Positions 1 to 37,084 of a DNA stretch of 37,084 nucleotides are shown one piece after another; position 1 is the first letter of the stretch; each line of letters opens with the position of its first letter. Where the stretch lies: NCBI GenBank assembly GCA_027452045.1, contig DAIDHH010000180.1, positions 1 through 37,084 on the forward strand. The letters run 5' to 3'. Under the pieces are notes generated by a model, which saw only the letters and a list, made by a program, of their open reading frames with translations, had not been told where the DNA came from and ran no database searches. A program made the position numbers and the translations under genes. This DNA comes from Gammaproteobacteria bacterium. Its GTDB lineage: Bacteria > Pseudomonadota > Gammaproteobacteria > Steroidobacterales > Steroidobacteraceae.

Positions 1-1380
1 AATGGAGTTCTGATAACCAGGTTTGGCCAGGGGCGAGACTGCGATCAAGCCGATGGGTCCATCGCCGGAGGAGGCTTCGTCCCAGGTGATGAAGATGACG
101 CCGCCTTGCTGGTAGGCGGCGGAACTCATGATTATCGGCACATTGGCCGCCAGCCATGCGTCACCTGTCGCAACGCTGCAGTTGTGCATGTCATCGCACA
201 TGTTCGGCGTGATGAAGTTGTATCTTGCGACCGTGCTGCTCTTCAGGTCGGTCGCCAATTGGGTGAATGGCCTGATGTGCGCAATGCAGTATGCCGAGCC
301 CGGGTCGTTGCTGTTGGTCACGTCGTCAAAATAGACGAAGGGGTCGTGATGAGGAACGTATTGATTGACGCTGGTGAGAGGGCATGAGGTGCCGGTGATG
401 TCCTCGTCGTACGACCGCCAGGAAATGTTGGCATTGTTCAGAAGCGTGACCAGATGCATGGTCGTGCTCTGATGATTCACTGAAGGATCGTCATCGTTCA
501 GTATCCCGAAATTGGTGCCGGCCTCCAGCCAGAGATAATTGGGGAGGCTCGGATGATTGCCGGGAGGATTGTAGTACTGCTCGGCGTGCGCGCCGATCTT
601 CAATAGAGTATTGTTGATGTAGGGCGCCGCAGTGTTGCCCTTGATCTGGGACCAGTTGTGATTTTCCATCAGGATGAGGAAGACGGTCTTGATGGATTGG
701 GGCGACGAATTAACCGTCAGGGTGGCCGCATTGCTCGTGACGCTGCCCGCGGTGTTGCTCACGGTGACTGCAAACTGCGCGCCGCTCTCGGAGGTGGTGG
801 TCGCGGCCGTGGTATAGCTCGCGGAGGTTGCTCCGGAAATGCTGGCGCCGTTCTCCTGCCACTGATACTGCAGCGGCGCGGTGCCGGTCGCGGTGACCGA
901 GAAGGTGGCGGTCTGGCCCGCCGTGACCGTCTGGTTGGCGGGCTGGGTGGTAATGCTCGGAGCAGCGTTGACCGTAAGGGTGGCCACATTGCTCGTGACG
1001 CTGCCTGCGGTGTTGCTCACGGTGACCGCAAAGTGCGCGCCGCTCTCGGAGGCGGTGGTCGCGGCCGTGGTATAGCTCGCGGAGGTTGCTCCGGAAATGC
1101 TGGCACCGTTCTCCTGCCACTGATACTGCAGCGGCGCGGTGCCGGTCGCGGTGACCGAGAAGGTGGCGGTCTGACCCGCCGTGACCGTCTGGCTGGCGGG
1201 CTGAGTTTCGATCACCGGCGAAGTCGCCGCAACGGATGAGTTTGAGGTGCCCGAACCACCGCAGGCGGACATCAGTGATGTCGCGAGAACCGCCATGATC
1301 GCCGCGCGCGCAAAGCGAGTTCGAATGCGGTTGCCTGCGACGACCGCGTCGTGTCGCGTAGCGGGCTTTGCGGCTGCCAT
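1..1380 (-). CDS. Phosphoesterase-family lipoprotein with two Ig-like repeats (3' end cut by window edge)
   Basis: The reading frame is open from an ATG at 1380 to the left edge, so the C-terminus is missing. Residues 1-40 form a lipoprotein signal with lipobox SLMSAC and predicted lipidated Cys40, followed by a Gly/Ser/Asn linker. Two nearly identical 86-residue Ig-like repeats follow, each containing PLQYQWQENG. The catalytic part begins with VFLILMENHNW, continues with NHPSLPNYLWLEAG, FITPNMCDDMHNC and FITWDEA, and matches the phosphoesterase family of phospholipase C and acid phosphatase AcpA (Pfam PF04185). Its likely role is hydrolysis of phosphate esters at the cell surface; the substrate cannot be read from sequence. 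An in-frame ATG at 1455 would add 25 residues, but neither start has a good ribosome site. Codon use fits the neighbours. Confidence 0.85.
   Translation of the reverse strand, partial: MAAAKPATRHDAVVAGNRIRTRFARAAIMAVLATSLMSACGGSGTSNSSVAATSPVIETQPASQTVTAGQTATFSVTATGTAPLQYQWQENGASISGATSASYTTAATTASESGAHFAVTVSNTAGSVTSNVATLTVNAAPSITTQPANQTVTAGQTATFSVTATGTAPLQYQWQENGASISGATSASYTTAATTTSESGAQFAVTVSNTAGSVTSNAATLTVNSSPQSIKTVFLILMENHNWSQIKGNTAAPYINNTLLKIGAHAEQYYNPPGNHPSLPNYLWLEAGTNFGILNDDDPSVNHQSTTMHLVTLLNNANISWRSYDEDITGTSCPLTSVNQYVPHHDPFVYFDDVTNSNDPGSAYCIAHIRPFTQLATDLKSSTVARYNFITPNMCDDMHNCSVATGDAWLAANVPIIMSSAAYQQGGVIFITWDEASSGDGPIGLIAVSPLAKPGYQNSI
714..1229 (-). repeat. Two tandem 258-bp copies encoding Ig-like domains
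   Basis: Copies at about 714-971 and 972-1229 are almost identical in DNA, with only scattered substitutions. The period of 258 bp is exactly 86 codons, so copy-number change keeps the frame. They encode the two Ig-like domains of the phosphoesterase lipoprotein. Confidence 0.85.
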
Positions 1381-1720
1381 AGAGAATGGTGTCAGCGGTC
1401 GGTACCTGCCGAGGGGCCTGCGCCACACGGGGCCTACGTCCCGAGCGTAATGCATTGGGAAGTCAAATCCAAGAGTTGAGGGTCCGGCGCCAACTCGTTC
1501 GTGACCGGCATTCTGCCGCCGGTGCGGTCATGGCGTACGCCGAAGAGCATGCGGTGGGGCCGTTTGCGCGCAGCCTGGCGGCGGGGCAGGCCCGGCTGGT
1601 TGCGGGATGGTTCGATGTGCTCCCCGCATGCCTTCAGTGCGGCACCGTCAGTGAGCTCAGGGTGCGCCGGGCTGCCCCAAGTGGGTGGCCGGCGGTCAAT
1701 CGGCGCTGGCGCTCGAGCGG
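1381..1720. other. Non-coding gap, nothing recognised
   Basis: This stretch lies between the deacetylase stop and the phosphoesterase start, both on the minus strand. The short open frames here do not resemble known proteins and have no ribosome sites. I see no clear terminator or sigma-54 promoter. Confidence 0.5.
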
Positions 1721-2707
1721 CTACGGGATCGAGTGTGCGTCGGCGATGGAACAGGACTGCCCTGGAGAGCCGTTCCCAACCGCCGCCACGGGCGCATCGA
1801 GTTCGAGCAGCCCACGTTCGCGCAGCACATCGCGCATGGGCGCGAAGGGGAACTCGCCGAGGAGCCGCGCCAGGCGCTGCTCGCAGCGGTGCAGGTTGGT
1901 GTAATGCCGGAAGCGTGACAGCGCGCCGACGGGCACGCGGGGTTGCTGCGGGTCGATTTCCCAGGGATGCAGGTAGAACGGAAAGGCGCGCCTGCGGCCG
2001 TTGATCTGCCTCAGGCCGGCGCGCGTCAGCCAGTACGGGAAGATCCGGAAGTATCCGCCGCCGCAGATGGGCACCTTCACGCCGAGGAAAGTTGCCGACG
2101 CCATCGGGAACTCCACCAGGGTCCGCCCCGAGGGGGCTGCAACGCGTCCAGGGTCCGGTGAGGCATCGGGGATGCCGTAGCGGTCGTGCCGGATGGGGAA
2201 GATCGAGGAGTCATAACGGAACCCCAGGTCGATCAGCGTATCGAGCGCCCAGAGCGAGGAGCGGATCACCGAGAAGCTGGCCGCCCGATAGCCGAGGACC
2301 GGCGCGCCGATCGCCTCCTCGAGCAGGTCCTTGGCGCGTGCCGTCTCCTCCCGAAACTCCTCACGGGTCTGGTGATAGATGAGCTGGTGGGAATAGCCGT
2401 GGCAGGCGATCTCGTGCCCGCCCGCGGCGATGCGCCGCACCAGCGCAGGGTAGCGCTCGGCCACCCAGCCGAGCACGAAGAAGGTCCCGCGGATCCGCTG
2501 GCTCTCGAGAAGCGCGAGCAGGCGATCCGTATTGCGCTCCACGCGGCATTCGCGCGTGGCCCAGCTCTCGCGCGAGACCGCCGAGGCGAGGGCCGCGACG
2601 TGGAAATAATCCTCGACATCGACGGTGAAGGCATTCACAGGCGCGGCGCGCGCTGTCGTCGCCGGCCGACTGTCAGGCGGGGTCCGTGGGGAGAGAGGGG
2701 TTGCCAT
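1721..2707 (-). CDS. XrtA/PEP-CTERM system polysaccharide deacetylase
   Basis: A 328-residue carbohydrate esterase family 4 (NodB-like) enzyme of the subfamily found with exosortase A (TIGR03006 type). It is expected to remove acetyl groups from amino sugars of the locus polysaccharide. The diagnostic N-terminal motif TVDVEDYF has Asp30 and Asp33; the metal-binding motif HGYSH contains His103 and His107. RGTFFVLGWVAERYP and a C-terminal FPFYLHPWEID are also typical. The open frame extends to 3094, but that part overlaps the next gene's 3' end and its terminator and looks non-coding. ATG 2707 is the first start consistent with family length; no strong ribosome site precedes it. It lies downstream of the PEP-CTERM array rather than in the EPS operon. 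Confidence 0.92.
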   Translation of the reverse strand: MATPLSPRTPPDSRPATTARAAPVNAFTVDVEDYFHVAALASAVSRESWATRECRVERNTDRLLALLESQRIRGTFFVLGWVAERYPALVRRIAAGGHEIACHGYSHQLIYHQTREEFREETARAKDLLEEAIGAPVLGYRAASFSVIRSSLWALDTLIDLGFRYDSSIFPIRHDRYGIPDASPDPGRVAAPSGRTLVEFPMASATFLGVKVPICGGGYFRIFPYWLTRAGLRQINGRRRAFPFYLHPWEIDPQQPRVPVGALSRFRHYTNLHRCEQRLARLLGEFPFAPMRDVLRERGLLELDAPVAAVGNGSPGQSCSIADAHSIP

Positions 2708-2763
2708 GACGGACCACTGTACCGGATTTGGATGTCTTGCGGTGTGCGCCCGGCCGGAAAAGA

Positions 2764-2787
2764 GAACGGCCCCGTGAGGGGCCGTTC
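2764..2787 (-). terminator. Terminator of PEP-CTERM gene 1
   Basis: Perfect 10-bp stem GAACGGCCCC/GGGGCCGTTC with loop GTGA, followed on the minus strand by TCTTTT. A second small hairpin, GACACC-GAA-GGTGTC (2792-2806), lies between the stop codon and this stem. Confidence 0.85.
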
Positions 2788-2823
2788 CCGGGACACCGAA
2801 GGTGTCTTGACTTGCGCGACGGC

Positions 2824-3528
2824 TCAGTGCTGGCGAGCGCGGCGGCGTGCGATGAGCAGCGCACAACCGAGCAGGCCCGCCCCGAAGAGCGCGAGCGTGC
2901 CGGGCTCCGGCACCCCATCCGTCGTGATGCTGGCGAGCAGTATGTCGTTGGAGTTCAGGTACGGCGTGAGGCTCGGATCGGTAATGATCAGCTGACCGTA
3001 GCCCGAGAGGAGCGAGGAGTCGTTGAAGTTGACCACGCCGCCGCCCATCCCATGACCCAACTCGGTCCACGTGGAGCCGTTGTTGCTTCCCCATATTGCC
3101 CAGGTCTCCCCGGAGGTGGAAGTGCCCTGGACGGAGCCGAGCATCACATCGCTGGCACGGCCCGAGTTTGCAAGGTTGACGTAGATGCCATTCGGATAGC
3201 TGATCTCGTCGTAGGGGTAGTGGTCATTCGTCAGGCCGAGGCCCTGCTCATCCGCAGTGCCCAAGTTCCTCGAGTACAGATCACCCGTGCCGGCGCACCA
3301 GGAAGCCCCCCCAGTACACCCGGAGGAGGTGTACGACCACAGGGTCAGGCTCTCGCCGCTTTGCGTGAAGGTCGTGTGAGTGGTTCCCAGGCTGTATCCC
3401 GGTGCCGCAGGGCTGCCCGTCAGGGTGAAGAAATCCCATGTGAGGCTCGAGGCCGAGGCCGGCAGTGCCGCTGCACCGAGTAGCAGGGCGATCGAGCATA
3501 ACGTCAGAGTGGTCTTCTTGAGCTTCAT
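2824..3528 (-). CDS. PEP-CTERM sorting-domain protein 1
   Basis: A 234-residue secreted protein. Signal peptide MKLKKTTLTLCSIALLLGAA ends near ASAS. The C-terminus is the exosortase signal: VPEPGTLALF, a hydrophobic helix, then the basic tail RRRARQH. The body (WDFFTLTGSPAAPGY, GLGLTNDHYPYDEI, YPNGIYVNL, TPYLNSNDILL) is shared with PEP-CTERM proteins 2, 4 and 6, marking a local paralog family. No named domain is recognised in the body. The start at 3528 is set by AAGGAGACAGC just before ATG; an upstream in-frame start is rejected. A sigma-54 promoter and the 17-bp upstream motif precede it. Exosortase should cleave within the signal and pass the protein to the cell surface or EPS matrix. Confidence 0.93.
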   Translation of the reverse strand: MKLKKTTLTLCSIALLLGAAALPASASSLTWDFFTLTGSPAAPGYSLGTTHTTFTQSGESLTLWSYTSSGCTGGASWCAGTGDLYSRNLGTADEQGLGLTNDHYPYDEISYPNGIYVNLANSGRASDVMLGSVQGTSTSGETWAIWGSNNGSTWTELGHGMGGGVVNFNDSSLLSGYGQLIITDPSLTPYLNSNDILLASITTDGVPEPGTLALFGAGLLGCALLIARRRARQH

Positions 3529-3579
3529 TGCTGTCTCCTTCCCGAAGAACCGGGAGAGTGGTTCCTGTACCGGAAACAA

Positions 3580-3595
3580 TGCAATTGCCACGCCA
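3580..3595 (-). promoter_or_regulatory. Sigma-54 promoter of PEP-CTERM gene 1
   Basis: Minus-strand TGGCGTGGCAATTGCA fits the -24/-12 consensus TGGCACG-N4-TTGCW with correct spacing. The -12 GC is about 53 nt from the ATG. Confidence 0.85.
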
Positions 3596-3658
3596 AGCGC
3601 AAATTCAGGCGGTAAATCAAGTCAGAGCGAGGGAAGAGGGATTATGTCAAATGCCATA

Positions 3659-3675
3659 TGTAAAGACGCCCGACG
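3659..3675 (-). promoter_or_regulatory. 17-bp upstream activator motif, PEP-CTERM gene 1
   Basis: Plus-strand TGTAAAGACGCCCGACG, centred 73.5 bp upstream of the -24 GG. Proposed PrsR site; the assignment to PrsR is inference. Confidence 0.65.
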
Positions 3676-3700
3676 CGCAGGCAGAAGCTGGGCCGGAAAC

Positions 3701-3729
3701 GAGAACGGCCCCGCGAAGGGGCCGTTCTC
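3701..3729 (-). terminator. Terminator of PEP-CTERM gene 2
   Basis: Perfect 12-bp stem GAGAACGGCCCC/GGGGCCGTTCTC with a 5-nt loop. It is preceded by the GACACC-GAA-GGTGTC hairpin at 3732-3746, the same layout as after gene 1. Confidence 0.85.
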
Positions 3730-3763
3730 GGGACACCGAAGGTGTCTTAACTTGCCGAGTGCC

Positions 3764-4471
3764 TCAGTGCTGTCGCGCGCGGCGGCGCAGGAACAGCATG
3801 CAGCCAAGGAGTCCGGCGGCGAAGAGCGCGAGTGTGCCCGGCTCCGGCACCGAGGTGACGTCCTCCAGAATGACGTTATTCGAGCCGGTGCCGCCGTTTT
3901 GCGCCTGATTGGTTGCGTACGGATCGGAGATGACCAGCTCGCTGTAGCCGACAGGGACGGACCACATTGAGACCGTGTTGCTCCCATTGCCGGTTACCGA
4001 ATGCAGCACGTCCCAGTCGGTGCCGTCATAGCCCCAGACCGAGTACGTCTCTCCATTCTGCAGCGAGCCCACGGTCACGCTGGTGAAATAACCCTGACTG
4101 AGGAAGAGCCCGATGCCGTAAGGATTCGCGATCTCGTTGTTCCCATACGGATCATTGGTCAAGCCGAGTCCCTGTTCTCCGGTCCCGGAATTCTTGGCGA
4201 ACAGGCAGCATGAGCCTTCGTTCCACGAGTGAGCGCCGGTCTGAACGCCCGACCGGGCCTCCAGCGTGACCCCACCCTGCATGAAGGCCGCGTTTGCCGA
4301 TGCCGTACTCTGGGTCGACCACGGGGTGGTCCAGGTCTCACTTCCACCAGGTGCCGGCATTCCCGTCATGGTGTAGAAATTCCAGTCGATCGTGCCGGCC
4401 GACGCCGGGGTGAGGGTAGCGGCGCCGAGCAGGGCCGCGAGCGAGCAGAGAGCAGCGATCTTGAGTTTCAT
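3764..4471 (-). CDS. PEP-CTERM sorting-domain protein 2
   Basis: A 235-residue protein with signal peptide MKLKIAALCSLAALLGAATL and C-terminal SVPEPGTLALFAAGLLGC followed by FLRRRARQH. The body begins with DWNFYTMTGMPAPGG and carries GLGLTNDPYGNNEI, NPYGIGLFLS and GYSELVISDPY, making it the most divergent member of the paralog family with proteins 1, 4 and 6. It contains Cys-Cys in EGSCCLFAKNSG. GGAGTCAATC precedes the ATG. A sigma-54 promoter lies at 4516-4531. It is a predicted exosortase substrate destined for the cell envelope or EPS matrix; its molecular role is unknown. Confidence 0.93.
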   Translation of the reverse strand: MKLKIAALCSLAALLGAATLTPASAGTIDWNFYTMTGMPAPGGSETWTTPWSTQSTASANAAFMQGGVTLEARSGVQTGAHSWNEGSCCLFAKNSGTGEQGLGLTNDPYGNNEIANPYGIGLFLSQGYFTSVTVGSLQNGETYSVWGYDGTDWDVLHSVTGNGSNTVSMWSVPVGYSELVISDPYATNQAQNGGTGSNNVILEDVTSVPEPGTLALFAAGLLGCMLFLRRRARQH

Positions 4472-4515
4472 GATTGACTCCGGTTCCTTGCATCGGGCGA
4501 GTACCCATGGAAAGA

Positions 4516-4531
4516 AGCAACTTCCGGGCCA
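4516..4531 (-). promoter_or_regulatory. Sigma-54 promoter of PEP-CTERM gene 2
   Basis: Minus-strand TGGCCCGGAAGTTGCT, with -24 GG and -12 GC correctly spaced. The -12 GC lies about 46 nt from the ATG. Confidence 0.85.
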
Positions 4532-4594
4532 GACAAATCTTCCTTCACATAATCAAGCGCTTGTCGCGCGCACGCCGTGTTCCAGAATGCGCCT

Positions 4595-4611
4595 TGTAAA
4601 GGATTCCGACG
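4595..4611 (-). promoter_or_regulatory. 17-bp upstream activator motif, PEP-CTERM gene 2
   Basis: Plus-strand TGTAAAGGATTCCGACG, centred 73.5 bp upstream of the -24 GG, the same distance as for gene 1. It differs by one base from the copy at 8687-8703. Confidence 0.65.
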
Positions 4612-4697
4612 TCAAACCGCGAGGGATCCTGACTCTCCTTGGATTTCCCTCCGGGCGTCGCCCAACTCAACACGGGCGCCCGCGCACACCCCTGAAA

Positions 4698-4727
4698 CGA
4701 GAACGGCCCCTCACGGGGCCGTTCTCG
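4698..4727 (-). terminator. Terminator of PEP-CTERM gene 3
   Basis: Perfect 13-bp stem CGAGAACGGCCCC/GGGGCCGTTCTCG with a 4-nt loop, followed by TTTCAGG on the minus strand. Confidence 0.85.
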
Positions 4728-4761
4728 CGACACGTTGTTGGTGGTGTCGGGTGTGTCGGAA

Positions 4762-5484
4762 TCAGCCCTGCCGGATGCGACGGCGCAGGGCGAAGCCGAG
4801 GCCCGCGAGGCCCACGGCGAAAAGCGCAAGGGTCGCGGGCTCTGGGACCGTGCCGGAGCCCTCGTAGAGCGCTCCGCTGTTGGCCGTTGCGATCCAATCC
4901 GTGGTGCATTTGTCATGCTTGCAGTCCTTGACTCCGAGGAAGCCAACGACCACCGACCCGAGATCGAGCGAGCCCACATTGAGATCCGGGCCCGAGCCGG
5001 CGCCGCCCGCCAGGGTGTTGGTGCCGAGATCCGCCTGGAACACGTAGTAGCCGGTCGCCGCGGGGTCGTCATGCTGAGTGACGGGCAGCCACGCGCCGAT
5101 GGGATTGTTCGGCGAGGCCGAGAATCCCGAGAATCCCGAGGAGGCCAGATACGCGTCCAGCGCGCCGCTGCTCCACCCCGAGCCGATTTCAGTGGCGGTC
5201 ACAGCGCCATTGACGCCGCCCGTGACGTTGAAACCGGACGGCAGCATGTAGTTGTTGGGCACCAGAATGTCGATCCACAAATCCCCGGTCGAGGGTCCGG
5301 AAGCCGCCCAGAAGCCGAAATTCGGCGAGCTGGCGGTCGTCGGCGTGACGACGCCGTTGTCGCTGCACGCGGGGGTCGGGCTGTAGCAGAACGCGTGAAG
5401 CGCTGCCGCCGAGGCCGAGAAGGACCACAGGAGGCCGGTGGCTGCGGCCACGCCGATCCAGGCTGCTTTCATTGATCTGACCAT
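4762..5484 (-). CDS. PEP-CTERM sorting-domain protein 3 (unrelated body)
   Basis: A 240-residue secreted protein. The N-terminus MVRSMKAAWIGVAAATGLLW is a signal peptide ending near ASAAA. The C-terminus has VPEPATLALFAVGLAGLGF and the basic tail RRRIRQG. The body differs from the other array members: it has Cys residues near the N-terminus (AFCYSPTPACSDNG), a stretch of DLWIDILVPNNYMLPSGF, and KDCKHDKCTTDW, so disulphides are likely. No family is recognised by eye. The start at 5484 follows AGGAG with a 10-nt gap; ATG 5472 is an alternative. The upstream in-frame extension to 5724 is rejected because it runs through the promoter and activator motif. Confidence 0.9.
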   Translation of the reverse strand: MVRSMKAAWIGVAAATGLLWSFSASAAALHAFCYSPTPACSDNGVVTPTTASSPNFGFWAASGPSTGDLWIDILVPNNYMLPSGFNVTGGVNGAVTATEIGSGWSSGALDAYLASSGFSGFSASPNNPIGAWLPVTQHDDPAATGYYVFQADLGTNTLAGGAGSGPDLNVGSLDLGSVVVGFLGVKDCKHDKCTTDWIATANSGALYEGSGTVPEPATLALFAVGLAGLGFALRRRIRQG

Positions 5485-5540
5485 GATGCGCACTCTCCTA
5501 TGTGGTACGGGGCCCAGCGGGGGCGGTGTGCCGTTAGTAA

Positions 5541-5556
5541 TGCAAGTCACGTGCCG
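5541..5556 (-). promoter_or_regulatory. Sigma-54 promoter of PEP-CTERM gene 3
   Basis: Minus-strand CGGCACGTGACTTGCA matches the consensus GGCACG-N4-TTGCA except for the first T. The -12 GC is about 58 nt from the ATG. Confidence 0.82.
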
Positions 5557-5652
5557 GAATTGGGCGCAATCTATTACTTGAAGGATAATCAAGGGCCTGT
5601 GGCAGGCCAGGCCCCTGCCTTGAGCATTCGGCCGGGCTGGAATCCGAATTTT

Positions 5653-5669
5653 TGTCAAAGTTTTCGACG
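5653..5669 (-). promoter_or_regulatory. 17-bp upstream activator motif, PEP-CTERM gene 3
   Basis: Plus-strand TGTCAAAGTTTTCGACG, centred 106.5 bp upstream of the -24 GG. That is 33 bp farther than in genes 1 and 2, about three helical turns. Confidence 0.55.
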
Positions 5670-5747
5670 CTCGCGACCCGCTATTCGCGAGAGCGGTCGG
5701 GTCTCGGATTGAGGCCTCGAGCACCCCGGATCAGGGCCCGCAAACAA

Positions 5748-5771
5748 GAACGGCCCCGTGAGGGGCCGTTC
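5748..5771 (-). terminator. Terminator of PEP-CTERM gene 4
   Basis: Perfect 10-bp stem GAACGGCCCC/GGGGCCGTTC with loop GTGA, followed by TTGTTTG on the minus strand. A degenerate GACAC/GTGTC hairpin sits between it and the stop codon. Confidence 0.85.
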
Positions 5772-5814
5772 CAGAGAGACACCGAGAGTGTCGTCGCTTG
5801 GCCTGTCCTTTGGC

Positions 5815-6510
5815 TCAGTGCTGCCGCGCGCGGCGACGCAGGAAGAGCACGCAGCCGAGAAGGCCGGCGGCAAAGAGCGCCAGCGTGCCGGGCTCCGGCA
5901 CGGTCGTGATGCTCTCGAGCACGACGTCATTGGAGTTGATGTAGGGCGTGCTGCTCGGGTCCGAGATCACCAGCTGGCTGTAGCCGGCCAGGCTCGCCGA
6001 ATTGAAGTTCTCGGTGCCGCCGCCCATGCCATGGCCGAGCAGCGTCCACCCGGAGCCGTTGCTGCCGTAAATGGCCCAGGTCTCGCCGTTGGTGGCGCTG
6101 CCCTGGATCGAGCCGATGACCACATCGCTCGCGTGTCCCCCGGCCTTGCTCAAATCGAGGTAGATGCCGTTCGGGTAGTAGATCTCGTTGTCACCGGAAG
6201 GGTCGCCCGCCAACCCGAGACCCTGCTCGTTCGCCGAGCCGCCGTTCTTGACGTACAGGTCATTGCTCCCCGCGGTCCAAGCGCAGGTGCTCATCGACAC
6301 GCTGCAGCCCGGTGAGGTGTACGACTGGGCGAGCAGGCTGAACCCGTCCTGGCTGAACCATTGCTGGGTGCCCAGCTGGGTGCCGGGTTGCGCCGGGCTC
6401 CCCGCGAGCTGGTAGAAGTTCCAGTTGAGAGTGCCGGCCGAGGCCGGGAGGGTGGCGGCGGCTCCGAGCAGAGCGGCGGCCGAAAGAAGAGCGGCTATTT
6501 TGAGTTTCAT
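5815..6510 (-). CDS. PEP-CTERM sorting-domain protein 4
   Basis: A 231-residue protein with signal peptide MKLKIAALLSAAALLGAAAT and C-terminal TVPEPGTLALFAAGLLGC plus FLRRRARQH. The body carries the paralog signature: LNWNFYQLAGSPAQPG, GLGLAGDPSGDNEIYYPNGI, VVIGSIQGSATNGETWAIYG, LGHGMGGG and TPYINSNDVVL. Closest neighbours are proteins 1 and 6. A Cys pair sits in SPGCSVSMSTCAW. GGAGACTAGGA directly precedes ATG. It has its own sigma-54 promoter, activator motif and terminator, so it is a self-contained unit like the others. Confidence 0.93.
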   Translation of the reverse strand: MKLKIAALLSAAALLGAAATLPASAGTLNWNFYQLAGSPAQPGTQLGTQQWFSQDGFSLLAQSYTSPGCSVSMSTCAWTAGSNDLYVKNGGSANEQGLGLAGDPSGDNEIYYPNGIYLDLSKAGGHASDVVIGSIQGSATNGETWAIYGSNGSGWTLLGHGMGGGTENFNSASLAGYSQLVISDPSSTPYINSNDVVLESITTVPEPGTLALFAAGLLGCVLFLRRRARQH

Positions 6511-6557
6511 TCCTAGTCTCCAGACTCAGTGTCGGGGTAGTGCCCCGACTGACATGA

Positions 6558-6573
6558 AGCAATTTCCGGGCCA
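6558..6573 (-). promoter_or_regulatory. Sigma-54 promoter of PEP-CTERM gene 4
   Basis: Minus-strand TGGCCCGGAAATTGCT, the same as the promoter of PEP-CTERM gene 6. The -12 GC is about 49 nt from the ATG. Confidence 0.87.
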
Positions 6574-6635
6574 TTTATAATTCTCTTTAGAAATCAATGC
6601 ATTGACGTTGAATTCGCATTATGTTCAGCATCGAC

Positions 6636-6652
6636 TGTAAGAGAAATCGACG
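6636..6652 (-). promoter_or_regulatory. 17-bp upstream activator motif, PEP-CTERM gene 4
   Basis: Plus-strand TGTAAGAGAAATCGACG, centred 72.5 bp upstream of the -24 GG. Confidence 0.62.
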
Positions 6653-6672
6653 CCGGATGCAGCCGGCCGATC

Positions 6673-6726
6673 GGCGCCCGAGCGGGCGCCAAGCACAGAA
6701 CGGCCCCACGAGGCGGCCGTTCGTGC
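6673..6726 (-). terminator. Tandem terminator hairpins of PEP-CTERM gene 5
   Basis: The first stem (6693-6726) is a diverged copy of the array terminator, GAACGGCC/GGCCGTTC extended by GCAC/GTGC with one bulged A. A second perfect 8-bp hairpin GGCGCCCG-AG-CGGGCGCC (6673-6690) follows on the minus strand. Confidence 0.75.
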
Positions 6727-6741
6727 GAGAGCGCTCAGGGG

Positions 6742-7515
6742 TCAGTGCGGCATGCCTGCCTTCGAAGTCCGGACGCGCCTCATGCGCCGCCGCGCGATGA
6801 GCAGCGCGCCGCCGATGAGGCCGGCGGCAAAGAGCGCGAGCGTCGCGGGCTCGGAAACGCTGCTTCCCGCCTTCACGGCCACGATGTCGCCGCCATTTTT
6901 TCCCGGGGCGCAGGGGCCATTGCCCCCGATCAGCGAGCAGATGTTGGAGGCAAAGTAGAATCGGTCACCGTTCGCCATGAAATCGCTCACGCTCGCGTTA
7001 TCGATCGTGAAGCTGAGCGCTCCGGTGTAGGGGTGGCTGCCGCCCGGGCCGCACGCGCCCCAGCGGCAGGTGAGCGCAAAGTCCCATTCGCCCGTCCCGC
7101 CAGCGCCCTCTCCCGGGAGGACGCCGCCCTCGGCGTTGTCGACCGTCCAGCCACCGGCACTCTGGGTGCCGCCGACCACCGAGAACCCGGGCGTGAGGCC
7201 CGAGATGGACAGCGAGGGGTTGCTCATGTTCCAGAGCAATGACGCACCGGCACCCGTGTCCCCGAAGCCCTCGTTCGGGGTCAGGGCCACCGTGACCAGG
7301 ACATCGGGGCCGCTTCCGGTCAGCGTGACCGTGCCGTAGTGCAGAGTCGGCAGAGCGGTTCCCGAGCCCATGCGAGGGGCCAGGTCGTAGGTCAGGGTGC
7401 TCGCCTCGGCGCGTGGCACGAGGGTGAGGAGCGAGGCGGCGGCCGCCATCGCGAACAGCCTGAGCGGGCTCGGTGTCAGGTTGGATTTTCGGGCCATGGG
7501 GTTGGACGGTGTCAT
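6742..7515 (-). CDS. PEP-CTERM-like protein 5 with SEP in place of PEP
   Basis: A 257-residue secreted protein with a long signal region containing LFAMAAAASLLTLVPRAEAS. The sorting signal reads VSEPATLALFAAGLIGGALL, so Ser replaces the first Pro. The tail is unusually long after the hydrophobic helix: RRRMRRVRTSKAGMPH. The body (TYDLAPRMGSGTALPTLHYG, SISGLTPGFSVVGG, and four Cys in LTCRWGACGPGG and NICSLIGGNGPC) is unrelated to the other array proteins and no family is recognised. The start is ATG 7515 after AAGGAGACTGTG; a GTG at 7518 is possible. This is the only array gene with no convincing sigma-54 promoter or 17-bp motif upstream, so it is probably regulated differently. Confidence 0.87.
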   Translation of the reverse strand: MTPSNPMARKSNLTPSPLRLFAMAAAASLLTLVPRAEASTLTYDLAPRMGSGTALPTLHYGTVTLTGSGPDVLVTVALTPNEGFGDTGAGASLLWNMSNPSLSISGLTPGFSVVGGTQSAGGWTVDNAEGGVLPGEGAGGTGEWDFALTCRWGACGPGGSHPYTGALSFTIDNASVSDFMANGDRFYFASNICSLIGGNGPCAPGKNGGDIVAVKAGSSVSEPATLALFAAGLIGGALLIARRRMRRVRTSKAGMPH

Positions 7516-7627
7516 CACAGTCTCCTTAGCGGCCAGGGCGCCGCTGATGGTCGTCGGGAACGGGCGTCATGCCAGCGCCTCTCTACCCCTTGCAAGAGAG
7601 CGCCTTCCATCCCTGGTCTGAACGCCT

Positions 7628-7645
7628 GGCGGGAAATCTCCCGCC
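7628..7645. other. Small hairpin upstream of PEP-CTERM gene 5
   Basis: Perfect 7-bp inverted repeat GGCGGGA-AATC-TCCCGCC, just beyond the gene 6 terminator on the minus strand. It may be a second terminator stem or an operator for gene 5. Confidence 0.45.
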
Positions 7646-7654
7646 TCGAAAACC

Positions 7655-7680
7655 GGAACGGCCCCGTGAGGGGCCGTTCC
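7655..7680 (-). terminator. Terminator of PEP-CTERM gene 6
   Basis: Perfect 11-bp stem GGAACGGCCCC/GGGGCCGTTCC with loop GTGA, followed by GGTTTTCG on the minus strand. A GACATCC/GGATGTC hairpin at 7684-7702 lies between stop and stem, matching the layout after genes 1 and 2. Confidence 0.86.
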
Positions 7681-7718
7681 AGGGACATCCGGGTGGGATG
7701 TCACAGCTCGCTCTGCCC

Positions 7719-8405
7719 TCAGTCCTGCCGGATGCGGCGCCGGCGGGAAATGAGGAGCGCACAACCGAGGAGGCCGGCGCCGAAGAGCGCGAGCGTGCCG
7801 GGCTCGGGCACGCTGGTGGTGGTGACGCCCATCAGGACGATGTCGTTCGAATTGAGGTAGGGCGTCGAGACCGGATCGGTGATGATCAGATCGCTGTAGC
7901 TGAGCAGGCTCGAGGCGGTGAAGTCCTCGGTGCTGCCCCCCATGCCGGAGCCGAGTTGGGTCCACGTGGTGCCGTCGTTGCTCCCGTAGACCGCCCAGGA
8001 TTCACCGTTCGTGGCGCTGCCCTGGAGCGAGCCGATCATCACGCCCGAGATGTGACCGGAGAACCCGGTGAGCTCGATCCCGTTGGGATAGAAGATCTCG
8101 TGATCCCCAGAGGGGTCACCCATCAAGCCCAGGCCGTCCTCCGAGACCGAGCCGCCATTCTTGGCGTACAGGTCCTCGGTCCCCATGGCCCAGCCCGAGC
8201 CGCTGCGCATCATCGAGTTGGCCGTGAGGGACATCGACCCCTGCGTGAAGGTGTAGCTGGTGCTCATGAGGCTCACACCCGGCTGCGCCGGGTTTCCCGC
8301 CAGCGAGAGAAAATTCCAGCTCATCGTCCCGGCAAAGGCCGGGGCCGAGGCTGCGGCAACTCCCAATAACGCCGCCGAACAGACCGCCGCAAATTTGGAT
8401 TTCAT
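7719..8405 (-). CDS. PEP-CTERM sorting-domain protein 6
   Basis: A 228-residue protein with signal peptide MKSKFAAVCSAALLGVAAAS ending near AFAG. The C-terminus is SVPEPGTLALFGAGLLGCAL plus the basic tail RRRRIRQD. The body shows the family signature: MSWNFLSLAGNPAQPG, GLGLMGDPSGDHEIFYPNGI, MIGSLQGSATNGESWAVYGS, LGSGMGGS and TPYLNSNDIVL. It differs from protein 4 in lacking the Cys pair. AGGAGTCAAGAC precedes ATG. It is the first gene of the minus-strand array and shares a 385-bp divergent intergenic region with the NHL lipoprotein gene. Confidence 0.93.
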   Translation of the reverse strand: MKSKFAAVCSAALLGVAAASAPAFAGTMSWNFLSLAGNPAQPGVSLMSTSYTFTQGSMSLTANSMMRSGSGWAMGTEDLYAKNGGSVSEDGLGLMGDPSGDHEIFYPNGIELTGFSGHISGVMIGSLQGSATNGESWAVYGSNDGTTWTQLGSGMGGSTEDFTASSLLSYSDLIITDPVSTPYLNSNDIVLMGVTTTSVPEPGTLALFGAGLLGCALLISRRRRIRQD

Positions 8406-8458
8406 GTCTTGACTCCTAAGCCATCAATAGCAGGCACTTCTCGGCCCGATGAACCGAC

Positions 8459-8474
8459 AGCAATTTCCGGGCCA
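8459..8474 (-). promoter_or_regulatory. Sigma-54 promoter of PEP-CTERM gene 6
   Basis: Minus-strand TGGCCCGGAAATTGCT; the -12 GC is about 55 nt from the ATG. Confidence 0.87.
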
Positions 8475-8535
8475 GGCACTATTTTGCTTTTAGAACATAG
8501 ACTTACGACACAATTGCCGTCTTGACATAAGTCTC

Positions 8536-8552
8536 CGTAAATTAACCCGACG
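8536..8552 (-). promoter_or_regulatory. 17-bp upstream activator motif, PEP-CTERM gene 6
   Basis: Plus-strand CGTAAATTAACCCGACG, centred 71.5 bp upstream of the -24 GG. Confidence 0.62.
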
Positions 8553-8686
8553 ATGCGGGACGGCGGCAGCGGCGATCTGTCGCCGAGCTGTGACACGGTT
8601 CACTTCAAGTGTCGCCGCGGGCCATCAGAATGGGTTCGCGTGCGGGCCGTTGTCGCCGTTCGCCATCGGGTTTCGTGCTCACGGGA

Positions 8687-8703
8687 TGTAAAAGATTCCG
8701 ACG
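8687..8703. promoter_or_regulatory. Extra copy of the 17-bp activator motif in the divergent region
   Basis: Plus-strand TGTAAAAGATTCCGACG differs by one base from the copy upstream of gene 2. It lies 222.5 bp from the gene 6 -24 element and 96 bp before the NHL gene ATG. No correctly spaced sigma-54 element faces the NHL gene, so it may be a second distal site for gene 6 or may act on the NHL gene in another way. Confidence 0.5.
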
Positions 8704-8790
8704 ATTGCACGCTGCTCAGCTGAAGCGTTCAGCTGGCAGTCAGCGGGGCGAGCCCATACTGTGTCTAAAGCGTACCAAGGGAGGTCTCTC

Positions 8791-10455
8791 ATGCGTGTTC
8801 CCGCACTCCACCATGCAGTGCTGCGTGGCGGCTATCGGACTCTTTTAGCCCTCTGCGTGCTCTCCCTCGCCGCCTGCGGTGGAGGAGGAAGCAGTGGCGG
8901 TAGTGGCAGCGGCGGCGGCACGGGTGGTGGCACGACCAGCTCCTTCACGATCGGCGGCACCGTCACCGGGCTCAATGCCTCCGGTCTCGTGCTCACCGAC
9001 AACGGGGGAGACAACCTCACAGTGCCCTCCGGATCGAGCACGTTCACCTTCGCAACCAAGCTCTCGAGCGGGGCGACCTACAGTGTGGCCGTGGGTACCC
9101 AGCCGACCGGCGAGACCTGCTCCGTGAGCAATGCAACGGGCACGGCCATGGCCAACGTGACCACGGTCACTGTGTCCTGCCAGGTCGCCACCTTCACCGT
9201 CGCGGGCACGATCACCGGTCTCTCCAATGCGGGATTGCAGCTGCTCGATTACTCGGGCGGGGAAACGCTTGCGGTCAGCGCCGGCAAGACGAGTTATCAG
9301 TTCACCCAGCCCGTGCCCTATAACACCCAGGTCCACGTGACCGTGGTGGCACAGCCGTCCCTCGAGACCTGCACCGCTGGTGCGTCCAATTTCAACGGAC
9401 CGATCACCGCCAATGTCACCTCGGACACCTTCAGCTGCACCACTCTCACGGCGACGGTGAGCACCTTCGCGGGCTCGACCGTGGCGGGCAACGTCAATGG
9501 CACGGGACCGGCCGCCAGCTTCAATGGCCCCATTGGTGTTGCGGTCGACTCCTCGGGCAACCTGTACGTGGCGGACAGCGCCAACAATGAGATCCGACTG
9601 ATCACCCCCGCGGGAGTCGTGACCACGCTCGCCGGCACGGGCACCGCCGGTTTCGTCGACAATACGACGGGTAATTTGGCTGCTTTCAACTATCCGACCG
9701 GGGTGACGGTGGACGCCTCGGGCAACATCTACGTGGCTGATTTCTACAACAACCGGATCCGCAAGATCGTGTGCACGAGCCTCGTGGCGAGCGCCTGCAC
9801 CGTCACGACGCTCGCCGGACAGACCTCGGCCGGGTCTCTTGACGGCACGGGCGCCGCCGCCCAATTCAACCAGCCGAGTGGCGTGGCGGTGGATTCCTCC
9901 GGCAACGTCTATGTGGCCGACAGCGCCAACAACGAGATCCGCAAGATCACCCCCGCCGGCGTGGTGACGACCATCGCGGGCTCGACCACCGCGGGCAGTG
10001 CGAATGGCTCGGGTACCTCGGCATCGTTCAACAAGCCCTCCGGCGTGGCGGTGGATTCCTCCGGCAACGTCTACGTCGCGGATTTCTTGAACAACGAGAT
10101 CCGCATGATCAATGCCTCGGACGTCGTGAGCACCCTGGCGGGCCAGACCACGGCGGGCAACACGAACGGTACCGGGAGTGCGGCCCAGTTCCACGGACCC
10201 AATGACGTGGCGGTGGATGCCGCGGGCAACGTGTATGTGGCCGATTCCGTCAACAATGAGATCCGCTTGGTCGCACCGACGGGCCTGGTGAGCACGCTCG
10301 CGGGCACGGGTGCGCAGGGCGCCGTGAACGGCGCGGCAACGACCGCCACGTTCTACAGCCCGAGCGGCCTTGCGGTGGTGACCTCCGGCAGTGCCGCCGG
10401 GCAGGTTTTCGTGGGGGATCTCGGCAACAACGAGATCCGCGAGATCGCGCCCTGA
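8791..10455 (+). CDS. NHL-repeat beta-propeller lipoprotein
   Basis: A 554-residue surface lipoprotein. Residues 1-32 are a signal with lipobox LSLAAC, followed by a Gly/Ser linker. Two similar beta-rich modules follow (TIGGTVTGLNASGLVLTDN and TVAGTITGLSNAGLQLLDY, each ending in a Cys-containing TVSCQ or TFSCT). From about residue 245 there are six NHL repeats of the form GVAVDSSGNVYVADSANNEI, separated by linkers such as VVTTLAGTGTAG. Six repeats are enough to close one six-bladed propeller. The last blade has an insertion and reads GLAVVTSGSAAGQVFVGD. Such propellers usually bind proteins or carbohydrates; the ligand is unknown. The start at 8791 is set by AAGGGAGG; an upstream GTG at 8761 is rejected. 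Confidence 0.9.
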   Translation: MRVPALHHAVLRGGYRTLLALCVLSLAACGGGGSSGGSGSGGGTGGGTTSSFTIGGTVTGLNASGLVLTDNGGDNLTVPSGSSTFTFATKLSSGATYSVAVGTQPTGETCSVSNATGTAMANVTTVTVSCQVATFTVAGTITGLSNAGLQLLDYSGGETLAVSAGKTSYQFTQPVPYNTQVHVTVVAQPSLETCTAGASNFNGPITANVTSDTFSCTTLTATVSTFAGSTVAGNVNGTGPAASFNGPIGVAVDSSGNLYVADSANNEIRLITPAGVVTTLAGTGTAGFVDNTTGNLAAFNYPTGVTVDASGNIYVADFYNNRIRKIVCTSLVASACTVTTLAGQTSAGSLDGTGAAAQFNQPSGVAVDSSGNVYVADSANNEIRKITPAGVVTTIAGSTTAGSANGSGTSASFNKPSGVAVDSSGNVYVADFLNNEIRMINASDVVSTLAGQTTAGNTNGTGSAAQFHGPNDVAVDAAGNVYVADSVNNEIRLVAPTGLVSTLAGTGAQGAVNGAATTATFYSPSGLAVVTSGSAAGQVFVGDLGNNEIREIAP

Positions 10456-10505
10456 GCGAGCAGCGCGCCGCTCGCCCGGACACTCAACACCGGCATTAGC
10501 GTCAA

Positions 10506-10544
10506 GAGGGTCGCGGCGGGCATCTCCTGCCCGCCGCGACCCTC
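10506..10544 (+). terminator. Long perfect hairpin after the NHL lipoprotein gene
   Basis: Perfect 17-bp inverted repeat (10506-10522 with 10528-10544) around loop TCTCC. It lies 50 bp past the stop codon. There is no T-run, so it may act as a stem-only terminator or an mRNA-stabilising structure. Confidence 0.75.
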
Positions 10545-10647
10545 GCGGTGACGCCTTTCAGCCGGGCCTTGCAGCCCTGCGGGTCACCGGCGTGCTGCCG
10601 AGCACTCGATTCCGGCAATCTTCACAGCCGTGCATTAAGATCGCCCG

Positions 10648-12723
10648 GTGCTCGGGTACCTCCTCTCGACCCTCGCCTATGCGGCGCTGCTCGCAGCGTC
10701 CCTGACGCTTTGGCGGCGCCGCCTCACCGGCTCCGGTCTCGCGACGGCGCTCGGCGCCCAGGTTGGCTGGTCCCTGGTGCTCACGGCGCAGGCGCGCGGC
10801 ATTCCCTTCCCCTTGGGACTTGGGATCGCTGCGGAGTACCTGCGCGATCTCGCCTGGATGCTCGTGCTGGTGCGCTGCCTCGGGCGTTCGCAAGCCTCGC
10901 GGGTGGCGCATATCGTGCAGCGGGCGCTCGTGGTGCTCGTGGCGCTGGTGGTCCTCGGCGCGATCGGTACCGTGCTGCCGGGCGGTCCGGGGGCGATGGC
11001 GCGTCAGGTCGAGCGGTACTGGCTATGGGGGTCCTTCATCCTCGCCATCGCGGGCCTGATGCTCGTCGAGCAGGTGGCGCGCAATACCCGCGCCACGCAG
11101 CGCTACGCGCTCAAGTACGTGTGGCTCGCCCTCGGGGCGCTCTTTGCCTGGGACCTTTGCCTTTTCTCCATCGCGATGTTGCGCGGCAGTTTCGCCGAGG
11201 TCTTCTGGGTGGACCGCGGCATCGTCAATGCGGCGCTGGCGGGGCTTCTCGCGGTGGGCCTGAGCCGCATCCCGGAGTGGGAGTCGGCGGCCTTTCTCTC
11301 CCCGCGCATCGTCTTCTTCAGCGCGACGCTGCTCGGGGCGGCGCTCTACGCCCTCGTCATGGCGCTCGGCAGCTTTCTCATCCGCCGGCTCGGGGGGTCC
11401 TGGGGCGCGGCCGGGCAGATGCTGTTCCTCGCAGCCGGCACGCTGGTGCTCGCCGTGGCGGCGCTCTCGGAGCAGTTCCGCGCCTGGTCGCGGGTAACCA
11501 TCGCCAAGTATCTCTTTCCATACCGCTACGACTATCGCAGCGAGTGGCAGAAGCTCACCCGCGCGCTCTCGGTGGGGGGCGACACGCCGATCTACGATCG
11601 CATCGCCAAGGTCATGGCGGGCTTCATGAGCTCCCCCTACGGGGGGCTGTGGCTGCGGGACGCCGAGGGAGCCTATGCGCCGGTGGGCGGGGATCTCGCC
11701 CCGCCTTCGGCGCCGCTCGAGAGCGGTCACGCGCCGTTCTTCGACTACCTGCTCGCCCACGAGTGGATCTGCGACCTCGAGGAGGCGCGCCATCCGCACC
11801 GCGGCAAGCCCGCACTGACCCCCCCGGAATGGATGATCGCCAATGCGCGCCTGTGGCTCGTCGTGCCGCTCATCTGCGAGAGCGCGCTGGTCGGGTTCGT
11901 GGTCGTCGGCCAGCCGCTCGCCGCGGTGCGCCTCTCCTGGGAGGAGCTCGACCTGCTTCGGGCCGCGGGACGCCAGGTGGCGAGCTTCCTCGCCTTCGAG
12001 CAGGCCGCCAAGCGCCTCGCCGAGGCGCATCAGTTCGAGGCGATGAGCCGCCTCTCGGCGGTGCTCATGCATGACCTGAGGCACCTGATCGCCCAGCAGG
12101 CACTCGTCGTTGAGAACGCGGCGCGCCATCGCGGCAACCCGGAGTTCTTCGACGATGCGATCCTCACCATCGACAACTCCGTCAAGCGCATGACCCGCCT
12201 CATGGATGAGCTCAGAAGCGGCGTGCTCACCGAGCAGAACCGCCGGGTGGAGCTCGGGGAGCTGTGCGCCGAGGCCATCCGTCGCTGCTCCGGGAAACCC
12301 GTCCCGGCGCTCGAGGTGCGCGAGCGCGGCGAGGTCGTCCTCAACCGCGAGCGGCTCTTGCAGGTGCTCGAGCATCTCATCCGCAATGCCCAGGAGGCGA
12401 CACCGCCGGACGGATCGGTTACCGTACGGCTCCAAAAGACCGGCCAGCATGCGCTCATCGAAGTGATCGATACCGGCAGCGGCATGGACGAGGAGTTCGT
12501 GCGCCACCGGCTGTTCCGCCCCTTCGAGACCACCAAGGGCGAGCGGGGGTTCGGGATCGGCGCCTACCAGGCGCGCGAGTTCGTCCGCAAGTGCGGCGGC
12601 ACCATCGAGGTCGAGAGCCGCTTGGGCCGCGGGACGCGATTCATGCTGCGCCTGCCGCTCGCGCCGGCGCTCACGACCTCGACTGCTACGGAAGGAGAAC
12701 AACTTGGACTCGAAGCCAACTAG
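10648..12723 (+). CDS. prsK: PEP-CTERM system sensor histidine kinase PrsK
   Basis: A 691-residue membrane sensor kinase. The N-terminal ~280 residues contain about eight hydrophobic helices. A GAF-like region follows (about 310-460), then the kinase: H-box LMHDLRHLIAQQ with phospho-acceptor His475, N-box HLIRNAQEATP, G1 DTGSGMDEEF, F-box FRPFETTKG and G2 GFGIGAYQAREFV. Length and order match PrsK (TIGR02916). The signal sensed is unknown. It should phosphorylate PrsR, whose gene overlaps its 3' end by 20 nt. The start is GTG 10648 with only a weak upstream AAGA. In known systems PrsK/PrsR genes accompany exosortase A loci and, from memory of work on floc-forming Zoogloea, act with RpoN on PEP-CTERM gene expression. 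Confidence 0.93.
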   Translation: MLGYLLSTLAYAALLAASLTLWRRRLTGSGLATALGAQVGWSLVLTAQARGIPFPLGLGIAAEYLRDLAWMLVLVRCLGRSQASRVAHIVQRALVVLVALVVLGAIGTVLPGGPGAMARQVERYWLWGSFILAIAGLMLVEQVARNTRATQRYALKYVWLALGALFAWDLCLFSIAMLRGSFAEVFWVDRGIVNAALAGLLAVGLSRIPEWESAAFLSPRIVFFSATLLGAALYALVMALGSFLIRRLGGSWGAAGQMLFLAAGTLVLAVAALSEQFRAWSRVTIAKYLFPYRYDYRSEWQKLTRALSVGGDTPIYDRIAKVMAGFMSSPYGGLWLRDAEGAYAPVGGDLAPPSAPLESGHAPFFDYLLAHEWICDLEEARHPHRGKPALTPPEWMIANARLWLVVPLICESALVGFVVVGQPLAAVRLSWEELDLLRAAGRQVASFLAFEQAAKRLAEAHQFEAMSRLSAVLMHDLRHLIAQQALVVENAARHRGNPEFFDDAILTIDNSVKRMTRLMDELRSGVLTEQNRRVELGELCAEAIRRCSGKPVPALEVRERGEVVLNRERLLQVLEHLIRNAQEATPPDGSVTVRLQKTGQHALIEVIDTGSGMDEEFVRHRLFRPFETTKGERGFGIGAYQAREFVRKCGGTIEVESRLGRGTRFMLRLPLAPALTTSTATEGEQLGLEAN

Positions 12724-14065
12724 GCTGCTGGTCGTCGAGGACGATCCGGGCCTGCAACGCCAGTTGAAGTGGGCGCTCGACACCTACGAGGTCGAGTGCG
12801 CCTCGAACCGCGCCGAGGCGCTCGCGGCCGTGCGCCGCTTCGAGCCGCCCATCGTGCTGCAGGATCTGGGGTTGCCTCCGGATCCCGACGGGGTGGAGGA
12901 GGGCTTCGCCACCATCACCGAGGTGCTGCGCATCGCGCCGGCCACCAAGATCATCGTCGTCACCGGACGCGAGGGCCGGGAGCACGCGCTGCGGGCCATT
13001 GGACTTGGCGCCTATGACTTCTGCCAGAAGCCGGTCGATACCCAGGTGCTCTCCCTCATCATCGATCGAGCGCGGCGCATCCACGAGCTCGAGGAGGAGA
13101 ACCGCCGTCTCGCGGGCGATTCCTCGATGGCCATCGAGGGGGTCATCGCGGCGAGCGAGTCGATGCTCAAGGTCTGCCGCCTCGTGCAGAAGCTCGCGCC
13201 CACCCAGGCGACGGTGCTGCTGCTCGGGGAGAGCGGCACGGGCAAGGAGCGCCTTGCGCAGGGGCTGCATGCCTTGGGCGCCCGCGCCGGACAGCCCATG
13301 GTCGCGATCAACTGCGCTGCCATCCCCGAGAACCTGCTCGAGAGCGAGCTCTTCGGCTACGAGCGCGGCGCCTTCACCGGCGCGGTCAAGCAGACCAAGG
13401 GCAAGATCGAGATGGCCGATGGCGGCACGCTCTTTCTCGATGAGATCGGCGACATGCCGCTCGCCCTGCAGGCGAAGCTCCTGCGCTTCCTGCAGGAGCG
13501 GGTGATCGAGCGCGTGGGCGGCCGGGAGTTGATCCAGGTGGACGTGCGCATCATCGCCGCCACCCATCGGGACCTGAAGGCGGCGATCGGCGAGAAGACC
13601 TTCCGCGAGGACCTCTTCTACCGCATCAGCGAGGTGGCGGTGCTCATCCCGCCGCTGCGCGAGCGCGGCTCGGATGCGGTGCTGATCGCCAACTATCTCC
13701 TGCAGCAGGCCTGCAAGCGCCACGGGAAACCCGCGCTCAAGCTCGGGCCCGACGCCATCAGCGCCATCGAGAACTATCCCTGGCCGGGGAACGTGCGCGA
13801 GCTCGAGAACAAGGTGAACGCGGCCGCCATCATGGCCGAGGGAAAGCTCGTCACGGCGGAGGACCTGACGCTCGATGCCGAGGCCGCCGAGGGCGAGGCG
13901 GGCATCCTGCCGCTGCGCGAAGTGCGCCAGAGGGCCGAGACCGCGGCCGTGCAGCGGGCGCTTGCCATCACGAGCGGCAACATCTCGAAGGCGGCGGAGC
14001 TCCTCGGCGTGACGCGCCCGACCCTCTACGACCTCTTGGGACGGACCGGGGCGGCGCCGAAATAG
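12704..14065 (+). CDS. prsR: PEP-CTERM system sigma-54 response regulator PrsR
   Basis: A 453-residue NtrC-type activator. The receiver domain (about 1-125) has the phospho-acceptor Asp54 in [12 protein letters not shown]. The central AAA+ domain has Walker A GESGTGKE (175-182), the sigma-54 contact loop GAFTGA (222-227) and Walker [14 protein letters not shown]. The C-terminus is a Fis-type helix-turn-helix, [20 protein letters not shown]. It should hydrolyse ATP to open sigma-54 promoters, eight of which are predicted in this window. The start is TTG 12704, preceded by GGAAGGAG at good spacing; a rare start inside the prsK 3' end suggests translational coupling. The 3' 130 bp are copied twice downstream. 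Confidence 0.95.
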
Positions 14066-14079
14066 GGGAGGGCGAGCCG

Positions 14080-14334
14080 CTATTCGAGGACCCAGCGACC
14101 GGTGCGCTGGATCTCATCATGCATGGCGTCCGGGGCGAGATCGAGCTCTTCAGGCCAGGTGACGACGCCATCGACCAGGCGAACCCCCTCGAAGGCATGT
14201 TGGTCCATCAGGTGCGAAAAGACGCCTTGAAAGAAGGACGGCTTGAATCGAATCTCACCCTGAACGCCATCGCGGAACCGCACGAACAGTGTGTGCGGAG
14301 CGCTCACCTCCACGCTCACCACATCCCAGTTCAC
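14080..14334 (-). CDS. DUF2442 protein
   Basis: An 84-residue protein with the DUF2442 pattern: NWDVVSVEVSAPHTLFVRFR, GVQGEIRFKP, then a C-terminal VVTWPEELDLAPDAMHDEI. Function is not established; the family is commonly paired with DUF4160, and the pair has been suggested to be toxin-antitoxin-like. It starts at GTG 14334 four nt after the DUF4160 stop, with GGAG in the upstream coding end, so the two form an operon. It is convergent with prsR, whose stop is 14 bp away. Confidence 0.8.
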   Translation of the reverse strand: MNWDVVSVEVSAPHTLFVRFRDGVQGEIRFKPSFFQGVFSHLMDQHAFEGVRLVDGVVTWPEELDLAPDAMHDEIQRTGRWVLE

Positions 14335-14338
14335 GACA

Positions 14339-14599
14339 TTACTCCAGCGGTTGAATCGATTTTGGCCGGTGCTTCAGTCGGCACAGCTCCCAATCCTCGA
14401 GCAGCTCACCTCGATGCGCCCGGCCCCACTCCCGCACCAGGGAGGCCGCACGGTGCGGCAGCCTTCCCTGGATGACATCCAGAGTCTGGATGTCGACCAC
14501 GGCCTTGTATTCACCATACTTTACATGAAAGTGCGCTGGTCCCTGATCGTTGTAGAACATCTGAATCAGAATTCCATAAAAGGTGCAAATGGTGGGCAC
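14339..14599 (-). CDS. DUF4160 protein
   Basis: An 86-residue protein with the DUF4160 signature PTICTFYGILIQMFYND, then PAHFHVKYGEYKAVVDIQT and LVREWGRAHRGELLEDW. The start is GTG 14599 after GAGGAATCCACC; the longer open frame to 14695 has no homology. First gene of a two-gene operon with DUF2442. The pair sits between prsR and the partial prsR copies, as if inserted there. Biochemical activity is unknown. Confidence 0.82.
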   Translation of the reverse strand: MPTICTFYGILIQMFYNDQGPAHFHVKYGEYKAVVDIQTLDVIQGRLPHRAASLVREWGRAHRGELLEDWELCRLKHRPKSIQPLE

Positions 14600-14667
14600 G
14601 GTGGATTCCTCGGCGCGTGATGGTCCACGGGAATGCCTGAAACGGGGACGTCGCGGCTGGCCGGCGC

Positions 14668-14982
14668 GTGGCGGAACCGGATCTCTCGCAGTCATCGGGT
14701 GACCAGGGGAAAGAGTCTCCGCGCACGCGCGGCGAAGAGCATCGGGGCGATGGTGCGCGTCTGTGGAATTATGGGAAGGCTCGCGAGCGTCCGGACACCG
14801 CCACCGTGCAACGGGCGCTTGCCATCACGGGAGGCAATCTCTCGAAGGCGGCGGCGCCTCTCAGAGTCACCCGCCCGACCCTCTACGACCTCTTGGGACG
14901 GACCGGGGTGGCGCCGAAACAGGTGTCGCGGTTTCTTACACAGGCGAACGCCCGTCCGCATGAATGGCTCGTAACCCATTGA
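14668..14982 (+). pseudogene. Fragment of prsR 3' end (remnant HTH)
   Basis: Only about 14797-14919 resembles a known protein: [20 protein letters not shown] and [18 protein letters not shown], nearly identical in DNA to the end of prsR. The HTH core is damaged (AELLGV became APLRV). The prsR stop codon TAG is CAG here, so the frame reads on to 14982 into the upstream motif of the next operon. No ribosome site is seen and the first 40 codons have no homology. It looks like a partial duplication rather than a working gene. Confidence 0.7.
14924..14940 (+). promoter_or_regulatory. 17-bp upstream activator motif, orphan HTH operon
   Basis: TGTCGCGGTTTCTTACA is the reverse-complement form of the array motif, as expected for a plus-strand gene. 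It is centred exactly 73.5 bp upstream of the -24 GG of the promoter at 15004. It overlaps the tail of the prsR fragment. Confidence 0.62.
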
Positions 14983-15003
14983 TCGGGTAGGGGCGCAAGA
15001 GCC

Positions 15004-15019
15004 TGGCACAGCCCTTGCT
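15004..15019 (+). promoter_or_regulatory. Sigma-54 promoter of the orphan HTH operon
   Basis: TGGCACAGCCCTTGCT matches the -24/-12 consensus in both elements with correct spacing. Transcription should begin near 15030, giving a leader of about 150 nt before the first start codon. Confidence 0.83.
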
Positions 15020-15179
15020 ATCCCATTGCCTCAGAAGAACGGGTGGCCGCCCACTCAGGCTCCCTGGGGTTCGCGCAGAACAAGAACGCGTCTGAGAACC
15101 CTGCCGGGGTCGTTGCGGCTGCCGATGTCGAGCACGCTGCTGCGCGCATGAAGGGCGCACCAACCCGGGAGTCCTGCCC

Positions 15180-15281
15180 ATGTCCGTCAAAATCGCTATC
15201 CGCCCGGCAGTGCCTCTTGCGGCCGCGAGCCTCCTCGCACTGAGCGTCAACAGAGGCAGGCGAGGACGCGGAGTGCTATGA
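15180..15281 (+). CDS. 33-residue signal-peptide-like ORF
   Basis: Encodes 33 residues with a basic start and hydrophobic core, MSVKIAIRPAVPLAAASLLA, then a basic end RGRRGRGVL. GGGAG lies 8 nt before the ATG. The stop overlaps the next ATG (ATGA), suggesting coupling. The start of the protein recalls the signal peptides of the PEP-CTERM array (MKLKIAALLSAAALLGAA). It may be the remaining 5' end of a PEP-CTERM gene that was replaced by the HTH gene, a leader peptide, or a small membrane protein. Confidence 0.45.
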   Translation: MSVKIAIRPAVPLAAASLLALSVNRGRRGRGVL

Positions 15282-15529
15282 GGGTGGGGGCGCGTAAACC
15301 GGTTCCGTCCGAGGGCCTGAGGCAGAACGTCCAGGCGCTCGATGATCAACTCGAGAGCCGCATTCTGCCGCTGCGTGAGGTGCGCCAGAGAGCCGAAGCC
15401 GCCGCGGTCCGGGAGGCGCTCGCCCTCACCGGCGGCAACATCTCCCGGGCGGCCGAGCTCCTCGGCGTGACGCGCCCGACGCTCTATGACCTCATGGAGC
15501 GCATCGCCCGACGGGCGCCGAACAAGTAA
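15278..15529 (+). CDS. Stand-alone PrsR-type helix-turn-helix protein
   Basis: An 83-residue protein equal to the DNA-binding end of PrsR without receiver or AAA+ domain. After a short unrelated start it reads [20 protein letters not shown], then [20 protein letters not shown] and LYDLMERIARRAPNK. Residues that define the PrsR Fis-type HTH are intact. GGAG lies 4 nt before ATG, and the ATG overlaps the stop of the 33-residue ORF. It is expressed from a predicted sigma-54 promoter with the same upstream motif as the PEP-CTERM genes. A protein with the binding domain alone could occupy PrsR sites without activating, acting as feedback inhibitor; this is inference. Confidence 0.75.
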   Translation: MRVGARKPVPSEGLRQNVQALDDQLESRILPLREVRQRAEAAAVREALALTGGNISRAAELLGVTRPTLYDLMERIARRAPNK

Positions 15530-15540
15530 AGCGAGGGGCC

Positions 15541-15558
15541 GGCGTGCGCGGGCACGCC
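15541..15558. terminator. Shared hairpin between convergent genes
   Basis: Perfect 7-bp stem GGCGTGC/GCACGCC with a 4-nt loop, in the 40-bp gap between the orphan HTH stop and the stop of the minus-strand PEP-CTERM gene. Confidence 0.6.
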
Positions 15559-15569
15559 TGCGGGCCGTA

Positions 15570-16349
15570 TCAGATGCTCACGCGGCGGCGGAGCGCAAAA
15601 CCGAGTGCCGCCGCCCCCGCGAGAAACAGCGCGAGCGTCGAGGGCTCGGGCACGGTGGCCTGATGAGTGTTGCTGCCGCTGATGGGGCTCGGGCCGTTCG
15701 AGCCCGATCCCCCAGCGCCTCCCGTGGCGCCCGGCGGATCGAGCAGGCTGCCCGAGCCCGTGCCCGAGGAGCCGCCGGAGTGGCCCGGGCTGCCCGTGCC
15801 GCCCGGAGTGCCGGAGTCACCGGACCCGCCACGCGGGTTGCTTCCGCTGGAATTCGAGCCTGAGTGGGCCGACGGGAGTGCGCCGCCGGGAAGGGTGACG
15901 TACGGGCCCCCGGGGTCGGAGGCGTAGCCCCCGGGCAGCTCATCCGGAACCCCGAAGTCCCCGAACCCATCGCTCGGGGAGAAGGCGTAATCGCCGGCGC
16001 CGGGATCCACGGACGGATCGGTCACTGTGGCGGAAGCCGGATCGGGCGCCGCAGTCGGGGAGGCGTTCGACACCTTGCCCGGTGCGGAAGATTCCGGCCG
16101 GGGAATGTTCGAGGCGGAAGGCTGCGCAGAAGCGCCCACGCCAGAGGGTTTCGCGTCGCCCGGGGGCGTGGGCAGGGCGGGTCCGGGAAGTCCCGCCTGG
16201 CGGCACGTCGGGACGCCTGCCTTGAGTGCGCAGATGGGCGCAGGAGCGCCGCTCGTATCGGGACCGCTGCGCACGATCATCCACCCGCTGGTCGGGAAGA
16301 ATCCGAACAGGAGCAGCAGCAGCAGCGGCCGTATGGTCTTGGCCTTCAT
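15570..16349 (-). CDS. PEP-CTERM protein with Gly/Ser/Pro-rich stalk
   Basis: A 259-residue protein: hydrophobic N-terminal signal or anchor (MKAKTIRPLLLLLLFGFF), a Cys pair in APICALKAGVPTCRQAG, a long low-complexity region rich in Gly, Ser and Pro (for example GGTGSPGHSGGSSGTGSGSL), then the sorting signal TVPEPSTLALFLAGAAALGF with tail RRRVSI. The stalk has no recognised domain and looks like an extended spacer or glycosylation region. The start could also be GTG 16418, which adds 23 polar residues before the hydrophobic stretch; ATG 16349 gives a normal signal peptide. No sigma-54 promoter or 17-bp motif is seen upstream, unlike most of the array. Confidence 0.82.
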   Translation of the reverse strand: MKAKTIRPLLLLLLFGFFPTSGWMIVRSGPDTSGAPAPICALKAGVPTCRQAGLPGPALPTPPGDAKPSGVGASAQPSASNIPRPESSAPGKVSNASPTAAPDPASATVTDPSVDPGAGDYAFSPSDGFGDFGVPDELPGGYASDPGGPYVTLPGGALPSAHSGSNSSGSNPRGGSGDSGTPGGTGSPGHSGGSSGTGSGSLLDPPGATGGAGGSGSNGPSPISGSNTHQATVPEPSTLALFLAGAAALGFALRRRVSI

Positions 16350-16764
16350 CGGCGGTATCGCCTTGGGATCCTCGGTGTTGTGAGGGGAATGCGAGGACCC
16401 CTTTATCTTGATGCGCACTCTAGCAGCTCACCCCATCTGTCGCAATATGGCGTCATTACATATTGCGCTGGAATTTGGCTGCTTTGCGCGCAATTGAGCC
16501 TCGTCGGTCCGGCGCCGCCGAGAGTCGAACGAGCCTCGGCATCGCGCGGCGGCATTCTGTCAACTCGCGCCGAGCTTCTGTCTCATCGACCGGTGTTATG
16601 TTGGATTGTGTCAGGCGCCGATGACACGGCAAATTGCGGTATTTCACGCAGTGACATTCTTGGTCACCTGCTGACCGCCTTCGGCACCGTAGCCGCGACA
16701 GTATGGATTTCGCGGTAAATTCAGCGTGTTGCATAGCCCAGTGGTTGTGACAGGTGAGCTGCAC

Positions 16765-16780
16765 GTCTGCGCCGGCAGAC
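16765..16780 (+). promoter_or_regulatory. Inverted repeat upstream of FnIII lipoprotein 1
   Basis: GTCTGC-GCCG-GCAGAC, centred 85 bp upstream of the -24 GG. The same dyad occurs at the matching place upstream of the paralog. Candidate activator site. Confidence 0.55.
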
Positions 16781-16855
16781 AGATCCGGTCTCGAGGCGCC
16801 GACGACGCCCGGCAAGAATCAAGCAACTATTTGAATATCATGAAGTTTCAGGCAG

Positions 16856-16871
16856 TGGCACGCTGGTTGCA
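16856..16871 (+). promoter_or_regulatory. Sigma-54 promoter of FnIII lipoprotein 1
   Basis: TGGCACGCTGGTTGCA is a perfect match to the -24/-12 consensus. The -12 GC is about 104 nt from the ATG. Confidence 0.9.
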
Positions 16872-16973
16872 TTAGTGGTCCGGCGCCACCCGAAAGTCCG
16901 CGCGGACGACCGAGGTGGCGGCGCTGGTGCAAGACCCGAGGGCTTCGGCTCCGGGCACGAGGAGTCGAAAGGT

Positions 16974-17684
16974 ATGCGTGCAGTGTCGATCCGGGGCGTC
17001 TCATTTGCGGTGATCATGTTGGCTGCGCTCGCCGGTTGCGGCGGCGGGGGGGCGCCAGCCAATCCCACCGCTTCCCTATCGGCAAAGGCGAATTCACTGA
17101 GCTGGCCGTCGGCGACCTCGACGTCCTCAACGACTTCGACGCCGACTGCCTCACTCACGCTCTTCGGCTCTCCGCCGAGCACCGTCACGGTGGGCCAGGC
17201 CTATGGCTTCACCCCCTCGGTGAGCAACTCGGGCGGCACGGTGACCTTCAGCATCAAGAACGCGCCCAGATGGGCGAGCTTCAACAGCAGCACCGGCAAG
17301 CTCTCCGGTACGCCGCAGTCGGCCAATGCGGGCACCTACGCCAATATCCAGATTTCGGCGAGCAATGGGCAGTCGAGCGCATCGCTCCCCGCGTTTTCCA
17401 TCACCGTGATCGAGTCGGGCGCCGCCACCGGCAGTGCCGATGTCTCCTGGACGCCGCCCACCACCAATACCGATGGCTCGACCCTCACGGACCTCGCAGG
17501 CTACACCATCTATTACGGCACGAGCCCCGGCTCGCTCACCCAGACGGTGCAGATCACGAACGTCGGTCTCAGCAACTACGTCGTGAGTGGACTGACCTCG
17601 GGAACGTGGTACTTCGCGGTAACGGCCTACACCTCGAGTGGCGCGCAGAGCGGTCTCTCGAACGTGGCGAGCAAGACGATCTGA
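16974..17684 (+). CDS. Lipoprotein with putative Ig (He_PIG-like) and fibronectin type III domains, copy 1
   Basis: A 236-residue lipoprotein with signal MRAVSIRGVSFAVIMLAALA and lipobox LAGC, then a Ser/Thr/Pro-rich linker. An Ig-like module (VTVGQAYGFTPSVSNSGGTV and PRWASFNSSTGKLSGTPQSA) resembles the putative Ig domain family He_PIG. A fibronectin type III module follows (ADVSWTPPTTNTDGSTLTDL, GYTIYYGTSPGSL, GTWYFAVTAYTSSG). Likely an adhesive outer-membrane or matrix protein. The start at 16974 follows GGAGTCGAAAGGT; upstream in-frame codons overlap the promoter leader. The paralog lies 1,169 bp downstream with the same orientation. Confidence 0.9.
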   Translation: MRAVSIRGVSFAVIMLAALAGCGGGGAPANPTASLSAKANSLSWPSATSTSSTTSTPTASLTLFGSPPSTVTVGQAYGFTPSVSNSGGTVTFSIKNAPRWASFNSSTGKLSGTPQSANAGTYANIQISASNGQSSASLPAFSITVIESGAATGSADVSWTPPTTNTDGSTLTDLAGYTIYYGTSPGSLTQTVQITNVGLSNYVVSGLTSGTWYFAVTAYTSSGAQSGLSNVASKTI

Positions 17685-17929
17685 TCTTGCGAGCGGCGCG
17701 CCGCGCGCCGGCTGCGGTTCGCTCGGCGACGGTGAGCGCGTCCAAGGCGCTCTTGCGGAAACTACCTACGGCGTGTTGGTTTGTCCCTAGTGAGGCAAGT
17801 CCTGTGCCGCTTCACGTGTTGACATTCCGGGTCACCCGCTGACGCGGCCCGGCAGCGTAACCGCGGCCGCAGTGCTTTCAGCGGCGATTCATGCGCTTGC
17901 AGCGCCTACCCGCAGTGCAGTCACAACTT

Positions 17930-17951
17930 GGCGTCTGCATCCGCAGACGCC
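17930..17951 (+). promoter_or_regulatory. Inverted repeat upstream of FnIII lipoprotein 2
   Basis: Perfect 9-bp arms GGCGTCTGC/GCAGACGCC around ATCC, centred 84 bp upstream of the -24 GG. Its core matches the dyad at 16765-16780. Confidence 0.6.
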
Positions 17952-18022
17952 GCCCCTTCGACGGTCTGTGACGCGGATGCGCTCGTCGCGCATAAGTCAT
18001 TGATTCTTCGTCGATAAATCCA

Positions 18023-18038
18023 TGGCATGCAAGTTGCT
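18023..18038 (+). promoter_or_regulatory. Sigma-54 promoter of FnIII lipoprotein 2
   Basis: TGGCATGCAAGTTGCT matches the -24/-12 consensus with correct spacing. The -12 GC is about 106 nt from the ATG, nearly the same as for copy 1. Confidence 0.88.
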
Positions 18039-18142
18039 CCCAGGCCTCCCTGCCTGCTCGCGAGATCGCACTCGATCTCGAGGACAGCGACATCAGGTGC
18101 AAGACCCGCGGGCGCCGCCCCGGGTTGGAGGACTCAAGGAAC

Positions 18143-18874
18143 ATGCGTACCCTTTCAATCCGAACCCTCTGTGGTGCGGTGCTCATATCGGTCGTGCTGG
18201 CGGGGTGTGGTGGAGGAGGGGCGGCGTCACCATCGGCGTCGATCTCTTCGTCCAAATCGATATTGCCTCCAGCGTCTTCTTCGACCGCGACTGCCACGTC
18301 CAAATCGACCTCACCGGCCTTGGAGCCGGGCTGGGGTGCGCCGCTCTCCCTGTCCGGCACTCCCCTGCCCACCGTCACGGCCGGGCAGGCCTACCACTTC
18401 ACTCCCGCGGTGAGCAATGCGAGCGGGACGGTGACGTTCCATATCCAGAACGCGCCGCGTTGGGCGACCTTCAATGCCAGCACCGGCACGCTCTCCGGGA
18501 CACCTGCGGCGGCCGATGCCGCCACGTACGGCAATATCGTGATCTCCGCGAGTACCGCGCAGGGGACCGCTTCCCTTGCAGCCTTCTCCATCGTGGTGCT
18601 CGAGGCCAATTCGGGCACCGGCAGCGCCGATGTCTCCTGGGCGCCGCCCACCACCAATACCGATGGCTCGACGCTCACGAACCTCGCGGGCTACACCATT
18701 TACTACGGCACGAGCCCCGGCTCGCTCACCCAGAAGGTCGAGATCACCAACGTCGGCCTCACGGACTACCTCATCAGCGGTCTCTCCTCGGGCACCTGGT
18801 ACTTCGCGGTAACGGCCTACACCTCGAGTGGCTCGCAGAGCAGTCTCTCGAACGTGGCCAGCAAGACGATCTGA
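18143..18874 (+). CDS. Lipoprotein with putative Ig (He_PIG-like) and fibronectin type III domains, copy 2
   Basis: A 243-residue paralog of the gene at 16974. Signal MRTLSIRTLCGAVLISVVLA with lipobox LAGC; Ser/Thr-rich linker longer than in copy 1; Ig-like module (VTAGQAYHFTPAVSNASGTV, PRWATFNASTGTLSGTPAAA); FnIII module (ADVSWAPPTTNTDGSTLTNL, GYTIYYGTSPGSL, GTWYFAVTAYTSSG). The FnIII half is nearly identical to copy 1, while the linker and Ig half have diverged. AAGGAAC lies just before ATG. A tandem duplication that included the promoter explains the pair. Confidence 0.9.
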   Translation: MRTLSIRTLCGAVLISVVLAGCGGGGAASPSASISSSKSILPPASSSTATATSKSTSPALEPGWGAPLSLSGTPLPTVTAGQAYHFTPAVSNASGTVTFHIQNAPRWATFNASTGTLSGTPAAADAATYGNIVISASTAQGTASLAAFSIVVLEANSGTGSADVSWAPPTTNTDGSTLTNLAGYTIYYGTSPGSLTQKVEITNVGLTDYLISGLSSGTWYFAVTAYTSSGSQSSLSNVASKTI

Positions 18875-18878
18875 CCTC

Positions 18879-18908
18879 CCGGGCGGTGCCCAGGCCCGTA
18901 GCGCCCGG
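18879..18908 (+). terminator. Possible terminator after FnIII lipoprotein 2
   Basis: 7-bp stem CCGGGCG/CGCCCGG with a 16-nt loop, starting 4 bp past the stop. No T-run follows closely. Confidence 0.45.
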
Positions 18909-19294
18909 ATCGATTAAAGAGGTGAACCTGAACCCGACCTGAATCGAACGGCATAAGTAAGAAGGGGGCGGCCCGATCCGCGAGGGCTCGAGGCGCACCC
19001 GGACCGGGCACGAATTGCGACGTGGTTCCGTGCGATGCCCCACCTATTACGGTCAAATTCCCTCCAGGCCACCGTTTCGTGGCGGGGTGCTCCCGTCCGC
19101 AAACTGGTAACATAATCAACGAATAGCATCGGCACGCTCGGGGTGTCGGTTGTCCCCGATCGGCTACGGGATTGCGGCAGTCTTTGACCAGCCGGTATCC
19201 TCGCGCCCTGCGCTGCACACCATGGACGCGCCGCGCCCCACGGTTTGTCGCCGTGGCGAGAGGACTACCCACTGCGCCTGTGGAGAAACGAAGC
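18909..19294. other. Leader region of prsT and the EPS operon
   Basis: About 390 bp with no supported gene. This should carry the main promoter of prsT and perhaps the EPS operon. I see no sigma-54 element with correct spacing and no 17-bp motif. A GCCAC-CGTTTC-GTGGC inverted repeat near 19066-19081 could be an operator. Confidence 0.45.
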
Positions 19295-22087
19295 ATGAGG
19301 AATTGGCTTGGCGTGAGTCCAGCTCGGGCGGGACGCTTTGGCACACTGCTCACCCTTCTCGCGTTGAGCGGGTGCGGCATGTTCCTGACTCCCCACTACC
19401 GCATCGAGCGGGCCCAGCGGGAGATCAAAGCCGGTGAGTGGCAGGATGCGGCCTTCGATCTGCGCGCGGCGCTGCAGAAGGAGCCGAAGAACACCCAGGC
19501 GTGGCTCATGCTCACGGGATTGTCGCTCGATGCCGGTGACCCGGGCGGCGCGGCCTCATCACTCGCCCACGCACGCTCGGCAGGCGCGAAGGGCCCCGAG
19601 GTCGATGCGCTTCGGGCGCGGGTCTTGCTCGCCACCGGCAAGGCCCAGGCGCTCCTCGATGCGCTCGCGCACCGATCGATCCAGCTTCCGGAGCCCGGGC
19701 TCACTTTGACGCGGTCCCGCGCGCTCCTCGCCACGGGGCATCCCGATGAGGCGATCGCGTTGCTCAATCCGCTTCTCGCGCAGCAACCGGGTCTTACCTC
19801 CGCGCAGGACCTCCTCGCCGAAGCCCTCGCCCAGGAGGGCAAGCTCGAACCGGCGCTGAAGCAGCTCGAGAGCGCCGCGCGGCTTAACCCCAAATCCTCC
19901 GAGCCGCCGCTCCTTGAAGGGCGGATCGATGAGTGGCTCGGACAGTTTCCGGCCGCCGAGCAGGCCCTCGAGCGCTCGCTCAAGCGCATGCCGGCGTCCG
20001 AGCCCATCACCCACCGTGTGACGGCCCTGATCGCTCTCACCGAAACGCGCCTCGCGCTGGGTGAGCTCGATGCGGCCGCCAAGAGCCAGGCGGTCCTCGG
20101 GAAGCTCGAGCCGCAGTCCCCGGCGACGATGCTGCTCGATGCGCGTATCAAGCTCGCGCGCAAGGACCTGGTGGGCGGCACGACCGAGCTCGAGCGGGTG
20201 GTGGAGAACGCTCCCGACTTCGTGCAGGCGCGCATGGCGCTCGGCGCGGCGCTCCTGCAAAGCGGCGATCTCGAGCAGGCGCAGCAACAGCTCCAGCGGG
20301 TGGTCTCCGAGACCCCCGACAATCTCCAGGCGAGAAAGCTCCTCGCGGATGTGCAGTTGAAGCTCGACCAGCCCGGAGCGGCGATGAGCGTGCTCACGCC
20401 CGCCCTCGGCGCCCCGAACCTCGATCCGCAGATCCTCTCCCTCTACAGCGAGGCGGCGCGCCGCACCGGCAACTCCCAGGCGCTGGTCCAGGCGCTCGAG
20501 CACACCCTGCGCGAGCACCCGAATGACACGGCCGCCGCCGACAATCTCGCGGCCGTGTACCTTGGCACCGGCCAGGCGGCGCAGGCGCTCTCGCTTCTTG
20601 AGAAGACCCAGGACACGGGGGATCTGCGGCGCGACAAGCTGCTCATCACCGCGCTCCTCGCCACTCGCGGCCCCGATGCCGCCAGCCAGCAGGTCGATGC
20701 GCTCGTGGCCGCTCATCCGCATGATGCGGGAACGCTCGATCTCGCGGCTTCCTATGCGGTCTCGCAGAGCCAGCTCGACCGGGCGCGCGCGTTCCTGCGC
20801 CAGGCGCTCGCCGCGCATCCGAACGACCTTACCTCGGTGATCGATCTTGCGCACGTGGAAGAGGCCGAGGGAGATGCCGCCGCCGCGCAGCGCCGCCTGA
20901 GCGCCGTGCTCACCGCGCACCCTGACGTACTCCCGGTCCGTCTGGCGCTCGCCGATGCGCTGATGCGCACCCGATCCCTGGCCCAGGCGCGCACCGTGTT
21001 GCTGGGGGCGAAGAACGCGGACAAATCCTCGGACGTGCAGTTCGGGCTCGCCCAGGTGGCGCTCGCCCAGGGCGATCTCGCCGCGGCGAACACGGCCTTC
21101 GATCGAGGCATCGCCGCAGAGGCCAGCAAGACCGCGCTTATCGAGGACGCGGGCCTGCTCCTCATGCAGGCCAACCAGTATTCCGCCGCGCTCAATCGCT
21201 TTACCCAGGCCACGACGGCAGAGCCCAAGAACGCGCTCTACTGGCTGAACAGCGCACGCGCCCAGCTCGCACTCAACGAGCCGGCCGCGGCCCGCTCGTC
21301 TTTGCAGAAGGCCGCCCAGTTGCAACCAAACTGGCTGCCCGTGGTGAGCACGCTCGCACTGATGGACCTGCGGGCGGGCAATGGGCCGGCGGCGCTCTCG
21401 CGTGCCGAGGCGCTGATCGCCAGCCAGCCGAAGAGCGCCGAGGCCATGGCCCTCAAGGGCGATGTGGAGCTGGCGCTGCATCAGCCGGCCGCGGCCATTA
21501 CCGCCTACACCGCGGCCCAGGCGCTCGGACCCAGTGCCGATGTGGCCGTGAAGCTCTATCACGCGCGTCTCCTTGCGCACACGCCGGATCCGAGCCAGCC
21601 GCTTCAGGCGTGGCTCAAGCGCTCCCCGAATGACTGGCGGGTGCGCGGCGTGCTCGGCAATTACTACCTTGCCGTGCATTCGCCGCGCCAGGCCGTGCAG
21701 GAATTCCGGGCGGTGCTGAAAGCGCAGCCGAACGATGTGATCGCGCTCAACAACCTCGCCTGGACCTTGAGTCAGACCGGGGACCCGCAGGCCGAGGCCA
21801 TGGCCGAGCGCGCCTATCAGCTCGCACCGAAGTCCGCGGGCGTGAACGACACCCTCGGATGGATTCTTGCGCAGAAGGGGCAGGGGGCCCAGGCGCTGCC
21901 CTACCTCGCGCGGGCCGTGAAACTCGCTCCCGCCGACCCGGATCTCGCGTATCACTACGCCTACGTGCTCTCCAAGACCGGCCAGGCGGCCGAGGCGCGG
22001 GAGATCCTCTCGAAGATCCTCGCGAGCCCGCATCCCTTCGATGCCCGGCAGAAGGCGCAGCGGCTGCTCGCCACCCTCGGGGCTTGA
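19295..22087 (+). CDS. prsT: PEP-CTERM system TPR-repeat lipoprotein PrsT
   Basis: A 930-residue lipoprotein. Signal MRNWLGVSPARAGRFGTLLT continues to lipobox LALSGC. The rest is a solenoid of tetratricopeptide repeats with repeated patterns such as GEWQDAAFDLRAALQKEP, GDLEQAQQQLQRVVSETPDN and AVQEFRAVLKAQPNDVIALN, ending in PFDARQKAQRLLATLGA. Length and architecture match PrsT (TIGR02917), found with exosortase A systems. Likely an envelope scaffold for EPS export or PEP-CTERM handling. The start at 19295 follows GGAG with a 10-nt gap and gives a proper lipoprotein signal; the open frame back to 19172 lacks one. Confidence 0.93.
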   Translation: MRNWLGVSPARAGRFGTLLTLLALSGCGMFLTPHYRIERAQREIKAGEWQDAAFDLRAALQKEPKNTQAWLMLTGLSLDAGDPGGAASSLAHARSAGAKGPEVDALRARVLLATGKAQALLDALAHRSIQLPEPGLTLTRSRALLATGHPDEAIALLNPLLAQQPGLTSAQDLLAEALAQEGKLEPALKQLESAARLNPKSSEPPLLEGRIDEWLGQFPAAEQALERSLKRMPASEPITHRVTALIALTETRLALGELDAAAKSQAVLGKLEPQSPATMLLDARIKLARKDLVGGTTELERVVENAPDFVQARMALGAALLQSGDLEQAQQQLQRVVSETPDNLQARKLLADVQLKLDQPGAAMSVLTPALGAPNLDPQILSLYSEAARRTGNSQALVQALEHTLREHPNDTAAADNLAAVYLGTGQAAQALSLLEKTQDTGDLRRDKLLITALLATRGPDAASQQVDALVAAHPHDAGTLDLAASYAVSQSQLDRARAFLRQALAAHPNDLTSVIDLAHVEEAEGDAAAAQRRLSAVLTAHPDVLPVRLALADALMRTRSLAQARTVLLGAKNADKSSDVQFGLAQVALAQGDLAAANTAFDRGIAAEASKTALIEDAGLLLMQANQYSAALNRFTQATTAEPKNALYWLNSARAQLALNEPAAARSSLQKAAQLQPNWLPVVSTLALMDLRAGNGPAALSRAEALIASQPKSAEAMALKGDVELALHQPAAAITAYTAAQALGPSADVAVKLYHARLLAHTPDPSQPLQAWLKRSPNDWRVRGVLGNYYLAVHSPRQAVQEFRAVLKAQPNDVIALNNLAWTLSQTGDPQAEAMAERAYQLAPKSAGVNDTLGWILAQKGQGAQALPYLARAVKLAPADPDLAYHYAYVLSKTGQAAEAREILSKILASPHPFDARQKAQRLLATLGA

Positions 22088-22144
22088 GCGGCGCTTGAGA
22101 CCCCAACCACAGACCACGGTAACACTTTCGGCTAGGCTGACATT

Positions 22145-22783
22145 ATGTTGCGACACATTTCACGAATTTCGGGGCTGATCGCAGCCGGCGCACTCGCGCT
22201 CGCTCTCTCGTGCCTGCCTGCCTGGGCCCAAGCGACCAAGGTGGCGCCCATCGTTTCCCACCCGAGCGGCCCAGTCGCCAAGAACTACGTCATCGGACCG
22301 GGGGATGTGCTCGACATCTTCGTCTGGCAGAACCCGGACCTCTCGCAGAAGGCCGTGCCGGTGCGCCCCGACGGCCGCATCTCCACCCCCCTCATCTCCA
22401 ACATCATGGCCGCCGGCAAGACACCGGTGGAGCTCGGGGAGGCCATGGACAAGGCACTCAGCCAGTACATCCGCTCGCCCCGGGTGACGGTCATCGTCGA
22501 AAACGCCATGAGCGTGTTGAGCCAGGTGCAGGTGATCGGACAGGTCGTGCATCCGGAATCCATTCCCTATCACGAAGGCATGACGGTGCTCGATGTGGTG
22601 CTCGCCGCCGGTGGGCTCACGCCGTATGCCTCGGGCAACAGCGCGAAGCTCGAGCGCAAGGTCGATGGCAAGGAGGAAACGCTGCACGTGCGCCTCTCGA
22701 GTCTCCTCAACGGCGGCGACCTGTCGCAGAACCTCAAAGTGCAGCCCGGCGACGTGCTGGTCGTGCCGGAATCCCTGTTCTAG
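22145..22783 (+). CDS. XrtA/PEP-CTERM system exopolysaccharide export protein
   Basis: A 212-residue periplasmic protein of the Wza/polysaccharide biosynthesis-export family (TIGR03027 type). Signal peptide with LIAAGALALALSCLPAWA, then the export-domain motif YVIGPGDVLDIFVWQNPDLS, VPVRPDGRISTPLISNI, and a SLBB-like part (VQVIGQVVHPESIPYHEGMT, VLDVVLAAGGLTPYA) ending in LKVQPGDVLVVPESLF. It should form the periplasmic and outer-membrane channel for the polysaccharide. Shorter than Wza and without a lipobox, as usual in this subfamily. 57 bp after prsT and 14 bp before the chain-length gene, so probably co-transcribed. Confidence 0.93.
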   Translation: MLRHISRISGLIAAGALALALSCLPAWAQATKVAPIVSHPSGPVAKNYVIGPGDVLDIFVWQNPDLSQKAVPVRPDGRISTPLISNIMAAGKTPVELGEAMDKALSQYIRSPRVTVIVENAMSVLSQVQVIGQVVHPESIPYHEGMTVLDVVLAAGGLTPYASGNSAKLERKVDGKEETLHVRLSSLLNGGDLSQNLKVQPGDVLVVPESLF

Positions 22784-22797
22784 GCGCCGAGGACCCG

Positions 22798-24414
22798 ATG
22801 GCAAACACCTCACTCTTCTCGGACCTCTCGGCGCTTCAGGACCAGCTGCGCGGCGTCTGGCGCTTCAAGTGGACGGCCCTCGTCGTCGCCTGGTGCGTGG
22901 CGCTCGTGGCGTGGCTGGTCGTGTTCCTCATTCCGAACAAGTACGAGGCCAAGGCGACGATCTTCGTCAATACCAGTACGACGTTGAGCCAGGCGACCCA
23001 GGGCATCAGCCTGGGCGATGACATCGCCGCCGAGATCCAGCAGGTGAGCGATGTGCTCCTGAGCGACCCGCAGCTGCGCAAGGTCGCCAACGAGACCAAC
23101 CTCATGGCGGGGGCGGTCACGCCCAAGCAGCAGCAGGCCGTGATCGATGGGCTGCGCGACAACATCACGCTCATCGCGGATGTGGATCCCAGGGTCCCGA
23201 AGAGCCAGGTCACTCTCTTCACCCTGACGTACGAGAACACCAACCGCGCGCGCGCCATCCAGGTGGTCAACCAGCTGCTCAATGACTTCGTCGAGGGCTC
23301 GCTCACCGGCAAGAGCCACAGCTCGCGCCAGGCGGTACAGTTCCTCACCCAGCAGATCGCCGAATACGGCCAGCGCCTCTCGAACACCGAGCAGCAGCTC
23401 GCGGATTTCAAGCGGGCGCACATCGGGCTCGTGCCGGGGGAGCAGGGCGATGCCTTCAGTCAGCTCCAGGCCGACAACAGCCAGCTCGAGCAGTTGAAGG
23501 GCAACCTCTATGTGGCCCAGCGCAAGCGTGATGCCCTTGCGCAGGAGATGCGCACCGGTCAGCAGTTCACTCCGAGCGGCGCACCCTCCGTCGCGGTGGG
23601 GCCCGTGGGCGGCGCAGCGCTCGACACCGAGCAGCAAATCGCCGTCGACCAGCAGAAGCTCGACCAGATGCTGCTGCAGTACACCGACCAGTATCCGGAT
23701 GTGATCGCGCTCAAGCAGACCATCAAGGAGCTGAAGGCGCGCCAGCAACAGGAATTGGCCGCCGCTCAGAAGGGCGACGTGGGGGCCGCCTCGGCGCTCG
23801 GCCTCTCGGCCAACCCCGTCTATCAGCAGCTGGCTGAGCAGTACAACGCCGCGCGGGTCGACGTCGCTTCGATCCAGCAGGAGATCTCGGATCTGCACCA
23901 GCAGATCGCGACCCTCAAGGGCAAGATCGGCGCGGCGCCGCAGGTCCAGGCGGAATATTCGCAGCTGACGCGCAACTACGACGTCACCAAGACGCAATAC
24001 GATGCGCTGCTCTCGAGACTCGACAGCACGCGCCTCGGGCAGCAGGCCGCGACCACCGGGCTCGTCGACTTCCGCGTGATCAATCCGCCGTCGGCGAAGT
24101 TCACCCCGGTCTTTCCCAATCGACCGCTGCTCATCATCGGCCTGTTCTTCCTCGCCATCGGCGCCGGTATCGGTGTCGCGTACCTGCTGCACCTACTGCG
24201 GCCGGTGTTCGTGAGCGCCCGGCAGCTGGGTGAGATCACGGGACTTACGGTACTCGGCGCAGTGAGCATGGCCTGGGCGGACAAGCACCGTCTCGAGACG
24301 CGCCACGTCCGGGTGCGCTATGCCTTCTGGGCCGCCGGGTTGCTGGTCGTCGGCGTCGCCGTGCTGCTCTTGCAGGGATACATTTCCAACATGGTCGGGG
24401 AGCTGCTGGCATGA
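22798..24414 (+). CDS. XrtA system polysaccharide chain-length determinant
   Basis: A 538-residue Wzz-type inner-membrane protein (TIGR03007 type). The first transmembrane helix is WTALVVAWCVALVAWLVVFL; after it comes the Wzz motif NKYEAKATIFVNTST. The central part is long and Gln-rich coiled coil (FLTQQIAEYGQRLSNTEQQL, VASIQQEISDLHQQIATLKG). The proline-rich segment INPPSAKFTPVFPNRP precedes the second helix. A further hydrophobic helix lies at the C-terminus. It sets polymer length together with the autokinase whose gene overlaps its stop by four bases (ATGA). GAGG precedes ATG 22798; the longer open frame from 22210 is a shadow of the export gene. Confidence 0.94.
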   Translation: MANTSLFSDLSALQDQLRGVWRFKWTALVVAWCVALVAWLVVFLIPNKYEAKATIFVNTSTTLSQATQGISLGDDIAAEIQQVSDVLLSDPQLRKVANETNLMAGAVTPKQQQAVIDGLRDNITLIADVDPRVPKSQVTLFTLTYENTNRARAIQVVNQLLNDFVEGSLTGKSHSSRQAVQFLTQQIAEYGQRLSNTEQQLADFKRAHIGLVPGEQGDAFSQLQADNSQLEQLKGNLYVAQRKRDALAQEMRTGQQFTPSGAPSVAVGPVGGAALDTEQQIAVDQQKLDQMLLQYTDQYPDVIALKQTIKELKARQQQELAAAQKGDVGAASALGLSANPVYQQLAEQYNAARVDVASIQQEISDLHQQIATLKGKIGAAPQVQAEYSQLTRNYDVTKTQYDALLSRLDSTRLGQQAATTGLVDFRVINPPSAKFTPVFPNRPLLIIGLFFLAIGAGIGVAYLLHLLRPVFVSARQLGEITGLTVLGAVSMAWADKHRLETRHVRVRYAFWAAGLLVVGVAVLLLQGYISNMVGELLA

Positions 24415-25310
24415 GCGTCGTCGAGAAAGCGATCCGCAAGCTTCAGGAGCAGAACCAGCAGCCGGGCCAGATCGGCGCGGCAACCGGGGAGTTACCCCAG
24501 ATTCACCCGCCACAGGGGGTGAGTCCCGAACCGGTCCTCGACGGCGCGACGGCTTCGCGCCTCCCGGGCATCGTGCTCGAGCGCGCGGTGCTTCGCGCCG
24601 CCGGTCTCCTGCCGCCGGAGGAGGACGCGAGCCTGCTCGCGCGCCAGTACCGCAAGATCAAACATCTTCTGGTGGCGCAGGCGATCGGCCGCGGCGTGCC
24701 GCGCACCCCCAAGGGCTACCTCATCATGATCGCGAGCGCCATGTCGGGGGAGGGCAAGACCTTCACCGCCCTCAACCTGGCCCTCAGCCTCGCGATGGAC
24801 AAGGACCTCAACGTGCTGCTCGTGGACGCGGATGTCGCCAAGCCGCAACTGAGCCACGTGCTCGGTCTCGGCCAAGCCCCGGGCCTGCTCGAGGCGCTGC
24901 GAGACCCGCATGTCGATGTGGAGTCGCTGATCCGCGCCACGGATGTTCCGACCCTGTCCTTCCTTCCTGCCGGCGTGGGCGCGGAGGAGGCGACGGAACT
25001 CCTCTCGAGCACCCGGATGCAGCAGGTCGCGGAGCTCCTCGGCCGGCACGACAGCCGGCGCATCGTGGTGCTCGACTCCCCGCCGCTCCTGCAGACCACC
25101 GAATCGGCGGCACTCACCCACGTGGTCGGCCAGATCGTGGTGGTGGTGCGGGCGGAGTCGACTCCGCAGCCGGTGCTTCTCGATGCGCTGAAGACCCTCG
25201 AGGGTCATCCCTCCGTGTCGCTGGTGCTCAATCAGAGCACGCGAACGGTGACGTCCGCGTATTACTATTACGGCTACGGCAACGAGCGCCCGAATACGGA
25301 CAGTGCCTAG
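24411..25310 (+). CDS. XrtA-associated tyrosine autokinase
   Basis: A 299-residue BY-kinase (TIGR03018 type), the cytoplasmic partner of the chain-length protein. Walker A is SAMSGEGKTF (109-118), Walker A' is LLVDADVAKP (136-145), and Walker B is IVVLDSPPLL. The C-terminus has the tyrosine cluster AYYYYGYG, the likely site of autophosphorylation. The N-terminal MSVVEKAIRKLQEQ is characteristic of the family. Cycles of phosphorylation control assembly with the chain-length protein. The start overlaps the previous stop as ATGA. Confidence 0.94.
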   Translation: MSVVEKAIRKLQEQNQQPGQIGAATGELPQIHPPQGVSPEPVLDGATASRLPGIVLERAVLRAAGLLPPEEDASLLARQYRKIKHLLVAQAIGRGVPRTPKGYLIMIASAMSGEGKTFTALNLALSLAMDKDLNVLLVDADVAKPQLSHVLGLGQAPGLLEALRDPHVDVESLIRATDVPTLSFLPAGVGAEEATELLSSTRMQQVAELLGRHDSRRIVVLDSPPLLQTTESAALTHVVGQIVVVVRAESTPQPVLLDALKTLEGHPSVSLVLNQSTRTVTSAYYYYGYGNERPNTDSA

Positions 25311-25342
25311 GGTTTGCTCGTAACACCCGGGGGACTCAATGC

Positions 25343-25364
25343 ATGCCGGAGCGCGCTCCGGCAT
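25343..25364. terminator. Perfect 22-bp palindrome between kinase and barrel genes
   Basis: ATGCCGGAGCG followed by its exact complement, 33 bp after the kinase stop. There is no T-run. It may attenuate transcription or be an operator; it also resembles common extragenic palindromes. Confidence 0.5.
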
Positions 25365-25381
25365 GACGGGGATGCACAAGC

Positions 25382-26824
25382 ATGAAAATCGACATACGGC
25401 ATTTTGGTCTGGCTTTTCTCGCTCTCGGATGGCAGGCGCACGCCAGTGCGCAGCAAGCGGCGCCGCCGGGTAGCCCGAGCGTACCCGCACAACAGACCGG
25501 GTACGTGGACCTGATGGGGGGGCTCGGATACACGGACAATGCGCTGCTCTCGGGCGGCCATCGCACTAGCGATGGCATCGGCACGCTCGGGTTCAACGCC
25601 GACTACCAGAGGCTCGGCAACTTGAGCCTGAATCTGCTCGGCAATCTTGACCGGGTGCAGTACCTCAGGGGCTCATTCGGTGGCAGCTTCTACGGCCAGT
25701 TCTTCGGCTCGGCCATACTCGGCAAGTCCACCGACCTGCTGCAGTGGCAGCTCTCGGACAACTTCGGGGAGGAGATGAATGACCCGCTCGCCTCGCCCAC
25801 GCCGCAGAACCTGCAGGTGATCAATGACGTCTCGACAGGCCCCCTGGTCAATCTGCATTTCGGGCTCCTCGATCGCCTGACGCTCTTCGGCCTGTATTCG
25901 CGCACGACCTATCAGCGCTCGCCGTTCGACTCGCAGACTTACGAGGGCGGCGCCAGTTTCGTTCATTCGCTCTCGGGCGCCTCGTCGTTATCGCTCAATG
26001 CCAGCGCGGCCCACACCAAATACATCAACAGCGCGGCGGTGCAGAGCTATTTCGCAGGGTCGTCCGCGACCTACGACATTCGCCAGGCCTCGCTCGAGTA
26101 CAAGGCCAAATTCGTCCGCACCGAGCTTTCGTTGCGCGCGGGGTACAACACGATTCAATACGGAGGCGCCACGCGGCACGGCGCGCCGCTGTACGAGGTG
26201 AGCATTGATCGCCAGATATCGCCGTTCTCGACACTCTACCTGGATGGCCGCCAGGCCTATACCACCAATGGCGCCTCGCTCGCTTCGCCCGGGTCGCTGA
26301 TCGGTGTTCAGGTCGGCTCGACGATGAATCCCGGCTACGCAGTTGCCCAGCCGTACAACCAGCGCTCCGTGGACGCAGGCTGGCTGTTCGACCGCGCGCG
26401 AACCAGCTTTTCGCTCACTGGCACGTATCAGCAGTCCGTGTTCGACCAGACGAGCGCCACCACTAACCAGTACAACCACCGGGATGAAGGTGTCACGGTC
26501 AGTATCGGACGACAGTTGCGACCGACGATGCGAGTGCAGCTGCGCGCTCAGGGATTCTGGGATCACTATGGGAATTTGGGCGCGAATACCCGCCGCGAGA
26601 CCATCGGGCTCACGTTCTCCAAGCGCCTCGCACGCACGATGATCTGGGTCTACGTCGAGCGGTGGCATCAAAGCGGCGTCTCGGGCGCCTCGGGCTTCGT
26701 GGCGAATTCCTACAATGACGATCGGGTCGGCATATATGTGACCTACGACCTGTTCGGCGAGCGCCCCATGGGTCTGTCGCTGCAGGGGATGCCGGGGATG
26801 GGAGGGTATTCCGGCGGGTACTAG
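25382..26824 (+). CDS. PEP-CTERM system-associated outer-membrane beta-barrel protein
   Basis: A 480-residue protein with signal MKIDIRHFGLAFLALGWQAH ending near ASAQ. The body has many alternating amphipathic strands with aromatic girdles (YVDLMGGLGYTDNALLSGGH, GTLGFNADYQRLGNLSLNLL, TSFSLTGTYQQSVF, RVGIYVTYDLF) and matches the TIGR03016 type of XrtA-linked barrel proteins. Its end is Gly/Met-rich (GMPGMGGYSGGY) rather than a terminal aromatic strand, though YDLF lies just before. Likely role: outer-membrane passage of the polysaccharide or of sorted proteins. It follows the kinase in the conserved order of XrtA EPS clusters. Confidence 0.9.
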   Translation: MKIDIRHFGLAFLALGWQAHASAQQAAPPGSPSVPAQQTGYVDLMGGLGYTDNALLSGGHRTSDGIGTLGFNADYQRLGNLSLNLLGNLDRVQYLRGSFGGSFYGQFFGSAILGKSTDLLQWQLSDNFGEEMNDPLASPTPQNLQVINDVSTGPLVNLHFGLLDRLTLFGLYSRTTYQRSPFDSQTYEGGASFVHSLSGASSLSLNASAAHTKYINSAAVQSYFAGSSATYDIRQASLEYKAKFVRTELSLRAGYNTIQYGGATRHGAPLYEVSIDRQISPFSTLYLDGRQAYTTNGASLASPGSLIGVQVGSTMNPGYAVAQPYNQRSVDAGWLFDRARTSFSLTGTYQQSVFDQTSATTNQYNHRDEGVTVSIGRQLRPTMRVQLRAQGFWDHYGNLGANTRRETIGLTFSKRLARTMIWVYVERWHQSGVSGASGFVANSYNDDRVGIYVTYDLFGERPMGLSLQGMPGMGGYSGGY

Positions 26825-26832
26825 ACCATTGC

Positions 26833-26850
26833 CACCGACGGGTGTCGGTG
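26833..26850 (+). terminator. Hairpin after the barrel gene
   Basis: Perfect 7-bp stem CACCGAC/GTCGGTG with a 4-nt loop, 9 bp past the stop codon, followed by TTCC. Partial terminator or processing site inside the cluster. Confidence 0.5.
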
Positions 26851-26906
26851 TTCCATGATTCCCGTCGTTTCGGGCCGCACATCAAGCCGGTTAGGATCCA
26901 ATTGCC

Positions 26907-27860
26907 ATGAACAAGCGATATTCACTGAGAAAAAGAGTTCTGGTCACGGGAGGCGCGGGTTTTATCGGATCTCATCTTTGCCGGCGGCTGGTCGCCGACG
27001 GCTGCGATGTCCTGTGCGTCGATAATTTCTATACGGGCACGCGAGATAACATCGAGGAGCTGCTCGGCAGTCCGCGATTCGAGCTGATGCGCCACGATGT
27101 GACCTTCCCGCTCTTTGTCGAGGTCGATGAGATATACAATCTCGCGTGTCCCGCATCCCCGATTCACTACCAGCTCGATCCGGTGCAAACCACCAAGACC
27201 TCGGTGCACGGGGCGATCAATATGCTGGGGCTCGCGAAACGGATTCGCGCCAAGATCCTGCAGGCCTCGACGAGCGAAGTGTATGGAGATCCGACGCAGC
27301 ACCCGCAGACCGAAACCTATTGGGGCAATGTCAACCCGATAGGGCCCAGGGCCTGTTACGACGAGGGCAAACGTTGCGCCGAGACCCTGTTCTTCGACTA
27401 TTTTCGCCAGCATAAGCTCAGGATCAAGGTTGCGCGGATCTTCAATACCTACGGGCCCTACATGCATCCGAATGACGGACGCGTGGTTTCGAATTTCGTC
27501 ATGCAGGCGCTGCGAAACGAGCCGATCACGCTCTATGGAGATGGCTCGCAGACTCGCTCATTTTGCTATGTGTCCGATCTGGTGGATGGGCTCATCCGGT
27601 TGATGGATTCATCTGACGACATAACTGGGCCGATCAATCTCGGCAACCCGAGGGAATTCACTGTCCGGGAGCTGGCGGAGTTGGTCGTGCGCAAGTGTCG
27701 GTCGAGCTCGCAAATCGTCTTCGAACCGCTGCCGGCCGATGACCCGAAGCAGCGCAAACCCGATATTTCCAGGGCGCGTGAGCATCTCGGATGGCAGCCC
27801 TCCATAGAGCTCGCCGACGGGTTGTCGCCGACGATCGAGTACTTCCGGCGTTTCCTTTGA
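26907..27860 (+). CDS. UDP-glucuronate decarboxylase (UDP-xylose synthase)
   Basis: A 317-residue extended short-chain dehydrogenase. The NAD-binding motif is TGGAGFIG (14-21). It carries the UXS signature: [20 protein letters not shown], then [29 protein letters not shown] with catalytic Tyr151 and Lys155, and [20 protein letters not shown]. It converts UDP-glucuronate to UDP-xylose, so the locus polysaccharide may contain xylose or a derived pentose. No UDP-glucose dehydrogenase is in the window, so UDP-glucuronate must come from elsewhere. Its stop overlaps the next start (TGATG). Confidence 0.93.
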
Positions 27861-28804
27861 TGTATCCGGCCGCCTCAAGAGTACGTGAGGTGCTGAAGAC
27901 GGGGCTTCTTAGCCTGCAGCCCGCCGTCGCGGACTGCGAGTGGAAGGTCGAGCCGCCTCAACTTCAGGGCGTGAGGATTCACTGGCCGAAGACCCTCGAA
28001 TGGGATCGCGCATGGACCTGGATGGAGCCGCTCTTTCGAGGCTTCAGGTTGCGCGTTCCCTTGACTCTCGCGGACATTCCACAGCGACTCAAGGGCATCG
28101 TGCTGATCGAGTTTCACAGGGGTGGTCGCGTCTATCATGTGGGGCTCAATTACTCGGATGACCCGGAATGCACGCATTTCGGCGCCAACGGGACCTCGCT
28201 TGATCTCGAGTTCAAGATGCAGTACCGCAACGGCGGCTACGGCGAGCGCAATATCGTGCCCGGCGGATATATATCGGACGCGATGCTCGTCGACTGGTAT
28301 GCGCGCGGGCCCCGGAAGGTGCGGGATCGGCAGCGCTTCGAGTGGGACGTCTATGGACGGTTTGGCACGCAATTCGCGACGGGCATTCGCACCCAAGCGG
28401 TGGAGATGCTCAAAAATCAGCGACGCGTGGAATTTTACGGCGGCTTGCGGACAGTGAGCTTCGAGAAATTCCTGGGAGAGATCGCCCGAGCGCGCGTGTG
28501 CATCGATCTGCCCGGCAACGGTCCGTTCTGCTATCGGTTGGTAAACTATCTCGCGGTGGGCGCATGTGTGGTGAGCTACCCGCACGCCACCAGCATGCCG
28601 GTGCCGCTCGTCGATCGCCGGCATATCGTCTATACGAAGCCCGACCTTTCGGATCTGGTGGAGCTCTGTGAGCGGTACGTCAACGATGCGCCGGCGCGGG
28701 AGGCGATCAAAGACGCCGGGCGCGAGTACTATCGCAAGCATCTCTATTGGCGCAGTCTCGCGGATTACTACCTGAGTACGATGCTCAGGACGTTGACTCA
28801 ATAA
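27860..28804 (+). CDS. Predicted glycosyltransferase
   Basis: A 314-residue protein. The C-terminal half resembles the group 1 glycosyltransferase end domain: SFEKFLGEIARARVCIDLPG, NGPFCYRLVNYLAVGACVVS, then VPLVDRRHIVYTKPDLSDLV. The N-terminal half has no family I recognise. No signal peptide or membrane helix, so it acts on the cytoplasmic face, probably adding a sugar to the EPS repeat unit. Start ATG 27860 overlaps the previous stop by one base, which indicates coupled translation; the longer frame from 27791 lies inside the decarboxylase gene. Confidence 0.75.
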   Translation: MYPAASRVREVLKTGLLSLQPAVADCEWKVEPPQLQGVRIHWPKTLEWDRAWTWMEPLFRGFRLRVPLTLADIPQRLKGIVLIEFHRGGRVYHVGLNYSDDPECTHFGANGTSLDLEFKMQYRNGGYGERNIVPGGYISDAMLVDWYARGPRKVRDRQRFEWDVYGRFGTQFATGIRTQAVEMLKNQRRVEFYGGLRTVSFEKFLGEIARARVCIDLPGNGPFCYRLVNYLAVGACVVSYPHATSMPVPLVDRRHIVYTKPDLSDLVELCERYVNDAPAREAIKDAGREYYRKHLYWRSLADYYLSTMLRTLTQ

Positions 28805-28839
28805 CCACGAACTTACCGCGGCGTCAGAGGCGTTACACC

Positions 28840-29964
28840 GTGTCGATGCCTGAACCGTTCGCCGGGCCGAAACTTGGAGATTTCGGCGGACGTGACAACA
28901 ATTTCAACCTGATTCGCTTCCTGGCGGCGACTGCCGTCATTTTCACCCACGCGTTCGGCGCCGTGCATCATGCCAATCTCGAGCCCGTCGTGCGCACATT
29001 CGGGATCGGGGCGGGGGATATCGCGGTGGACGTCTTTTTCGTCCTGAGCGGCTTTCTCGTCGCCAAGAGCCTGGACGGCAAGACACTGCCCCAGTTCCTC
29101 TGGGCGCGCGCGATGCGGATCTATCCGGCGCTCTGGGCCTCGATTCTGCTCTCCGTTCTCATTGTGGCGTTGTTCTTCACACGGGAACCGGCCATCCGCT
29201 TTCTGACCGATCGCACCACGCTCGCGTATGTTCTGCGCAATGCCACCATGTTGCCGAAGCTCGGCGCGCAATTGTCGCTGCCGCACGCGTTCCAGTATCC
29301 GCACAGCTGGTTCAACATCCCTCTCTGGACGCTGCCGAACGAGCTGCAGATGTACGGTTTGCTTGCAGTCATCGGTTTCACGGTCGGATTGCGTCCGCAG
29401 TATGTCGGGGCCATTGCGCTGCTCGGGATGATATCCGTCGTACTGATGAAGCTCGGCGGGCTGCCGCTTTTTACCCATCTTCTCGGGATGGATCGCGGCC
29501 GATTTCTGTACTTCTTTTTCGTAGGTGCGCTCGCCTACACTCTGAGGCGTCACGTCGTGTTGCGAGCCTGGATCGCAGCCGTCCTGTTTTGCGCCATCAT
29601 CGTCGTCGTGGGGCTCACTGACCGACATGTGATCCGGCGGGCGGTCCTGCTGCTCGCATTGCCATATCTCCTTCTCTGGTGCGGGCTGGTTCCCGGGGGG
29701 GTCCTCAGGTGGTGGAATCGACTCGGCGATTATTCGTACGGGTTATACATTTGCGGCTGTCCGGTTCAAATCGCGCTCGCATCAACCGGGGTCACCACCA
29801 CGATCGCGGGAAACTTCATGTTCGCGATGCTCATTACACTCCCGATTGCCGTCGCGTCATGGCATTTGCTGGAGAAGAGGGCGCTCAAGACCCGGTTGCC
29901 TGCCTTCCTGGCGTTCGACTGGCGTGCTCGTGCCGTCTCGGCGAGTGATGCGCCATCGAAGTGA
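28840..29964 (+). CDS. Acyltransferase 3 family membrane protein
   Basis: A 374-residue integral membrane O-acyltransferase of the OafA/YrhL type. Starts with RDNNFNLIRFLAATAVIFTH, whose R and H are typical active-site positions, followed by AVDVFFVLSGFLVAKSL and FLWARAMRIYPALWASILLS. About ten hydrophobic helices follow, ending with GDYSYGLYICGCPVQ. It probably acetylates the polysaccharide. GTG 28840 has AGAGG nine nt upstream; ATG 28846 is two codons further in and also possible. Last gene of the plus-strand EPS run. Confidence 0.88.
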   Translation: MSMPEPFAGPKLGDFGGRDNNFNLIRFLAATAVIFTHAFGAVHHANLEPVVRTFGIGAGDIAVDVFFVLSGFLVAKSLDGKTLPQFLWARAMRIYPALWASILLSVLIVALFFTREPAIRFLTDRTTLAYVLRNATMLPKLGAQLSLPHAFQYPHSWFNIPLWTLPNELQMYGLLAVIGFTVGLRPQYVGAIALLGMISVVLMKLGGLPLFTHLLGMDRGRFLYFFFVGALAYTLRRHVVLRAWIAAVLFCAIIVVVGLTDRHVIRRAVLLLALPYLLLWCGLVPGGVLRWWNRLGDYSYGLYICGCPVQIALASTGVTTTIAGNFMFAMLITLPIAVASWHLLEKRALKTRLPAFLAFDWRARAVSASDAPSK

Positions 29965-30195
29965 TGCGCGCGGTCAAGCGCGTGCCGCTGACGGGCCTCC
30001 ATGCGCCGCAAAGCGACTACCTCGCGGCGGGCCGGCATGAAGCCGTAATGGAGACGATTCTGCTGACAACGGGTCGTGCGGAACACTTTGGGCTGGCGCA
30101 TTACTGCAGGTAGAGTCAAAGTCCAGACCATTCCGGCGGGTGCCGGCGCGACGGGCATGGCGTGCGCGCTCTTGACTCAGGGATGTGGAACCGGT

Positions 30196-31317
30196 TCAAA
30201 AAATTTGATACAGCCTTCGAAGCACATGAAGTGCGAGACGGGGCCTGTTCCACGGTAATGCGGATGCGCAGCCCCACGCATCGCGCGCGCCGAGTCCGCG
30301 CACGGTCGACCAGAGTCCGGCTTGCCGGCGCGAGCGGACAAATGCCTCGGGGACGAGAAATTCAAGACCGGCCTCATAGGGGATTTGGGGCGATACGGGT
30401 CGTCCCGCGAGCAGTTCCGCGAAGGTCCGGCACATTTGTGCTCCATTTCGGTCGGCCACCTCGATCGATCCCCAGGGCCTCGGATTCACTTCCATCAGGA
30501 CCGGAATGCCTGCTTCGGTGCGGATGAAGTCTGCGCTGGCGAGGCCTGACCATCGCAGCGCACGGAACAATGTCCGGGTAGAGCTCTCCAATTGAGCGTC
30601 GTGCGTGGACCGAACGCGGATCGAGGGACCTCTTACTGGCGGATGGGCTTCGATCACCTCTTGGGCGAATGAACGGAGCATCTCACCCCGTGAGAAAGCG
30701 CCGCCGATGAGCAGCCGCTCGCCTCGAACGAATGCCTGTGCAAAGGGCGGATGGGGCGACACCCGGATCATTTCTTCAGCCGCCGCCCGCGCCTCGGGCG
30801 CGGATTCGACAATGCGGACCTGACCTCCCGCAAAGCCAGCCGTGCCGCGGATCACCAGAGGGAAGCCGAACTGCCTTATGGCCTCGTCGAGCCCGGCGGG
30901 GCCGTCAATGGGCCGCCAGGGCGGGATGGGGATGCCTGCGGCTGCCGCGCACTCATAGAGCCGCCTGCGATCGAGGAGGATCGCGCGCTGCGTTGCATCG
31001 GTGGGCGGATAGAGGGCGCCTAGTCCCGGCGGATCGAGTTTCCAGAACAGATCCAACAGCGGCTCGCACAGCGGGATCACCCAGTCGGGCTTAAATTGGG
31101 TGATGTGCTCCCGGATGAACGGAACATATTCAGGTGCGGTATGGTCCGGGCTATGGACTTGCTCGCAGTACCGTCCCAGGCCGATGCGATCGGGCCACCC
31201 GGTGGTCACGAGCAAGATCGCCGTGCCCGCCTGATACAGGGCCGCTGCGAGGTAACCGGTGTGCCTCCAGTTCAGATCGACCAGCATCACCCTGATCTGT
31301 CGTCTTTCGCGCGACAT
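30196..31317 (-). CDS. ATP-grasp enzyme
   Basis: A 373-residue ATP-grasp protein similar to carbamoyl-phosphate-synthase-like ligases. It has PDWVIPLCEPLLDLFWKLDP in the pre-ATP-grasp part, LLDRRRLYECAAAAGIPIPP, the lysine-equivalent region FPLVIRGTAGFAGGQVRIVE, PPFAQAFVRGERLLIGGAFS and the metal-binding end FIRTEAGIPVLMEVNPRPWG. In XrtA loci such enzymes are common neighbours; the substrate is not known, with an amino acid or amine ligated to a sugar acid as one option. GAGGACGT precedes ATG 31317. It lies downstream of the exosortase gene on the same strand, 196 bp away. Confidence 0.85.
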   Translation of the reverse strand: MSRERRQIRVMLVDLNWRHTGYLAAALYQAGTAILLVTTGWPDRIGLGRYCEQVHSPDHTAPEYVPFIREHITQFKPDWVIPLCEPLLDLFWKLDPPGLGALYPPTDATQRAILLDRRRLYECAAAAGIPIPPWRPIDGPAGLDEAIRQFGFPLVIRGTAGFAGGQVRIVESAPEARAAAEEMIRVSPHPPFAQAFVRGERLLIGGAFSRGEMLRSFAQEVIEAHPPVRGPSIRVRSTHDAQLESSTRTLFRALRWSGLASADFIRTEAGIPVLMEVNPRPWGSIEVADRNGAQMCRTFAELLAGRPVSPQIPYEAGLEFLVPEAFVRSRRQAGLWSTVRGLGARDAWGCASALPWNRPRLALHVLRRLYQIF

Positions 31318-31513
31318 ACGTCCTCACCACCGGGTATCGCATTTTGGATGCGGCGTTCCCTGGGCCCCCGGAGATTGCAGTGCAGCGGATCGCTATTACA
31401 TCGTACTTATCGTTTCATTGTCGTCAGGGAAATCCCTATCTGGACAAGATTCCGTTCGGATGTTCGACCCTTATCGGTATTATGCCATTGGGGCCGAAGG
31501 ATCCAGCTTAATC

Positions 31514-33076
31514 CTACCGGATGGACGGCTGAAAGTCCGCCGCTACGGCATTCAGTGTGTTCCGGGCGGTCTTGCAATCTGGAAGGCACGCCGTGCGCAC
31601 CGCCGTCAGTGAGGATATCGGGGGGTGCAGCGCCAGCGCCTCGAGCCCATACCACGCCTGGGACAGCCGTGGCCGGACGAAGACGTAGCGTCCGACACGG
31701 TAGCGAGACCAGATGAGCGAGCGTGCGCCCGTGCGCCCCACGACGGGAGTCTCCCGCCACTCGCCGGATCGGGATTTCACGATCCGGGTCGTACCGGGCT
31801 TCAGTTCTCCGGGCTTGCCGAGCAAATGGTTCCAGTAGCCGAGGAGTTTGGCGCTCTGAGTCTGAATGCGGTACCCCACTGTGAACACTTCGATGCGCCG
31901 GCCAGCGTCCCTATAGTCCACCAGAGATTCGCCGCCCGCGCCCACGAAGTGGGGATGCCAATCGTCGCCCGTCACCGGTTGCGGTCCGCTCCACCCGGCG
32001 GGCGCCCTGGGCCATGTGATGGCGACTAGGGCGCTGGCGCCGGAATGCGCCCAGTCCATCCCGTATGCAAGCGCCGGCAGGAGCGCGAGGGCGAAGACCG
32101 TGGCGGCCACGTGGGCGGCTCCCGAATCCGAGTTGACATCACCCGCATCCTTACGTGCACCGGCCCGTCGATCATCGTGGGTCGCCGGCTGGCGGCCTGT
32201 CCACCACAGGAACCCGGCGAAGGCCGCCGCGAACAACCACCAGCCGAGCCAGTAGTGATTCTTGACGAGGGAGCTGTGCATATCCGTGAAATACGCGGCA
32301 ACGATCACGGTGAAAATCCGCACCCAGTTGACGAGGAGCGACAGGGCGCCCATCACGCCGATCCACTGAAGCCTGCGCCGCAATGGCTCGCCGGACAGTT
32401 CGCCGTACAATGTGGCGAGCGCCAGTCCGACAATGAGCGCATGCAAACCGCTGCAGGATTGTGCGATCTCGATCGTGCCGCCGGGAAGCTGAACGTAGTT
32501 GCCCAGTAGATACGCGGGTAATCCGCTGATCCAGATCAGCACCCCGGTCATCCTGGCGCTCAAGGTCTGCACGAGGCCATTGATGTCCGTCCACATCGGC
32601 ATCGCGAAGTAGAGATATCCAATCGGGAATGCGAGCACCCGCGCGATGCGCCATCCGAGGGCGGCGACAATCGCAGTGAAGAGAATCACCGGCAGGAGCA
32701 TCAGGTGAATCTCTCGGATCTCCGCGCGCCACGCCCAAACCCACATTGCGCTCAGCACCATGAGCGCAATGAGCGCACGCGGCGCAGCTCGCAGGGGCGC
32801 CGCGACCAGCCGCTTGCGGTCGCGGAAAATCAGCCACAGCGAGATGAGGAGAACGAGGTAGCCGTGTGTAAACGGCTCCTCCTCGGAAGGCTGCGTCCAC
32901 AGAGCGTTCAATCCGAGCGCGCTCGGCCAGTAAAGGAGTGCAGCCGCGATCCAGAACCCGTACACGGTTGCGAGACGGCCCAGGACGGTCGACTGCAGCA
33001 CATCGTCCGTGCGTGCGGCCGGCGACGAGGCGGCCACGGGTGGCTCGCAATCCTCGGGAGTGGTGTAGTTGGCCAT
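31514..33076 (-). CDS. xrtA: Exosortase A with fused EpsI domain
   Basis: A 520-residue inner-membrane protease/transpeptidase that processes PEP-CTERM proteins. The N-terminal ~280 residues hold about eight transmembrane helices with the catalytic residues Cys208 (IAQSCSGLHAL), Arg253 (LLVNWVRIF) and His274 (VKNHYWLGWW). A linker follows, then a C-terminal EpsI-like domain of about 190 residues (GWSGPQPVTGDDWHPHF, VFTVGYRIQTQSAKLLGYWN), the fusion typical of exosortase A. Start ATG 33076 follows GGAG by 4 nt; the longer open frame to 33127 is unlikely. Substrates in the window include seven PEP-CTERM-type proteins. No sigma-54 promoter seen upstream. Confidence 0.95.
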   Translation of the reverse strand: MANYTTPEDCEPPVAASSPAARTDDVLQSTVLGRLATVYGFWIAAALLYWPSALGLNALWTQPSEEEPFTHGYLVLLISLWLIFRDRKRLVAAPLRAAPRALIALMVLSAMWVWAWRAEIREIHLMLLPVILFTAIVAALGWRIARVLAFPIGYLYFAMPMWTDINGLVQTLSARMTGVLIWISGLPAYLLGNYVQLPGGTIEIAQSCSGLHALIVGLALATLYGELSGEPLRRRLQWIGVMGALSLLVNWVRIFTVIVAAYFTDMHSSLVKNHYWLGWWLFAAAFAGFLWWTGRQPATHDDRRAGARKDAGDVNSDSGAAHVAATVFALALLPALAYGMDWAHSGASALVAITWPRAPAGWSGPQPVTGDDWHPHFVGAGGESLVDYRDAGRRIEVFTVGYRIQTQSAKLLGYWNHLLGKPGELKPGTTRIVKSRSGEWRETPVVGRTGARSLIWSRYRVGRYVFVRPRLSQAWYGLEALALHPPISSLTAVRTACLPDCKTARNTLNAVAADFQPSIR

Positions 33077-33224
33077 GCTGCTCCGGCACCTGCGGACGGC
33101 GGCCGTTCCGCCGCAACGCTCATCCAACGCTTCAGTATCCCATTTTGTACCATAGCCGGATGCGCGGCCAGACCGCCGTTGGCCGTAGAATCCATTTTGC
33201 GACGCGCATCAGGAATATCAGGCC

Positions 33225-34295
33225 GTGTCAGCCACTCAGACCCCCACGCGCACCGTAACGGGAGACCGACGGGTGAGACCCTCGACTCCCGAGGATGCGC
33301 CCGCCATCTTGGCGTTGATGAGGGAGGCCGGTCTTCAGCCCCACGTCGAGCCCGCGCACCTTGACTGGAAGTACTGGCGGGCGCGCTCCGATTGGCCGGG
33401 GTCGCGCTCGTTCGTGCTCACGGACGAGAAGGATATCCTCGCGCATGGCGCCGTGGTTCCCGGGACGATTCGCTGGGGGGGGACTCAGGCGAGGGTGATC
33501 CACATGATCGACTGGGCCGCGCGGCGCGATGCCGTGGGTGCCGGGGTCATCTTGATGAAGCATATCGGAAGAATGGCCGACTTCCTGCTCGGCATCGGCG
33601 GCAGCGATCACACGCTCAAGATCATGCCGCTCATGGGCTATCGAGCCTGCGGTAGCGTCACCGGATACGTGAGGCCACTGTCCGCCCTCGGCATTCTGCG
33701 ACGACCTACCGGTCCGCACTGGAAGCTCGCGCCTCGAGTGGCGCGCAGCCTCCTGTGGTCATTGTCGGCCCCTGGCCGCGATCTGGGTGGGTGGCAGACG
33801 AGGCGGCTTGGGGGGGATGAGGTGATGCGCATTGCCGACGTTTTCCCCGCGGGACAACCGGATCTGGCAGTCTTTGGCCGGACTCCGGAGCTCATGCGCC
33901 ACGTGCTGGCCTGTCCCATCGTCCCAGTGGAACTCCTTGCGCTCGAGAAGGCGGGGAGGGCCGGTGGCTATTTCGCATTGAGCTACGCGCCAGGGCAGGC
34001 GCGCCTGATGGACCTGTGGATGAGCTCGCAAGACCCTGCGGACTGGGGCGCCCTGGTTCACGCGGCGGTCGGGCAGGCGAAGCTCAAGGGCGGAATCGCG
34101 GAGCTCACCGCATGGTCCAGCGATCCGCGCCTCTCGCAGGTACTCGAGGCGTGCGGGTTTCATGAGCGCTTGACCCTGCCGATTTACCTAAGAAGCTCGG
34201 GGACCGTGCCGGTTCCCGGGCAGACGCCGAGGGTTCAGATGATCGACAACGACGCGTTTTACCTTTACTTCGGACGCAATGAGCTATGGGCTTGA
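33225..34295 (+). CDS. GNAT-like acetyltransferase of the EPS cluster
   Basis: A 356-residue protein with an N-terminal GNAT-like part (VRPSTPEDAPAILALMREAG, HLDWKYWRARSDWPGSRSFV) and a second acyltransferase-like half (LALEKAGRAGGYFALSYAPG, QARLMDLWMSSQDPADWGAL). The family is often seen near FemAB genes in XrtA loci. Acceptor unknown. The start is GTG 33225 after AGGAATATCAGGCC. It opens a plus-strand group with FemAB and deacetylase 2. Confidence 0.68.
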   Translation: MSATQTPTRTVTGDRRVRPSTPEDAPAILALMREAGLQPHVEPAHLDWKYWRARSDWPGSRSFVLTDEKDILAHGAVVPGTIRWGGTQARVIHMIDWAARRDAVGAGVILMKHIGRMADFLLGIGGSDHTLKIMPLMGYRACGSVTGYVRPLSALGILRRPTGPHWKLAPRVARSLLWSLSAPGRDLGGWQTRRLGGDEVMRIADVFPAGQPDLAVFGRTPELMRHVLACPIVPVELLALEKAGRAGGYFALSYAPGQARLMDLWMSSQDPADWGALVHAAVGQAKLKGGIAELTAWSSDPRLSQVLEACGFHERLTLPIYLRSSGTVPVPGQTPRVQMIDNDAFYLYFGRNELWA

Positions 34296-34419
34296 GACGG
34301 CAATGGGGGCTCGTGAGACCGTGCCGCCCACTCAGGACCCAAGCTGAGCCGGATCGGCCTGGAGCGCGTTACAGAGCGTCTCGAGCGCTATCGGATCCCC
34401 TTCTCCGGGAGCGGTTCTG

Positions 34420-35490
34420 ATGGTGGCCCGATCTGAAGCGGTGCAGAGCGAGTACCGGATCTGCGTCGAGGATGCCCCGAGCGTGGACTGGGATCCGTTC
34501 GTGATGCGGTTCACAGGGGCCAGTCTCTACCATTTGAGCGGCTGGACCGAGCTTGGCCGGGAGGTGTTCGGGCATCGGGCGCTATTCATCGAGGCACGCG
34601 ATTCGTCGGGGTCTTTGGTGGGCGTGCTGCCGGTGATCCAGCAGAAGAGCCGCATCCTCGGGAACTTTGCCACCTCCGTCGCCTTTTTCAATTATGGCGG
34701 TGCGCTCAGCGCGGATGCGGACGTCGCCCGGCGGATGATGGTGCGGGCGGCCGAAGTGGCCGAGAAGCTCGGGTGTCGCTACCTCGAGCTTAGGGATACC
34801 CAATCCCGCCCGGTCGAGTGGTCCATGCGCTCGGACAAGATCACCCTGCAGCTGCCACTCCCCGCCACATTCGAGGCGCTGGCCAAGGGTCTCGGCGCCA
34901 AGCTGCGCTCTCAGGTCAAGCGCGCCGAGCGGGAGGGGGTTCGATGCCGCGCTGGCACTGCGGACCTGGTCAATGACTTCTACAGCGTGTTCGCCGAGAA
35001 CATGCGCGATCTCGGCACGCCTGTGTATCCGAAGCGATTCTTCGAGGCCAGCCTCAAGCGCTTCGAGCCCTATTGCCAGCTCGTGGTGATCGACTGGCAG
35101 GGGGAACCCTCGGCCGCCGCCTTCCTCACCTTCTGGCAGGGTCGGGCGGAGGTCCCCTGGGCCTCCTGCCGGGCCAAGGCCAAGCCGCTGGGACTCAACA
35201 TGAAGCTCTACTGGGAACTCCTCAGTCTGTCGGTGAGCCGCGGTTCGACCCTGTTCGACTTCGGCCGATCCACCGTCGACAGCGGCACGTACCGGTTCAA
35301 GCGCCAGTGGGGCGCGGAGCCGGTGCCGATGTATTGGTACCGATGGGAGCCGCACGCAAGGACGCACGATGGCTCGACAGGCGAGGAGAAGGGGAAGGTC
35401 ATGCAGCTCGCGACCGCGGTCTGGCAGCGCTTGCCGCTCGGGATCGCCAACGCGCTCGGGCCCCTCATCAGCGGAGCGCTGCCCTGGTGA
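34420..35490 (+). CDS. FemAB family XrtA/PEP-CTERM system-associated protein
   Basis: A 356-residue double-GNAT protein of the FemAB-like type found with exosortase A (TIGR03019). Motifs include YHLSGWTELGREVFGHRALF, GVLPVIQQKSRILGNFATSV, LGAKLRSQVKRAEREGVRCR and the C-terminal LFDFGRSTVDSGTYRFKRQW. It may attach an amino acid to a glycan or lipid-linked sugar; direct evidence in this family is limited. GGGAG lies 9 nt before ATG 34420. The stop overlaps a possible GTG of the next gene (GTGA). Confidence 0.92.
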   Translation: MVARSEAVQSEYRICVEDAPSVDWDPFVMRFTGASLYHLSGWTELGREVFGHRALFIEARDSSGSLVGVLPVIQQKSRILGNFATSVAFFNYGGALSADADVARRMMVRAAEVAEKLGCRYLELRDTQSRPVEWSMRSDKITLQLPLPATFEALAKGLGAKLRSQVKRAEREGVRCRAGTADLVNDFYSVFAENMRDLGTPVYPKRFFEASLKRFEPYCQLVVIDWQGEPSAAAFLTFWQGRAEVPWASCRAKAKPLGLNMKLYWELLSLSVSRGSTLFDFGRSTVDSGTYRFKRQWGAEPVPMYWYRWEPHARTHDGSTGEEKGKVMQLATAVWQRLPLGIANALGPLISGALPW

Positions 35491-35495
35491 GCGCC

Positions 35496-36506
35496 ATGAA
35501 GCAGATGGCCAAGCGAGCCGTGGTGGGTGCGATTGCCCGCACGGCACCCCTTACCTGGCGATGGCGCAAGCCTGGATCGCTCGTAGTGCTCATGTATCAC
35601 CGGGTGCTGCCCAAGGACTCCCCGGCGCGCAAGACCGAGCAACCCGGGATGTACGTGTCCCCCGAGACGCTCGATCTTCATCTCAATGAGCTGAAGCGTC
35701 ACTTCGAACTGGTGCACCTCGATGACTGGCTGCGCCGGGCGCAGCAGGGTGCCCCGCTCCCGAGACTCGGCTGCGCCATCACGTTCGACGATGGTTGGCG
35801 GGACAATTATGATTTCGCGCTTCCCGTCCTGGTGAAGCACGGTGCGCCCGCGACCATCTTCCTGGTCTCCGATTACATTGGCACAACCTACCGGTTCTGG
35901 CCGAACCGGCTCGTAGAATTGATTATGAGGGCGCACTCCAATCCGGAGTCCGTGTCGTTCCCCGCCAAATTGCGAGCGCTCGTGGATCCTCTTCTGACGG
36001 ATGTCGCCAAACGGAGAAGCATCGATATCGAGACCGTAGATCCGATCATTCAGCGCGCGCTCAAATTTAAAGAGGACGAAATTCGATCGCTGGTCGATGC
36101 TGCAGAGGGACTGGTGGCCTCAGACGGGACCCGAGACACGGTTAATCTGCAAGAGATCGCCGCTATGTCAAATACCGGACTGATCCGGTTCGGGTCGCAT
36201 TCAGCCACCCACTATCGGCTGCACGCAGGCTTACCAGAGGATCGGCTGGGCGCGGAAATCGTCAAGTCTCGGTCTCAGTTGCAAGAAATCTGCGATCAGC
36301 CCATAGACCTATTTTGCTACCCGAACGGTGTCAGAAGCACGGACGCAGTATCGCTGGTGAGTCGGCACTACCTCGGTGCGGTAATGACCGAGACAGGCTG
36401 GCATTTGCCGTCGCGGAATCCTTACTTAATTCCGCGGATCCGGGTGCACGATGATGTCAGCGACTACAAAGAGGGCTTTCTCGAGCGCCTGTCGGGGTGG
36501 TTATGA
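35496..36506 (+). CDS. Second polysaccharide deacetylase family protein
   Basis: A 336-residue NodB-like deacetylase. LVVLMYHRVLP is followed by CAITFDDGWRDNYDF (TFDDG at 96-100), APATIFLVSDYIGT, GSHSATHYRL as the metal-binding His pair, and FCYPNG. It has a helical insertion between the two metal motifs (about 150-220). It differs from the first deacetylase at 1721, which has the DVED form. ATG 35496 has GGTGA six nt upstream; GTG 35487 overlapping the FemAB stop is an equal alternative and adds three residues. Probably acts on the EPS or its lipid-linked precursor. Confidence 0.9.
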   Translation: MKQMAKRAVVGAIARTAPLTWRWRKPGSLVVLMYHRVLPKDSPARKTEQPGMYVSPETLDLHLNELKRHFELVHLDDWLRRAQQGAPLPRLGCAITFDDGWRDNYDFALPVLVKHGAPATIFLVSDYIGTTYRFWPNRLVELIMRAHSNPESVSFPAKLRALVDPLLTDVAKRRSIDIETVDPIIQRALKFKEDEIRSLVDAAEGLVASDGTRDTVNLQEIAAMSNTGLIRFGSHSATHYRLHAGLPEDRLGAEIVKSRSQLQEICDQPIDLFCYPNGVRSTDAVSLVSRHYLGAVMTETGWHLPSRNPYLIPRIRVHDDVSDYKEGFLERLSGWL

Positions 36507-36552
36507 TCTGAGATGCGCGATCGAATTTACTGCGCCCGATGAGCCTTCGCCC

Positions 36553-36603
36553 AACCGGGCGAAAATCAGCCGGAAATTACCCCGGCGATGTGCAGACATT
36601 AGG
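36553..36603. repeat. Left copy of a ~51-bp inverted repeat, IS-end-like
   Basis: It matches the reverse complement of 36952-37002 at 40 of 51 positions, with a shared core CCCCGG-N-GATGTGC. The two copies face each other around a transposase fragment. Confidence 0.65.
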
Positions 36604-36712
36604 GCTCGAGCAGTGAGCCGGGGCCGCAGTAACGGTATTGAATGAGAGCCAAGTTCACGGATATATCAAGATTTAGAGCTATTATTGAGTCTTGCGTAAG
36701 TACGTGACCGGA

Positions 36713-36949
36713 TCAAAACATCTCCGCCTGTTTCCAGAATGCGGTCACTAGCGTGGGGCGTCGCTGCATCGAGCGCAGGTGCCTGCGAGCGCGTTGGGCG
36801 AGATCGATGAAGTTCGTGGCGCAGTAGTTGGGCATGGCGTGATGCTTGAGGTATCCCCAGATGCATTCAACGGGGTTCATCTCTGGGGCGTAGGCCGGCA
36901 GACGCTCGAGCACAATGCGGCCACGCTGCGCCTCCACATGGGCACACAC
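36713..36949 (-). pseudogene. C-terminal fragment of an IS630-family transposase
   Basis: 78 codons matching only the end of the DDE domain: AQRGRIVLERLPAYAPEMNP, then VECIWGYLKHHAMPNYCATN. The Glu of NPVE is the last catalytic acid of this family; the two upstream Asp motifs are missing. A stop codon lies in frame just upstream, at the junction with the right inverted-repeat copy. Non-functional remnant. Confidence 0.82.
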
Positions 36950-36951
36950 GA

Positions 36952-37002
36952 CTTACTTTCCGCACATCTCCGGGGTGATTTCCGGGTAATTTCTGCCCGG
37001 CT
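36952..37002. repeat. Right copy of the ~51-bp inverted repeat, IS-end-like
   Basis: Inverted partner of 36553-36603. On the minus strand it lies directly between the stop of the edge ORF and the IS630 fragment, as expected for the end of an element inserted into IS630. Confidence 0.65.
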
Positions 37003-37010
37003 GGCGACAA

Positions 37011-37084
37011 CTATTCGGGTGCGTTGAGTTCGATGAGCCGCTGGGTGTGAGCCTCCCAGGCCCGTAAGAGCTTCTTCGCCTTGC
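37011..37084 (-). CDS. Partial ORF at the right edge, probable transposition protein
   Basis: Only the last 23 codons are inside the window: KAKKLLRAWEAHTQRLIELN, then APE and stop. Its place next to an IS-end-like repeat suggests it is the C-terminus of a transposase or its helper, possibly IS21-like, but 23 residues are too few to assign. Confidence 0.4.
   Translation of the reverse strand, partial: KAKKLLRAWEAHTQRLIELNAPE

Follow-up and report, generated by a model that had tools for sequence, protein, structure and literature searches.

The question raised by this locus is which protein reads a 17-bp motif, YGTMAR-N6-CGACR, that recurs upstream of sigma-54 promoters, and how it might act there. 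The window analysed is the stretch of 37,084 nucleotides at positions 1 to 37,084 (forward strand) of contig DAIDHH010000180.1 from Gammaproteobacteria bacterium GCA_027452045.1 (GTDB lineage Bacteria; Pseudomonadota; Gammaproteobacteria; Steroidobacterales; Steroidobacteraceae). An initial annotation listed seven copies of the motif as candidate PrsR sites, and all seven match in position and strand. These PrsR boxes are as follows.

3659..3675, minus strand: PrsR box, CGTCGGGCGTCTTTACA in gene sense, serving PEP-CTERM gene 2824-3591
4595..4611, minus strand: PrsR box serving PEP-CTERM gene 3764-4471
5653..5669, minus strand: PrsR box serving PEP-CTERM gene 4762-5724, spacing 105.5 bp
6636..6652, minus strand: PrsR box serving PEP-CTERM gene 5815-6510
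8536..8552, minus strand: PrsR box serving PEP-CTERM gene 7719-8405
8687..8703, minus strand: distal PrsR box, the second one, which lies 151 bp farther upstream than 8536 and lacks its own promoter
14924..14940, plus strand: PrsR box directed toward the mini-PrsR ORF; its gene-sense sequence is TGTCGCGGTTTCTTACA

The motif occurs in the window at these seven places only, with no eighth, and none of 100 dinucleotide-preserving shuffles of the window reaches seven copies (mean 0.33, sd 0.57, largest 2). When the whole window is scanned with an external weight matrix, built only from 142 sites of other genomes, the seven boxes rank 1 to 7 with 15.0-23.6 bits, and the eighth site scores 9.9 bits. 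In gene sense, the boxes end in TTTACA (three of seven), CTTACA (two), TTTACG (one) or TTGACA (one).

A -24/-12 element is present downstream of six of the seven boxes.

3581..3595, minus strand: sigma-54 promoter TGGCGTGGCAATTGC for the 3659 box
4517..4531, minus strand: sigma-54 promoter TGGCCCGGAAGTTGC for the 4595 box
5542..5556, minus strand: sigma-54 promoter CGGCACGTGACTTGC, CGGCAC-N5-TTGC, for the 5653 box
6559..6573, minus strand: sigma-54 promoter TGGCCCGGAAATTGC for the 6636 box
8460..8474, minus strand: sigma-54 promoter TGGCCCGGAAATTGC for the 8536 box
15004..15018, plus strand: sigma-54 promoter TGGCACAGCCCTTGC for the 14924 box

The distances from the box centre to the -24 GG are 72.5 (3659), 72.5 (4595), 105.5 (5653), 71.5 (6636), 70.5 (8536) and 72.5 bp (14924), each exactly 1 bp shorter than first annotated, which reflects the counting convention. 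The listed frame of PEP-CTERM gene 4762-5724 begins upstream, and the gene probably starts at an ATG downstream of the promoter. For the 8687 box, no promoter is found at a comparable distance, and none is seen in the sequence toward the divergent NHL-repeat gene. This box has the top external-matrix score of all boxes in the window, and is identical at 17 of 17 positions in L042, a relative with a PrsR 95% identical to that of the window, within a stretch of 81% overall identity. The sigma-54 promoters at 16856 and 18023 are not preceded by a PrsR box (best scores -25 and -17 bits) and are rejected as members of the set; that group has a different dyad.

The box and its predicted reader are not new, because both were published in 2006. 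According to the available parts of Haft et al. 2006 (PMC1569441), a 17-nt "motif 1" that ends in TTTACA and is sometimes repeated precedes 99 of 167 PEP-CTERM genes of proteobacteria, the gap between it and the -24/-12 motif averages 62.8 nt (SD 10.6, range 32-92), and PrsR is predicted as its reader. The window resembles this system (motif 1 plus motif 2, as far as the available text describes them) in its 17-nt site, -24/-12 motif, prsK/prsR/prsT genes and PEP-CTERM targets. The gap from box to TGG is 61-63 nt for five of the seven boxes and 96 nt, slightly beyond the published 32-92, for one; the 8687 box has none. The helical phasing, the IHF-like element and the PrsR that consists only of a DNA-binding domain are found only here, when compared with the available parts of that paper.

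PrsR is indeed encoded in the window, together with other components of the system.

10648..12723, plus strand: prsK, histidine kinase (TIGR02916, 606 bits, cut-off 300)
12704..14065, plus strand: prsR, sigma-54 activator and predicted reader of the boxes (TIGR02915, 673 bits, cut-off 502.6; Response_reg, Sigma54_activat and HTH_8)
19172..22087, plus strand: prsT, TPR lipoprotein (TIGR02917, 438 bits, cut-off 312)
31514..33127, minus strand: exosortase (EpsH family) with a DUF3485 tail (PF09721, 156 bits)

When the PEP-CTERM genes of this genome (TIGR02595) are examined as the initial annotation proposed, a box and a promoter are found upstream on the same strand in eight of ten. Of the three box-bearing genes outside the window, one has a box that starts with A and misses the strict pattern, and one is spaced at 115.5 bp. 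Neither a box nor a convincing promoter is found in the stretches scanned for PEP-CTERM genes 6742-7518 and 15570-16418. Exosortase-type tails occur in 71 of 125 complete ORFs downstream of box-promoter pairs versus 11 of 271 control ORFs, as counted with a home-made regular expression rather than an HMM, which these 11 control ORFs also pass. With a stricter tail pattern, and with incomplete ORFs counted too, 47 of 140 downstream ORFs match.

The loose 17-mer by itself is not enriched genome-wide (it matches 42 times, its reversed form 49 times) and is rejected as a genome-wide signal; the signal comes from box and promoter together. This lack of enrichment is what would be expected if the box pattern were due to chance or to an alignment artefact. 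The count in the window, the independent matrix, the controlled pair counts and the conservation all contradict this explanation; it is refuted by the paired pattern, and its probability is negligible. Class-wide, the pair is present in 82 of 369 genomes, as compared with 5 of 369 for the reversed-motif control, which was counted by eye. In 61 loci (L041-L101, 885 kb), classed as PrsR loci because they encode proteins at least 48% identical to the PrsR of the window, except L101 at 37%, 35 pairs are found at 60-120 bp versus one with the reversed motif. The initial annotation described the outer bases as a YGT-N11-ACR dyad. The site is dyadic and also asymmetric, with the box in the same direction in all 35 pairs (the 61 loci and the window); boxes in the opposite orientation are rejected (0 versus 35).

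PrsR is found in 106 of the 369 genomes, and the computed co-occurrence with the pair is strong: 70 of 106 genomes with PrsR contain it versus 12 of 263 others (odds ratio 41, Fisher p ~1e-35). The strict pair is absent from 36 of the 106. This result supports, at the level of sequence, the proposal that the box upstream of the sigma-54 promoters is a PrsR site. It is improbable that the reader of the box is, instead of or alongside PrsR, a different sigma-54 activator whose Fis-type HTH is similar. This alternative draws on the 12 of 82 pair-containing genomes that have no PrsR above the cut-off: 15 sites from 11 of them show the same phasing (R 0.65) with the bend element in 8 of 15, and all 12 encode related activators with scores below the cut-off. 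However, several of these exceptions are incomplete genomes (G343, 85%; G215, 77%) or have contig-edge fragments, and the per-position scores of those in two, G264 and G215, resemble PrsR, a hint and no more. In addition, 19 loci (L102-L120, 253 kb) whose activators share no more than 43% identity with PrsR contain only one pair at 60-120 bp. PrsR is the preferred reader, and the box bears out the 2006 prediction both in a further lineage, new to it, and across 369 genomes; no binding test is found in the literature searched.

The distances between box and promoter are helically phased. At the 142 sites from other genomes, they cluster at 61.5, 72.5, 83.5, 94.5 and 105 bp, with 129 of 142 at most 2 bp off. 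The computed Rayleigh R is 0.65 at 10.5 bp and reaches its maximum, 0.70, at 11.2. When positions are jittered by up to 6 bp, R does not exceed 0.34 in 500 trials, and with one site per family its mean is 0.67 (48 families). That the peak sits at 11.2 and not at 10.5 bp per turn is counted against the enhancer model set out below. This phasing is not described in the literature searched, a sign that it is new here.

A de novo motif search without a prior finds, ~33 bp above the -24 GG, TAACnnATTG(A/T)T, a match to the IHF consensus (log-likelihood 226 versus 52-64 in four shuffled sets). It supersedes an earlier logo made from score-chosen sequences, which is partly circular. The element was first noticed in a separate set of 44 pairs, none of whose sites is identical to any of the 142. 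At 31-35 bp, at least 7 of its 9 positions are matched in 67 of 142 sites, as compared with an average of 7 and a maximum of 16 in 500 shuffles, and with 5, 14 and 4 for the element read backwards, on the other strand and as the complement, respectively. It is absent at this threshold and place from the other 75 of 142, and in seven Sedimenticola loci with 61.5-62.5-bp spacing it is not at the ~33-bp position. In the window, the following elements are found.

3615..3627, minus strand: IHF-like element CTCTGACTTGATT, 7/9, 33 bp above the -24 GG
4551..4563, minus strand: IHF-like element CAAGCGCTTGATT, 9/9, 33 bp above the GG
5587..5599, minus strand: IHF-like element CAGGCCCTTGATT, 8/9, 44 bp above the GG, counted by eye
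6592..6604, minus strand: IHF-like element CAATGCATTGATT, 9/9, 32 bp above the GG
8493-8505, minus strand: weak IHF-like element TAAGTCTATGTTC for the 8536 box, 6/9, scored by eye
14972..14984, plus strand: IHF-like element TAACCCATTGATC, 8/9, 33 bp above the GG

The promoter of the 5653 box also has an equal-scoring IHF-like site at 25 bp. The element is probably an IHF site that helps the box. It is unlikely, at a somewhat higher probability than a different reader of the box, that it is an extended part of the sigma-54 promoter or the site of another protein. At most sites its distance from the promoter is constant, and its N4 positions are partly constrained (57% have C at position 4); both would fit such a role. 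So would its presence at box-less sigma-54-like sites (15 of 90; among strong sites, 11 of 22), and by this control the element is rejected as PrsR-specific; four of those 15 sites turn out to carry a near-box. However, the element matches WATCAR-N4-TTR on the other strand, and the DNA on its promoter side is A/T-richer than that on its box side; an A/T-rich flank toward the promoter is the expected side for IHF. The source genome encodes ihfA, ihfB and rpoN, all above cut-off. A smaller second peak of the element lies one turn higher, at 42-46 bp above the GG, which is not expected of a promoter part and speaks against that reading. In Desulfovibrio vulgaris orp2, as far as the available parts of the report go, an IHF site at -43, between the promoter and the activator site at -88, is required for expression (PMC3897727); the order of activator site, IHF site and -24/-12 promoter is the same and the geometry similar. 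The probable IHF site at PrsR-box promoters is not described in the literature searched, which is a sign of novelty.

Taken with the box and the register, it is likely, judging from sequence, that each site is a PrsR enhancer (motif 1 of Haft) that works with a probable IHF bend and in helical register, with the mini-PrsR as probable output of the 14924 site. We infer binding by PrsR and IHF, looping and feedback as follows. PrsK is predicted to switch on PrsR; active PrsR would bind the box, mostly ~72 bp above the -24 GG; IHF probably bends the DNA by binding to YAA-N4-YTGATW, ~33 bp above the GG; and the bend would bring the PrsR ring to the sigma-54 RNA polymerase at the promoter, giving a set of PEP-CTERM surface proteins as the predicted output. 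The complex seems to need one face of the DNA, because box, bend site and promoter are displaced mostly by whole helical turns. The register of these three parts, seen in 48 families, indicates which parts to alter and by how many bases. The nif and Pu promoters are of the IHF-assisted sigma-54 type, with the same order of parts. Unlike at such promoters, the activator here would be PrsR, most targets are PEP-CTERM genes, and the helical register is seen in the sites of 48 families. According to the available parts of the report on Aquincola tertiaricarbonis, pepA is an RpoN1-dependent PEP-CTERM gene whose TGGCAC/CTGCTT promoter has been mapped and which is preceded by the 2006 enhancer (PMC9850573). 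It shares the sigma-54 promoter and the enhancer with the genes described here, but that work is experimental, and neither IHF nor a PrsR-binding test is reported in those parts.

The output of the 14924 site is probably a PrsR that consists only of the DNA-binding domain, a potential competitor for the boxes.

14776..14904, plus strand: another copy of the PrsR HTH, truncated and probably a remnant
15278..15529, plus strand: mini-PrsR, an 83-aa ORF with the Fis-type DNA-binding domain of PrsR and its first helix, without receiver or AAA+ domain

Among the receiver, AAA+ sigma-54 and Fis HTH domains, only HTH_8 is present in the mini-PrsR (40.9 bits). It is a fragment of PrsR and not a PrsR. 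In an order sample of 147 genomes, a match in a frame of fewer than 271 aa is found only in the source genome, L042 being one further case, and HTH-only copies are rejected as a general feature. This restriction, the interrupted L042 counterpart of the truncated neighbouring copy and the poor alignment of the 5' part of the mini-PrsR frame with L042 would fit a mere decaying duplicate, with the 14924 promoter lacking a product; this is a serious alternative, falling just short of an even chance. In contrast, when 56 homologous codons are compared with L042, 13 of 19 changes are at third positions and the computed dN is 0.043 against a dS of 0.374, and both copies retain all 17 residues that are invariant over 16 aligned PrsR HTHs. 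This comparison of two genomes gives signs of purifying selection on the mini-PrsR. The mini-PrsR behind the 14924 site is a candidate feedback competitor. We tentatively suggest, as a doubtful but possible extension, that PrsR limits its own regulon: the 14924 box and 15004 promoter would yield the 83-aa domain, which would dimerise and block the boxes while unable to activate the sigma-54 polymerase, so that PEP-CTERM production would be a self-limiting pulse. In this scheme the boxes function only in register with the IHF bend, and therefore a competitor lacking AAA+ would silence the whole set. It offers a simple feedback idea for limiting PEP-CTERM surface proteins. A PrsR of this kind behind a PrsR box is not described in the literature searched and hence may be new. 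It resembles Fis, itself descended from a DNA-binding domain of the NtrC type (Morett and Bork 1998, cited by PMC7962754 in its available parts), in being a free-standing Fis-type HTH split from a sigma-54 activator; unlike Fis, it is a copy of recent, lineage-specific origin that lies behind a PrsR box, and a nucleoid role is not suggested. The box, bend element and promoter ahead of the mini-PrsR are conserved in L042, where the 14972 element lies within an identical 18-nt block.

All seven copies of the 17-bp motif YGTMAR-N6-CGACR (PrsR box) that the initial annotation reported are located at the positions assigned to them (3659, 4595, 5653, 6636, 8536, 8687 and, on the opposite strand, 14924), and the pattern is absent from the rest of the window. 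When the window is dinucleotide-shuffled, 0.33 copies are expected on average, and seven are reached in none of 100 shuffles. A sigma-54 -24/-12 promoter is located behind six of the seven boxes, as annotated, with the box centre 70.5–72.5 or 105.5 bp from the -24 GG (the annotated counts are higher by 1). In a scan with a weight matrix derived from 142 sites, all from genomes other than the source genome, the seven boxes occupy ranks 1–7 with 15.0–23.6 bits, and rank 8 has 9.9 bits. The finding is real, and the reading of the box as a predicted site for the sigma-54 activator PrsR above sigma-54 promoters is correct as judged from sequence; its core is already known. Haft et al. (2006) described a 17-nt motif 1, which ends with TTTACA, 5' of proteobacterial PEP-CTERM genes (99 of 167), at a mean of 62.8 nt (SD 10.6) in front of a sigma-54 motif, and put PrsR forward as its reader by phylogenetic profile (PMC1569441). 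In a 2023 paper, the promoter of a PEP-CTERM gene was mapped and found to be RpoN1-dependent, with the predicted enhancer upstream (PMC9850573). The portions consulted of PMC1569441, PMC9850573, PMC7962754 and PMC3897727 report no PrsR binding test.

The source assembly is 75% complete (198 contigs) and contains rpoN, ihfA, ihfB and ten PEP-CTERM tails (TIGR02595). PrsK, PrsR and PrsT are encoded in the window, all above the NCBIfam cut-offs, together with the following gene.

31514-33127, window: exosortase

A box with a promoter precedes eight of the ten PEP-CTERM genes, five in the window and, as anticipated for genes elsewhere in the genome, three outside it, on contigs 132, 165 (first base of the box A) and 154 (spacing 115.5 bp). 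None was found before the PEP-CTERM genes 6742-7518 and 15570-16418. Two more box-promoter pairs precede non-PEP-CTERM genes, one at 14924 and one on contig 119. In the latter (G000:C119, L023:961-1197, minus strand), box and promoter are spaced 72.5 bp apart and are followed by a 78-aa frame for which Pfam gives no match.

The proposed scan of PrsR loci at 60–120 bp gives 35 pairs, as compared to one with the reversed motif, in 61 loci (L041-L101, 885 kb). These loci were selected by their identity to PrsR rather than with an HMM, and for one of them, L101 (37%), the protein is possibly not PrsR. Less related activators give one pair in 19 loci. Among 369 genomes of the class, a strict pair is detected in 82 (reversed control, 5) and PrsR in 106; the two occur together in 70 genomes, PrsR alone in 36, the pair alone in 12 and neither in 251. 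Re-searching the 12 pair-only genomes gave no PrsR above the cut-off; in two of them (G264 and G215), contig-end fragments with PrsR-like per-position scores are no more than suggestive. Variant boxes TGTC(A/T)G-N5-TTTACA, with the fifth base changed, are present at L086:16617 (Ferrovum myxofaciens), L099:16639 and L230:588, with a spacing of 72.5 bp in two and 58.5 bp in the other. In several genomes, small proteins of ~115–119 aa with N-terminal FDFDxW/R and without a PEP-CTERM tail (L160, L162, L203, L204, L222; similarity judged by eye) are encoded directly 3' of PrsR-type boxes and are candidates for further regulon members.

The distances from box centre to GG at the 142 sites peak at 61.5, 72.5, 83.5, 94.5 and 105 bp, and 129 of them lie within 2 bp of a peak, where an even spread would give ~5 in 11. 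A period of 10.5 bp gives a Rayleigh R of 0.65, and the maximum, 0.70, is reached at 11.2 bp; R is at most 0.34 in 500 trials with jitter of up to 6 bp, and averages 0.67 with a single site per family (48 families). The SD of 10.6 reported in 2006 could come from such one-turn steps in spacing.

An IHF-like element, YAA-N4-TTGATW (putative bend element), was first noticed ~33 bp above the GG in 44 pairs from the named loci and the source genome. In the second set of 142 sites, none identical to a first-set site although the sets may share species, a motif search without prior recovers TAACnnATTG(A/T)T (estimated share, 0.77; log-likelihood, 226, versus 52–64 in four shuffled sets). The element scores at least 7/9 at 31–35 bp in 67 of the 142 sites (500 shuffles: mean 7, maximum 16); at the same place, it is found 5 times backwards, 14 times on the other strand and 4 times as complement. 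Its distance from the box is also phased, around 36, 46, 57 and 67 bp (R = 0.83, 42 sites scoring at least 8/9). Read in reverse, the element corresponds to WATCAR-N4-TTR, which PMC7962754 and PMC3897727 quote as the IHF consensus of E. coli. It is not at its ~33-bp place in seven Sedimenticola loci with 61.5–62.5-bp spacing; of the 11 class-set sites with this spacing, 7 have it there. The element is also present at 15 of 90 sigma-54-like sites without a PrsR box, 4 of which have a near-box. Given this occurrence, we take it to belong to the promoter module rather than to be a PrsR signature. A literature search for PEP-CTERM with integration host factor gave matches on other topics, as judged by titles and abstract starts.

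The 8687 box has no promoter and lies 151 bp above the 8536 box in the same direction. It is conserved at 17 of 17 positions in L042, a relative whose PrsR is 95% identical, within a stretch 81% identical overall. We take it as a putative distal second box; it may instead be left over from a promoter that has been lost, or serve the divergent NHL gene. A second, distal box such as we propose for 8687 was noted by Haft for R. rubrum (PMC1569441).

The 14924 box faces away from the PEP-CTERM row, toward an 83-aa frame at 15278-15529 (mini-PrsR). This frame amounts to PrsR's Fis-type DNA-binding domain including its first helix, and retains all 17 residues invariant in 16 aligned PrsR HTHs. The order of box, 18-nt block, promoter and HTH frame is the same in L042, and the block, CGTAACCCATTGATCGGG, is identical. 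Over 56 codons compared with L042, 4, 2 and 13 changes fall at first, second and third codon positions. This predominance of third-position changes, with dN 0.043 versus dS 0.374, suggests from one pair and a short stretch that mini-PrsR is a working protein. A free PrsR DNA-binding domain under PrsR control could compete for the boxes. None of the other genomes in a 147-genome order sample gave a match in a frame shorter than 271 aa. The phasing, the IHF-like element and mini-PrsR are additions to the published motif, not found in the parts of the literature covered by the search. A further HTH copy lies nearby.

14776-14904, plus strand: third PrsR HTH copy, truncated; the frame's tail overlaps the 14924 box

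In L042, the corresponding copy is interrupted. A DUF2442/DUF4160 gene pair (14080-14334 and 14339-14695, both minus strand) lies between prsR and the HTH copies.

A second group of sigma-54 promoters has no PrsR box.

Window 16856-16870 and 18023-18037, plus strand: strong sigma-54 promoters, downstream of prsR
L042:14531, L045:9073, L049:8608, L051:5058, L052:2452: promoters of this group elsewhere
L060:11708: dyad of this group
Window 17831-17843, plus strand; L031:2582, L042:14337, L045:8881, L052:2259, L060:11596: GTCACC-N3-TGAC dyad

Where tested, these promoters precede putative-Ig/fn3 lipoprotein genes (two in the window). A common dyad, GTCTG-N6-CAGAC (CCGAC in three loci), is centred 83–85 bp above the GG in eight cases, seven of which have an IHF-like element of at least 7/9 at 31–33 bp; L041:7813 and L050:11927 are group members with a partial dyad match. 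This dyad looks like an enhancer for a different activator with the same geometry. The further dyad, GTCACC-N3-TGAC, is conserved 186–197 bp above the GG in second-group promoters.
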